A stretch of DNA of 64,000 nt from Ariolimax columbianus (lineage: Eukaryota; Mollusca; Gastropoda; Stylommatophora; Arionidae), in NCBI GenBank assembly GCA_036924085.1, contig JAVGWX010000012.1, forward strand, positions 32,360,272 through 32,424,271, given 5' to 3'. Numbering within the stretch: position 1 is the first letter of the stretch; each line of letters starts with the position of its first letter. This document shows positions 1 through 64,000 of the stretch, piece by piece. Made by a program: the position numbers and the translations under genes. Below the pieces are notes generated by a model. The model had not been told where the DNA came from. It saw only the letters and a program-made list of their open reading frames with translations, and made no database searches.

Positions 1-130
1 AGCACGACCTCCTGGAAGATCCTGTCCCACCTTCATCAGAATGTGAGGAAAGCTGCTGAAACTCGTCATTTAACACCCTTTTCAGGGTTCACAAAGAGTA
101 AACCTACTCATTGTGGGCTTTCAACAATAA
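1..130 (-). repeat. Dispersed repeat H, inverted partial copy
   Basis: The reverse complement of this stretch matches the start of the repeats at 655-985 and 19560-19990. Shared elements include 'cccacaatgagtag', a run around 'ccctgaaaaggg', and a 'cctcacattctgatgaagg' stretch. With the 655 copy it forms an inverted pair at the window edge. It may continue beyond the window. No coding sequence was seen and the family was not identified. Confidence 0.6.
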
Positions 131-245
131 ACAACCTTCAAAAACAAGGATAGAGAGTCCACATGGTTACGTCACTTACTACAGAAGTTTTAGAGAGCCA
201 CGTCAGAGCTGAAACGACTGCCTCTCTCTCCATTCACTCTGTGTA

Positions 246-585
246 CTTCTTTGTTCGTTCTCAATCTCCCACTACCAAACACTGAAAGGGCTTAAGTAGC
301 AGAATGTAGTCCAGAGAACGGAATGCGTTGTGTCGTAGTTTACTGTTTGCACCTTTTGGTCCAACACATCCGACTTCAGCAAGCATTTTTTGAGTACAGG
401 ATTAGCATTCCCCCTGCTGCAGCCTGTTATCCAGGATCACCGCGTGGAGGTGTAGAAGGGTCTTGGCAGCTATGGTTCGCTGGCCCTGATGCTAGCAGTC
501 AGCTATGGGTCGCTATCCACTGCAGCTCATGTGCTGCTCAGCATCTTGATCCCACTGTGTTAACTAACATCATTTTATCTATTGA
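246..585 (-). repeat. SINE family A copy (minus)
   Basis: The reverse complement aligns over most of its length with the repeat at 60850-61235. Matching parts are the 5' block around the 'accgcgtgg' hexamer region, the central block 'tgctgaagtcggatgtg' and the terminal block reading into 'gagattgagaacgaac'. The central block is shared with SINE family B. No RNA polymerase III A/B boxes were confidently placed. Confidence 0.6.
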
Positions 586-654
586 CTAGGTACAGAATCA
601 AGCTATCATGTTAATTTGTTGGGGGATGAAATGACACCCACATTGTCGTGTGAC

Positions 655-985
655 CGTTGGATACCATGAGGTTGTTGCTGAATACCCACAATGAGTAGAA
701 TTACTCTTTTGTGCGCCTTAAAAAGGACGTTAAGTGGCGGATTGTCGTGGCTTTCCTCACATTCTGAGTGTGCTGCTGAAGGTGGATCTGGGTCCTCCAG
801 GTGGTTATGGTATGCTTGACTTCATTTGCGTGTCGTTCACCACTACAGGGATCATGTCGATCCCTCACCTTATTAACTGCCATGAAAACAGCCCATTTTC
901 AGGAAGGGCTATGAGGAAGTCAAGGTGAGAGTCTTGACCAGTATGTTTTGCCTGACCAGTCATTAGTCTTCCTTCCCATTTCATG
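655..985 (+). repeat. Dispersed repeat H copy
   Basis: This stretch is co-linear with 19560-19915 over about 320 bp. Both carry 'cccacaatgagtagaatta', the 'gatcatgtcgatccc' or 'gatcacgttgatccc' block, 'ccatgaaaacagcc', and 'cagtatgttttgcctgacca'. The frames are broken. It is probably the remnant of an unidentified interspersed element. The stretch from 985 to 1210 shows nothing recognisable. Confidence 0.6.
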
Positions 986-1209
986 AGGGAAAGGGCACTG
1001 ACTGAAGCAGTAGAGCAATACAAAAGATAAGAGAATGGTTACATAAATAGGGTACAAATAGAGTCCTGGAAACGAGAGAGAATATTGAAGGAATTGTCTG
1101 CTTGGATATGGCAGACAAGGAAAACCATATATACCATCTACCAAAGGAGAGAAATAGAAACAAGTTTTATGGACCACCTTTTGGGAAAATTTCTGCTTGT
1201 GTAATTAAA

Positions 1210-1855
1210 ACACACCTAATAGAAAAGGTGGCACCAAAGAAACTACACATGCCAATGAGAAGACATGCGCCTTAGAGACAGTCTATAGCTACCCAGCATC
1301 TGCAGTTCTGGTCTACACAGATAGATCAGCTTTAAAATCTACCTTGCTTGCAGGTTATGGTGTCTACAATGAAATACCTAAATGTGAGTTTTATGATTAA
1401 TGTGGTGAAAACCGTTCAAATAATGAAACTGTTTTTTAGTGACTCCAAGTCAGTATTGGTGATAGGAACACCGGGTTGCAGTGTAGTTAGTTAAATTTCA
1501 CAGCTAAAAAATAAAGTTGACTTAAATAGGCTTCACAGAAAAGGACAAAGAGGACATCTTTCAGTTCTGAACAGGACTCACTGGAGTTAACAGCTACCTA
1601 AACCGCATCAACCTTCAACACTTGCCTTTGAAGACACTACTCTCACACTGATGAAACAGTTAAACATCTACTCATTGAGTGCATAGTGCTTGCAGTCATG
1701 AGGAAAAGATTGTTACAAAGTGCTGCTGACAATCGGCAAAACTCTCTATATATATGACACAGCGGAACAACCGAAGACGACTTTTATTTAAATAAGAATG
1801 GCATTTTGCAGGCAAGAACAGGCTTGACTTGTTCAGCAGCTATGGAATAACAACC
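1210..1855 (+). pseudogene. LINE RNase H / C-terminal relic
   Basis: Broken frames encode parts of a retrotransposon RNase H domain. A VYTDRSALKSTLLAGYGVY-like segment around 1313-1370 resembles the first catalytic-Asp strand (usually YTDGS). A DSKSVL segment follows at about 1440. Near 1600-1700 comes a C-terminal region with TLTLMKQ and a cysteine/histidine knuckle-like stretch. The tail repeats a minus-strand relic at 3970-4270, where the knuckle reads [18 protein letters not shown], so both come from one family. Multiple stops make it non-functional. It lies upstream of exon 1. Confidence 0.6.
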
Positions 1856-1965
1856 ATATCTCCATTGTCATACTCGATGTTGTTATCATTTGTACTTCGC
1901 TCTGTTCGGCAGTGACAGCATTACTCAGTCGCACATGCATATAGTATATGTATATTTATTTCCAG

Positions 1966-2117
1966 GTGAAAATTCAACCAGGATGGCGTGTGCCCCTTCT
2001 GTCAAGTGTACAATGAGTGAAGAACACCGAGCAGCTGTTAGAAAACTGTTTATTGAATTTGTTAAGCCATGCAATGTTTTACAACAGTTTTACAGCACTC
2101 TCACAAAAGAAGAATTT
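1966..2117 (+). CDS. Exon 1: first half of CARD 1
   Basis: A pyrimidine-rich 'tatttatttccag' acceptor precedes 1966 and a consensus 'gtaagt' donor follows 2117. The first good ATG is at 1983, giving 45 codons that end in phase 0. A second in-frame ATG lies ten codons on. The peptide has the amphipathic [10 protein letters not shown] helix and an LTKEEF segment that aligns with RIG-I CARD helices 1-3. The bases 1966-1982 would be 5' UTR, implying an upstream non-coding exon that was not found. Confidence 0.65.
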
Positions 2118-5100
2118 GTAAGTCACATTAATTTTACGCTCGTCACTAGAGTAGAACATAATTGATCTCAAATACGTCGTTAGTACATTGCAGTCATCAC
2201 CATCCATACTAATAACACAGTCTTTGTAGTAAAACTGGTTATACGGTAAAGATTAACATGTTCAGTCACCTTTACCATGAGGTTTTGTGCTTTTATTTAT
2301 TCATTCTTGTGACTTATAGCTACACAGAAGTTTGTGGCCAAGTAGTTTGGGCAGCGGTCCCTTGACCAATGGTGAACGGATTAAAATCCCTGGTGCGACA
2401 TGTTTTTTTTCATATCTAGAGCGAACTAAAAACCTAGCATGCACTCTGTGTAGTGACTAGTTATACCAGCAGAGAAAATAGACAGATGGAATGATTTTGA
2501 ACCAAATAAAATGAACAGAATTAATGGAAAAATAACATGGCTAGATCCAACAATTTTTGAAAAAATGTGAGTGGTACTTGCCAATCCAAGCAATGGGAAT
2601 AAATGCTGGGATAATAATTAACAAAAAATTTCTGCAGTATTGTGTAGCTGTCCCCATGCCCAACCTTCCTCAGTCTCATATTACAACATGCCTATTACTT
2701 TTCTTTTACAATCCTGTTTGTATAAAAATGCATATAAAACTCAAAATCACTCAGAGCAAAGTAATTAAGACACTTTAATACAAATATGTTAGCGCTAAAG
2801 CAGCCAGATATATATGGAAAAAGTATCTGTAGCAATAAAGAACGGGTATGAAAACTTACAATCAGAAGACAAGGAAGGATACACAGAGGAGAGAATAAAC
2901 GCTAAATTGGAACGTCTAAAAACCAGTACGCTAGTAGCAAAAAAATCATTACCAATTAAAGAACTTAGGAAAAACAAGAATGGATGACTAAAATTGCAGA
3001 TAGAAAGAAGGCTAAAAATACTCCTGCATATACACGACTAGACAATGAGATACGTACAATGTGCAGGCAGGTCAAAGAACAGTGGTTGGAAGAGAAATGC
3101 AAGATAATAGAAAACATGAGACTAAAAAAACAATACAGGTGAAATACATATGGAAATAAAGAAAACAACAGATAAGATACACATGTCCCAGGGTTGGGAA
3201 TGCCTCCGATATAAAAATAGTACCATTTTGATGTATGAGAATGACATATCAAACAGATGGGCATAGTATATAATGAAACTTATTTTAAGACAGTCGGGGA
3301 GCCAAATCATCAACATATGATAAATGAAGGCCCCAGCATCCTCAGATCAGAGGTGGAAAATGTGATAAAAACTATAAGAAAAGGGAAGGCAACAGACTCA
3401 AACTCCATAAACATAAACTTTGGTATAGATATACTCGCTGATCTGACATATACAATACTGGATGCATACCAACTGACCTGAAAACGTCAGTATTTATAAC
3501 AATGCTGAACAAATTTCATGCACAAAATGTTCAGACTTTAGAACAATCAGTCTGATAAGTCACATAATTAAAATACTGTTCAAGATCATACAAGAGAAAG
3601 AATAAGAGGTAAAGTAGAGAGAGAAGTTTCAAAAGAACAATTTGGGTCCGCAAGTATAATGAAAAAGGGAAACAATTTTCTGTTTGAGAACTGACAAATA
3701 AATATATAGAAATACATAATGATATTTATATTTGCTTCGAAGAATATCAGGAGGCTTTTGACAGAGTCCAACATGGGAAAAATAATGTCTCGCCACTACT
3801 TTATGACGCAGAAACATGAACACTGAATAACGGGTTGGAAAAGAGTATTTAAGCTTTCAAAATGTGGGTATATAGAAGATTGGATTGCATTTCTTGAAAA
3901 GAGAAGAAAACGAATGGGGAGGTATTGAAAAAGGCGGGACTGATTAGAGGAAAAATGACTGAAATCAGGATTATGTTGTTGTTGTTATCCCATAGCTGCT
4001 GAGCAAACCTGCTCTTGGCAGCCCAATGCCATTCTTATATAGATACAGGGCTTCTTCAGTTGTTTCACTGCTCCGTACAGTGTGTTGGAAATTGTCGGCA
4101 GTGCTTCTAAGAATCTTTTCCTCACGTCCGCAAGTGCCTTGCACTCAATGAGTAGGTGTCGGACTGTTTCATCAGGATGAGAGCTATGTCTGCACAAGGA
4201 CAGATGCTGGGGACTGTTGGGTTCAAGTGGCTATTGACTCCGGTATGCCCCGTTCAGAACTAAAGATGAGACTTTGATCTCTTCTATGTAGTTTATTTAT
4301 GTCATCGTTACATTTTGGCTGTGACATTTTGCTAAATACACTGCGACCTGTTGTTCCCGTCGCCCACATGTTAATTCAGATTTCCAGGTTATCATTTTTA
4401 AAATTAGTTTTACTGTAGGGTTATACAGTATAGTTATTTTGGCTATATAACAAGACACACCTCGTTGTTGACCTGCAAACAAATCCTAAAAAATAACTAT
4501 AGACATGAATGGCTAGATTAGTGAGTCACATCCCAGACAGGCCGAATATATTTTAAACACCAAGCAAAACCAGATCCCCAGGACCCAGCCAAGAAACTGA
4601 AATGAAGAGACCAGAATTTTATCTTCAAACTGAGAACAGGCAATGTCCCTCTCAATAAACATCAGAATAGATCAGACCCACTACGTGAACCCCAAATTGC
4701 AGATTTTGCCACAACCACGAGAAGTCAGTTGAGCACCTCCTGACTGTGCCCAGGGTTGGCCGATCTGCGGTACCTGCTGCTCCCACTATACACAACACAC
4801 TCTACACATCACTACAACAATTGAGGAGGACATGTGCTTTTGTCCGGGAGGCATTGGGCTGTTAAGAACTGCCAGCTCACAGCTAAAGGGATTATATTAT
4901 TATCATCATCACCTCGTTGTTGAAGACCACACTAGCGGGTAGAGAGGAAGGCATTCGTTCAAGAGGCACACAGCATTATAAGTGGGTGGATAACATAAGG
5001 AAATGGACTGGAAAAAGCCTGTCAGATTGCACCATTATGGCAAGAGATAGAGTAAACTGGAAATCCATTGCAGCTGACCTTCGATGCAGAGATGGCACTT

Positions 5101-8100
5101 GAACTGAACTGATTACTTTTCTTTCTTTGCTCTACTTTTACTTTTGAATCCTAGTAACACACTGATATATTAAAGACAATAAAAAATACATATTTTTCAC
5201 AAATATAAAGAAATAATAGGCGCTTCTAACAAATAGAATTTTCCATCAGGCAGCATTAAAGTTAATTGGACACTTTTCAAGTCCACAGACTTATTAATGT
5301 TTTGGGCACTAAAAACAGCAGATACGAAATACAGCTAATATATATGTGGGAGCTTTAAATGAAAACTGTAAAGTTAAGATAGAAAATGAGAACGTCATGC
5401 CATTGTCATGTAAGTTGGTAGCATTGTTGCTAAGGGTTTCAAGAATATCCTGCGGTGAGATGAACTTCAAGATGTCATAGTAGTGGTTTCGTATCACCTC
5501 ACCCTGGGGGCTACTCTTCTCTCTCCTCTGTTTCATTTGACTCTGTCCAACAGTCACACTCTTGCACAACTTTCACATGCGCCCTCATGGTGAGGCCTTT
5601 CCATTGCACTTTGGTTGGGCTAGCTTCTGAGGGCGCACAAACCTAGCATAGGTACATACAGACGCACACATGCATCCAAGCACTGGTTTATGCGTCCTGA
5701 TATCGCCCAATGGACTACGGGCTGGGGTGGAAAATGGCGCGCCTCCGCCAGTAGAAACTAGTGAGGCATACATCTAAGCAACAAAAAAAATAAAATAGTA
5801 GTGGTTTAATGGTGGCCAGCCGATTATTACATGCAGCAAGGAGAAGCAGCGTTCTGTTATTTAGTTGTTTTGTGCAGCGAATTGGTGAAACCTATCAAAA
5901 TTCGATGAATGAAGATTCTAAAATGGCATTCGTTCTGTGATAGACTGTTCTCTACCGGCTCAGGCACACTGAGTAGTGACACTAGAGTCAACTGCAAGTT
6001 AAATGCTTCATGTTGGAAAATTGTAGAATGACTGAATGAAATAATTGCACTTCTGAACAACCGTCATTTTTAGGCACACCATGTCATCCATGATATGCTC
6101 TAGTTCCACAAGTGTCTGCAAGGTGGGGGCCAATGCACTGACTTGATAATTGAAATGGTATATTGATGCCTGTCAAGAACTTTTGAAGCAGAATATGATG
6201 ATTTTTTCTTATGAGAAATGTTCCTCACATTCTTCTTCTTTATCATTCATTTTCAGTCTCCCACTACAAAGTCCTGAAAAGGGCTTTGTAGGTAGCAGGA
6301 TGTTGTCCGGAGAATGGAATGTGCTTTGTCATGGTTTACAGATTGACTGATATTTGCACATTTCTGTTCATCACATCCGAACTTCAGCATTTTTTGGAAC
6401 GGGGATTAGCCTTCCCTCCTTACTCTTTCATTGTGAAATACTTTGTGTGGAAAGGATTTTAAAGCACATTTGTCATTAACTGTTACTATAGCAACCATGC
6501 AGCTTTGTGACATTATAGCAAAAATTGTGTGCAGATATATTAGTTCCACTGAGTGAATCATTTAACATGCTGCTTTCAATATTGCCAGGATAGTGTTATG
6601 GCTACAACTTCATCTAAAGGAGACAGTATTGGAGCTAAATACCTTTTCAGTAAACTTGAACAGAAGAATTGCTGGTTTCCTAATCTTTTGAAGGTTCTGC
6701 GTGACCAAGATGTAAAATTGCAGCATGTAGCAAATATAATGGAAAAAGGTCAGAAGATATTTGGTATGCATTTAGCACTATTTTCTGTATCGTCTCCTGT
6801 TTATTCCTAGTATAGTTTACAATAACATTAAAATGTAAGCTGCCTTTGCACAATGCTCTGTATTAGCCTGTAGGATAAAGTGTTAAATTGTGAAGTCCTC
6901 AACAGGGTAGCCTCTCAAGCATTTATTTGCTGCTATAGATACCCAAATCAAATGGACTGGGTATGTTGTTGACATGCCTGGTGCACACCTCCAAAATCAA
7001 CTGTTGTACAGTGAACTCAGAACATGCAGTTTTTTATCACAGGAGACATAATAAACACTATAAAAACTCATTGAAAGTGTCTCTGAATAGTCTTGACATT
7101 GATGCCACCTCATGGAAGATGGTTGCACAGGGCCGCTTCACCCGACACATTAACATTACACATGACGTTTGGCATGGCTGAGGCTCAGGAAAAATGAATT
7201 GCCAGAATGTACACCACTAGTGACTCCACCTATGTGTGTTCCACATCTCTCGAGTTTATAAGCTTCTTATTTTGTGGGAGTAAAGTAAATGAAAGGAAAT
7301 TTCTTAACATTGTATTTTATCTTTGTTTTATTTCTTTTCACAATTTTCGTCTTATCTTTATTGAAATGTTTATTTTATTTGTAAAAGCATTTTTGTTATA
7401 TTTTTGTATCTCTATTGGAGAATAATTTGTGGGTTTTGTCTGTCTTTTATTTTCTTAATTAACAATTTTTAAAAATTAAAATATCTATGATATGAAGTGT
7501 CATGTTTTTTTCTTATATGTCCAATCAATTCCTTTGCACAGGCCTTTCATATTATGTGTCCCAGTCAAAGTTTGAATCCATGAGAAATTCAAATGCATGA
7601 CTATTGGACTGATCAAATAATAAATTATTTCTCTGGTCTTGAAGCCCAATTTTCGGTGCGATAAATGTGCAAACTTTCAAAGATCATACCACGTGCAAAT
7701 GTCCACAGGTCAGAAATAACCTTACAGGTAAACGTCAGGTCAGTTGCGTATGCATGAAAGCAACCATTGTGTAGAGCCATTAAAAAAAAATAAAAAATTT
7801 CACGAACTAATTCACAAAACTCAAATTGCATATTTCAAATGTTGATTTTGGTCATAGTTGGCCACAGTTTCCGGCAGCTGATTTTGATGCATTTATAAAT
7901 CGTTATTTTTAATCAATCAATCAAAACCTTCTCAGCTCCATGTGGGAGCATAGATCTTCAACAAATACATGCCAAGTCATCATTGACCTGTCCATATCTA
8001 TTGAAGTTTTTGTAGATTAAAGTTTCTACAGATTAAAGTTTCTACAGATTAAAGTTTCTACAGATTAAAGTTTCTACAGATTAAAGTTTCTACAGGATGG

Positions 8101-11100
8101 AGTAGATAGCCCCATGCCCAACTATTCTTAGTCACCTCTTATTATTTTCCTGGTAGATTGCAGTGTTACTATTCTTTGCTCCATTTTTGGGCCTTGATAG
8201 CACTCATTTGAACTTTTTTGTTTGTTTTTAAAGCTACTAAATATCGTTATTGAAGTTATTTATGTATTTTTAATTTGATCCTTATTTAATTTTTTTTTCT
8301 AAATTGAAAACATTTTTTTGATCTGAATTCTTGTCTCAGTTTTTGTTTACTATCATGCCATTATTTTCCTTACTTTCTATTTCTGTTTGCTAACAGTGTT
8401 CTTCTTAATTTATAGTTAAATGTTTATTAAATAAAATCGTATTTTTATTATAATCTTTCTGCTTGATCTAGTGTTTCCTGTAATGTTATAGAATTTCACA
8501 TTTTTGCAATCATCTGATGCTGATATCGGTGTGTAGACTTGTATTATAGTTTTTGTCTTTCTCTTTAGTCGAATCATAATGATGTGGTAATCAACTGGGT
8601 TGTAACCAATAAGTGAATATGCCATCCTCTTTGATAGGATGAAACTGACCCCGTTCTATCCATAGGTGTCCTTCCCAGAGTAAATATAGGTTTCTCCTGA
8701 TCTGTCACACAGTGTCCTTGATCGGCCCATTTGGGTTTCTGATGTTTCAAGTGACTATTCTTAGTTGTAATTTTAGTCCTATTTCTGAGTTTTGCAGCGT
8801 AAAGCAGTCCGGCTTTTGGCCGTCATTTCTGTTACTTGTACAGGCTCTGAAATGGTCTTCTTCCTCTGTTTGTATCAATGATCTGCCTGGCCTGGGGGTC
8901 TCGCCATCAGATCTTTGAGTTTTGCCATTTTCGACTGTCATGGATTTCTATACATTTTTCATTCAGTAGTATGCCATTGCTTTGTGAACATTGTTCTGGC
9001 CGCTTACCAGTCTTGGTCCCTGGTGTGGCTTTAGTTTAATACCAGTTCCTTCCAGCTGATGCATTTAGAGTTATGGTCGTCCACCTTTTCCACCAGCAGT
9101 TGTGTGTACTAGGCAAGTGTGGACTCCTTTTTTTCCCTTTTCACCCATGCAGTTTAGCTGGTCAAAGCCGTTGTCCGGGGGGTGGCACTGTCATACACAG
9201 GCAGACTCTAGGAACCATACATGAGCTTAGCAGAAGCATGGGAACCAAATATAATCCTGGCATCATGGATGTGGCTACAACTCATGGTGAGGTTTTGCAC
9301 CTTACACTTCTGCCTTTATCACTGGAGATTTCAACGCAAAAGTTGGCAAAGAAAGCACAATAGAGGAGAGCTGTGTGCAAGGACCTTTTGGTTTTTTATA
9401 CAGAGATGTAAAGGAGAAAAACTGGTTGAATTCTGCATTGACAATAATCTTTTCATTGCCAACACCTTATTCAAACATCCGTCAGAGAAGACTTTACATG
9501 TGGACCTCCCTTGATAGGACGCAGGAACCTGTCGATTACATCCTAGAACTACAAAGATGGAGGTCAAGTGTGCTCTCAACAAAAATGCTCCCATTAGTGG
9601 ACTGCGACATGGATCACGAACTACTGGTTGCAGTTTTCAAGATAAGACTGAGAAACATAAGTAAAGGTACGCAGCCAATACGTTTAGATGTAAAAGTGAT
9701 ACCAATTAAATATAGCATCAAATTAAAAAATAAGTGAGACGTTGATTGCAGTCCAAGAGGAGACAACATTGGACGAGTTAACCACACATACAAGGGACGT
9801 TTTAATCTCGGTTACGCAAAACATTCCCAGTGTGGTGCACAAGAAACAGAGCTAGATAAAGGAAGAAACACTGATCTCATAGAAAATAAGAGAACATTAA
9901 AGTAATGGGGACTCTACAGAACCAATACAATGTATAGAAACTACAAGAACAGTCAGAAGGGAAATAAGAAAAGACAAGACAAGGTACATAATGGACACCT
10001 GTAAAAACATTGAGGAGCAACAACAAGGCAGGGATGGAGATGCCTTTAAGGAGATAAGAACACTGACAGGAGAGCTTCATCCAGTACCACATGTCATCAG
10101 TGATAAAGAGGATAAAATATTAACATGAAACAAAGATATTTTGAAAAGATAGAGGGAGTACTGTGGAACCATGGATGAAAACACCCCAAAGCATCAAGTT
10201 ACAATAATATAGAACGAAGAGAGAGATTTTGAACCCACATTAGACGAAGTGTGCTCGGCAATCCGAAGCATAAAAAAGGGAAAGTCACTTTAGTGCGATG
10301 ACATCCTAGCGGATTTAATACAGACAGGAGGGGAAGCCAGTGCTCACATTTATCATGTACTGTTCAAGAGGATCTGCACAGCACAGTGGCTCAAAGCATG
10401 GAACCGATCAATCTATATTCATCTTTCAAAGAAAGGCAACCTAAAAATATGCACAAATTACCGCACTATTAAACACTTGCAAATTCTTCAGCTTGACATT
10501 GACTGTGAAAGAGCGAACAGCTCGGCAGACCTAGTTAGCCAACAATCGCGCTAATAAGCCATGCTAGCAAGATCCTCTTGTGGATTCTATTGACGAGGAT
10601 TAAAAGAAAATTTGAATGTGAAATCCATGAAGTGAAAGCAGGTTTCAGAAAAGACAGAGGGACCAGAGATCACATATTTAATATGAGGAACATCTATGAA
10701 AAATGTAGAGAGTATAATGTAGTTCGGTATACACGTTTTATCGATTGCACCGAGGCCCTTAATTGCGTAAAACATCAGAAATTGTGGAATATCATTATAG
10801 TTATGGGGTTTCCAGTACATCTAATCCATCTGATTGAATCATTATATATCTGGGGTAGTTGTCTCGCCGCGGCGACTCAATTTCAACCAGTGTTCGTAAA
10901 GCGATCTCAGTCCCGCCAGGCGGAGCGATAGCGCGGGCTTGCGGAAAACGCTCGCCTGCCTTTCCCCGTAGTGCGAATTGGGTGCGGTTTGTGGTAGTGG
11001 CTCCTCCACCGAGGTGCGCTAGTCTGGTCCGTATCAGGAAACGTGGTCCGTCCGTGGTGATTTATCTAAGGCTTATAGCAGAGCTCGACAGTACGTCTCG

Positions 11101-12645
11101 CTGGTGGTCCGACTCTCGCAAAGAGCTTGTGACCGGCAAATGGAAAGCAGGAATCGTTGCCTCGAGGCCCTGCGTTCTCCCTACGGAGAAGAAGGGCAGG
11201 CCAAATTGTGTCTCTAGTCCCAGTGAAATTCGTCGCCGAGGTCGTTGGGATCCGTTCTGCACAGAGCGCTGCCATCCCTCCTCGAGCGAGCCCGGTCGGT
11301 CGGTCGTCTGGTGCGTGTGGGAGGCCCCTGTCAGGCGGTCCTAGGTCGACGGAGTGAGGGACGGGTGGAACAAACCGTCCGTCCCGTCAGTCGGTCCCTG
11401 CGGCCGTCGTCCCAGCGAGGCTTTTTACACACCCTTCCTCCGCCGACCGGTGTGTGCTGTACGTACGTCTCCGACAGATATCTGGTTGATCCTGCCAGTA
11501 GTCATATGCTTGTCTCAAAGATTAAGCCATGCATGTCTAAGTTCACACTGTCTCACGGTGAAACCGCGAATGGCTCATTAAATCAGTCGAGGTTCCTTAG
11601 ATGACACGATCCTACTTGGATAACTGTGGCAATTCTAGAGCTAATACATGCTTACCAAGCTCCGACCCTCGCGGAAAGAGCGCTTTTATTAGTTCAAAAC
11701 CAATCGTCGTTTCCCCTCGCGGGGTTGCGGCGTCCCCACTGGTGACTCTGGATAACTTTGTGCTGATCGCATGGCCTCATGTGCCGGCGACGCATCTTTC
11801 AAATGTCTGCCCTATCAAATGTCGATGGTACGTGACATGCCTACCATGTTTGTAACGGGTAACGGGGAATCAGGGTTCGATTCCGGAGAGGGAGCATGAG
11901 AAACGGCTACCACATCCAAGGAAGGCAGCAGGCGCGCAACTTACCCACTCCCGGCACGGGGAGGTAGTGACGAAAAATAACAATACGGGACTCTTTCGAG
12001 GCCCCGTAATTGGAATGAGTACACTTTAAACCCTTTAACGAGGATCTATTGGAGGGCAAGTCTGGTGCCAGCAGCCGCGGTAATTCCAGCTCCAATAGCG
12101 TATATTAAAGTTGTTGCAGTTAAAAAGCTCGTAGTTGGATCTCAGGCGCAGGCGGGCGGTCCGGCTCGCGCCGGTTCACTGCCCGTTGTCTCCTGCCCTA
12201 CCGTCTGCCGGCTCTCTCCCACGGGTGCTCTTCGCTGAGCGTCCTGGGTGGCCGGCGCGTTTACTTTGAAAAAATTAGAGTGTTCAAAGCAGGCCTCGGC
12301 TGCCTGAATAATGGTGCATGGAATAATGGAATAGGACCTCGGTTCTATTTTGTTGGTTTTCGGAACTGGAGGTAATGATTAACAGGGACAAACGGGGGCA
12401 TTCGTATTGCGGCGTTAGAGGTGAAATTCTTGGATCGCCGCAAGACGAGCTACTGCGAAAGCATTTGTCAAGAATGTTTTCATTAATCAAGAACGAAAGT
12501 CAGAGGCGCGAAGACGATCAGATACCGTCGTAGTTCTGACCATAAACGATGCCGACTAGCGATCCGCAGGAGTTGCTTCGATGACTCTGCGGGCAGCTTC
12601 CGGGAAACCAAAGTGTTTGGGTTCTGGGGGAAGTATGGTTGCAAA

Positions 12646-12694
<49 letters not shown>

Positions 12695-15600
12695 GCGGCT
12701 TAATTTGACTCAACACGGCCAACACTGAAATGATTGACATGCCAAGACCACTCTTCTGGGGCCTAATATGGAACTGGTGCTGGACTTAGACCCCCAGAAA
12801 TCTGGGGTTATGCCCCCTGTGGCTCGGTTTTGTCTGCATCCAGTGTTTGATAAAGGAATTGACGGAAGAGCACTATCAGGAGTGGAGCCTGAGACCTAAG
12901 TTAACTTAACACGCCAATAATGCAGAATGACTATCAAAAAGTACACCTTCGTGGGGTCTAATAGAGAACATGTGCTGGAATTAGACCCTCGAAAATTTTG
13001 GGGCTACCCTCTTGATTGTCTCGCTAAGGGAATTGACGGAAGGGCACCACCAGGTGTGGAACCTGCGGCTTAATTTGACTGAACACGCCAATACTGTAGA
13101 ACAACTGACAAATCGAGAGCACTGCCGTTTGGGTCTAATAATGAACGTACGCTGGTATTAGACTCACGGATGACAAGTCAGCTCTCAAACACTCAAATGA
13201 AAGAACGCTACGGAAATCGTGTTTAACTCCGCAGAAACCGCAGATTTCAAATACCTGGTCATGGACAAACAAAAGCCCTCAATAAATTCGTCTGACCAAA
13301 TAGTGAACGGGTGCTGGAAATAGATCATCTGAAGACAGATCAGTTTTACCCTACAAATGACAGGGCGTTGCTACGGAAAACCAGCTCAAATCGAGAGGAG
13401 CCGCAGACACTTTGGTTCACGTACCAGGCTGATAAGCCAAGGGCGCGAGGCTACCATGTGGGGGATTACGGCCGAACCCTTGTAAGCCGCAATCCCGCCC
13501 AAAATCTCAGCACCACTGCAATGGGAGGCTCCTACATGATCGGGACCTAGGGCTTGCGCCTCAGCCCTATCAGGTAGAGCCACAGTATGAGGTCCTTGCC
13601 GTCCGCCAATCAAAGCGGGCGGACAACTGCTTGATACTCACCCTATACGGCGTTGGGGTGCGAAAACACCAACCAAAGACTTAGTACCTGGTCGGGGTGT
13701 CGAAAACAGTAGAGCAGCCACCTCACTCTGAACTGTCAAGACTCAACCACTGACCATGAGAGTTGTCCGCACACCAGGCGATCAACATCTCTGTGACATT
13801 ACCAGGCTTGTCCTCTGGCGAAATGCACTCCGGCTACGATATCTACCTCTGTACGTTATCAGCCATAACTATCATGCTGGACGCAGAAGAGATGCAGACC
13901 AGCGGACATTGCACACCTGCCCCACTGTGTCAACACCCCAGGTGGCGGGGAATGCTAGGCGTACCATCCCTGCATAGAAGCCAAGAAAACAAAGGGAAAA
14001 AGAGATACCCCACTCACATGCAAATGCTACGTTTCTGGCAGGACGTGACGATCCTGGGATACAGACACACTGGACTGCCTCTCTTCCGGGTAAACCAGTC
14101 CATCTCATATATCATATCATCATTGCACCCTATAGACACGAGTAGTGAAGACTCGAAAGTCTGGTAAGACAACTTCCATAGGAGAGAAAACTCTGACCGT
14201 AAACAACTGCTGCCTTGCAGATAGGCTGGGGACAGCCAAAGGCTAAGGAGGGCATCCCTACAGAAACGCCTGTTGAAATCGGATGCACGGGGCCGCAAGC
14301 CTAACAAAACAGTGCAACGTAAATCACAGTATGATGGCAGCACAACCTATTCGAAAAACGTATGGCGCTCATCCTGAGGAGACCCGCCAGGCAGCGATAG
14401 CGCCGGGCCTCACGCCTCGAAGGGGCCCACCCTTGACTACTGGTGGTCACCCACCCATGTGTCGTGGAGTCAAGGCACATGGCTATGGGGTAACGTCTAT
14501 TGGCCAAAACCTCAAGACCCTCAAAATACTACAGTGGAATGCGGAGGGAGTCATTAACAAAAAACTTTCCCTAACACACCACCTGCATGAAGGTAAGATT
14601 GACGTGGCATGTATCCAGGAAACGCACCTCAACAATAACCATAAATTCTCAATCAGAGGATACCAGACCTTCCGTCTAGATAGAGAAGGCCACAAAGGAG
14701 GGGTTCTGATACTGACCAGAAACAGCATACCGAGTAGCGCGGTACCTGTCAATCACACCGGACAAGCAGAAATTGTAGGAGTTGACATAATGGCTCAAGA
14801 GACGAAACTCCGCATTTTCAATCTGTACGGACCACCAAACAGAGACCTATCGCTCTCGAGTATGGAGGTCAGAGACTCCAACTGCATAGTAGTTGGAGAT
14901 TTCAACAGCCACTCGGAGAGATGGGGATACTCTGACACAGACAGTAGAGGTGACGAAGTGGAAGATTGGGAGATAGATGCAAATCTCTCCCTTATCAATA
15001 GGCCGGAGGATAGCCCTAGCTTCTATTCAAGAACATGGCATACCACCTCGACTCCAGATTTGGCCTTCTCCACACAGGACATACACTATAAAATAGACCG
15101 CCAGGTGCTGAACCAACTGGCAGGTAGCGACCACAGGCCGATCAGGCTAACCATTGACATGGAAGTAAGCCCACAGGAAACAAAACCGCTCCCACGTTGG
15201 AATTACAAACGAGCCGACTGGGACAGATTTGCAATCCTGACAGATGGGCTGTGTGAAACCATCAACACACGAAACACCAAAATGAAGCCCATGGTGGAGA
15301 GCCTAAGCAAGGCAATAATGCAAGCCGCCACTGAAACCATCCCAAGAGGAGCTAGGAAAAACTATAAGCCCTACTGGAATGATGAGTTACAGAAAGTGGA
15401 AGATGCAGTAACAAATGCTAGGAACATGGCAGAACGAGAAAAATCCATGGAGGCAAACATCGCCCTCAAAGCCGCCGCGGCGAAGTACAAACACACTCTC
15501 AAGCAAACAGCAAGAGAAAGTTGGAAAAATAAAACGGAAAGTCTGAACCTGGACAAAGACGGGAACAAGCTATGGAAGCTAGTCAGAGCCATGAACGACG

Positions 15601-18600
15601 AAACCCCGTCAAATAAACAAATTACCATCAAGCAGGGCGAGAACCTGATCACAGGTAAGAAAGCCGCAAACGCCTTTGTCGATCACTATGCCAGAGCAAA
15701 CCACATCGAGGTCCCTGCAGATAAGCATACAGACATTAGCGAAGAGCTAAAGGGACACGAAAACATAAATACGGCTCCTGAAGAGCACATGATGGCCAAA
15801 CTAACAATGCGCGAAATGGAAGAGGCTATGAGTACACTAAAGAAAAGGAAATCTCCCGGAAAAGACGGGATAACAAACGAAATGCTGATGGGGCTGGGCC
15901 AAACAGCGAAGAAGAAACTACTATCAGTCCTGAACCAAAGCTGGAAAAGGGGTATTGTACCCCAGGCATGGAAAGATGCAATACTGGTACCAGTACCAAA
16001 AACAGGGAAGGACAAAACAGATCCAAATGGATACAGGCCCATAAGCCTACTGAGCTGTGTTGGCAAGCTGATGGAACGGATAATAAACACCAGACTGATG
16101 TGGCATCTGGAAGAAAAACGAATACTAATTCCACAGCAAGCCGGCTTTAGACAGCACAGATCCACTGAGGACCAGGTCATCCTCATAGCCCAGGAGATAG
16201 AAGATGCCTACCAGGCACAGAAACACACAGTAGCTGTTTGGGTGGATCTGGAAAAGGCATTTGACAAAGTCTGGAAGGATGGACTTAGAGTCAAGCTAAG
16301 AAGAAGTGATGTCTGTGGGAAAATGTACAAGTGGATCAACCACTACCTCAAACAAAGAACGGCCAGAGTCCAAGTACAAGGGCAGATGAGCAAAAAGGTG
16401 ACACTCGAGCAGGGAGTACCCCAAGGGGGAGTATTGTCACCCACACTCTTCCTGGTATATATAAACGATATTACAGAGAATATACCAAGAAGAGTCCATA
16501 GCTCAATGTTTGCAGACGATCTGGCTATGTGGACCTCTGAAAAGAATCTCACAATAGCAAGAAATCGGATGCAGACGGCCCTAACATCGCTGGAAGAGTG
16601 GGCGAACTCATGGCTGGTCAAAATAAACGAGGAGAAAACCACGTGCACAATATTCTCGCTCTCATTAAAACCCCAAAGTACCAAATTAAGTCTGAATGGC
16701 AAAATCCTGCAGCCAAACGACAACCCAACCTATCTGGGAGTCACATTTGATCGGCGCATGACATGGAAAAGTCAGATTGAGAGAAACCGAATGAAAGCCA
16801 GAGAAAGGATGGCGATCATGAGGAAACTTGCTGGCACAAGCTGGGGAGCAGACGAAGGCATACTAAAGAAACTGTACACTGGAAGAGTGAGACCAGTTCT
16901 CGAGTATGGCATTGCGGCATGGACAACCGCAGCGAAGGCGAACTTCGATAAAGTTAACAAACTTCAAAACCAAGCCATGAGAATTATAACAGGTGGCATG
17001 AAGTCAACGCCAATTGTAGAACTTGAAAAGATTACAAAACTGCAATCCATGACCGATAGAAGAGACTGCAGAGCCCAGCTGCAGTCAGAGAAACTCAGAA
17101 GACTGACGGACCATCCAATGTACCAGAGACTAAACAATTTGGGAAATGGGAAACTAAAGCGGAGAAACTTTGCAGAAATAGCCAAAGCAAAGATGCACGA
17201 AGATCCCATAAACGCACTAACAACACCAAAACCCATCACTACTGTACGAAAACCTACTTGGAGGCAGGATATATTTCCAGAGGTGGTAGAAAATATACCA
17301 GGTATTGCAAACAAAAACTGCCAGAGTGAAAAAGAAAGGAGAGACACTACCCTAAGCTTCATAACGAAAAGCTACCCAAGCATGGACTGGACCCATGCAT
17401 ACACCGATGGTTCTGTAACAAACACTACACAGAACGGAGGGGCAGGAGCATTCCTGAACCTACCAAATGGCAGGAAAATAACACTGTCATTCGCTACTGG
17501 TAAGTACACAAGCAATTTCAGAGCAGAGACAGAGGCACTGAGGGCGGCAGTGGAAGAAATGGTAACACACAGTGAAAATGAGAGCCATATAGTCCTGCTG
17601 ACAGATGCTCTCGAAATAGTCACAGCGCTAAAAAGCCAGAAAAACACTGAGCTTAATGACTTAAGAGCAGCACTCTGCAAACTGTGCCAGCAGTCCGCAC
17701 CAAAAAGGGTAGTGGTACAGTGGGTACCGTCACACTGCAACATCCAAGGCAACGAGGAGGCAGACAGACTGGCAAAAGAAGGTGCAAGGCTACCACAAAC
17801 AGATACCAGTATGACGTACGAAGAGTCAAAATGGCTTATCAAAGCCAGATACATGTCCAAATGGGAAACCGAACATACTGGTTACACCAAAAACGATGCC
17901 TATTACCAGTTGAACCGAAGAGAGCAGGTCGTTGTCTTCAGACTTCGCACTGGCCACAACAGACTGAGGTACCACCTATTCAACAAATTGAAGATAGGGT
18001 GTACCGACGAATGCCCGTGCGGTACTGGTAAAATGACCACTGAACATCTGCTGCAGAACTGCCCGACATACGAGGATCAGAGAGAGCAGATGTGGCCATC
18101 GCCAGTGGAACTGCAAGACAAGCTCTATGGTAGTGGCGAGAGTCTCAGGATGACCGCCGCTTTTTTCGAGAAAATAATGGTTACTGTCTGACTGTGTACG
18201 CAGAAGAAGAAGAAGAAGAAGAATCATTATATCAGGAACAAGCTGCTGTCAAAAGTATCTGGTGAAACATTAGATTGGTTCGAAGTATGAAGGGAATTCG
18301 GCGGGTGTGTATCCTCTCCCAACACCTATTTAACATTTATGTAGAGTACATAATGAGGAACATTAGAGAGGGTGAGAATATAAGTAAGTTATGATCCCTT
18401 TACAATTGGCGGATGCAAGATCCCGGAGCTAAGATACGCAGATGATATAGTGATACTATCAAACAGTGCAGAGAAATTAAAACAGCTAATTGCAGCCGTA
18501 AACAGATGCAGCGAGGATCTTTTTAAAACTTCTTTGTAAACATAAACAAAACAAACAATAGAAAAAACAAGAAATCAACATAAATTTTAATTCGTGGGTA

Positions 18601-21600
18601 TGGAAATAAAACAGGTTATGAACTTCGAGTATCTTGGCTCTAGAATTTACAATATTAGCGACCACTCAAAAGAAATCAGGAGATTGGCAATGCAGAGGCT
18701 ACAAAACCTGAGACAACTATGACAAAATACCAGGAAAACAACGAAGCTGAACATTTTGAGGACCTTTGCTTTTTCCGTGGCAGCATACAGCTGCGAAATG
18801 TGAACAGTTAACCAAACCTCAAGGAATAGAATCGAGTTCTTCGAGTGAAAATGTTATAGAAAGGTCCTCAGAATACCAGGGATGAAAAAAGGAAGAATAC
18901 AGACATTTGAAAAAAGTTGGGTATAGAGGAGAACTGGTTCATAAATTCCATCATAAACAGAAATTTTAGATACTTTGACCACATCAAAAGACATAACGGT
19001 TTTGAGGGGACATTAGAAAGGGTATGGTGCCAGGCAGAAGAAGCAGTGGCTGGCCAAGAATGCGATGTCAAGAAATGCTTGGGCATGACTCTGGAGATTT
19101 GACTAGAGATCTAGTTCTTTTAGACGGGATGTGATTGGAGTGACTTTCTGCAAAGGACACGCTACATGATGACTTTTATGATTGCACTTTTTGTAATTTT
19201 TCTTTTCTTTTTGATAAATCTAGGAGAGAAAAAAATTAATATTTTCCATTAGGAGAGATTTCCTAAAATTATTTCTCAATTTTCTTCATCAGAGATATGT
19301 TACAAATTTGTATTTTCCTTTAGGAGTGATTTTAATATTCAAGCCTTATTTTTTTTAGGAGAGATTTTAAAAATTAATAATTTTTCTTAATGAGAAATTT
19401 GTAACAAATTTAATTTTGTTTCATCTGCAGAAGTTCAACAGTTAAAGGTAAACACAGTCAATGGGTTTCGGAGGTAAGTGGAACTACTTCCTCACTTTAT
19501 GGAACATAGGATTGTCACACCTGTATATGACTGCATGCAGGAATCCTGTGTCAGAGCACTTTGTTGTTAAATGCCCACAATGAGTAGAATTACTCTTTTG
19601 TGTGCCCTGAAAAGGGCATTAAGTGGCGGGCTGTTTCAGCTTTCATCACATCCTGAGCGTGTTGATGAAGGTGGACTGGAGTCCTCCAGGGGGTTGTGCT
19701 GTGCTTGGAATCATCTGCCTGTCACTCACTGCTATGGGGATCACGTTGATCCCTCTAACCTTGTTAGCCAGGCTGCCATGAAAACAGCCTGTTTCCAGGA
19801 AAGGCAACGAGAAGCCAAAGTGAGGGTCTTGGCCAGTATGTTTTGCCCGACCCTGACTAATATTTTTGATCAGTATGTTTTGCCTGACCAGACGTTAGTC
19901 TTCCTTCCTGTCAGAGCACGTTATATGTTCTTACAATGGGGGCTTCTGTGGCAATTTATTTTACATGATGAGGCTGCTAAACTTATGCACAACCATGCTT
20001 AGTTGTCGTTTGTGATGTGCCTTTTGCCATTCATCAGTGCTCTGATCCATAATCTTCCTAAAAAGCATGGTCTGCTGTGCTTGGTATCAATTGCCAGATA
20101 TCATCGCAAATACAGATTTGTTGTGCAGTGCATGACAACTAGTACAGCTGGAGATTGTGGGGAGAGTAAGTTGGTTGCACGAGAACCAAATAATTGAACT
20201 AGACATGTGCTAGATTGGATCTCGTGTGAGGAGAGATTGAGGAACATTTAAGTCAGGGCACCTAGCTAAACTAGAAAATAATTTTGTGTTTTTGTGTGCA
20301 TTCGCATTATTTCTCAATTCACCAAGGCTGTGTGGTTTGCACAATGTTTTTATTTTGCGCCTGTGGCCCAGTGCATCCGACTTCGGCATGCATTTTATGT
20401 AATGGTCTGCTTCCTCCTACATTTTCTAAGGATTGTGCTTCCCTGGGGTAACGGCCGGTGCTGTGATTGGGGAGCCAATCCAGCACCTTCGGATTGTGAG
20501 CCGTGTCACTTAACCACTAGACCACGCTGTCCCTTCAAAAATAATATAAAATTCTGTTTGCACATACAGCTGACATAACCAAATATAAAGGATAAAATAC
20601 ATAAATTTTGAATTTATTTATACAATATATTTTGGGGGCCTCCGTGGCAAAGTGGTAAAGCTGTTTGCCTCAAGTTCAGATGGTCGGGGTTTGAAATTCG
20701 AGCTGTGGCAGTTGATTCATGATGGTTCATCGCTGGAGCTGCGAAGTTCGTGTGTTGTGCAATGCTCTCAGCAGGCGGCATACCGTTCTTCGCAGGGAGA
20801 CCCACAGCGATGAAGTTGAGCCCCTCACCTTTAACAATATATTTAGGATACAATGTACTTTCTCATAATTATTTAATGGTACAATAAATTTGCCCTTTAG
20901 CAAATGTGCTTTGTCACTATAAAATAATACGAAGCGGAGATTGTTGAATTCGGGGCACAAAAACTCAAAAAAGCAGATCCCAAGAAGACACTCTTAAATA
21001 TGAATTAATGCAGAGAAACAGCTGTTAAACTGTGCTTCAAGAGGAACCCGAATGAATAACTCAAGTCAGTTTGCAGTTTCAGTATTGAACAGTTTACAGT
21101 TTTCCTCACCTGTTCATTTTCATATTATTTCCTCCACAGGATTGGTGCTTCAGCATTATCTGCTTCATCTCATTACATTGAGTATAACCGTAATCTGGTA
21201 AACAGCATTAGAAAATTATTTTTGAAGTTGGTCAAACCAGAGAGTGTTTTACACGTTTTCAATGCTTGCGATGACAATGTTCTGACAATATTTGATATTG
21301 TAAGTTCTGTGTTGAATTTCATTGTTTCTATGTTAAGTTTCATGATCTCTGTGTTTTGTTTCATGATTTCTGTGTTTTGTTTCAAAATTTCTTTGTTAAG
21401 TTCTGTAATTTCTTTTGTTGAATCTCATGATTTATGTGTTGAGTTTTGAAGTTTATGCATTGAGTTTCATAACTTCTTTGTTGATTTTCATAATTTATAT
21501 TTTTTATTTTATAATTCTTCATATTGTTTTTGAGAATGATAAAATTCAACATCATTGGCTCTTTTTGTTTTGTCAGATGACAGTAATTGTTGTTTTTAGC

Positions 21601-24600
21601 ACAAAGCCCGGGCAGAAATATAGAGACCATGTGTTGCCCATGCAGTATGGTCCCTCCATCGGTCTGCCTTGTTTGCTCGAAGGGAAAGGTGATAAAAATA
21701 CATTTGAAACAATGTAAGCTGCAGAAACTACCAAATCAGCAGAGCAATGCTCAATCTGTTTGCCTGTCAGGGCTTCACTTCTAGACCAGTCGCCAACCAA
21801 GGCTAAGGGCCTGTTGTGCCCTGCCACAACACTCAGCTGAGGTTGCCTTTTTTTGCTCTAGGATAAGGCATTGTATCCTCTTGCCTGTGCTCTTTTGCAC
21901 ATCGTCGGTTGTCAGCTTTGGTAGATGCTGGCCAACTTTCAGAATTATCAGAAAACAGGTTGCACAGCCATATCTGACAAAACCTAACAAGTTACACCAG
22001 TATCTTATCTGCAAGGCTTCACAAGGTGGTTTGAAATCAGACAGAGTTTTCCTTCTCCTAGATGAGGTGAGATACGTCAGGCGGCGACAGACAGAGAGGG
22101 ATGGCGTGGGATTTTGGGAGTGTCTTCGTGTGTGCCCCAACGACCTGATGGGTTACGGGATGAACTGAACTGAAGATGAGCTGCCTCCTTAGGCTTTTGA
22201 GCCCCATGTGTCTAAAACTACTGGTTTTAAGGTGCCAGTGGCTCGCCTTCCGTCCCTTCGCCTGTTAGTCAAAACAGTTCTGCCGTGCGAAGGCCAGGAG
22301 ATGGACTTTGTTGTCAGAGGATATATGAGACGCACGCCATGGGAGCATTTAGTTGGTGTTGAAAGTTCTAACAACATTTAGAATATAAATTATGACAATC
22401 AACAAAGAAGTTATGAAACTGGTCTTATAAACTATCAAACTCAATACATGTATTATAAAATTGACTTAACTATGGTGTACAAGGACAGTTATTCTACAGT
22501 ATCAGATCAATGTATACAAGTAGCCAAAGTATAGTGAGAACACCAAGCGGACTCATTGAAAAGCAGTTAAGACTCAAGTAAGACAAGGATGGGGATTCAG
22601 TGGTCTCGAGGTAAGGTGTCCACCAGGGGGTTGCGGTTTCGAATCACGATGAAGGCCAGGATTTTTTTCATGTGGATCTTCTGGTAAAAATTCCCCTGAT
22701 CTCTGGGTAGTGAGATTGGACTCCCGTGTTCAGTTTCGAGCACGTTAAAAATTCCTTGGCAGTTGGAAATTGAAAAGAGTAGACTTAACGGCCGCTGCCT
22801 GTGGTTTGTTAAGAGTAGCTATAGATGGCGCCTAACTGTCTGCGGGTCTACTTACCTGGGGAAATGTACAAATAACCTACCTGGGAAGGTTTTTAATTTG
22901 AATTTGTTATTTTTTTCAATTTCCAACTGCCAAAAAAAGTGTTTGAGTCTATTTAGATGGACTCGTACATCAGTCAAACCACCCTCCAAGAAAACTGGTT
23001 GTATACAGACTCTATAGAATCTTCGACAAAATAACAACTGAAGTAAACCCAGAGACCACCACAGTGAACAAGCTCCTCTTTGCAGATGATCATTCAGATG
23101 AACATAACCTCAAAAAACATCTGAATGCCCTTGACCATGGTTGCGTTAGATATAATATGATGATTAATATGTGTAGCACGTGACCGAATGGTTTCGATGC
23201 CTGCCTGCTGACAATGAGAGCAGCGAATTGAATCCCCGGTAAGACATATGTTGGTTTTATATTGGGGGTGAAATAAAGAAACATAGCCAGCACACAACGT
23301 GGCAACAACAGTGACGTAGCAGCCTGTAGTCTTGAGTCTTTAAAACCCCTCGACTACCCCAGCAACGGTAACAAAGTCGCACAACAGTTGATTTTTTTAA
23401 CACAGCATTGACAGAAACAATAAAAATCAGCAGAATAGAGAAGCCACTAAATATTTTGGTGAAAAGCACAGAACGTAAACAAGTCACAGAATTAAGATAC
23501 TTGGATAAAGTGTTCACGCAAGATGGTAGACTGAACAAAGAGGTGGAATCAAGAATTACAGAGAATTATGAAATTCAACATGTAAATTATGAAAGTCAGC
23601 AAAGACATTATGAAACTGAACATATAAACTAAGAAATAACACATGAACTACAAAAACAACACATAAATTATGAGATTTGGTTGAACTATGGAGTTCAAGG
23701 GCAGTTATTGGACAGTGTCAGATCTATGTATTATAATGGTACAGTGAAAACACTAAGTGGACTCACAAACTGTTTTTTTTAGGGGACGGCATGGGCTAGT
23801 GGTTAAGTGACACGGCTCACAACAAGAAGGTGCCCAACATAGCACCAGCCGTTACCCCGGAGAAGCAAACCCTTAGAAAATGCAGGAGGAAGCAGACCCT
23901 TACATAAAATGCATGCTGAAGTCGGATGCACTGGGCCAACAGGCGCAAAATAAAAATCAGAGTGTAACGCACACCGCCTTGGGGATTTAGAGGAATAAGG
24001 CGAACGGAAAAGAAAAAAAAGAAAGAAAAAAACTGGTTTGCAGTTAAGACTGGGGTCATACATGAATGTGTACAAGGATATTGAGTCAGAAGAAAGTGAA
24101 AAAACATACCACATAATAAATAATTTGTTCTTATTGAATTGATTGATATGATTAGTTTGTTGTAGTGGGGTAATTACGTGACTAAGAATTACAGGTCACT
24201 TCTAGTTTCTGGTCCTTTCCTGGCTCTGGCTCTCATGTACTTAAATGGATCATTCTTCACGATGTTGTAATCAATGATGGATTTCTCATTAATTGTCGGT
24301 TCACACTGAGTGTGAGGGAACTTTGTATTTGTGGTGGCCAGGTTTTGCTCGCTCCAGATTCTCAGGAGTTGCCTTCTATTGTCATTCAAAACATCTTCAC
24401 CATATCTCCCAATCACTCCATCTCGTGTAGAATAATTATTTCCTCACTGTGGCATTGAAATCTCCAAGAACTATAATTTGATTATATATTTTCAAGCAGC
24501 TCAAAGAAGTTATCCTTGACATCTGCTCTATTCCCATCTTAGAGTACTTAGAATCCTGGTATTCAAACAGACATGATTAATGTTTGTTGCTAGGTGGCTT

Positions 24601-27600
24601 TGGCTATGCGTAGTAGGTTTTTTAGAACTTCCTGCAGCTTGCTAGGCCTGAGGGAAGGTACAACTAATTTGGGTAGATTTTTAACTTGAATTTTTGAATT
24701 GTGTTGGGCTAGCCTATCCTTTTCAATATCTAACTGTCAATGGATTTTTAACGTGCTCGACACTCAACACTGAAAAAAATCCCGGTCTCCACTGTGATTC
24801 GAACTTGCAATCTCTGGCACCCGAGGCGGACACCTTACAACGAGACCACTGAGCCCTCCTATTCCCCTCATTTTGTGTATAAACAGTGATGTTAACTAAC
24901 TTGCTTTCTTCGTTGAGGTCCAGTACCCTAATGTGTTCAGATGTGTATCACCCCCTAGTGGTCTACCGTGGTCTTTGTGTTTGACAGACAATAATAGCAC
25001 CACTTCCCCACAGAGAGCATGTTGTAAGAGGTGACTAACTGTGTGACACTGGCCATGATTAGGTGGTTTGTTAAGAGCAGCACAGATAGCGCCTAACAGG
25101 CTGCAGGTCTATTTAGCTCTAGTATTTGAGTCTATTAAGATGAACTCACACATCGGTTAACCACCCTCCAAGAAACTGGGTGTATACAGACTCTGCAGAG
25201 TCTTGTAAACCAGTATAAAGACATTAAGTCAAGATATAATTCTGATATTTTTATTGGCAGTGATCTCTTTAAAGGTAATCAGGGTCCAGGTTAGATATTA
25301 GGAAATATTTGTTTAGTCAGAGAGTGGTGTCTGCTTGGAATGCATTGCCAGGGGAGGTAGTGGAGGCAGGGACAGTTAATGCATTTAAGAATAAACTGGA
25401 TGCACATAGCTTTTAGAGCAAGGTGATGTAAATGTAACTGGTTGTATACAGACTCTGCAGGGTCTTCTAAACCAGTATAAAGACGTTAAGTTAAGTTAAG
25501 GAAAATGTACTGATTAAAATACCACACTACGTCCTCATGCTTCTACATGCTTTTGGAAACTGGCTTTGTCACAACAGTCTGGTCAGCAAGATGGGGATCA
25601 GTATTGTAATTCTCATAGTGATGAGTACTCAAAAAAGCTAGCTGAAATTGGATGTTTAGGGTCAAAACATGCAGATATCGCAACCGTGCTGTAAACTACA
25701 ACAACATCCTTTTCAGGACGAACACAGAGATACAAGATGAATAACAACATATTTGTATATTGTTGTCTTGTAATATATCTTCGTTGGATTAATTATAAAG
25801 ATTTAACAAATTTAAACAAAATCGACAAACAGTTCTTGTTTCTAAGAATTAACTTCACTGCAACCCAGGCATACCATAGGTGCCTAACAGTTCCGTGGCA
25901 CATCAGTTGAAAAGCAAGTTTTTTTTTCTATTTCAGGAGAACGTGAAAGCACAAGTTAATAACTTTGGCTCCAGCGAAGGAACCGTTCTTCTGCTGGAAA
26001 GACTTGTCCTTTATGAAAATTGGTTCCCTGTGTTAATGAAAGTTCTTAGAAATCCTGAAGTCGAGCTGGATTATGTAGCAGATGGGATGGAGAAAGATAC
26101 GAGTGAGTAATTAAAGAATAACAAACATCATTTGTGATTGTTTAGCCATGTCCACAGAATGGAAACAGACCAGCTACCATGACTATCATGGGAGACCCAG
26201 ATTCCCAGGACAACTCTGTCAGCTGGAGGGGGACACATTAATTTGTCCATCTCTAACTTTTATATATTTTTTTAGATCGCGGGGCTTTTTTTTTTTTTTT
26301 TTTTTTGGGGTGGGGGGGGGGGGGAGCAGAGATTCATAAGTTGCCGGACCCTGTCGTAGGAGGTCTACATGAAGCCCAGCCATCATACCCCCATTAGAAG
26401 CACTTTTAACAATTCTGTGCTGAAAATGATATGAATGCATCCCATAATTTTTACTTCTGTCACTACAATATGGACCACATCCTATAGCTCTTCTCACTTT
26501 TACTATTTAAAAAGTATCGACATGAGTAGTACCCACAATGAAAATAATGAGACACTCATCTTCCAAGCATGTTGTAAAAAAATGACTAATGAAGGTTGTG
26601 CTAGGGGTTGGCACCCTCATCACATAAAAAACATTGCCACTTATAATCAGGCAATGGACAATTTTTGATACAGGCTTTCTATAAAGCAAGCATGTGCAAC
26701 TTAACCATGTTTTACAAGCTCATGTTAAGGAGTTACTTTTACACTTGGCTGCTGTTACTGATTTTATATTAGTACACTTATTTATAAGGATAAACTTGAG
26801 TGTTATATGTCAAAATATGCAGAAATGAAAGACCTATTATATGAACATAGTTAAATATATAAACAGTTTCAAATATTTATGAAAGATACATAAAGATTGA
26901 AATAGAACAAATATAAATTTACAAAACAGAACAGAAAATATTGTACTTAAAATAATATTTTAATCCATCAGCAAGACAGAAACTTCTAAATTCAGAATAA
27001 TTGTGGAGTATATCCATTTTCACAGAAGTTAGAAAAGTTTTATGTGTGTCCTGTTATAAATAAAAATTCTGCATGCATTTTGAAATTGACTGTCACAATT
27101 AGGAAAAAAAATAATTTACAACCAAATATACACTTTCTATTTAAGTATTTGCATTTCATATTTTAAATATACAATATTTCTTCAACATTTTCAGGTGTAC
27201 TTGATCTTACATGTGTAAGCTTGAATCTATGTTGATCTTCTACTTGTTATTGGAATATGATCTGTTCCTTTAGTAAGTAGTACTAGTAGCTTCTCTACTA
27301 CACATAGAACTAGTCACTAGGTCCAGCTAGGGGAGACGCCTCCATGTCTTAAGAGTCTGACAACTTTGTCAATTTCAATAATTTTCTGAATACTAGCCAT
27401 CCATCTTCTTCTTCTTCTTCGTACGCTGTCAGACGTCAACCTGTATTTTTTCGAAAAAAGCAGCGGTCATCCTGAGGCTGTCGACACTGCCATAGAGCTT
27501 GTCTCGTGTTGCCACTGGTGATGGCCACATGTGCTTTCTCTGGTCCTCGTATTTCGGGCAGTTTTGCAGCAGATGTTCAGCTGTCATTTTTCCGGTACCA

Positions 27601-30600
27601 CAACTGCATTCGTCAGTGCCACCTATCTTCAGCTTATTGAATAGGTGGTACCTCAGTCTGTCGTGGCCTGTGCGGAATCTGAAGACCACGACCTGCTCTC
27701 TTCTGTTCAATTGGTAATAGGCATCATTTTTTGTGTAGCCAGTATGTTCTGTTTCCCATTTGGCCATGTATCTGGCTCTAATGAGCCTTTTTGACTCTTT
27801 GTAGGTCACACTAGAATCTGGTTGTGGTAGTCTTGCACCTTCTTTTGCCAGTCTGTCTGCTTCCTCGTTACCTTGGATGTTACAATGGGATGGAACCCAC
27901 TGTACCACTACTCTTTTTGGTGCGGTCTGCTGGCATAGTTGACAGAGTACTGCTCTTAAATCATTAAGTTCAGTATTTTTCTGGCTTTTTAGTGCTGTTA
28001 CTATGGCAAGGGCATCTGTAAACAGGACTATCTAGCGTTCATTGCTTTCGTCTGTCAGCATTGTTTCTACTGCAGCCCTCAGTGCCTCTGCCTCTGCTCT
28101 GAAATTGCTTGAGTATTTTCCAGTTGCCACTGACAGTGCTATTTTTCTACCATTAGGTAGGCTCAGGAATACCCCTTCCCCTCTATTCTGTGTTGTGTTT
28201 GTTACAGAACCGTCGGTGTATGCATGGGTCCAGTCCATGCTTTGGTAGTTTTTCATTATGTACCTCAGGGTTATGTCTCTTCTTTCTTTTTCAGTCTGGC
28301 TGTTCTTGTTTCCAATACCTGGTATATTTTCTGCCACCACCGGAAATATATGCTGCTTCCAGGCAGGTTTGCATACAGTAGGGATGGGCTTTGGTGTTGT
28401 TAATGTGTTTATAGGGTCTTCGTTCATCTTTGCTTTGGCTATTTCTGCAAAGTTTCTTCGCTTTAGTTTTCCATTACCAAATCTATTTAGTCTCTGGTGC
28501 ATTGGATGGTCAGTCAGTCTTCTGAGTATCTCTGCTTGCTACTGGGCTCTGCAGTCTCTTCTGTTGATCATGGATTGCAGATTTGTAATGTTTTCAAGTT
28601 CTACAATTGGCGTTGACTTCATGCCTCCTGTTATAACTCTCATGGCTTGGTTTTGAAGTTTGCTAATTTTGTCAAAGTTCGCCTTTGCTGCTGTTGTCCA
28701 TGCTGCAATGCCATACTCGAGAACTGGTCTCACTCTTCTAGTGTACAGTTTCTTTAGTATACTTTCGTCTGCTTCCCAGCTTGTGCCAGCAAGTTTCCTC
28801 ATGATTGCCATTCTTTGTCTGGCTCTCATTTGGTTTCTCTCGATCTGACTTTTCCATGTCATGCGCCGATCAAATGTGACTCCCAGGTAGTTTGGGTTAT
28901 TGTTTGGCCGCAGATATTTGCCGTTGAGACTTATTTTGGTGTTTTGGGGTTGTATGAAAGCGAGAATATCGTACATGTTGTTTTTTCCTCATTTATTTTG
29001 ACCAGCCATGAGTTCGCCCACTCCTCCAACGATGTTAGGGCCTGCTGCATCCGATTTCTTGCTATGGTGAGATTTTTTTCAGAGGTCCACATAACCAGAT
29101 CGTCTGCAAACATGGAGCTGTGGACTGTTCTTGGTATATTCTCTGTGATGTTGTTTAAATACACTAGGAAAAGTGTGGGTGACAGCACTCCCCCTTGCGG
29201 TACTCCCTGCTCAAGTGTCACCTTTTTGCTCATCTGCCCTTGTCCTTGAACTCTGGCTGTTCTGTTTTTGAGGTAGTGGCTGATCCATCTGTACATTTTC
29301 CCACAAACTTCACTTCTTCGTAGCTTGACTTTAAGTGCCTCTTTCCACACCTTGTCGAATGCCTTCTCTAAATCCACCCAAACCGCTACTGTATGCTTTT
29401 TCTCCTGGTAATCATCCTCTATTTCCTGGGCTATGAGAGTGATCTGGTCCTCAGTGGATCTGTGCTGTCTAAAGCCTGCTTGCTGTGAAATTAGTATGTG
29501 TTTTTCTTCCAGATGCCACATCAGTCTGGTGTTTATCATACAGTCGATCAGTTTGCCTTCACAGCTCAGTAGACTGATAGGCCTGTATCCATTTGGATCT
29601 GCTCTATCTTTCTCTTTCTTTGGTACTGGAATAATTACAGCATCTTTCCATGCCTGCGGTACAATTCCCCTTTTCCAGCTTTGGTTCAGGACTGATAGTA
29701 ACTTCCTCTTTGCTGTTTGTTCCCTTCTTTATCTAAATTGTAGGCTTTCTGTTTTGTTTTTCCAGCTGTCTCTTGTTATTTGGTTTAGTGATGGCTTTGA
29801 GGGCGATATTTGCCTCCATAGATTGTTCTCTCTCTGCCATATTCCTAGCATTTGAGACTTCGTCTTCTGCTTTCTGCAATTCATCATTCCAATATGGCTT
29901 GTAGTTTTTCCTTGCCCCTCTTTGGATGGTTTCGGTGGCTGCTTGCATTATTGCTTTGCTTAGGCTTTCCACCATGGGTTTCATATTGTTATTTCGTGTG
30001 TTGATGGTTTCACACAGCCCATCTGTCAGGATTGCAAATCTGTCCCAGTCGGCTCGTTTATAATTCCAACGTGGGAGCGGTTTTATTTCCTGTGGGCCTA
30101 CTTCCATATCAACTTCTAGCCTAATTGGCCTGTGGTCGCTACCTGCCAATTGGTTTAGCACCTGGCGGTCTATTTTGTGGTGAATATCCACCGTGGAAAA
30201 GGCCAAGTCTGGAGTAGAGGTGGTATGCCATGTTCTAGAATAGAAGCTAGGTCTGTCCTCCGGCCTATTGATAAGATAGAGATTTGTGTCTATCTCCCAG
30301 TCTTCCACTTCATCACCTCTGTTGTCTGTGTCCGAATATCCCCATCTCTCCGAGTGGCTGTTGAAGTCTCCAACTACTAGGCAGCTGGAGTCCTTGATTT
30401 CCATACTCGAGAGCGACAGGTCTTTGTTTGGTGGGCCATACAGGTTGAAGATGCGGATCTTCGTTTCTTTTGTCATTATGTCGACTCCTACAATTTCTGC
30501 TTGTCCGGTGTGATTGACAGCTACCGCGCTACTCGGGAATACTAGCCATCCAAACTATCCCCACTTGATAAATCATCATTTTCTAATTCAATCCATGAAT

Positions 30601-33600
30601 GAATAAGTGCTTAAGCTTGCTTGGCTGAGAATCTTTGCTTGCGATCATTTGTATTTCGAGCCATTTCTCAAAATGAAAACTACTGACAACACAGCATACC
30701 AGTTTATTTCAAATGGACGATTTTCCGAGGTTTTCCAGAAATGTGATGCAAATATCTAGTGTTGATATGATTGGACAAAAATTTTGTCAAACTGTCTGTA
30801 ACTCCATATAAAAACAGTGTTAAAGAGACAATAATGCCATGCGACGCATAGGAAATATGGTGTTAGGCCCATATTATTTTGTAATCAACTGCACTTAGCG
30901 GATGATGTGGTCAGCATCACGCCAGCCGCCTTTACTTCCCGGACTGAACCGGTACCCATTTAAGACTGGGTCGACCCAGGGGCAATTGCAGTCTGAAAAA
31001 CCAATACCGCCTAAACTGGGGAATGAACCCAGGACTACTCAGATGCGAAGCCAGCGCAATAACCACTGCGCTACACGGCTACCTGTTAAAGAGACAGGGG
31101 TTGTCTTAGAGGGAGCCCGGATGAAGGCGACAGCAGAATTGGTTTCTGATGAGGTGCCTCGGATACTAAGAGTAAAGAGCATGGGTTGGGTAATAAATGT
31201 TGAATATATCCGTGGGTCATACTATATGATATTTCAAAATGTAACGTGTAGCATGTTTTCCTGGTGTTCAATCAGGCATATCAAGTGTCTAATGCTAGAT
31301 AGCCAAATGTTGCCAAAAGTAGCATGATGTAGTCCAGAGAACAGAATGTGTTGTGTTGCTAGTTTACACATTGACTGCGATATTTGCATCTTTCGTTCCG
31401 ACACATCCATCTTCAGCAGCACATAAGCATCATATGGCCGGCCCATCAGATTTTCTTATCAGTGTAGTGTCTATGATGTCACTGAAGGTGGTTCAGCGAC
31501 TGATTTCTGCGTTATGAGTTCAGTCCTGTTCTTCACTCAGTGCCTTTTGAGCAGCTCAAAGCTTATCTGCATCTGCTTTTCGAGGTTCTTTACCATCTAA
31601 CATGGCTGGAATAACCGTACTGTTGAAGGTGTGAGCTCTTGCATTGTCGTTTCTAATCTATTGAAATATGGATGTGATACAATTAGATCTGAACCATCCT
31701 CCAACTATCATATTAAAATCTCATGATTTATCAAGTTTGTGATTTTTTAATCCAGGTAAATTTTTGTGTTCACCTTATTTCTCTAATCCCCAAGGCTGTG
31801 TGCGTTGCACTGTGGTTTTTATTTTGTGCCTGTCGGCCCAGTGCTTCCGACTTCAGCATGCATTTTATGTAAGGGTCTGCTTTCTCCTGCATTTTCTAAG
31901 GGTTTGCTTACCCGGGGTAACGACTGGTGCTGTGATGAGATCGAACCCAGCACCTTCCGGTTGTGAGCCGTGCCACTAGCCCACACCGTCCCCCATTTCC
32001 TAGTTTGAGTTCCCCTTGTGAGCAAAAAGTGTTCAGTATTCATTGGGTTTTCTTTCAATAATTCGAACACATGATGCTTTGTTTGATTTATTGAGATCAT
32101 TTATGCATAGCTCAGCCTCTCTGATGCTGTCACTGGAGATGACCGGTGGTAGACCAGCATTGTTTGGGTCCTGAGGCTTGAACTGTTATTGGGGCTTGAT
32201 ATGAAACCAGCAATGAGGACTGGGTAACCACTGTTACCTTCTTAACCATCTGCTTTCCAGATGACAAAATTACGTCTATTTCCTGTATCTGCATCATCTT
32301 TCAGTATGTCATGCCCCAACGTGGTTGTTGATTTTGAGAACTTCAAATTTTTTAATTTAGCCTTTAGAACTCCACATAATTTTTTAATGAAATTTGCGTA
32401 AATTAATTTTTTTAAATATCTCGCTATAGTAGTCGACTTTCAAAATTTATAACTGTTTTGTTTGTTTGTCAATAAATATGATTTTCTTGTGTGTAGAGAC
32501 ACAATTGAATAAAGAACGTGGGTTTTATTGTTTTTGTTGTGTGTTTGTTAGTTTCTGAGATACAAAATAATGAAGTTGAACATTTTTGGAAATCTCGGAA
32601 AAAAATTTGGACTCCACGGCTAGGCCTAGTCGCTCCGATAGAAATCCATGGAAACCACAACAACGTATTGATACTGTGTTTATAATATCGACACAACTGT
32701 TAGTTTCCAATTCAAACCTAGTTCTTTCATCTAAATAAACAAAATAAACAGATCTACTCGATAAAGATCTTTTGCAACAACCTACTTTACCTTTCGCAAA
32801 AAGTTGGCTTGCCCCAATCGGTGTATTAGAGGTGTTAGAAGAAAAATTATTCAAACTCCATTTGTAATCTAACATACAATACTTTTACCGGCAAAATATC
32901 AGGTGTAGATGGCTAAAAAAATTTTTTCATGTTTAGAGACATATACTAAAAAGAACTTGTTGTTATTGTGTGTATGTTAGTTTCTGAGATACAAGAAGAT
33001 GAAGGTGATAGTGGTGAAAAATAGCACAAACATATAGACTCATCATACTAACACTACTATCGAATTTTACTGTAATAGCTCTGTCTGTCACTTCAACTAT
33101 GAACATAATTTTTGTATCTACATTAACAAACTAAATAGATCTATCCCTGAAAAATCCATTGCAGAAACTTGACACCCCATTCTCAATAATGGGTGAATCT
33201 TCCTATCCAAGCGAAAAACAAGAAATATTTTCCAAAATCTAAAACAAATAAAAATATCGCCATTGTTTTTTGTCTAACTGTATACGATGGAAGTTGGAAC
33301 TCTCTGTAATCAAACCGTTTCTATAACATTAACCCAGTAGTTTATATACGATAAAGCGCTGACCCTAGAGCTAGCGGCGCGGAACAGAACCAAATAGTCA
33401 TAATCTCACGTCATTGGAACGGAAAAGGTTAAATGGGTGTTCCATGAATGACAGATAACAACAAATTTAACTATTACATTTAAGACTTTGAAGAAAAATG
33501 CTGTACTGGATTATCTCACATGTCAAAGTCACTGGTACAAATATAAATGGTCTAGTGTCGTAGTTTTTGAGTAAGGGTGGCGGAAAAAGTGAAATAATAT

Positions 33601-36600
33601 ATACATACATGATGAATCATAGAGTGATGAAATAAAACATAGAAAATTTTAGTGAACATAATATTTTGAAGCACATTTTACATAGTACAATTATCTCTGT
33701 TTTTTTATAGCAATATATTCACGTACAATTTTTTTTATATGAGAGCTTCCTAACAATGTAATTATTTTAGAGACAGTATGTATAAAGTTATAATATTTTG
33801 TGAACCTGGAATAACCATTTGTGAAAAAGAGTATTCATATACATGGTTGCTCTAATTAGTCTGTCCTTGCTGTCTATATTTAGCCAATGCAGTACTTCTA
33901 CGTTAGTACCAAATTTTATATTATTACTCAACACCAAATGAAAATATAGATCTTTAATTCATTCACTCCCACAAGCCGATACAACGGCTTCCGGTTTTTT
34001 CTAGAAAACCCAGAAGCCGGTGTATCAGCTTTTGCTACTGTGTTCACAAAATCACATATTTTCCCATTCCTAGTTCACCTAAATGTTTTATTTTGGTTAT
34101 TGGCGGAAGTCCAGATTTTTCACTTTTTCATTCCGGAAGAGTTAGTTTGAGTTTCGTTGAAAAAATGTTTAGTTTCGTAACTTGGAAAATATAATTTTTT
34201 TTTCGGAGAGCAACTTTGAAGCTATCCCATGCACCTTTAGCCACACCAAATAGAGTTTTTTTTCAGTACAAGCTCGGGAATAGATAGATTATAGTATTGC
34301 TAATGGTAGTGATGATGAAGATATCGATCGTTATGATAGCGATGTTTCAATTTATTTATCTAGTCTTAGTTCTAAGTCGAAAGTAAAACTAAATCTACTG
34401 ACGAAGGGGCGGTGCCCTCTTTTGTCTCAAGCAATGGTAATAACAGTTCACAAATTCAGTTAAGGTTCAAGATCCTGCACAATCATTCTAGTGTGTATAA
34501 TATAAATGTGTGTATATATAATTTGAATAAAGCAGGAACATTTTATCTGGGTGTGCGTAAATTGTAAACACTAACGCTGATGTTGATTGGGGCTTTTATT
34601 TTTTTAAACACATTTTCAACTTCACATGCCTTCAGTAAAATGTAAATACTGTGAAAACAACTGCACCAAATTAGGTGTGACTTTCAGAACATTGTCCCTT
34701 GAGGATTACTGTCAATAGAAATTCATTATGTTATTTGTAAATTGGTTTAGAGCTGAATAATGTATTGATGAGGGAAACATTTTTGTTCATAATTTTAAAA
34801 AATAACAAACGTTAATGCAACTTTAATCCATCAAACACAAATTGACACCTCCATTTGTAAAATATGTGTATTCCATTCTATTCTAGTCTCAATTGTGAAC
34901 AGTTTGGTATATACTGTGTTTTTTTAGTGAACGTCTATTGAAGACAAATAGATCGCAACTAAGTGATGCTGTGTTTCAGTTTTACATAAGAATAAAATTG
35001 TGTCCACAGGTCCAAAATATTTGGGAGTGAATGAGTTAAAATAGAATAATGTTGCTATTTATTTAACAAGTAAAAGTATTCATCAGTTCACTTCTCTATA
35101 GATACAGGACATTGTGTATATTCCTCTGTAATGTCATCTGACTAATTTGGAATGCTGACACAATTATAACAAAATAAAACTAATGTCATTTAATTGCTGT
35201 GTGACGCAAAATATCTATATACTGAAATATACTAAACTTCTTTATTACAACTTTATAAGATGCTTAATTCAATACTGACAGTTGTGGGCGATGGTGCTGT
35301 TTGCTTGCACTCACAAATTTTCATTTAAGAGTCTCATCGCCCATTTCTTGCCACATCTGCATCACCTCAGCCAAATGTTAACTTGCTTCACACTGATGGT
35401 AGAATGACAGAGTGGCACAGAGTTATCTTAACCCATATCAGAGCATGCGGAGAGTGGTGCTGGGGGAAAGCAGAGCTCGGGGTTAACTAGCTGGTGAATG
35501 ATAACACCCAGGATAATGAGGCTATTATATCTTAAGATATCTGGTTGGGGCTTCTCTGCTGAAAGGTCAGGTTGTTGCTGAGTTTGGCATACAAAATAAC
35601 AACATCAGTGCGTTCTTGTCAATTTATAGCAGGTCTTCTGAGCTGTGAAGGTCAGCCTCTGCTGATCCATGTTTTAGGCCGTCATCTTGAGCTATGCATA
35701 ATCTATTCTACCTGTCTTGATTTTCTTTTCCACTGTTCTTCTCTGGGTTAGTTTATTAGCCTTTCTTCCAGTAAATGTTTCACTTGTTTTTCATTTTTTA
35801 ATTCCAGATAAGATTCGCTTACAATACATGGCAGAAACCAGAACTGTCAATGAGGAATACGAGAGCGACGGCACAGGTAATATTGCCATAGATGAGGTAT
35901 TTGTCTCTATAAAAAGGGGAACCACATGATCCATAAACTCCTTCACAAAGCCACCTGGTTTATTCACAGATACTGTTTTCTTTTAGGAAAAACTCCATCT
36001 TCTTTGATCTTTCTCATAAATGGGTCTTCAGTGCTGTCTGAAGCTGAAAATCCTCCAAGTGGGAGTTACCATGTTTTCATGGATAAAAAGTTACCTCTTC
36101 CAAAGATCTGCCAGGCTTAAAATGGACAACTATGCCAGCAGGTCAGTCAGTCTGAGAGAGTGAGTGCCACAAGGAAGTATAATAGTGCCAACTCTCTTCC
36201 TGATATATATACAAACATCACTAAATGCTGCCGTCATCATGTCTCAAACAGCCCACATGCAGTATGGACAACCACAAAACATACAACAACAGATACATGC
36301 ACTGGGTTGCTGTACCAAAAAACAGATTTAGTCCTACAGCAGATTCCGGCCCATTGTGGGATCCTTGGAAATGAAAAGGTAGATAAGCTACCAGAGGCCG
36401 GAAGTGGCGGCACACAGACTAACAATCCACAGAGCTATAAAGAAGTAAAGACACACATCAAACGATCCACGAGGACAGAATGTAGAGACCAGCACAAAGA
36501 ATACAAGCCTGAAAATGATAGCACAGACAAAATTGGCAGAGATGAGCAGATAAAAATATCTTCAGACTCAAGGCCCACCTCCACAAAATGGGTCTTAGAG

Positions 36601-39600
36601 ACACCGCCATGTGCGATTGCGGAGCATTCACGCAAACTTCAAAATATATCCTGCAGTACTGCCCTACTTATTCAGACCAAAAAGAGGGAGTCTGGCACGG
36701 GAGAGCAACTGTGCTAGAAAATTGAAATTTCGGGGTGGGGGGGGGGGTCTCATTTATGAACCTTAGTGGGCTAGAAGCATAATTGTTTCAGTTGAATGAA
36801 GAAGTGTACAACTCTGAAACTTGGAGAAAACCAAAAAGGTTAATATTTTCATAAATGAATGCCTGTACAGAATAAAGTGATTGAAATAGTATGATAAGAT
36901 AAGATCAGTAATGTGGAACTGCTGGAAAAAACCAGACATATTTGTGGAACATGGCTTGAGGAGAAAGTGATGGCATTGCAGAGGGCATACATTAAGAAAC
37001 CAGCTGATAGCATTATAATACAGTCTCTGTTATGAAATCCCCAAGGTAAGAGAAGAAGAGGCAGACAAAAACACATGGAGAAGAGAGCTCTAGACAAACA
37101 AAAGGGAAACAGGAGCGACATGAACAAATCTGGAAGAGATGGCTAAGGACAGGATGACTTGGCATGTATTTGTTGAAGACATGCTCCTTAAGGAGTTTGA
37201 AGGTTTTGATTGAATACAGTTGGAGATTGAGGTTAGAAAGTAGAAATGGATAAGAGACACACTCAAAATGGAATCTAAAAATATAATAAAACATGCACTG
37301 GATTGGGACCCACTAGGAAAGAGAAGAATGGGGAGGCTGAAGAGCACCAGGTGAAGTACGGTGAAAGAAGTTAAGGCATCTAGAATCTCATTGGTCGAGC
37401 TTAGGAAAGTGAAGAGTGACCATTACAGATACATGATTCTATAGAATTGGAGAGAAAATTTGAGTTAAAGAATGCAGAATAACATTTAACGTCATCTTTT
37501 ATTTAATAGCTAAAGAGATTATATATACCTGGCCTGCACATTGTGTAGTGATTACAGAAACATTCAGTGTTTATTCCTCAGTCCAATAAATCTCTTCCGT
37601 GGACCACAGCAATGGGAATAAACTTCTGTGATAGAGTATTTTATTGACCACCTCACTACCTTGTCTTACCTAACTTAAGTCGGTGGTCATTTACATCTAT
37701 GTAGATTGGAGCATGTGGATATACAGGATTGAACCCACTTCCTTTGAGAAATCAATGCTCTAACCAGTCTGCCACTTTATACACCAGACTGAAGTCAGAC
37801 TGAGGAGAGACAAAGTCAAGTCAGACTGAGGAGAGACAGTCAAGTGAGACTGAGGAGAGAGAGTCAAGTCAGATTGAGGAGAGACAAAGTCAAGGGGACT
37901 GAGTGGTCTCGAGGTAAGAAGTCGGCCTCGGGTGCTGGAGGTAGCGGGTTAAAATCATGATGGAGTCCGGGATTTTTTCATGTGGACTTTCAGGCATTTT
38001 CAATGAATTTCTGGTTAGTATGGATTGGATACCCATGTGCAGTGCTGTGCACGTTAAAAATCCCTCTGCAGTTAGAAACCAAAAAGAGTAGGCTTAACGG
38101 CCTCGCTGCCCGGGCAAAATTAAAAATTATGTTAAAAATCTACATAATCTATTACGCAATCACCGCCAATGCTATGGAGATCATGAATTGTGATGAGATT
38201 CTCCCAAAAATATGGAGAAGAATAGAGCACTTATGGGTTAAACCATGTGCAATGATGTTGATTCTTTGACTAAAGTCAAGTCAGACTAATGAGAGACAAA
38301 GTCTAGTAGATTAAGGGGCCAGGCTACAAACAAATTTTTTTTTAAATTCATCAAGTCAGACCAAATATTTTGTAATGGTAATGTTAGGCTATGAATGTAG
38401 ATATATTTGCAGGTTTAAAAAAAAAAAATACTCGGTTGCCATGATAACTGCGGTGACCTTGAAAAAACACTTGCTTGCAGAATCCTTCAATTTAAAAAAA
38501 CAAACATATGTATTAAAAATAATATGAATGATCCATGAATTTTAAGCATAGTTCTAGGGAAAGGGCATATTTATTTATTTTTTTTAATTTTTATATTTGA
38601 GTTCCACGAAAAGTAAACAAAATACATCAACATTTGGCACAAAAAATGTTTTTTAATAAATTATCTTTGACCAAATTAGCTTTTCTTTAAAACATTACCA
38701 ACAAAATTGTAATAGAAATGTACACCCTAAATTGCATGTTTCCAACATCTATATTAGTTGAGATTTTAAGGTCTCAGATACATAACAAATGGGAAAAAAA
38801 TATTTTTGAGATAATTCAATTTTAATTTTTGAAAGCAAATAAAAATAAGTTTAATAACAAAAAAAAGGATTCTTACATTGTTTTTTAAATTAAGCAACGT
38901 ATACATAGTCATTTGCAAATATAATTAATTGTTAATTAAATGCACCAGCAACATATGTTTCACCTCCTACTAACTCGTGCTGGTGTTCTCAACCAAGATG
39001 CCTTTTTTAAAAGTTTTTTCCTTTTTCACTTTGATACACCCAATATTAGTCTTCTTGGATCATAGTATTTTTTGTTCAGCATTCGAGTAGCATGTGTGTG
39101 ATTTACAACACCCCATTCCAGTCTAATTCTGTCCGTTACCATTTTTAGCCCTACAGGACCACAGTTGAAAGATAGAGTGTCAAAGGAAGTTGCCGTCTCT
39201 ACCGCTGACAGTGAAGCAAAAGCAAATGTTGTTTTATGGCAGCGCTGCCAAATCAATGAGTTGAAGCTTTCATTGGCATTCTGTGTGCCCATTTTTGCAG
39301 GAGATTTATATCTGTCAGCCTTGTCACAATTGGGTAAATGAGTCTGCCAACTTCCGCTGAAAATGTAGGCCGATGTTTTTCGTGCAACCATGTCTTCAGA
39401 ATTCTCTGGAAGCGCCAACAGGAATTCTCACCCTCTGGACAAAGTCTATGGTTGGGTGCATTGTCAGTGCTCATCATGTGAAAAAAACCCAGCTAACACT
39501 CCCCGCTTCATTTTTGTAACATCAGGGGCATTGTCTTTTAAACTTTTGGCATATGTGTTTGTTATATTTTCGATTAACGACGTCAGTTTACGATTTAGTG

Positions 39601-42600
39601 ACTCATTCGTTTTCTTCAAATTGCTCAGAGCATTAAACATCCTTTTCGCTATGTGGTTGATGCAATCCTCTTTCTTATCTCAATGTCAGAGCATTTAGAA
39701 TTTTGGACTTCATTGAATTACTTTGCATCACCGTCACAAAGCATAGTGCCATAAATCAGAGATCTTTTTTCAACTGACCTTCAATAAATAATCCTCGCTG
39801 CCACAGTTCCCATTGTATTTGAAGAACAATCTACATTCTGCTGGCATTGAGGTTTATGCATTTGTATCCAATTCATAAACTCAGGAGAACCTGGCTTTGG
39901 ACCAACTGCACATATTTTGCAATAATTGCTGATGACCTGAGTATCTAAAACTAGGCCACTGTCAACATCAATGGCAACACCAACTCTGTTGTGCGATGAA
40001 AGGCCAAGTTTTTGCCATGTACCGTATTAAGACACAACGATGATAGGACGCCCTGTGTTACTTTTGGCACGGCCTGGGAGGAGACATGTAGCTGCTGCTC
40101 TTTTTGCAACTACATGAACTGCTTCACACATTGCTTCTGCTGCATCCTGTGCTGCGATACTAACAGTTTTGGATACCTTGTAATAAGTTTTGTGGAGCAT
40201 CTGACTCTTTATGTTCATGGTAGACAGCAATGACTGCAACTTTGCATAGCCAATACCCTTGTCTTTACAACCAATTACTGTCGTATTGTTGATGTCATCT
40301 GTTTATTTACATGTGGAGATGTCCAGTCTGACCACTCTGACTCACAATCTGGACAGAGAATTTGTATAAGAACAGCAAGACCATTTGGTTATTTTGTAAT
40401 CAACTGTAGATTATTGATTCTGCAATTTCTACATCCAACTGTGGAAACAAGAGAATGTAGAAAACTTTGATGAATTAAAGAATACTGATCACTATTCAGG
40501 TTCAGTATCCCTTCAGTAAGATTCTTGTACACTTCAAACTTCTGCTCCGCTCTTATACCGCTTTGGGGGCTCTATAGTTTCAACAGCAGCTGTAGGCTCA
40601 CTGACTTCAGCATCCATAGTTGAATTGGAATACAGAAAATGACCCATTAATATCAAATACGATGACAAATAAACTCATATTAGCAAAGCACACATATGCA
40701 TGGCACAAACAGCCCAATTTATTTTCAAAATAAATGACAGTTTGACATTCTCACATGTAACATTCTGTCCTATCTAAGACTAAACTATCCTTCTAAACTT
40801 TCACGATATATTCATAAATTTTCACAGGGATTCTAACTATTAATGTCTAGTAATAAATGTGTACTCGTAACTGTAGTAATATAACAGATATCAAAGTAAT
40901 ACTTACAGTGAGTAACTTACTGAATAAGTACGTACACAATCTACACAAAATAATATTTCTTGAATAGCGTATACCTCTTTTTGAATTAAATATTGAAGCA
41001 AGGCAAGCCCAAGGTACAACGTGGTCGTGAACAATAAACATAATTCAGTAAACTTAACTTGAATTTAAAGGTTCTTTTAGTTTCGAGCGTGAATTCCTCT
41101 AGGTTTTTGGTGAGCACGCTTGTTGCCATATTTGTGTCCTTTCTTTGGTATTTTTGGCATTTTGCTGTTTCTAAATGATAGTTACTAACACAATAAAGGA
41201 ATGGAAATTACAGACCGACGAGGAATTGGAAAACCCCTCTTTTGCGCATGCGCGCCAATTTTGTTCCCATGGACAATACATATTTCGATCCAATCAGAAA
41301 ATTTTAAAATAACCAAACCAATGAAATATCACACCAGTCGTTATATTTGAAGTATCATATCATTTAGACAAAGCTAGCATTTGCTTTCGAATGAAAAAAT
41401 GTTAAGATAGTTTTGGACCCCTGTCATTATGATATACAACATGATCCATTATACGTTTTTGAAAAAGCTGTTGCTATGTGTCAAACATTGTGTTTTATCT
41501 TTGGTTTTCTGTGGTTTTTTAAAGTAGGTCAACTTTAAAACAGGGGGTAGGGTGTTTATTATATATTTTTAAATGTTAATAAGCTTGGAAAATAACATAA
41601 TTTTATATGTAAATGATTCTATTAATGTCGAACTTCATAAAAATGAACAATTTGAAAAATCAATATTTTTCACCAAAAAAAAGGAATTTCCAAAGCGCAT
41701 GGCCCGTTAAGCAGAGACAAAAGTCAGACTAAGGAGAGACAAATTTAAGTCAAGCATGAAACATAGAAAATGCCATGTTGATAAACTGTTTTATTGTGTC
41801 TCTTACAGAAATGAAGAGTGTTGCAGATGGATTGCCTCTCAGAAGTCCAGAAGCAGTTGCTAGAACAGAGAGCTATGGACATCCTTTAGTGGGAGTAGGA
41901 GCTTCCATTGATGGGTATGGTAGTTCTAGAGAACCAACACAGCTGGGACAAGTCAGAGGAGCTTCTGTTAACAGGCCTGAGAAGTTAGTGCAAGCGTTAG
42001 ATTCTGTAGACAATGATGACAGTTCTGCGGAGACACAACCATTTGCTGCTGCAAAAGCTGGAGACACTGAGCTGTTGATGGTCCTCCTTACTAAAACTTC
42101 AGATATTAATTGGCAGAGCAGTAAAGGATACACAGCACTAATGTGTGCAGCTCTTAAAGGTCATACTGAGTGTGTACATCTATTTATAGTAAATGGATGT
42201 GATGTGCATAGAATGACCAATGATGGAGATACCGCTTTAATGATTGCAGCCAAAGCAAACCACAGCGCCTGCGTACAATTGCTAATTAATGGAGGGGCTA
42301 ATGTTGATGCAGCTAGAATCGATGGAACTACAGCTTTGATGCTTGCGGCCAGGGAGGGATATGCAGACTGTGTGCGGTTGCTTCTGCAAAATCATTGTAA
42401 TCCTGATAAACTGCACAAAGATGGCCGAACAGCTTTGATGTACGCTGCATATAAGGGGCACTCGGATTGTGTCAAACTGCTCATTGACTTTCATTGTAAT
42501 GTGAATATGACTGATAATAATGGGTCCACTCCTCTGATGTTTGCTGTTACAGGTGATCATACTAGGTGTATGGAGCAGCTTCTAGATGCAAAAGCTGAAA

Positions 42601-42815
42601 TTGATAAACCTGGTCAATATAACAGTACTGCAGTAATGTTGGCAGTTGTGTATAATCGTATCCAGTGTCTAAAGTTACTTATTAGCAGGCGAGCTAATCT
42701 AAATATTCCTAACAGAAACCAAGAGACACCATTAAAATATGCTCGTAGGAATGGACATTCAGAATGCGTTGAACTGATTCGAGGAGCGAGTAAACAAAAC
42801 ACACACAAAAAATAA
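1983..42815 (+). CDS. Two-CARD, ankyrin-repeat protein (six-exon gene model)
   Basis: The joined exons are 1983-2117, 6589-6748, 21154-21299, 25937-26102, 35808-35876 and 41809-42815, giving 560 codons plus stop with every splice phase compatible (0,1,0,1,1). Residues about 16-99 and 108-202 each resemble the CARDs of RIG-I-like receptors: a helix with RKLF(I/L)xxVKP, then an SKG- or SEG-like turn, an LxxL helix and an (N)WFP motif at W74 or W176. Residues 203-300 are a polar linker. Residues about 303-550 hold about eight ankyrin repeats with TALMxAA motifs. CARDs are death-fold adaptor modules of innate signalling and ankyrins bind proteins, so a cytosolic immune adaptor role is inferred. 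No helicase domain is present. Upstream exons or UTR, and an extra exon between exons 2 and 3, are possible. The introns are full of transposons. Confidence 0.72.
2170..2790. other. Intron 1, no gene; possible tRNA-SINE fragment
   Basis: No supported coding region was seen. Positions about 2330-2400 ('gtggccaagtagtttggg' through 'ggattaaaatccctgg') have the spacing of a degenerate tRNA-like SINE head resembling the heads at 23174 and 44085. At about 2660, 'ccccatgcccaacc' matches a motif in the repeats at 8110 and 43360. Confidence 0.3.
2800..3960 (+). pseudogene. RTE-like LINE relic (connector and start of RT)
   Basis: Broken frames encode the linker between endonuclease and reverse transcriptase of an APE-type LINE. 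There is a [14 protein letters not shown] segment near 3015-3055, an [15 protein letters not shown] segment near 3350-3390 (typical start of the RT domain), an [18 protein letters not shown] segment near 3540-3590, and [10 protein letters not shown] near 3735-3770. Many stops and frameshifts are present. It sits inside intron 1. Clade assignment (RTE or a relative) is from motif style only. Confidence 0.6.
3970..4270 (-). pseudogene. LINE C-terminal knuckle relic (minus)
   Basis: A minus-strand reading gives [10 protein letters not shown], then [18 protein letters not shown] and a following VRKRFLEAL. This is the Cys/His knuckle found after RNase H in several LINE clades. It matches the plus-strand relic at 1600-1850. 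About 70 codons stay open from 4197 to 3985. Confidence 0.6.
4560..4870 (+). pseudogene. LINE C-terminal knuckle relic with ATT-rich tail
   Basis: Broken frames encode [15 protein letters not shown], a Cys/His knuckle, followed by [12 protein letters not shown] and REALG. The copy ends at about 4885 in 'ttatattattatcatcatc', a microsatellite-type LINE tail. The knuckle spacing resembles but does not equal that of the copies at 1600 and 3985. Confidence 0.5.
4917..5104 (+). pseudogene. LINE reverse transcriptase C-terminal tail
   Basis: A 61-codon reading contains [15 protein letters not shown] and [10 protein letters not shown], then DLRCRDGT before the stop. This is the conserved tail that follows RT in RTE-like LINEs. 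It is probably the 3' end of the relic at 2800-3960, separated by inserted DNA. From 5105 to 5690 no gene or recognisable repeat was seen. Confidence 0.55.
5690..5775 (+). repeat. SINE family E, 3' fragment
   Basis: 'tgcgtcctgatat', 'gactacgggctggggt' and 'cgcctccgccagtagaaa' match the 3' part of the SINE at 44080-44350 ('tctgatataaccaaaaagac', 'ctggggttgaaaagga', 'cttcgccatgaaaa'). Only the tail is recognisable. From 5780 to 6210 nothing was recognised. Confidence 0.4.
6215..6430 (-). repeat. SINE family A copy (minus, partial)
   Basis: This matches the minus-strand copy at 246-400: 'agtctcccactac', 'tcctgaaaagggcttt', 'gttgtccggagaatggaat', then the 'cacatccgaacttcagcatt' central block. 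Confidence 0.6.
6589..6748 (+). CDS. Exon 2: second half of CARD 1
   Basis: The acceptor is 'atattgccag' and the donor 'gtcaga'. A second in-frame donor ending the exon at 6763 would keep the same phase. The exon enters in phase 0 and leaves in phase 1. It encodes [16 protein letters not shown], then [13 protein letters not shown] and HVANIMEK. This aligns with RIG-I CARD helices 4-6, including the aromatic WF pair. Confidence 0.75.
7030..7185 (+). pseudogene. LINE C-terminal tail relic
   Basis: The reading [19 protein letters not shown] is the typical end of an RTE-like LINE polyprotein (the family pattern is YKDTLKVSLKxxxID). It has a counterpart on the minus strand at 50040-50330. From 7190 to 7900 the DNA is AT-rich with no supported feature. 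Confidence 0.5.
7915..8190 (+). repeat. Dispersed repeat J with an internal 16-bp tandem array
   Basis: The flanks match 43250-43430: 'acatgccaag', 'ttgaagtttttgt', 'gatgcccaa' style blocks. At 8011-8094 the 16-bp unit 'agattaaagtttctac' is repeated about five times, nearly perfectly. The closing motif 'agatagccccatgcccaac' also occurs near 2655 and in altered form near 47440 and 48040. Confidence 0.5.
8500..8640 (-). pseudogene. RTE-like LINE endonuclease fragment (minus)
   Basis: The minus-strand reading [19 protein letters not shown], then [13 protein letters not shown], matches the family pattern IRLxxKPxNxTIIQVYAPT of APE endonucleases. It is a short broken copy. From 8650 to 9260 nothing convincing was seen. 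Confidence 0.5.
9270..10847 (+). pseudogene. RTE-like LINE, 5' part (endonuclease and RT), split by an insertion
   Basis: Broken frames give [14 protein letters not shown] (endonuclease Asp/Asn motif, near 9320) and VDYIL near 9530. An RT-linker segment [15 protein letters not shown] appears near 10240 and [17 protein letters not shown] near 10390. Motif [17 protein letters not shown] lies near 10640 and [11 protein letters not shown] near 10730. The reading stops at 'gaatcattatat' (codons E-S-L-Y) and resumes after that same 12-mer at 18221. This is the target into which the rRNA-LINE unit inserted. Confidence 0.7.
10836..10847 (+). repeat. Target-site duplication, left
   Basis: 'gaatcattatat' is identical to 18221-18232. 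The preceding base differs (t versus a), so the duplication is exactly 12 bp. Confidence 0.85.
10848..11478 (+). other. rDNA 5' external transcribed spacer (ETS) segment
   Basis: About 630 bp of abruptly GC-rich sequence directly abuts the 18S 5' end, with no coding motif. It contains pyrimidine runs and 'ggtcggtcggtcg'-like stretches typical of ETS. Its start at the duplication boundary suggests the Pol I transcription start, an inference from position. The open frames across it are accidental. Confidence 0.65.
11479..12718 (+). rRNA. 18S rRNA, 5' two-thirds, truncated by the LINE junction
   Basis: Begins 'tatctggttgatcctgcc' and contains universal landmarks: 'gtgccagcagccgcggtaat' near 12066, 'ggtgaaattcttgga' near 12420, 'gatcagataccgtcgtag' near 12518, and 'ggaattgacgg' near 12659. 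It ends at 'actcaacacgg', where a normal 18S would continue 'gaaacctc'; here it runs into LINE sequence. Only scattered substitutions are apparent (for example 'tatctgg' where tacctgg is usual), so the copy is young. It lacks the 3' third and is not a functional rRNA gene. Confidence 0.93.
12654..13390 (+). repeat. LINE 5' region: tandem repeats that start with the 18S target segment
   Basis: Units start at about 12655, 12851 and 13025 (spacings 196 and 174). Each has about 63 nt of 18S ('ggaattgacgg' to 'aacacg') and then about 110-130 nt of element-specific sequence sharing 'gggtctaat' and 'tgctgg..ttaga'. Unit 3 differs from the 18S at about 4 positions and unit 2 at 11 or more. A decayed fourth unit without the 18S motif is visible near 13298-13330. 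Confidence 0.75.
13391..14282 (+). other. LINE 5' region upstream of the main reading frame
   Basis: This is GC-richer than the surroundings and belongs to the same insertion. A 134-codon open stretch (13763-14167) has no recognisable domain and no zinc knuckles, so no ORF1/gag protein is called. Paired motifs ('ggggtgcgaaaacacc' near 13655 and 'cggggtgtcgaaaaca' near 13694) suggest RNA structure. Function is unknown. Confidence 0.5.
14283..18191 (+). CDS. LINE polyprotein: APE endonuclease, reverse transcriptase, RNase H
   Basis: This 1,302-residue intact frame would nick DNA, reverse-transcribe its RNA and remove template RNA. Endonuclease is about 78-290: N86 in LQWNAEG, E113 in IQET, Y182, D206/N208 in GDFNSH, D259, and SDH 282-284. 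RT is about 560-830: D655 in [18 protein letters not shown] 711-720, FADD 743-746. RNase H is about 1035-1170: D1042, E1082, D1108, and [14 protein letters not shown] with D1161. A C-terminal knuckle has C1240/C1244/C1246/H1255/C1260. The APE, RNase H and (GAA)n tail point to the I/Nimb-like LINE group; the exact clade is unproven. All key residues are present, so it could be active. The first 77 residues lack recognisable domains and a later start is possible. Confidence 0.93.
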   Translation: MHGAASLTKQCNVNHSMMAAQPIRKTYGAHPEETRQAAIAPGLTPRRGPPLTTGGHPPMCRGVKAHGYGVTSIGQNLKTLKILQWNAEGVINKKLSLTHHLHEGKIDVACIQETHLNNNHKFSIRGYQTFRLDREGHKGGVLILTRNSIPSSAVPVNHTGQAEIVGVDIMAQETKLRIFNLYGPPNRDLSLSSMEVRDSNCIVVGDFNSHSERWGYSDTDSRGDEVEDWEIDANLSLINRPEDSPSFYSRTWHTTSTPDLAFSTQDIHYKIDRQVLNQLAGSDHRPIRLTIDMEVSPQETKPLPRWNYKRADWDRFAILTDGLCETINTRNTKMKPMVESLSKAIMQAATETIPRGARKNYKPYWNDELQKVEDAVTNARNMAEREKSMEANIALKAAAAKYKHTLKQTARESWKNKTESLNLDKDGNKLWKLVRAMNDETPSNKQITIKQGENLITGKKAANAFVDHYARANHIEVPADKHTDISEELKGHENINTAPEEHMMAKLTMREMEEAMSTLKKRKSPGKDGITNEMLMGLGQTAKKKLLSVLNQSWKRGIVPQAWKDAILVPVPKTGKDKTDPNGYRPISLLSCVGKLMERIINTRLMWHLEEKRILIPQQAGFRQHRSTEDQVILIAQEIEDAYQAQKHTVAVWVDLEKAFDKVWKDGLRVKLRRSDVCGKMYKWINHYLKQRTARVQVQGQMSKKVTLEQGVPQGGVLSPTLFLVYINDITENIPRRVHSSMFADDLAMWTSEKNLTIARNRMQTALTSLEEWANSWLVKINEEKTTCTIFSLSLKPQSTKLSLNGKILQPNDNPTYLGVTFDRRMTWKSQIERNRMKARERMAIMRKLAGTSWGADEGILKKLYTGRVRPVLEYGIAAWTTAAKANFDKVNKLQNQAMRIITGGMKSTPIVELEKITKLQSMTDRRDCRAQLQSEKLRRLTDHPMYQRLNNLGNGKLKRRNFAEIAKAKMHEDPINALTTPKPITTVRKPTWRQDIFPEVVENIPGIANKNCQSEKERRDTTLSFITKSYPSMDWTHAYTDGSVTNTTQNGGAGAFLNLPNGRKITLSFATGKYTSNFRAETEALRAAVEEMVTHSENESHIVLLTDALEIVTALKSQKNTELNDLRAALCKLCQQSAPKRVVVQWVPSHCNIQGNEEADRLAKEGARLPQTDTSMTYEESKWLIKARYMSKWETEHTGYTKNDAYYQLNRREQVVVFRLRTGHNRLRYHLFNKLKIGCTDECPCGTGKMTTEHLLQNCPTYEDQREQMWPSPVELQDKLYGSGESLRMTAAFFEKIMVTV
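18202..18232 (+). repeat. LINE (GAA)n 3' tail and right target-site duplication
   Basis: 'gaagaagaag...' follows the 'gactgtgtacgca' 3' end and runs directly into 'gaatcattatat' (18221-18232). The same tail type ends the other copies of this LINE near 27403, 51360 and 54790. Confidence 0.85.
18221..19170 (+). pseudogene. RTE-like LINE, 3' part (resumes after the insertion)
   Basis: Continues the element broken at 10847. It encodes [42 protein letters not shown] after a frameshift (RT motif B to C region), [17 protein letters not shown] near 18430 (catalytic ADD), and the tail YFDHIKRHN near 18970 and KCLGMT near 19075. The same tail occurs at 63580-63800. It has several stops and is an old copy. 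Confidence 0.7.
19171..19555. other. AT-rich intron stretch with short direct repeats
   Basis: 'ttaggagagattt'-like 13-mers recur four times between 19220 and 19360. No coding signal was accepted. Confidence 0.4.
19560..19990 (+). repeat. Dispersed repeat H, longest copy
   Basis: Co-linear with 655-985. A block 'cagtatgttttgcc' is duplicated within it (about 19836 and 19874). A 143-codon open frame crosses it, but the 655 copy is not conserved in that frame, so it is not called coding. Confidence 0.55.
20295..20545 (-). repeat. SINE family B copy (minus)
   Basis: The reverse complement has a tRNA-like head ('gtggtctagtggttaag' A-box region) and 'aaaatgcatgccgaagtcgg' as the central block. 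Related copies lie at 23770, 31755 and 60185. Confidence 0.7.
20636..20830 (+). repeat. tRNA-derived SINE family F, single copy
   Basis: The head 'ccgtggcaaagtggtaaagc' followed about 40 bp later by 'ggggtttgaaattcgagc' has the spacing of tRNA A and B boxes. A body ending near 'gaagttgagcccctc' follows. No second copy was seen in the window. Confidence 0.5.
21154..21299 (+). CDS. Exon 3: first half of CARD 2
   Basis: The acceptor 'ggtgcttcag' at 21153 gives phase 1 entry, which joins exon 2 directly. A better-looking acceptor, 'cctccacag' at 21139, would need an extra upstream exon ending in phase 2. The donor is 'gtaagt' after 21299, phase 0. The exon encodes [19 protein letters not shown] and [12 protein letters not shown], paralleling exon 1. 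Confidence 0.7.
21302..21530. repeat. AT-rich minisatellite of about 24 bp directly after the exon 3 donor
   Basis: Imperfect units of 'gtttcatgatttctgtgttt' type recur about nine times. The same unit in opposite orientation is found at 22380-22460 and 23563-23660, next to a second shared flank. Confidence 0.6.
22075..22172 (+). pseudogene. LINE 3' end fragment
   Basis: 'gacagacagagagggatggc' through 'cgacctgatgggttacggg' is nearly identical to 53205-53285, the end of a longer LINE relic. The reading ends [12 protein letters not shown] then stop. Confidence 0.6.
22378..22565 (+). repeat. Dispersed repeat K (24-bp units plus flank)
   Basis: 'aattatgacaatcaacaaag' style units are followed by 'aactatggtgtacaagg', 'cagttattctacagt' and 'gtgagaacaccaagcgg'. 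The same order occurs at 23563-23770. Confidence 0.5.
22588..23025 (+). repeat. SINE family C, head-to-tail copy (tail type 1)
   Basis: The tRNA-like head ('gtggtctcgaggtaagg' and B-box-like 'ggtttcgaatc') is followed by the conserved body 'ctctgggtagtgagattgg', 'cacgttaaaaattcc' and 'agagtagacttaacggccg'. Then comes tail 1, 'gttaagagtagctatagat', 'cctccaagaaaactgg' and 'ttgtatacagactct'. Tail 1 matches a LINE 3' end at 25440-25500. Confidence 0.7.
23026..23165 (+). pseudogene. LINE RT fragment, left of a SINE insertion
   Basis: The reading [20 protein letters not shown] contains the RT FADD catalytic motif, and YNMMINM follows. It resumes at 23398 after a SINE. Confidence 0.6.
23166..23397 (+). 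repeat. SINE family E copy inserted in a LINE relic
   Basis: The tRNA-like head is 'gtgaccgaatggtttcgatg', with a B-box-like 'gaattgaatccccgg'. The body has 'aagaaacatagcc' and 'cctcgactaccccagcaac'. It matches 44080-44240. It separates two parts of one LINE RT relic. Confidence 0.6.
23398..23562 (+). pseudogene. LINE RT fragment, right of a SINE insertion
   Basis: Encodes [17 protein letters not shown], then [19 protein letters not shown], the region after the FADD motif in LINE RTs (the family pattern is RYLGSxF). It continues the fragment at 23026-23165. Confidence 0.6.
23563..23770 (+). repeat. Dispersed repeat K, second copy
   Basis: Units of 'aattatgaaattcaacat' type are followed by 'gaactatggagttcaagg', 'gacagtgtcagatc' and 'aaaacactaagtgg', as at 22465-22560. 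Confidence 0.5.
23771..24015 (+). repeat. SINE family B copy
   Basis: The head is 'gggctagtggttaagtgac', followed by 'cagccgttaccccgg' and the central block 'atgctgaagtcggatgcact'. The end is near 'gaacggaaaagaaaaaaaag'. Confidence 0.7.
24185..24560 (-). pseudogene. RTE-like LINE endonuclease relic (minus)
   Basis: The minus-strand reading has [36 protein letters not shown] and SIIDYNIVK, ending near GPETRSDL. These are the standard order of APE endonuclease blocks. It is opposite to the host gene. Confidence 0.65.
24640..24870 (-). repeat. SINE family C copy (minus)
   Basis: The reverse complement shows 'gggctcagtggtctcgttg', 'ggtgtccgcctcgggtgcc', 'tttttaacgtgctcgac'-type blocks and the family C body. 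From 24890 to 25060 nothing was recognised. Confidence 0.6.
25065..25235 (+). repeat. SINE family C, tail 1 fragment
   Basis: 'ttgttaagagcagcacagat', 'gcgcctaacaggctgc', 'accctccaagaaactggg' and 'aaaccagtataaagacatt' match 22806-23020 and 43888-44055. Confidence 0.65.
25253..25500 (+). mobile_element. CR1-group-like LINE 3' end (C-terminus and 3' UTR)
   Basis: The reading [40 protein letters not shown] then stop is the characteristic C-terminal signature of CR1/L2-type LINEs. The 3' UTR continues 'ctggttgtatacagactctg', 'ctaaaccagtataaag' and '(ttaag)n'. That UTR is the same as tail 1 of SINE family C, pointing to a SINE/LINE partnership. Confidence 0.65.
25605..25745 (+). repeat. SINE family A, 3' half
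   Basis: 'actcaaaaaagctagctgaa', 'gcagatatcgcaaccgtgct', 'gtaaactacaaca' and 'tttcaggacgaacac' match the copies at 45930 and 56470. Confidence 0.55.
25937..26102 (+). CDS. Exon 4: second half of CARD 2
   Basis: The acceptor is 'ttctatttcag' and the donor 'gtgagt'. The exon enters in phase 0 and leaves in phase 1, as exon 2 does. It encodes [20 protein letters not shown], then [20 protein letters not shown]. It shares the (N)WFP motif and the LxKVLR helix with exon 2. Confidence 0.78.
26284..26326 (+). repeat. Poly-T / poly-G tract
   Basis: About 20 T followed by a G-rich run with one T. From 26330 to 27387 the DNA is AT-rich with no supported feature. Confidence 0.8.
27388..30551 (-). mobile_element. 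5'-truncated copy of the 18S-associated LINE (minus)
   Basis: About 3.13 kb is flanked by a 15-bp duplication 'gaatactagccatcc' (27388-27402 and 30537-30551), with the (TTC)n tail complement at the low end. Broken minus-strand frames cover the endonuclease from about residue 150 ([17 protein letters not shown]), RT ([25 protein letters not shown]) and RNase H ([24 protein letters not shown]) with the C-terminal knuckle. The knuckle reads DECSCGTGK where the intact copy has DECPCGTGK. Relative to the 14283 frame there is an internal deletion of the linker near 29740 plus frameshifts and stops, so it is inactive. Confidence 0.9.
30898..31085 (-). repeat. tRNA-derived SINE family D copy (minus)
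   Basis: The reverse complement matches 46588-46760: 'gtagcgcagtggttattgcg'-type A box, 'cctgggttcattcccc' B box, 'gaggcggta', and 'gggtcgacccag'. From 30552 to 30897 nothing was recognised. Confidence 0.7.
31315..31430 (-). repeat. SINE family A fragment (minus)
   Basis: 'gtagtccagagaacagaatg', 'gtttacacattgactgcgat' and 'gacacatccatcttcagcag' match 305-395. From 31435 to 31750 nothing was recognised. Confidence 0.55.
31755..31995 (-). repeat. SINE family B copy (minus)
   Basis: 'cagtgcttccgacttcagca', 'ggtttgcttacccggggtaa' and 'gttgtgagccgtgcc' follow the order of the 20295 copy. Confidence 0.7.
32000..33950. other. Intron 4, no gene; two related 250-bp blocks
   Basis: Blocks at about 32505-32800 and 32945-33190 share 'gttagtttctgagatacaa', a following 'gatgaagg' or 'aatgaagt', and 'taaatagatct' or 'taaacagatct' near their ends. 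They form a diverged direct duplication of unknown nature. Otherwise the stretch is AT-rich with no coding support. Confidence 0.45.
33954..35039. mobile_element. piggyBac-like non-autonomous element
   Basis: TTAA lies at 33954-33957 and 35036-35039. Immediately inside are terminal inverted repeats: left 'ttcattcactcccacaa' and right (reverse complement) 'ctcattcactcccaaa'. TTAA duplications are diagnostic of piggyBac. An internal [17 protein letters not shown] reading near 34312-34350 resembles the acidic N-terminus of piggyBac transposases; no catalytic domain is visible. Size about 1.08 kb. Confidence 0.72.
35040..35800. other. Intron 4, no recognisable feature
   Basis: Several short open frames were seen but none with a motif I recognise. 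The stretch ends in the pyrimidine tract leading to the exon 5 acceptor. Confidence 0.4.
35808..35876 (+). CDS. Exon 5: linker between CARD 2 and ankyrin repeats
   Basis: The acceptor is 'ttttttaattccag' and the donor 'gtaata'. It enters and leaves in phase 1, 69 nt. It encodes [20 protein letters not shown] followed by GT. It is short, polar and acidic. It is supported by splice signals and phase agreement with exons 4 and 6 rather than by homology. Confidence 0.6.
36190..36720 (+). pseudogene. LINE RNase H and knuckle relic
   Basis: A 185-codon open stretch includes [20 protein letters not shown] (RNase H C-terminal motif with its His and Asp), then [11 protein letters not shown] shifted frame near 36607 gives [20 protein letters not shown], a Cys/His knuckle. 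The N-terminal RNase H strands are unrecognisable. It is a different LINE family from the 18S-associated one. Confidence 0.65.
36785..37150 (+). pseudogene. LINE C-terminal region relic
   Basis: Pieces such as [14 protein letters not shown], KKPADSI and [16 protein letters not shown] follow the order of RTE-type LINE C-termini (the family pattern is GHTLRKPxDSITRQALxWNPQGKRxRGRP). A second copy is at 46870-47100. Confidence 0.5.
37225..37480 (+). pseudogene. LINE C-terminal tail relic
   Basis: The reading [20 protein letters not shown], then [20 protein letters not shown], follows the LINE tail pattern ALxWxPxGKRxxGRPxxTWR. Confidence 0.5.
37785..37890 (+). repeat. Short satellite ('gtcaagtcagactgaggaga' units), first segment
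   Basis: About four units of 'agtcagactgaggagagac' type. The same unit reappears at 38272-38305 and at 41711-41755, just outside a SINE and the Mutator-like element, so these inserted into one array. Confidence 0.65.
37891..38271 (+). repeat. SINE family C copy (tail type 2)
   Basis: The head is 'gggactgagtggtctcgagg' with a degenerate B box; the body is 'cacgttaaaaatccctc' and 'gagtaggcttaacggcc'. It then diverges from tail 1 into 'gcccgggcaaaatt', 'ttctcccaaaaatatggaga' and 'gcacttatgggttaaac', as at 42870-43240. Confidence 0.7.
38311..41710 (-). mobile_element. Decayed Mutator-like (MULE) DNA transposon
   Basis: Ends share 'ttaaggggccaggc' (38311) and, inverted, 'ttaacgggccatgc' (41710), a probable terminal inverted repeat. 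The minus strand has broken transposase blocks: a basic start [20 protein letters not shown] near 41160, [20 protein letters not shown] near 40000, [15 protein letters not shown] near 39810, a GDAK block near 39735, and [13 protein letters not shown] near 39450. The last block, [20 protein letters not shown], is near 39290. Their order matches the animal Mutator-like transposase domain. It is not functional, and sits within a short satellite in intron 5, 100 bp before exon 6. Confidence 0.72.
41809..42815 (+). CDS. Exon 6: ankyrin repeats and stop
   Basis: The acceptor is 'gtgtctcttacag'; entry is phase 1. It encodes 334 residues. After about 76 polar residues come eight ankyrin repeats of about 33 residues with TALM(C/I/L/Y)AA and GH(T/S)(E/D)CV motifs. 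The last is truncated ([20 protein letters not shown]) before a basic tail. All repeats lie in one exon. The stop TAA at 42813 lies within an 'aataaa' at 42811-42816, which could be a polyadenylation signal but is too close to the stop to trust. Confidence 0.9.
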
Positions 42816-42869
42816 AGAGTTACAAAAGCTATTTCTAGAAGCAGGTTCAGACTAACAGCACTCAAACTG

Positions 42870-43240
42870 TCTTGGTAAGAGGTTTGAGCTAAGACGTCAG
42901 CCTCGGGTGCTGGAGGTCTCGGGTTCATTTCATCCCAATTCATGATGGTGACCTGAATTTTTTCATGTGGACTTTAATGGTATGTCCCCGGATATCTGAG
43001 TGGTGTGCAGTGTCGCGCACGTTAAAACTCCCTCTTCAGTTGGAAACCGAAAAGAGTAGGCTTAACTGCCACTGCCCGGGCAAAATTCAAAATTATTTTA
43101 AAAATCAACCCAATCTATTACAGGATCCTTGCTGTTGCTATGGAGTTTGTGTGTTGTGCTGAGATTCTCCAAAAATATGGAGAACAGAGCACTTATGGGT
43201 TAAACAGTGTGTAATGATGTTTGTTCTTTGACTAAACTAA
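42870..43240 (+). repeat. SINE family C copy (tail type 2)
   Basis: 'gcctcgggtgctggaggtct', 'cgcacgttaaaactccc', 'gagtaggcttaactgcc', 'ggagaacagagcacttatgg'. It aligns with 37891-38271 from head to tail. It lies just downstream of the gene. Confidence 0.7.
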
Positions 43241-43249
43241 ACTAGTCTA

Positions 43250-43440
43250 TCTTCAGTCAAAACCTGGGGCACAGGCCTTCAGAAGATACATGCCAAGCCC
43301 TCCTGGAGTTGAAGTTTTTGTGGCTTCATGTTTCTGCAGGTTCAGGTAGTCAGCTTGATGCCCAATCCTCCTTAGATACCTCTTAGGACATGTCTGGCAG
43401 GGTACAATGTTACTGTTTTTTGTTTCCCTTGTTCTTAAAT
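43250..43440 (+). repeat. Dispersed repeat J copy
   Basis: 'aagatacatgccaagccctc', 'gttgaagtttttgtggc' and 'gatgcccaatcctcctta' match 7950-8130. From 43445 to 43820 nothing was recognised. Confidence 0.45.
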
Positions 43441-43824
43441 TAATTCAGTACAAGTGGTTTTCACAACAACCATGCCATTTCAGTGCAATCGACCTCTATT
43501 ATCCGTTACATTTGTTATGTATTGTTTTCCTTACCTGTCAGTCCACAATTTGAAACCATTATTTCTGAAACAATTGCCAAGGTGAGTGCGTACATTGAGG
43601 TGAGTGCGTGGTGTAATGTAGAGGTGTAAATTGAGTGCATGTTTGGTTTGCAATTCCAACATACCTGATTTGAAATCACTCCATGTTTAATGTGACTGGG
43701 CATGTTGGGGATTTTTCTCAGTATGACCGCTCCACCACGTACATAAAGAATTGGCAAAGCTACTGTACTATAAAACTGTCATAGTGGAACACACAACACA
43801 TTACAAACAGATACATACAGGTAT

Positions 43825-44060
43825 CAGTAAAGAGTAGGCTTAACGGCCGCTGTTATTCCCAAGATATTTGTACCTTTCCCAAGTTAGTTTGTTAAGAGCA
43901 GCTATAGATAGCGCCTAACTGGCTGCGGGTCTACTTAGCTCTAGTGTGAATCTATTAAGATGGGACTCGCACATCGGTAAAAATCACCCTCTAAGAAACT
44001 GGTTGTATACAGACTGTAGTGTTTTCTAAACCAGTATAAAGATGTTAAGTTAAGTATGCA
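43825..44060 (+). repeat. SINE family C, body and tail 1
   Basis: 'gagtaggcttaacggccgct', 'gttaagagcagctatagata', 'gcgcctaactggctgcgg', 'ctaagaaactggttgtatac', 'aaaccagtataaagatg', ending in 'ttaagttaag'. Confidence 0.7.
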
Positions 44061-44079
44061 TACACTGATCAGTGAGAAG

Positions 44080-44350
44080 CATGTGGCCAAATGGTTTTGG
44101 TGCCTGCCTGTCAACAAGGAGGGCAGTGGTTCGAATCCCCGGTAGGGCAAATGTTGTTTTTCTGTTGGGGGAAATAAACAAACATAGTTGCGATGCGACC
44201 TGTAGTCCTCAGCCTTAAAATCCCTCGACTACCTCAGCAATGGGAAAAAGCTGTAGGACAGTGGCCAGTGTGTTCTGATATAACCAAAAAGACTGCGGTC
44301 TGGGGTTGAAAAGGATGTGCCTTCGCCATGAAAATGCAGAAAGGCAAACC
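44080..44350 (+). repeat. SINE family E copy
   Basis: The head is 'atgtggccaaatggttttgg' with the B box 'tggttcgaatccccgg'; the body is 'cctcgactacctcagcaatg' and the 3' part 'gtctggggttgaaaaggatg'. From 44360 to 45320 the DNA is AT-rich with no gene recognised. Confidence 0.65.
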
Positions 44351-45324
44351 TAAAACAAAAATTTGCATATCCATCTGTCATTTGATATCTCAAGGTTTTA
44401 TGTACACAAGTTTAGGTAAAGGCATAAGCACTGTTTCTTTTGGGCCCACAGAAAGTGCATTTCTTGTACTCTGTGCTTCAAAACTATTAAACTAACTTGT
44501 AGATGTAGGACCGATAACCTTTTATCTTGCCTACATTTAATTTTCAACTGAAACATTACGTCCTGTCAATCAACATCATCTGACTACAAGAATTATGTCT
44601 AGTGAGGGTGCTCTATCAATTTTGTTTTACCAAACTTTTGTAAGAAACTCAGCTAGTTACATGTCTGCAATGTCAAATAATAAACCTAAGAGATGTAATA
44701 TAATTATCACTTTGGTAACAAAAATAAACAATTTTTTTTTAACGAGCCCAATCGCAAAAACAACAATATTATAAGCCTTCGAATTATAATAATTATCTTT
44801 GTTATTGTTGTCTCTAAAATTGTGTTTATTCACTGGCCACAAGGCACCCATTCGTTTCGCCAGTTAACAGAAATAAAAGTTATTTCTGGCAATGAAGCTG
44901 GAGACATAAGCAGCCAATGTCAAACATAACCAGCCAATGTCAAATAGGAAAAGATGAGCAGCCAATGCCAAACATGACCAGCAAATCGAGACTAAAGAAA
45001 GAAGAATGTGCATGAGGCTAGCAACTTCATCATGTAAAAACCATTACTATTTAAAGCAACACTGCAAATGCTCGGAAACCGACTTCCTGTAAAGGTGCCG
45101 GCTGTAGTGGTCGTTACCATATACTAAACTTGGAGCGAAATGATAAATCATCATCATCCATAGAAGTTATTGATTACTGCTTACCATTATCCAGCATTCA
45201 ATTCTTTTGCTGCCTGGAGATGTAGTAGGGAGTTGAGAAAGTTCCCATGTTAATTGAATTAAATTTGTATCATTTTTATTGCACATAGCTGTTTGTATAC
45301 ACAGTATATGTTTATTTGCCACTT

Positions 45325-46146
45325 CCGAGAGATGTTCAGAAAGTAATTAAATTTGTTCATGTTTAATGTATATAGCTTGTGCACTGTGTTCTTGGACAGA
45401 CAAGCTGTTCTCCTGGTAGAATTTATGCCCCAAAATCAAATAATCTACTCTGTTATTTACTGGGAAACATTGAAGAAGCTGGAATGTGCAATTCAAAACA
45501 AAATGTGCAGGATGCTGAATGATGGCATTCTTCTGCTTCACAACACCACTTAGTCTCACTCTGCGGCTCACACTCAAACCCACCTCATTTGAATGGGTAC
45601 AAATGGACCACCCCACTCTCCTTACAGCCTTGAATTGGCACAGAGTTACTTTCCCCTATTCTTGCATTTGAAAAGGTCCGTCATCCACCATTATTTTGAC
45701 AATCAGGATGATCTGAAAGATTCTGTGCAGGATTGGCTAACACTACAGGTAGCACCTTTTTATGAGGAGGGTATACAAAAACTCCTTTCAAGTTACGATA
45801 AGTGCATCAATAATAGAGGAGACTATGTTGAAAAGTAGAATAAAGCTTGTTTATATTTTTTTTTTTAAATCGGCTGCAACAGAACAGACTGGCGAAGGAG
45901 AAGGGATCGAAGAGGGAATGCTAACCCGGTACTCAAAAAAATGCTTGCTGAAGTTTGATGTGTTGGACTGAAAGGTGCCAATATCGCAATCAAGCTGTAA
46001 ACTATGACACAACACTTTCCGTTCTCGGTACTATATTTTGCTACTTAGGCCCTTGTCAGGTTTTGGTAGTGGGAGATTGAGAATGAATGAAGACAAACCA
46101 AGCCAAGCCAAACAAACATCCAAACATGTTACTTTCTGAACATTGA
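45325..46146 (+). mobile_element. Dead mariner element with a nested SINE
   Basis: Ends share 'tgttcagaaagtaa' in inverted orientation (45334 and 46127-46142). Frames at 45560-45838 encode the mariner transposase C-terminus: PHSPYSLELAQSYFPLF (normally PPYSPDLAPSDYHLF, so the third catalytic Asp is lost) and DWLTLQVAPFYEEGIQKLLS, ending GDYVEK. The N-terminal two-thirds are missing. A family A SINE lies at 45869-46105 inside it. Confidence 0.72.
45869..46105 (+). repeat. SINE family A copy inside the mariner relic
   Basis: 'cggctgcaacagaacagact', 'gaagggatcgaagagggaat', 'gaaaggtgccaatatcgcaa', 'gtaaactatgacacaacac'. It matches 60975-61190. Confidence 0.7.
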
Positions 46147-46587
46147 TTGTACTATTCTTTATACTGTTTACATGACCTGATTACACTAATATTTGTGACA
46201 TTATTGTATATTTCACCTGTCAAGAATATTTCATTAATAATAAAATAAAAATCATGATTTTGTAAATATGTCAATAAACAAACCTAACTGTATTTTGCAT
46301 GCTCTTGGTGATTTCAATACTTACCCAGTTATACTATATAGATCACTTATTTTTTATTATGCAAAATTCCATCTTCTGGTTCGTCCATCATTGTCAGAAT
46401 TGTGGAAGTAACTGCCACCATCAATCACCTCCCTCTTCTACACCTTGTATGGGGACACAAAACAGGCAAAAAAAACATGCACATTCCACTATCTGCACAT
46501 ACAAAAGAAGAGTGAAATGGCATTATCTTGTCGATCAGAAAAGTCAATCATTAATTATGTTGGATTTTATGTCAAGTCAAACCTGAG

Positions 46588-46862
46588 GGAGCCTCGTAGC
46601 GCAGTGGTTAGCGCGCTGGCGTCGCATATGAGTGGTCCTGGGTTCATTCCCCAGTTGAGGCGGTAGGGTTTTTTTCAGACCGCAATGGCTCCCGGGTCGA
46701 CCCAGCCTTAAATGGGTACCAGTACAGTCCAGGAAGTAAAAGCGGCGAGGGAGAGGAAATGGCTACCGCCCTCATATAGCCGAGCCTTTGAAATGTGAGA
46801 TCGCTCACACCCCTATGGCAATAATGCTATGGGTTACTTTACTTTACTTTACTTTACTTACT
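46588..46862 (+). repeat. tRNA-derived SINE family D, near-complete
   Basis: The head is 'ctcgtagcgcagtggttagc' with the B box 'cctgggttcattcccc'. The body is 'ggctcccgggtcgacccagc' and 'aaatgggtaccagtacag'. It ends in (ctttа-type) 'actttactttactttac' repeats. It looks young. The tRNA-like part lacks a 3' acceptor stem, so it is a SINE head and not a tRNA gene. Confidence 0.8.
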
Positions 46863-46869
46863 TTACAAA

Positions 46870-47100
46870 CATATTATATGACTTTGAAATATGAAAAGTA
46901 ACAATAAAGAGATGTGGGATTTCATAAATGAATGCTTGTGGAGAGTGGGACAGAAATTGTACAAAGTCACTAATGTGGAATAAACTAGACAGACAATAGG
47001 GAGAAGATGATGGCATTGGATAGGAAACATATTAAGGAAACCATCTGATAGTATTACAAAGCAGGCTTTTGTTCTAGAATGCCCAGGGTAAAATAAACAG
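46870..47100 (+). pseudogene. LINE C-terminal relic
   Basis: The pieces FINECLWRVGQKLYK, WIGNILRKPSDSITKQAF and ECPG parallel 36785-37050. Confidence 0.5.
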
Positions 47101-47639
47101 ATTCCATTTTGATCGTTATGCGAGTCATCTATGTACATACTCATATTTAAACCGTTGACCATTACATGTTTCAGTGCCTAGCACTCAACAATGTCATGAA
47201 ACTGCTTCTTCCTCCGAGGAAAACTTTGTGTAGTTCTAAACGACTAACAAATAAGAGCAGAAGCTAATAAATGGCGTTGGGACGACATCCCGAATGTTGC
47301 TGGATCTGTAACAACAACATTCACCTTTGCACACCAAGTGAAGCTTCTCACCACCACTGCAGCTTGCCTGTTTACAGGAAGCCTGTATCTAATCATTTTC
47401 TATGTTGGCTTTATAGCAATAGTTTGACATGATGAGGTATCTAGCTCCATGCGCAAACCCTCTTTAGTCACATTGGAAGATTCCACTATCCCCATTATTT
47501 CCAACGAGGTTATCACTCCGATATTGTGGAAAATTAATCTGCAATTTATATTCATTGCCTGTAGCAATATTGAATGAAAAACGTCGGGGAGGAGAGAGAG
47601 GGAGACTTAGGAATGAAAGATGAGCAAGAGTAATGTGAC

Positions 47640-47935
47640 CAACTTATTTGTCTCCTTTGTCACATTTGTTATCTCCTTATTTGTTGTTTTCTTCATAACC
47701 TTCTTCATTATCTTCTTCTTCTTTGTTGACCTTCTTCTGCTTCTTCCTTCCTTCCTTCATCATGCAAATATGTTTCTTTTTCTTCCTCTTCTTCTTATGT
47801 GTTTGCTGCTTCTTCGTCTTCTTTCCAGTTACCATGTTCTTATGTTTCTTCTTCTTCTGCTTCTCCTTCTTCATCATCATCTGCTTCTTTTTCATCTGCT
47901 TCCTTTTTATCTTTGCCTTTGCCATCTTCTTCACC
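47640..47935 (+). repeat. CTT-rich microsatellite tract
   Basis: Imperfect (ttc)n and (ttcttcatc)n. Long open frames on both strands here are low-complexity Phe/Leu or Lys runs and are not genes. Confidence 0.85.
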
Positions 47936-48029
47936 GTAGAGAGCCACAATTACAGTTGGCCACCTTCAGGAAGCCTGTATCAAGGTGCTCTGTATGCTTT
48001 TGCTGTGGTGGTTTCTTTAGCAATTGTTT

Positions 48030-48130
48030 TACAAGATGAGATTGCTAGTCCGATGCAAAACTTTCTTTGGTCACCTTTTATGACATAGAGGTGCAGCGAT
48101 CCTATTCTTTCGTTCCCAGCAATAGTCTGG
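48030..48130 (+). repeat. Dispersed repeat J, terminal motif
   Basis: 'gatgagattgctagtccgat', 'ggtcaccttttatgacatag' and 'gcagcgatcctattctttc' resemble the block near 8105 and 47430. Confidence 0.4.
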
Positions 48131-48317
48131 ACATCCACTTAGGGATTCTTCTTCGACGTTGTTTGCATTCAAACCAAAAATGTAAGGGACTGCAGTAAAG
48201 ATAATTTAAAAACGTAATTAGTCACCTTCACCCATTGTAGTGGTCGACTGGGAGCACAGGACTAAACAATAAAAGCCAAAAGATAGTTTCTTTCTACAAA
48301 TTCGAATTCTACGAATT

Positions 48318-48445
48318 CCCGTGATCTCTGGGTAGTGAGATCGGGCTCGCGTGTTCAGTGTCGAGGACGTTAACAATCCATTGGCAGTTAGACATCGAAG
48401 ATAATAGGCTTAATGATCTCTGCCCAGACAAATTTAAAACAATTC
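48318..48445 (+). repeat. SINE family C body fragment
   Basis: 'cgtgatctctgggtagtgag', 'gtgttcagtgtcgaggacgt' and 'taataggcttaatgatctct' match 22695-22800. Confidence 0.55.
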
Positions 48446-48716
48446 TAGTTAAAAATTTTCACAAATTATTTGTTCTTTCCCCCACACCTAGTAAGACGTA
48501 GGAAGTTTAAAATACTTACAATGGATAGCCCTCGGCTACCTGGCAACAGACATTAGCATGCTTGCTTGAATTATCATGATTTCAAGTACAATATAATCCG
48601 CTTGTACAGGCAGAACAATGGAAGTACCACACCAGACAACATAACATGCACACACACTGATTTCGGACCACAAACACCACACCAGGCAATTGTATTTACA
48701 TCAGCCCTGATAATAA

Positions 48717-49605
48717 TACGAGGGAAGTTCAAGTCAAACCGGGACTTTTTATAAAAAAATTTTTTTTTTTTTTTCAAGCAATCAAAATGCCATTTATTTT
48801 TCTATATAATCTCCTGCAACGTTTATGTAGTTATTCCAATGTTTAAGTAATGCTGGAAAAGCTTTAGGGGTACAAAGATTTGTCAGTATGACCAATCCAG
48901 GACAGCCTTTCACTTTGTCATCAGTATTGAAATGCTGACCTCCCAGGAATTCTTTCCAAAAATATTGAAATTGCTTGGTGCGATGTCTGCGCTGTAAGGT
49001 GGATGTGGCAATACCTTTAAGCCGAGTTGCTGCAGATGGCACATAATGTGGTGAGCCATATGAGGTCGAGTGTTATGCTGCAGGAGCAGGGCGCCCTTTG
49101 TGATCAAACCCAACGTGACTAACCTTCCGAAAATCAAAATGTTCGTGAATAATATCGTTCACCGTACCACAGAGAAAGACTTTCCTATTATGCAATTTCG
49201 AGATAGGTTATGCGTCGATTTTTCAGGATCTGGATATTCACAGGTATGACTGTGATGGGCTGAGAGCCACTACGGCCCGGATCACCACTCACGGATGTAT
49301 GTCCTTTTCTAAAATGTTTACACCAATCAAATATCTTACTGCGGCTGAGTGTCTCATCACCGTCTTGTGATTGCAGTCTTCTGTAAATTTCCGCAGGTTT
49401 TACGTCTTCTTTCACAAGAAACTTCATCACAACACGCTGTTTGATGCAAGCACTAACGGTGATTTCCGCCATTTTTATCTATCTGCCACAGGACAAGCCC
49501 ATCGCAAGTGGGCTATCTAGCATTTATAGGACACAAGTAATTTCCATAACCCATTCAGGTAGAGCTAGAACAAAATGTCCCGGTTTGATTTAAACGCCGT
49601 TCGTA
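48717..49605 (-). mobile_element. Dead mariner element (minus)
   Basis: TA duplications lie at 48717-48718 and 49604-49605. Inverted ends share 'tcaaaccgggac'. Minus-strand frames give the N-terminal helix-turn-helix (VMKFLVKEDVKPAEIYRRL, then FDWCKHFRKG) and, after an internal deletion, LLQHNTRPHMAHH and PPYSADIAPSNFNIF. The expected catalytic Asp residues in xDNxRPH and APSD are H and N here, so it is inactive. The C-terminus is GDYIEK. Length 885 bp against the usual 1.3 kb. Confidence 0.85.
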
Positions 49606-49619
49606 GGTTCTCTACGGAA

Positions 49620-49945
49620 ACTAAGGTGGCAACAGTACCAGACGTGTGGGGCTAGTTGTGGTCTGATTTGACTAAAAGGGAGCCGAAGACGCAGCAGCTT
49701 ACAGCAGCCAGCGAGAGATAACCAAGACCCTGTTATACCGCCAAGTGATGGCGCTGGAAACAGGATGTACCCTTCCTGCCTGGCTGAGAGAATAGTCATC
49801 GAAAAGTGAAGGCAAACTAGTCCCAAAAATAGTGCTCAAACCGAATGTATTGGGCCGGAAGAGGCAAATATCACAGTATTTATGTAAACCACCTGGTACG
49901 TAGCGTCACAAAACGCCTTTTTCAAAGCGGGAACCGAAGAAGAAG
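49620..49945 (+). repeat. SINE family A copy ending in (GAA)n
   Basis: Contains 'gcagcagcttacagcagcca', the central block near 49830 ('gggccggaagaggcaaatat') and an end of 'gaaccgaagaagaagaagat'. Confidence 0.6.
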
Positions 49946-50039
49946 AAGATGACATGATAGTAAAGTCAAATTCTGTCACGGAACTTTCCTGCACATGGAA
50001 GACACATATAAGGAGATGACAGCGGCGTCTTCGTTAAGG

Positions 50040-50330
50040 CAGTTCGTTTATTCTGGGCCTCAGAGATGTTATTTCCCTCAGCGATGTGGGCAACTTGTGT
50101 GATGGTAGTGCATCAGGTGATCGATTCTGTGCAAGCATCTACCAGGAGGTGATATCAATGTTGAAGTTTTACAGAAACATTTTTAAGGAGTCTATGTAGC
50201 GTCTCTTCTGTCCCCTTGATGAGCGTGCGGTTGTTCTGAGCTCACCGTACAGTTGCTGATTGGAGAGCCGCTCATCGGACAAGCGATGTCTCGCCCATCC
50301 TATCTGGACTCTGCAAATGCGTGTGTATGA
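50040..50330 (-). pseudogene. LINE C-terminal tail relic (minus)
   Basis: The minus-strand reading RIGWARHRLSDERL, QQLYGELRTTARSSRGQKRR and NFNIDITSW matches RTE-like tails (RWxGHxxRM.., LLYGEL..GxRSxGGQKKR). From 50340 to 51120 nothing was recognised. Confidence 0.55.
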
Positions 50331-51123
50331 TCAACATGTTTGAGCTACTAACGGTTTTAGCCCCAATGTAACCAAATGCACTGTTGTTGAAAAAGGCACA
50401 CCATCTCACTCAAAGTAAAGTAAACTTGTAAAACAAACAACAGTCACCGTGCAGTGTGCAAGTTATTTTTTCCACCCCGGATAAAATAAACTAAGTACTT
50501 ATCGAGGTTCGAAATGTGCTCGTTTGAGATAGAAACCGTGATCATAACCACTCGACCACACGATTCTCAACCTGTACTATGGAAAATATTGTATAGGCCG
50601 TGTAACAGACCCACTGTTTGCCCTGGCCGTTATTCTAACTCAGAATATTCTCACACTCATCCACATCATTCATGACCACACTCAGTAAATGACATATCAC
50701 ACAGCAGGTGGCATATTTATTACATAATACGCATATCATAAAAATGAGTAGTGGAATTACAAACACAATACAATACATATCATCTTAACTAATTATTCCT
50801 ATGTTATATATAAGTTAGTATAGATATTAAATAAAGCGGGAATTTAAAGCATGAGCTATTGATAGGATTCCCAACTAACTAAAACCCAGTTCTATTGCCT
50901 TGCAATTACATCACACACACATCGCCTTAACTGCGTCCGCAACACACCTTATAAAATACTCTTCCTCACTCAAATCCCCTCAGGCGGGCGATCTCGACAT
51001 AACTCGTTCACAATGTGTCCTTGCTTACAAACACACGTTCAGATTATCTATTAATGCAAAACTCACACACCTATTTGAGCGCTCCTGTTCTATCACCAAC
51101 ATTCGTCCAACAGTCTATCAATC

Positions 51124-51385
51124 GCTCCTCTACCTATTCAACAAATTGAAGATAGGTGGCACTGACGAATGCCCGTGTGGTACCGGGAAAATTACCGCTG
51201 AGCATTTGCTGCAAAACTGCCCGACATACGAGGATCAGAGAGAGCAGATGTGGCCATCACCAGTGGCAACACTAGACAAGCTCTATAGCAGTGTCGACAG
51301 CCTCAGGATCACCACTGCTTTTTTCGAAAAAATTAAGGTTGACGTCTGACTGCGAACGATGAAGAAGAAGAAGAAGCTCCTCTAC
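51124..51385 (+). mobile_element. Short 5'-truncated copy of the 18S-associated LINE
   Basis: A 13-bp duplication 'gctcctctaccta' at 51124-51136 and 51373-51385 brackets about 236 bp. It is nearly identical to the end of the 14283-18191 frame ([39 protein letters not shown]), the stop, and (gaa)n. The 5' break has microhomology with the target ('cctatt'). Confidence 0.9.
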
Positions 51386-51414
51386 CTAAGTCGGTGAGTT
51401 AAACATACTATCTA

Positions 51415-51500
51415 CATTCAGTCTCTCTCTCTCTCTCGCTCTCATCTCTCTATCCAGCCTCCCCTCCATCCAGCCTCCTCTCCATCCAGCCTCCTGAGCT
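51415..51500 (+). repeat. CT microsatellite and 'tccatccagcctcc' repeats
   Basis: (tc)n is followed by three copies of 'ccatccagcctcc'-type units. From 51500 to 51930 no gene was seen. Confidence 0.6.
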
Positions 51501-51934
51501 AAACTTTCTCTCGAGTTATATACACTCAAGCAAAGTCCGAGCTCGACCAATGGATTTCAGGGAATGACTATATTCAGTCTTATTGGAACGAAACACTTTG
51601 CACACCTGTCACTCATTCTCTCGTAGCAAGCCCCGCTGCCATTCCGTCTGTCAATCAATCTCCCCCTACCCAAATCGGAAGGCCAGCGGTCAGTCCCTAC
51701 CTGTCCATATTGCCTATCCCAATTCTGCTCTCCCTTATTGAGACGGTGAGTGACATTGACACGCATTCAGGTAGCTTTAAGCTTTTAACATGTTCAGGCA
51801 TCAGAAACCACCTCACCCCTGTCCTAAACTCCCCTTGCTCCGGCGGGAACTGTTACATCCGTTTACAGTTCTGATGTACAACTATTTTTTCAACCTTTTT
51901 TTTTTCACCCCTCCGACTTGTGCTTAGAGGCAGA

Positions 51935-53300
51935 GATTATCATTGCCGAAGAGCAAGCAGGGTTTCAAGAGGGAAGAGGCACCACTGAACATATATTTCA
52001 TCTGCGGATATTGTATGCGAAATACTTAGAGTATCAACAACACACATATCATGTCTTCGTCTATTTAAAAAAAAGCGTTCGACAGAGTATGACATGTGGC
52101 GCTATTGACAAACAATGAAGCATTACAAAATCAATAGTAATATTGTGAAGGTAATTGAGAACCTTTATGAGAAGGCGTCAAGTACAGTTTCTGTAGACGG
52201 AATACTAGGCGAATGGTTCCGCACGTCTGTTGGGGTGAGACGGGGTTGTATACTCTCTCCAACATTCTTCAATGTATTTTTGGAAAGAATAATGGAGGCG
52301 GGCCTGTAGGGACATGTTGGTACGGTCAGGTGACAAGACGATTACAAACAAGCAGATGATATAGATGGTCTGGCAGGCACGGAAACGGAACTCTAAGAGC
52401 TGATTGGTAGATTGGACAGAGCGAGGAAATTTACAGAAGACTGCAATCACAATATGGTGATGAGACACTCAACCGCAGGAAGACATTTGATTGGCGCACA
52501 CGTTTTATAAAAGGCCATATATCCGTGAGTGATGATAACGGACGTAGTGGCTCTCAACCCATCACAGTCATTCTTGTGCTATGGCATGGAGATAAATGCA
52601 GAGAAAACAAAGCTGATGACTAATAACACGGAAGGATTTACATCTGTGATAAAAGCAATTGGGCAGGAACTCGAAGTTGTACACCGGTTCAAGTATCTGG
52701 GATCACTGATCAGCGATGAGGGCTAGCAGCCTGAGAGTTGCCAGAATAGCACAGACAACAGCGAAGCTTAGGCGGTTGAAACCCATTTGACAGGATAAGC
52801 GGCTCGCCCTCAGCATACACGTTAAACTAATGCGCTCATTGGTGCTCTCAATATCTGTATATGCCTGTGAGCCTTTGACCATTACTGCGGATATCCAGGG
52901 CAGAATACTTGCAATGAAGATGAGGTGCCGTAGAAGACTCCTAAATGTTACATATAAAGATCGTGTCAAGAACGTAGAAATACAACGGAGAGTGGAAAAC
53001 GCAAGTGGGTCTTTTGATGATCTGTTCAAAGTTATCAAAAGGCAAAATATGGCTTGATATGGGCATGTCAAGAGGTCCAGCGGAATTGCAAATTCGATAC
53101 TGCATGGTTCCGTACAAGGAAAGAGAGAGCAAAGACGTTCAATGAAGAGATGGGCAGACGACATCACTGGGCGATCAAACCTTCGTCCCAGTGATGCACG
53201 ACTGGCTGCAAAAGACAGAGAGAGATGGCGCGGGATTTTGGGAGTGTCTTCAAGTGTGCCCCAACGACCTGATGGGTTACGGAATGAAATGAACTGAACT
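51935..53300 (+). pseudogene. RTE-like LINE RT relic
   Basis: The order of motifs is EEQAGFQEGRGTTEHIFHLR (52), NSNIVKVIENLYEKASSTVS, VGVRRGCILSPTFFNVF, a degraded catalytic region near 52350 (ADDIDGLAG after a shift), INAEKTKLMTN, FKYLGSLISDEG and, at the 3' end, [15 protein letters not shown] codons. Stops interrupt every block. A short inserted piece near 52470-52560 resembles the mariner DNA ('gtagtggctctcaacccatc' compares with 49260). Confidence 0.65.
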
Positions 53301-54670
53301 TGTGCTTATCTAAGTGATACAGGTGAAAGAGCGAATAAGCCCATTGAATTTCCTACCAATACCTGTAGCAGGTCTCAGAGATACACATCATCTAGTCAGT
53401 TGGACAAAGTAGGTAAGATAACTCTGCAAATTAAAGCTTGGGTCAGTCGGTCCTGGGTACGAAACAGGACTGGGATGGGTCCAGGTTGAGCAAGGCCGCT
53501 AGCAGTAGTCTACAGACCGACAGAGACCGAAACAAGGTATATACATTCTCTTGGACCATCCAAGCCATGCCGTGGCGTCTTCTATGGCGTCGTCCGCGTC
53601 GGCTGACATTCAATAACCAATTAAGAACTTGAACAGTTTAGGGGAATCAAATTGTCTAATTAAACCAGAGCATGAAAGTCCGCGGAGATCTGTTCGTACA
53701 CTGGACGAGAAATATCTCCGTTGACATGAATGTGATTGTCATTCTGAAACACAGCATTGCGACTCGGGTGCGTGTCTTAGTGGTAGTAGCGAACTGCTGT
53801 GCCTAGGCTTAGACTGAGATTTGATCGCACAACAGACAATCAACATCTCCGGCGTTCGGCCCCACTGCTGAGTGTCTCTCTACAGACACCCTTGTGGTTT
53901 ATGTGAAAAAACATTATAGGGCCATTGTTACCCTTTAGAAAAGACCGCGAAAGCGTTTGAGGAAGGTTGTGCATGAGGCTAGCAAGTCTCCCGTGTAAAA
54001 ACCTTTGCTACTGAAACCATATTTCGAGAAACTGCACTTGTGTTTCCCTAAGGGCTGGTTAGGGACATCCAAATACAACGATAGACCTATATTCCTATAT
54101 CCGTGTGCTTTGCAGGGGACGGGATGGAGACAACAGTATTTGAGAACTAATGACACGGCCAGTACACTAATTTAGAAATAAATAGTCAAGGACATCTTGC
54201 ATAGACGTACATGACACGAACACATATTGACACATACATATTTACACACATATTGACAGACATATCGATACACATTAAAAATACAAGCACAAAATAATGT
54301 TATTTTCATATGGAGCTTCAAGATGGAATGTGTAAATGGAAGTGTTGAAAAGACGCGGGAAAGTTGCCTGGAGAAAGTAAACAAAACAGACGAGACATTT
54401 GACACCTGTTTCCGGTTTGATTGTGTAGTCTAGCAGTGATGCTGAATAATTTAGAAGCCCCAAAATATTATAGTCCATATTTTCGTCGAAAGTTATTGTT
54501 GAAAGAAATAACATTTTTTGTGGAAACTACTTCACACTCGTATGTACCCCAGGTATGAGCATTAATGGAGGGTGAATAGCACCACTTCACCTTACCATAA
54601 GGTTAAAGGTTAAGGACGCCACATAGTACAGTGGTTCTACTGACATTTCATTTAACTTAAAAGGTCAGAT

Positions 54671-54679
<9 letters not shown>
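53301..54679. other. No gene recognised
   Basis: A tRNA-like stretch at about 53762-53835 ('gggtgcgtgtcttagtggta') may be a SINE head. 'gtgcatgaggctagcaag' near 53970 recurs at 45010. Nothing else could be supported. Confidence 0.3.

Positions 54680-54735
<56 letters not shown>
54680..54735. repeat. (TA)n microsatellite
   Basis: About 23 TA units followed by a short (CA)n. Confidence 0.95.
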
Positions 54736-54737
<2 letters not shown>

Positions 54738-54787
54738 AAAAGGACACAAAACTATGTTAAGATATAAACTACTGGAATCCTCATATT

Positions 54788-55605
54788 CTTCTTCTTCTCC
54801 GTACGCTGTCAAACGTCAACCTGAATTTTTTCGAAAAAAAGCAGCGGTCATGCTGAGGCTGTCGACACTGCCATATAGCTTGTCTAGTGTCGCCACTGGT
54901 GATGACCACATGTGCTTTCTCTGGTCCTCGTATGTTGGGCAGTTTTGCAGCAGATGTTCAGCGGTCATTTTCCCTGTACCACAAGTGTATTCGTCAGTGC
55001 CACCTTTCTTCAATTTATTGAATAGGTGGTACCTCAGTCTGTTGTGGCCTGTGTGGAGTTTGAAGACCACGACCTGCTCTCTTCTGTTCAACTGGTAATA
55101 GGCATCATTTTTTGTGTAGCCAGTATGTTGTGTTTCCCATTTGGCCATGTATCTGGCCCTAATAAGCCTTTTGGGCTCTTCGTAGGTCACACTAGAATCT
55201 GGTTGTGGTAGTCTTGCACCTTCTTTTGCCAGTCTGTCTGCCTCCTCGTTGCCTTGGATGTTACGGTGGGATGGAACTTACTGCACCACTACTCTTTTTG
55301 GTGCGGATTGCTGGCATAGTTGACAGAGTACTGCTCTTAAATCATTTAGTTCAGTATTTTTCTGGCTTTTTAGTGCTGTGACTACGGCCAGGGCATCTGT
55401 AAACAGGACTATCTGGCTTTCATTCCTTTAGCCTGTCAGCATTGCTTCTACTGCAGCCTTCAGTGCCTCTGCCTCCGCTCTGAAATTGCTTGAGAATTTT
55501 CCAGTTGCCACTGACAGTGTTATTTTTCTACCATTTAGGCTCAGGAATACTCCTGCCCCTCCGTTCTGTGTTGTGTTTGTTACAGAACCGTCGGTGTATG
55601 CATGG
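54788..55605 (-). mobile_element. 5'-truncated copy of the 18S-associated LINE (minus)
   Basis: Minus-strand frames cover RNase H from the AYTDGSV strand to the C-terminus ([47 protein letters not shown]) and the GAA-type tail at the low end. The knuckle has lost one Cys (DEYTC instead of DECPC). A clear duplication was not found. Confidence 0.88.
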
Positions 55606-55609
55606 GGCT

Positions 55610-56020
55610 CTACCTTTCACATACTTCCCAAACATACGTACCTACTGTCTACGTAAAAGGAAACTAAAGAGGGTTGTTCATGTCACTCTTAACATGTTCA
55701 TATAAAACAAAATGTTAAAGACCACATAATTGCACGATTAATTTTTCTGCACAGACTCTCCGTAAAGAGAACGGCAGCAGGGGTCTTCTCATGCTACCGT
55801 GGGAACATAATAGCAGGATGGTGGGATTGTTGAATAACTATTGAATAATTATTTTATTTGAACTCACCATTTTAGAATGAATACGCGCATGTACAGTGAT
55901 AAGACAAGTGATTGCTGTCAACTACAAGATTAATGGGAACGAGGATGCGAATAAGTTATTTTTAATACTTAACTGTATTGGGGAGAGGTGGGGGAAGGGG
56001 GGGGGTGCAGGAGAAAATTA
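55610..56020. other. No recognisable feature
   Basis: AT-rich, with a G-rich run at about 55980-56010. Confidence 0.4.
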
Positions 56021-56029
56021 CCTGACATC

Positions 56030-56383
56030 AGCCAGTGACTCATAGGTGCCTGGTTGCAGCAGGGTCAGCGAATCATAGCTGACTGATTGCATCATGTTCA
56101 GCGAATCATAGCTGGCTGCTTCCATCATGTTCAGCGAATCATAGATGACTGCTTCCATCATGTTCAGCGAATCATAGCTGACTGCTTCCATCATGTTCAG
56201 CGAATCATAGCTGGCTGCTTCCATCAGGGTCAGCGAATCATAGCTGACTGCTTCCATCATGTTCAGCGAATCATAGCTGACTGCTTCCATCAGGGTCAGC
56301 GAATCATAGCTGACTGCTTCCATCAGGGTCAGCGAATCATAGCTGACTGCTTCCATCAGGGTCAGCGAATCATAGCTGACCAA
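56030..56383 (-). repeat. 33-bp minisatellite, open on both strands
   Basis: About ten units of 'cagcgaatcatagctgactg' plus 'cttccatcaggg' or 'cttccatcatgtt'. The minus strand reads SYDSLTLMEAV or SYDSLNMMEAV repeatedly, and the plus strand reads HHVQRIIADCF or HQGQRIIADCF. 33 is a multiple of three, so openness follows from the unit and is not evidence for a gene. Confidence 0.85.
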
Positions 56384-56592
56384 GATCTCATTCCGCCTTT
56401 ACGTGTCGGCCCTGGAAACAGGCTACTCTAGTTACGCAGTGGAAAGGCATAACCGGTTCTAAAAAATCCAGCTGAAATCGGATGTATCGAGCCGAAAGGC
56501 GCAGATATCACAGCCTCGCTGTAAACTATGACACAAAGTCACAACATTCTTTTCAGCACGAACGCCGAAGAAGAATAATAAGAAGAAGAAGA
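56384..56592 (+). repeat. SINE family A, 3' half with GAA/AATA tail
   Basis: 'ggaaacaggctactctagtt', 'agctgaaatcggatgtatcg', 'gaaaggcgcagatatcacag', 'gtaaactatgacacaaagtc', ending 'gccgaagaagaataataag'. From 56595 to 57200 no feature was recognised. Confidence 0.65.
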
Positions 56593-57204
56593 CGCCTAGC
56601 TATATTACCCAGAACTGCCAGGCTAGTTGTCTAAGCCAACCAACACATTCTCTCGCTCATCTTTTCTCACCTTCAAACTGGTCCACATAAAACTCATCCT
56701 CATTAACCCACCAATCTCTTCATTAATCTCCTTTGCAACTATCTCTGCCCATATCTATCTCTGTCCTCTGCCCGCCTACACCCCACCTATCTCCTCACTC
56801 ACTGGTTTAGATCGCTGAACCGGTTGTATACGGAATAAATAGTTAATCGTGCAGTATTTGCCGGTAAATATTCTACGTGCAACCATCTAATCATATACCA
56901 ATAACTCGTGAAGAGAACGACATAGCGACTTGCTTGAAATAAATTGCGTTGGTCTAGAAATCGGCCATATAACGTTCATCGAAAATTCAGCAGGTCATGT
57001 CGTTGCGTTCGTTCGCGAGTTATGGCGTCATCAGACAAATACAATACTAATATACACACTTTCAGAAAAATAGCATAGATGGATGAAAGAAGCAAACAGC
57101 AATCTGAGGACAGAATAACATATGAAGAGATTAAAAGTCATGAACAAATATTCTAAAGCAAAGCGTATAAAAAACAACTTCAGTCTAATATGGTAAGATC
57201 AATC

Positions 57205-57500
57205 AAACTCTTCTTCTTTGCGTTCAGGATCTTTAGGTCATGCTATATCTGCAGGCCAGTCGCCATGATGAAGTCTGCAGTCTTCACCAGGTCGGAGCGG
57301 CTGCCCCACAGCTTTTGTCTCAGCTGCGCACCCTCTGGCCAGGTCTGGTATCTCATTTCCCTATAGGTTTGGCATTCCTGCAGAATGTGTTCAGGGTTCT
57401 GGCATCCCGTTCCACATGGGCACTCATCGGTGTGTGAGATCTTCAGTCGGTAAAGATGTTCTAGTAGTAAGATCATACTAATTGTGATCCTGAGGAGATC
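57205..57500 (-). pseudogene. LINE C-terminal knuckle relic, second family (minus)
   Basis: The reading [20 protein letters not shown], then QECQTYREMRYQTWPEG, has the same Cys/His layout as the 18S-associated LINE (DECPCGTG) but differs elsewhere. The low-coordinate end has a 'cttcttcttt' tail complement. This is a related but distinct family. Confidence 0.7.
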
Positions 57501-57654
57501 AAGTGACAATATACTGCAACCATAATGGACGAGGAGTGCAGTGTGTTCTCCAAATCTGTTAGTTGCACGAAATGAGTTTTATACCAGAATATGACTATCG
57601 AACGTATTTGATTAATACGCTGAACGGCGAATAATTAATCCGCAGATAGAACTT

Positions 57655-58215
57655 AAATTTCTGAGGGGGATAGGTATAGTTCTTTTTAGGGATGAACTGT
57701 ACAACAAAAAGAGAAGTCTGAGACAGACTGCCACGTTTATGAGGGGAATACGTATAGTTTTTTTTTTAAAATGGATGAACTGCATGACGACGAGCGAAAT
57801 CAGAGATAGACAGTTTACTTTATGAGGAGAATATGCATATTTTTCTTAGGGATGAACTGTACGGCAAAGAGAGAAGTCTGAGACAGACTGACAAGTTTGT
57901 GATAGGATACGCATAGTTTGTTAGGAATGACCTGTACAGCAAAGAGAGGTATGAGACTGAGAAGTTTATGAGGTGAATACGTATTGTTTTGTTGTTGTTG
58001 TTGAATGAACTGTACAGCAAACAGAGAAGTCTGAGACAGACTGACAAGTTTATGAGAAGAATACGCCTAGTTTTTTTAGGAATGACCTGTACAGCAGAGA
58101 GAAGTCTGAGACAGACTGATAAGTTTATGAGAGGAATACGCATATTTTTTTAGGAATGATCTGTACAGCAAAGAGAGAAGTCTGAGACAGACTGGCAAGT
58201 TTATGAGGAAAGTAG
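57655..58215. repeat. Degenerate tandem array of about 75-85 bp units
   Basis: About seven diverged units of 'gagaagtctgagacagactg', 'acaagtttatgag', 'aatacgcatag', 't-run', 'aggaatgacctgtacagca'. Unit length varies with the T-run. Confidence 0.8.
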
Positions 58216-58259
58216 TGGTGGTTGAAAGCATAAACAGCTTGACGACGACAGAAGCTTGG

Positions 58260-59300
58260 GACAGACCACTAATTATATGAGTAAAATAGACGTGGTTATT
58301 TGAGAGGCGAAATGTATAGCGACCAGTGAAACCTAGGCAAACGGCTAATAATGTGAGGAAAATAAATGTGGTTATTTGAGAGGCGAAATGCATAGTGACC
58401 AGTGAAACCTAGGCAAACGGCTAATAATGTGAGGAAAATAAATGTGGTTATTTGAGAGGCGAAATTTATAGCGATCAGTGAAACCTAGGCAAAAGGCTAA
58501 TAATGTGAGGAAAATAAATGTGGTTATTTGAGAGGCGAAATTTATAGCGACCAGTGAAACCTAGGCAAACGGCTAATAATGTGAGGAAAATAAATGTGGT
58601 TATTTGAGAGGCGAAATTTATAGCGACCAGTGAAACCTAGGCAAACGGCTAATAATGTGAGGAAAATAAATGTGGTTATTTGAGAGGCTAAATGTATAGC
58701 GACCAGTGAAACCTAGGCAAACGGCTAATAATGTGAGGAAAATAAATGTGGTTATTTGAGAGGCGAAATTTATAGCGATCAGTGAAACCTAGGCAAAAGG
58801 CTAATAATGTGAGGAAAATAAATGTGGTTATTTGAGAGGCGAAATTTATAGCGACCAGTGAAACCTAGGCAAACGGCTAATAATGTGAGGAAAATAAATG
58901 TGGTTATTTGAGAGGCGAAATTTATAGCGACCAGTGAAACCTAGGCAAACGGCTAATAATGTGAGGAAAATAAATGTGGTTATTTGAGAGGCTAAATGTA
59001 TAGCGACCAGTGAAACCTAGGCAAACGGCTAATAATGTGAGGAAAATAAATGTGGTTATTTGAGAGGCGAAATTTATAGCGATCAGTGAAACCTAGGCAA
59101 ACGGCTAATTATGTGAGCAAAATAGACGTGGTTATTTGAGAGACTAAATGTATAGGGATGAGTTTAGCTAGCGTCTAGACAGACATCTAACGTGAGAAAA
59201 TGTATATGGTTATTTGAGAGATTAAATACTTAGCGACAATATAATCTTAGAACGACTGCTAGCGGTGTGACGAAAATAGATAATGGTTATTTGAGAGCGA
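58260..59300. repeat. 76-bp tandem array with four-unit higher-order period
   Basis: About eleven good units ('gaggaaaataaatgtggtta', 'tttgagaggcgaaatttata', 'gcgaccagtgaaacctaggc', 'aaacggctaataatgt') lie between about 58290 and 59120, with decayed units up to 59300. Variant order repeats every four units (304 bp): gatcag/aaaagg, gaccag, gaccag, then gctaaatg. Confidence 0.85.
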
Positions 59301-60170
59301 ACAAAAATGCTGATAAAAAAAGAATACATAAAACACGCGATTGCACGTGACCAAAGTTGTCTCCCACTACCTAAAACTGATCCCCAAACATTGTTTCGTT
59401 AGCAATGTCCTGATCAGTTTCGATTAGTGGAAACATGAACCCAACAGACAAGGTCTTCTCACGTTCTTCCCTCTGACGTCAACGATGTTGTCCTAATTTT
59501 TTGTTATTTAAAACAAAATAATGTTGTAAACTGTAAAACATTCATTGACGAACTTACAAACATAGAAAAACAAAGCCAATTATAAATGAACTTAGCTTAC
59601 TACCGACAAAGGCACATGCTAATTTAAAGTCAAATTTTGTTCTCTTACATGACAGCGTTTTGTCTTAACCAGTACATCAATGTCATACTTAATATTATAA
59701 GATGATCTTAGTCAAAGTCTAACTGCAATTTGCTTCTATATGAATTTTGATTTTTTTGTCCTCATTGGCGAGAAAAATTGAACGCAAATATAAACGCTAA
59801 CAAAACACAGACATTATCTTTGTAGCTGAAGAAAGCAACTTAGAGAATCAATCTTGATATGGCAATTTCTAGAATGTCAATATTCGGTTTCAAGATAATA
59901 TTACACGAAGCTTTACAAGCTCCATCTACGTGTTCTGGGAAATTCTCTCCAGAGCAAATGGTAAAATAATAATGTAAAATAATAAAACCAACAGAACTTG
60001 TGGTCCAAATGCTTCATAATCGTTATATTGGGCAACACATTGTGTATATAAGTCAGAGAACATTTTAATATGTTCCTTCAAGAATTTCATTTAAACTTTG
60101 GCCAAGGAATTACAAACTCGCAATAAAATAAAAGCACCAAAAGTCAATAGTTTCTGCCACAAAATTATAT
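59301..60170. other. No recognisable feature
   Basis: AT-rich. A (ta)n/(t)n tract sits at 60165-60195. Confidence 0.4.
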
Positions 60171-60184
60171 ATATATATATATAT

Positions 60185-60410
60185 ATTTTTTTTTTGGGTT
60201 TTGTTGGGGCGTTCGCCTTATGTTTTCTATTCTCCAATGCATTGCACTGTGTTTTTATTTTGCGCCTGTCAGCCCAGTGCATCCGACTTCGGCACGCATT
60301 TTATATAAGGGTTTACTTCCCAAGGGTAACGGCCGGTGTTGTGATGGGGAGCGAACCTAGCACCTTCGTGTTGTGAGCCGTGCCACTTAACCATCAAGCC
60401 ACGCCTGCCA
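60185..60410 (-). repeat. SINE family B copy (minus)
   Basis: 'tgcgcctgtcagcccagtgc', 'atccgacttcggcacgcatt', 'gggtaacggccggtgttgtg', 'gttgtgagccgtgccactta'. Confidence 0.72.
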
Positions 60411-60627
60411 CAAAATGAGCTTGACTGAAAGACTGCACACAGTCACACATCTGTGCTTTAGTCTACTTGTTACCTTCGAGTTTCAAATTCATGACATTCT
60501 TGATTAAGACATTGATCCATTTTTGAGGAGGTCTGTGTGGAGGTGGTGGTCCCTGGGATCGGATGAGAATGGAGAGATAGGTCAAGTAATGAAAGTGCTG
60601 TCAACTGGAATCTCAGGAGGATTAAAT

Positions 60628-60825
60628 ATTCTTCTTCTTTTTCTCACGTTGTCAAGCGCCAACTCGAATTTGTTCAAAGAAAACAGAGGTTAGGAGGCTG
60701 TCGACACTGCCATAGAGCTTGTCTAGTGTCGTTACTGGTGATGGTCATATGTGCTTTCTCTGATTCTCCTATGTCGGCAGCAGATATTCAGGGGTCATTT
60801 TCCCAGTACCACTGGTACATTTCAA
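60628..60825 (-). mobile_element. Short truncated copy of the 18S-associated LINE (minus)
   Basis: 'ctgtcgacactgccatagag', 'cttgtctagtgtcg' and 'gatggtcatatgtgctttct' match the complement of the LINE 3' end. About 190 bp, more diverged than the other copies, with 'cttcttctttttct' at its tail side. Confidence 0.75.
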
Positions 60826-60849
60826 CCGAGGACACAGTGTTGTTTGTTA

Positions 60850-61235
60850 ATATGGGATTACGATAGTGCGCAGTGCATGACCTATAACTGTCAGCGACCC
60901 AAAGCCGACTGCTAGCGCCAGGGCCACCGATTCAGAGCTGCCAAGACTCTTCTACACCTCCACGCGGTGATCCTAGATAACAGGCTGCAACAGAGCAGAC
61001 TGGCTAAACAGAAGGGATCGAAGAGGGAAGGCTAACCTGGTACCCAAAAAATGCTTGCTGAAGTCGATGTGTCGAACTGAAAGGTGCAAATATCGCAGTC
61101 AAGCTGTAAACCATGACACAATCCATTCTGTTATGTGAACATATTGCTACTGGCAAAGCCCTTTTTAGGGCCTAGAGGCGGGAGTTTGAGAACAAACGAA
61201 CGAATAATAATAATAAGAATAATAATAATAAGAAG
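60850..61235 (+). repeat. SINE family A, longest copy
   Basis: Runs from 'gcgcagtgcatgacctataa' through 'ctccacgcggtgatcctaga', 'acaggctgcaacagagcaga', the central block 'gcttgctgaagtcgatgtgt', 'gaaaggtgcaaatatcgcag' and 'ggcgggagtttgagaacaaa' to an (aat)n/(gaa)n tail. Confidence 0.7.
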
Positions 61236-61329
61236 AAGAAGTTTCTTAATATCTGGGTTTTTGTTCACTGAAGATTTCTTTAACTTACGCAGTCCTGTTT
61301 TTTGTAAATCTCTTCTATAAAGTTCGCAC

Positions 61330-61670
61330 GGTCTGCTAGGCGGCATTTCAGTTGCTATATTCTTCTTTATCTTCTCCACAATATTCTTCTTCATCCACAT
61401 CATAATTTCTATCTCATTCTTCATCTTAATTTTTTTCATCTTTTTCTTTTTCTGCTTTCTCTTCGTCTTCTTTTTTCTCTCCATAACCAAATTCTTCATC
61501 TGATTCATCTTCATTATTATCAATATCATCATCTGCTTCTTCTTCGCCTTTGTCTTATTCTTCTGCAATATCAATCATCATAATATTGTTCTTTCTCCTT
61601 ATCACCATCATTATCTTATTCTTCATCTATTTTCTCTTTATCTTCTTTTCCTTTCAATCTCAGAGAAAAC
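61330..61670 (+). repeat. CTT/CAT-rich microsatellite tract
   Basis: Imperfect 'ttcttcat' and 'ttcttctt' runs. The lysine-rich open frame on the other strand (61131-61574) is low complexity and is not called. From 61680 to 62040 nothing was recognised. Confidence 0.8.
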
Positions 61671-62049
61671 AAGTTATTCTTTCATCTATTTCCTGTAACG
61701 CATATTAGTTATAGTTTCTAGATCTTCATATTAAGCCACGAAAACTACTCCTCACTCGGCAGGCTTTTGGTCTGCATGAATAGCGATGATCTTCACACCG
61801 CTAAACCGTCGCCGTCTGTCCCTATTTGGACAGGAGGTGGACAGGAAGTACTCGCCCACCCTCTCTCAAGTCAGGTCATAAACAGATGAAAGACAATTTC
61901 CATCATGGTTCCGCCCTCGCGGCAGTTCTCTAATTATTTGACTAGGTCAAAACGAAATAACATCATCACCACAACACGCACCATGGGACTGAGCCATTCG
62001 TCACGGTGATGATCGGTTGGCGCGACTGGCCCTTGTCGGCTAAGCGGAA

Positions 62050-62660
62050 TACTTACCTATCTACATACCTACCTACCTGCATACCTACCTACCTGCATAC
62101 CTACCTACCTATCTACATACCTACCTACTTATCTACCTACAGACCAACCTACCTACATAGTACCAATCTACCAACCTACCAACCTACCGACCTACATACT
62201 TACCAATTTACCTACATACCTACCAATCTACCTATCTACATACCTACCAATCTACCTACCTACCTGCTTATCTACATAATACCTACCTACCTGCATACCT
62301 ACCTGTCTACCTACCTACCTACTTACCTATCTACATACCTACCTACATGCATACCTACCTACCTACAGACTTACCTACCTGCATACCCACCGTTTTACCT
62401 ACCTACCTACCTACAGACCTACCTACTAACATACTCACCAATATACCTATCTAAATACCTACCAATCTACATACCTACCTACAAACCTACCTATATATCT
62501 ACATACCTACTTACATACCTACATACTGGGTTTTGTTCATGCCTGCATATCTACCAATCTACCTACAGACCTACCTAACTACATACCTACCAATCTACCT
62601 ATCTACCTACTTACCTACCTACATACCTACATACCTACCAATCTACCTACCTATCTGAAT
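62050..62660 (+). repeat. (CTAC)/(CATA) tetranucleotide microsatellite
   Basis: About 600 bp of 'cctacctacctgcatacc'-type units. The 190-codon Tyr/Thr/Pro-rich frame across it (62006-62578) is an artefact of the 4-bp repeat. Confidence 0.92.
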
Positions 62661-62689
62661 TATGAGTGCGTGCCGATAACGAAGATAGA

Positions 62690-63800
62690 AATGGATGATT
62701 GATGCGATTGAACACTTACAATCAGGTAAAACACCAGGTGCTACATAATTATTTATGCAGAAGTAGCAACAATAGCACGACAGTTAGCTAAGATAGTCAA
62801 CAAATGCCTTTACAAAGATCAACTTCCTGACCAAATGAAAGCGTCAAAAACCATTTTGATTTACAAAAAAAGAACACAGAGCAGCTGGCAAGCTCTTTGC
62901 TTTCAGCCATGTACAAGCTGTTCATGAGGCTGATTATGACAGTCACAGAGAAACAGCTTGGCGAGAATATGAATAAACCACGAGAGCATGCTGGTTCCAG
63001 GATAGGCTACCCAAACCACATCCACATAGTGAACTATTTAATGTAATAGGCTAGGCAAGTAGGCCTTTCTGCCTCGTGTTTGTGGACTATGAACAACATC
63101 ATTGGAATAACTGTCGGCAAATGCCCTGAAAAACCAGGATATCGAAAAAAAGTTTGATCAGCGAAACGAAGAGATAAATGAATGCTGATCAACGGAGATG
63201 ACGCTAGTTTGTAAGACAAATCAACATACCAATACATCATGGTGTTCAACAGGGCGATACAATCTTCCAAAAACTTTTCACATCGGCTCTTGTGGAAATC
63301 TTTAGAAACAAACATTTGGAAGATAAAGACATTTAACGGGAAAAAAAACCCCAACCACCTGAGGTTTGCTGATGAATTAGTGATCTTCAGTCGCAGCGTC
63401 GGACTAGCTAAGCAAGGTAGAAGAAGAGCTGAACCAAGCAAGCGCGACAGTCGGTCTTTAAGTTAACAGACAGAAACTCCAGTACATACCAAATACTTGT
63501 TGCCCACAAGGGAACCAGTTTGGAAATTATCCTGGCAAAAACGTGAATTCTACATTTTCCTGGCTAAAAGAATGTTAATACTTTGGTCACATCAAGAGAC
63601 ACAACAATCTTGAGATACCAGTGATGGAAGGTATGGTGCCAGGCAAAAGAGGCAGGGGTAGACTAATAAGACGATGGCACCAAGATATCAAGGAATGCCT
63701 GGGTATGACTGTGGCAGAGGCTGGAGTTTTGGCAAGGGAAAGAGTTTCTTTCAGACAGACTGTGATGGGAGCGACGTTCTATAAAGGATATGCTGTATGA
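62690..63800 (+). pseudogene. RTE-like LINE RT relic
   Basis: Order of motifs: AIEHLQSGKTPGAT, NMPIHHGVQQGDTIFQKLFT, NHLRFADELVIFSRS near 63355 (the catalytic ADD reads ADE here), and the tail HIKRHNNLEIPVMEGMVPGK, RWHQDIKECLGMTVAEAGVL and VMGATFYKG. The tail equals that of the LINE split at 10847/18221. From 63800 to 64000 no feature was recognised. Confidence 0.65.
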
Positions 63801-64000
63801 TGATGATGAAAGAATGACAAACTCCAACATAACAAATTTTGAGATTTCAAGAGAGACAGTAGCAGGATAGTTACATAACAACCGTATGAAATCCAAATTT
63901 CAGAAGATGAGAAACAACAACGCATTATTATTCCAGACATGGTATGTTATAGCGAGGTATGGAACCTACGAAAACAGACGTAGAGGCCGTTGGAGTTGCT

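What the first reader, a model, noticed from the sequence alone, without database searches (positions are those of the whole stretch)
10836..18232. Pre-rRNA/LINE read-through transcript retrotransposed as one unit
Directly visible: an exact 12-bp duplication brackets a 7.37-kb block running 5'ETS, 18S 5' part, LINE 5' repeats, intact LINE frame, (GAA)n, and the interrupted host LINE frame resumes after it. Known: target duplication plus 3' simple repeat is the footprint of target-primed reverse transcription, and rDNA-resident LINEs such as R1/R2 are co-transcribed with rRNA. Inference: the LINE was resident in an 18S gene, was transcribed from the rRNA start site, and its unprocessed read-through RNA was copied into a non-rDNA site. 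If so, the block's first base marks the Pol I start, and the transcript escaped cleavage at the rRNA/LINE border. A young, full-length chimera of this kind looks unusual.
Basis: partly seen in the sequence, partly recalled or inferred. Interest (0 to 1): 0.95.

Follow-up and report, generated by a model that had tools for sequence, protein, structure and literature searches.

The report
LINE family copied with pre-rRNA heads
In this mollusc-like genome a jumping gene appears to travel as part of ribosomal RNA transcripts, so that many of its new copies carry the start of a ribosomal RNA gene at their front, beginning at the base where ribosomal RNA transcription seems to start.

Summary
Observation confirmed: a 12-bp target duplication brackets a 7,373-bp block of 5'ETS, 18S nt 1-1240, LINE and (GAA)7, and the host frame resumes after it. 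It is not a one-off. Of the 40 ETS+18S hits listed (2,187 candidates) all were read at the 5' end: 38 of 40 (34 of 36 independent sites) start at one base; 27 of 36 sites have an 8-14 bp duplication. In 20 of 20 loci chosen by the LINE's 5' end, 18S joins the LINE at the same nucleotide. On contig C50 that start base lies between a different spacer and an ETS with uninterrupted 18S and ITS1-like sequence. Heads look like fresh rDNA: 18S nearly invariant, ETS with shared indel haplotypes. Best reading: the LINE sits in 18S genes, is transcribed by Pol I from the rRNA start, and the 18S-LINE co-transcript is copied into ordinary sites; the reverse transcriptase also often jumps to further 18S templates. 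A resident copy in rDNA was not seen, and most genome searches did not complete; template switching remains the main rival. Closest known kind: R1/R2-type rDNA LINEs.

The parts
10836..10847 (.). left target-site duplication GAATCATTATAT
   Evidence: exact 12-bp match with 18221-18232
10848..11478 (+). 5' external transcribed spacer of pre-rRNA; base 10848 = inferred Pol I start (ATCTGGGGTAG)
   Evidence: 38 of 40 listed copies start at this base; the rDNA-like unit on C50 matches from this base on and differs upstream
11479..12718 (+). 18S rRNA nt 1-1240, broken at ..CAACACGG
   Evidence: Rfam RF01960, 952 bits; shared variation begins at 12719 in the alignment of copies
12719..14276 (+). LINE 5' region (rRNA-derived pieces, no frame of 200 codons)
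   Evidence: begins CCAACACTG; 20 of 20 LINE-selected loci have 18S joined here
12851..12913 (+). diverged copy of 18S nt 1177-1239 inside the LINE 5' region
   Evidence: 86% over 63 nt
13025..13087 (+). second diverged copy of 18S nt 1177-1239
   Evidence: 94% over 63 nt
13362..13766 (+). diverged 28S 3'-end-like stretch
   Evidence: Rfam RF02543, 67.8 bits and 77 bits; also in 9 of 10 family loci scanned; not listed
14380..14406 (+). short ETS-like stretch (86% over 29 columns)
   Evidence: E 8e-4; may be chance
14277..18191 (+). single LINE frame: endonuclease, reverse transcriptase, RNase H
   Evidence: 1,304 codons stop to stop; Pfam PF14529, PF03372, PF00078, PF00075
18203..18223 (+). 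(GAA)7 3' tail
   Evidence: 4-7 units in the 20 other rows of that call
18221..18232 (.). right target-site duplication GAATCATTATAT

Best explanation
A LINE (endonuclease-RT-RNase H, one long ORF) sits in 18S rRNA genes after nt 1240. Pol I starts at the normal rRNA start and transcribes ETS, 18S nt 1-1240 and the LINE as one RNA. This uncleaved RNA is the retrotransposition template. The LINE enzyme nicks ordinary chromosomal sites (loose motif TY|R), primes on the (GAA)n tail, and copies to the very 5' end of the pre-rRNA, leaving a ~12-bp duplication. New copies lack the Pol I promoter, so each should need a new transcript from rDNA. Sometimes the enzyme, at an RNA 5' end, jumps to another 18S-containing RNA and copies that too. 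SHOWN: common architecture, shared start base and 18S/LINE junction, TSDs, loose target motif, rDNA-like make-up of heads, the start base inside an rDNA-like unit, double heads. INFERRED: residence in 18S, Pol I as the polymerase, absence of a cap, template jumping as the cause of the double heads, and dependence on rDNA for new copies.
For: Start: 38 of 40 listed copies begin ATCTGGG at one base; on C50 that base follows a different spacer and precedes ETS and uninterrupted 18S plus ITS1-like sequence. Junction: same base in 16 of 18 aligned rows (L019 and L021 have G at 12719, which is also the next 18S base, so one more 18S base or a substitution) and in 20 of 20 loci chosen by the LINE 5' end, none of which lacks 18S; the non-autonomous relative shares it. 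Heads are not inherited with the body: in the head-selected set 0 shared variable sites in 1,859 head sites against 34 in 1,672 and 80 in 3,791 LINE sites; in the LINE-selected set (582-nt LINE 5' end at least 99% alike) 12 loci differ by 1.97% plus 3.8 indel events per pair in a 351-nt ETS piece, with 14 shared sites, but by 0.39% with 0 shared sites in 430 nt of 18S (16 loci: 0.43%, 1 shared site). So ETS varies while 18S is held, as in working rRNA genes. 5' ends: in 24 of 27 TSD copies the duplication abuts the start base with nothing extra. Jump copies whose template already had 18S joined to the LINE at nt 1240 (L122, L128, L140) or began at the rRNA start (7 loci) suggest that this junction exists in the RNA. 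Weak support for residence: the 18S break (nt 1240) lies 12 nt 3' of TTT|GA (nt 1228), the usual duplication length; with a matrix from 25 insertion sites, 4.8% of 18S positions do as well.
Against: No LINE inside an rDNA unit was seen; the one rDNA-like unit read (C50) has uninterrupted 18S and is bounded by N. Chimeras with 18S past the LINE site are common (19 of 20 loci fetched; set chosen for such 18S), so a jump origin of the main junction needs excluding. In L139 an 18S piece (to about nt 1414-1420) joins the exact LINE start, which suggests that LINE RNA beginning there also exists. 5 of 36 independent insertions read at both ends lack a clear TSD (L011 6 bp only; L016, L022, L039, L041). 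The target argument is weak: strict TTY|RA fits only 8 of 25 sites, the motif that fits 24 of 25 (TY|R) is common (20% of 18S positions lie 11-13 nt after one), and the R is partly forced by overlap of duplication and GAA tail. Both sets are top-scoring, not random, samples; the low ETS divergence is inflated by choosing on the head.
Confidence: 0.74

Rival explanations
1. No LINE lives in rDNA. LINE RNA from its own promoter is copied to its 5' end and the enzyme then switches to pre-rRNA at 18S nt 1240, perhaps guided by the 18S-like repeats in the LINE 5' region, and runs to the pre-rRNA 5' end.
For: 18S-18S and 18S-LINE joins at other places exist in this family (L023; L087/L105/L106; 19 of 20 loci). 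The LINE 5' region has 18S homology. L139 joins 18S at another place to the exact LINE start. LINE-1/28S chimeras ascribed to template switch or ligation are known in mammals (PMC13174262, passages read).
Against: The main junction is fixed on both sides (16 of 18 rows to the base, 2 ambiguous by one; 20 of 20 loci), whereas the other joins vary on the LINE side. 18S is perfect up to the junction but for private changes, with no mosaic of the LINE's diverged 18S repeats. Some jump templates already contain 18S joined to the LINE (L122, L128, L140). No LINE 5' end without 18S was found in 20.
Confidence: 0.18
2. The head was captured once and is now the LINE's inherited 5'UTR; dispersed copies are themselves transcribed.
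For: Architecture is uniform across many copies and a non-autonomous relative shares it.
Against: Heads and bodies vary independently and 18S is held while ETS is not. Copies begin at the start base with unrelated sequence upstream, so they lack the upstream part of a Pol I promoter.
Confidence: 0.04
3. Misassembly, or spread by DNA recombination from rDNA rather than by reverse transcription.
For: Some loci look like DNA duplications of one insertion (L012-L014; L023-L025; L071/L075; L079/L080, whose upstream pieces L097/L098 are the same).
Against: 27 of 36 independent sites have their own 8-14 bp duplication, and all copies read at their 3' end finish in (GAA)n; the host frame is continuous across the empty site.
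Confidence: 0.02

Closest known systems
R1 elements of Drosophila, incl. copies outside the rDNA (PMC2718515; passages and section 14 read)
   Same: rDNA-associated LINE; copies outside rDNA made by reverse transcription, with 3-14 bp duplications; melanogaster-type full-length copies outside the array carry upstream 28S sequence.
   Different: There the carried rRNA is 7-28 bp of 28S. Here it is the whole 5'ETS plus 1,240 nt of 18S, to the transcription start, in a large dispersed family.
R2 elements and their ribozyme (PMC3774820; passages read)
   Same: Co-transcribed with rRNA; tandem target-derived duplications at the 5' end are proposed to extend the element, as the 18S repeats here suggest.
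   Different: R2 RNA self-cleaves at or near the rRNA junction; here the retrotransposed RNA is uncleaved, and no Rfam ribozyme match was listed. R2 uses a restriction-like endonuclease (recalled); this LINE has an exo_endo_phos endonuclease.
R8 of hydra, an R2 lineage in 18S genes (PMC5035012, passages) and R7 of mosquito (recalled)
   Same: LINEs in 18S genes.
   Different: Target nucleotide not compared; no dispersed ETS-18S-headed family seen in the passages read.
LINE-1 chimeras with U6, 5S and 28S RNA (PMC13174262; passages read)
   Same: RNA fused 5' of a LINE in one insertion (28S mostly sense), explained by template switch or ligation; like the double heads here.
   Different: Few loci (18 for 28S), short fragments (median 269 nt), often starting near one position but seen across 28S; here a fixed junction and the full pre-rRNA 5' end.

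Membership tests
non-LTR retrotransposon (LINE), TPRT-mobilised | endonuclease + RT ORF | tested here: met
   Pfam PF14529/PF03372, PF00078, PF00075
non-LTR retrotransposon (LINE), TPRT-mobilised | target-site duplication and 3' simple tail | tested here: met
   27 of 36 independent sites, 8-14 bp; (GAA)n in those read at the 3' end
R-element (site-specific rDNA LINE) | copies present in rRNA genes at one site | tested here: inconclusive
   fixed 18S nt 1240 junction, weak target-motif fit, but no resident copy seen; rDNA searches mostly unanswered
R-element (site-specific rDNA LINE) | insertion restricted to rDNA | tested here: not met
   dispersed insertions at a loose TY|R motif (24 of 25)
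R2 clade | restriction-like endonuclease, no APE-type endonuclease (recalled) | tested here: not met
   exo_endo_phos endonuclease and RNase H
R2 clade | HDV-like 5' ribozyme | tested here: inconclusive
   no ribozyme among 5 Rfam matches up to E 5 in 10836-18300, but that run also missed the 28S-like stretch; divergent ribozymes not excluded
R1 clade (R1, R6, R7) | phylogenetic placement of the RT | not tested
   no tree with reference clades; the 4 named hits among 120 listed are gastropod
LINE/cellular RNA chimera by template switch | variable junction positions | tested here: not met
   main junction fixed; variable joins are seen only in the double-head and jump-type copies

The most novel reading that the evidence does not exclude
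A LINE whose life cycle depends on the rRNA transcription unit: it lives in 18S genes, is expressed only as pre-rRNA, and disperses genome-wide by copying the whole uncleaved pre-rRNA 5' part with itself, with the enzyme routinely switching among 18S RNAs. The dispersed copies then form a dated archive of rDNA ETS haplotypes and of pre-rRNA 5' ends and breaks.
Probability: 0.52. Interest if true: 0.87.

Novelty: new variant of a known kind. Interest (0 to 1): 0.8.

Why it matters
rDNA LINEs such as R2 are known to be co-transcribed with rRNA, but their RNA is cut near the rRNA border and, in the passages I read, copies in other sites carry at most short rRNA pieces. Here the uncut transcript itself seems to be the template, in a family with over a thousand search candidates. 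It would show that a LINE can live on Pol I RNA while inserting at loosely defined sites, map a Pol I start by dozens of natural cDNA ends, and leave a fossil record of ETS variants that are normally homogenised.

Tried and rejected
Rejected: a one-off chimera; misassembly; rDNA arrays as the context of the tandem loci L012-L014 (no other rRNA in L012) and L071/L075 (own duplication ATATCCCCTCTATG, and no rDNA gene between them, only a 28S-like LINE 5' region); the idea that LINE-attached heads carry one ETS type only (an artefact of choosing copies by head; one search shows several ETS types). Weakened on checking: my claim that insertion sites follow TTY|RA and that the 18S site fits at 1.6% chance. 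A recount gave TTY|RA in 8 of 25 sites and TY|R in 24 of 25; matrix scoring gives 4.8%.

Led nowhere: repeated attempts to find rDNA-resident copies; the first 18S target pattern (GGGAAACC...) was wrong for this genome (one search gave GGGAAAACTC). Papers PMC7650587, PMC13188248 and PMC5014426 (passages only) did not describe such copies. Full-text searches for similar reports; beyond the passages named I saw listings and abstract starts only. So 'not reported' means not met in these.
Full report
WHAT IS IN THE WINDOW. A 12-bp duplication (10836-10847, 18221-18232) brackets 7,373 bp: 631 nt of 5'ETS, 18S nt 1-1240 (RF01960, 952 bits), a LINE 5' region, a 1,304-codon frame with endonuclease, RT and RNase H and (GAA)7. 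The host frame continues across the empty site. The assembly is 2.29 Gb in 401 contigs. The 4 named relatives of the LINE protein among 120 listed are gastropod (Littorina, Batillaria), so the host is probably a mollusc; it is not named.

A FAMILY, NOT AN EVENT. Searching the genome with ETS+18S gave 2,187 candidates, 40 scored and listed. I read the 5' end of all 40 (21, counting the window; 19). 38 begin ATCTGGG at the base that is 10848 here; L030 and L047 start a few nt in. Removing rows with the same flanks (L013, L014, L024, L025) leaves 36 insertions: 27 have an 8-14 bp duplication, 5 read at both ends do not (L011 6 bp only; L016, L022, L039, L041), and for 4 (L033, L038, L046, L047) the fetched piece did not hold the 3' end. 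In 24 of the 27 the duplication abuts the start base directly; L030 abuts its own slightly later start, and L021 and L044 have 1-2 extra nt. That almost nothing extra is present fits an uncapped 5' end (the cap argument is recalled, from no call). 9 of 16 independent full copies, the window included, keep the 1,304-codon frame open.

THE START BASE IS IN rDNA. Contig C50 holds an 18S that is uninterrupted through nt 1240 to its 3' end, followed by ITS1-like sequence and N (L133). 5' of it (L142) homology to the block starts at the same base, ATCTGGGG; upstream is a different spacer ending GGAATGTATATT, further up an AGT repeat and N. The ETS there is 94-95% identical to the two head types compared. 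28S was not reached, so 'rDNA unit' rests on spacer, ETS, full 18S and ITS1-like sequence. The copies thus start where rDNA differs from its promoter side, as cDNAs run to the pre-rRNA 5' end would.

FIXED 18S/LINE JUNCTION. In the alignment of 18 rows (window + 17 full copies, L012-L014 being one insertion) the head has only singletons up to 12718 and other variation starts at 12719, where L019 and L021 have G (the next 18S base) and 16 rows have C. To avoid choosing by the head I searched with the LINE 5' end (12719-13300): 1,545 candidates, 40 listed; of the 39 besides the window I fetched 20. 20 of 20 have 18S joined at the same nucleotide (two pairs look like DNA duplicates). 2 are truncated within 450 bp; of the other 18, 13 reach the start region (11 at ATCTGGGG, L099 and L104 1-6 nt later) and 5 do not.

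HEADS COME FROM WORKING rDNA. In the head-selected set (16 independent copies) the head has 6 singleton and 0 shared variable sites in 1,859, while the LINE 5' region has 34 shared in 1,672 and the ORF 80 in 3,791. This set is biased towards like heads, so the 0.06% ETS divergence should not be taken at face value. In the LINE-selected set (12 independent loci) a 351-nt ETS piece differs by 1.97% and 3.76 indel events per pair, with 14 shared sites and, by eye, mosaic haplotypes, whereas 430 nt of 18S differ by 0.39% with no shared site (16 loci: 0.43%, 1 shared). An inherited pseudogene head would drift evenly; constrained 18S beside free ETS is the mark of functional rRNA genes. Differences of the 20 loci from the majority 18S are 0.19% (16 in 8,223), so these copies are young (inference).

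IS THE LINE RESIDENT IN 18S? Duplications are mostly 11-13 bp (22 of the 25 used). The 18S break at nt 1240 lies 12 nt after TTT|GA at nt 1228. This fits the loose nick motif TY|R (24 of 25 sites), but that motif is common: 20% of 18S positions lie 11-13 nt after one. The strict form TTY|RA is rare in 18S (1.6%) but fits only 8 of 25 sites; a matrix of the 25 sites gives 4.8%. So the target argument is only suggestive. The LINE 5' region carries two older copies of 18S nt 1177-1239 ending at the same place, as if the element had been at this site before. No resident unit was seen: the rDNA on C50 is bounded by N, and most genome searches did not complete.

TEMPLATE JUMPING. L023 and the L087/L105/L106 locus have two heads in tandem inside one duplication. 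Searching for 18S just past the LINE site gave 392 candidates, 40 listed; 20 were fetched. Besides the C50 rDNA, 19 of 20 are chimeras; their outer ends and duplications were not read. On the 18S side 15 of 19 stop at nt 1396 or within 1 nt; the others at about 1420, 1423, 1670 and 1739. The query ended one base past nt 1396, so loci sharing that next base ranked first (11 of the 20 fetched); among the 8 other chimeras, 4 stop at 1396. On the other side: the rRNA start of a second head (7: L124, L126, L127, L129, L130, L132, L138), 18S already joined to the LINE (3: L122 and L128 from nt 1225, L140 from nt 932), places inside the LINE (8: L123, L125, L131, L134, L135, L136, L137, L141), and the exact LINE start (1: L139). 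So the enzyme, at the 5' end of its template, seems often to move to an 18S RNA ending near nt 1396. Templates left behind often already began at the rRNA start or held 18S-LINE, which supports a real co-transcript; L139 is the case pointing the other way.

A NON-AUTONOMOUS PARTNER. L023-L025 (same flanks, in a ~172-bp satellite) carry an element with the same head and junction, a related 5' region, no frame beyond about 150 codons in L024 and a (GAA)n tail; 3,537 nt in L024 and L025, 5,542 nt with the second head in L023. Whether L024/L025 lost a head by recombination is open.

COMPARISON WITH KNOWN SYSTEMS. Drosophila R1 copies outside rDNA carry 7-28 bp of upstream 28S (PMC2718515, section 14). 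R2 RNA self-cleaves at or near its 28S junction, and target duplications are proposed to extend its 5' end (PMC3774820, passages). Mammalian LINE-1 makes 28S chimeras, ascribed to template switch or ligation, 18 loci, median 269 nt (PMC13174262, passages). R8 sits in 18S (PMC5035012, passages). None of the passages read describes full ETS-18S heads. It works like an R-element in expression, but is not site-restricted and is not R2-like in its endonuclease; a ribozyme was not listed by Rfam but is not excluded. I file it as a new variant of a known kind.

VERDICT. The source unit in rDNA remains to be seen; the template-switch rival keeps about 18%.

Noticed in passing
L122-L141: 18S pieces in chimeras recurrently end at nt 1396 (..GTTCGCC), and 5 begin at nt 1224/1225 (ATTTGAC..: L122, L128 before the LINE; L125, L136, L139 in uninterrupted 18S); this suggests specific 18S RNA ends or cleavage sites. 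Unexplained.
   Followed up: partly
window 27404-30536 (-), 54775-55606 (-), 51132-51376 (+), 60694-60810 (-): Older relatives of the same LINE, 77-87% identical; no other ETS or 18S match in the window.
   Followed up: no
window 13362-13766: 28S 3'-end-like stretch in the LINE 5' region, also found in 9 of 10 family loci scanned; a relative at L120:1458-1866 matches 28S better (141 bits). Parts of the 5' repeats also look 28S-like (by eye).
   Followed up: partly
L087/L105: Both heads of this double-head copy carry nearly the same ETS type (99%), distinct from the window's; perhaps RNAs from one rDNA cluster.
   Followed up: partly
L015, L023-L025: Insertions in a ~172-bp satellite; the copies in L023-L025 share flanks and may have been amplified with it.
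   Followed up: no
window 41760-42815 (+): 351-codon frame whose translation looks like ankyrin repeats (by eye, not tested).
   Followed up: no
window 61961-62578 (+): Low-complexity frame of repeated TYLPTYLP-like motifs from a simple repeat.
   Followed up: no
L105 head 1, ETS 315-616: ETS variant with deletions and several insertions relative to the window's ETS, showing rDNA ETS length polymorphism.
   Followed up: partly
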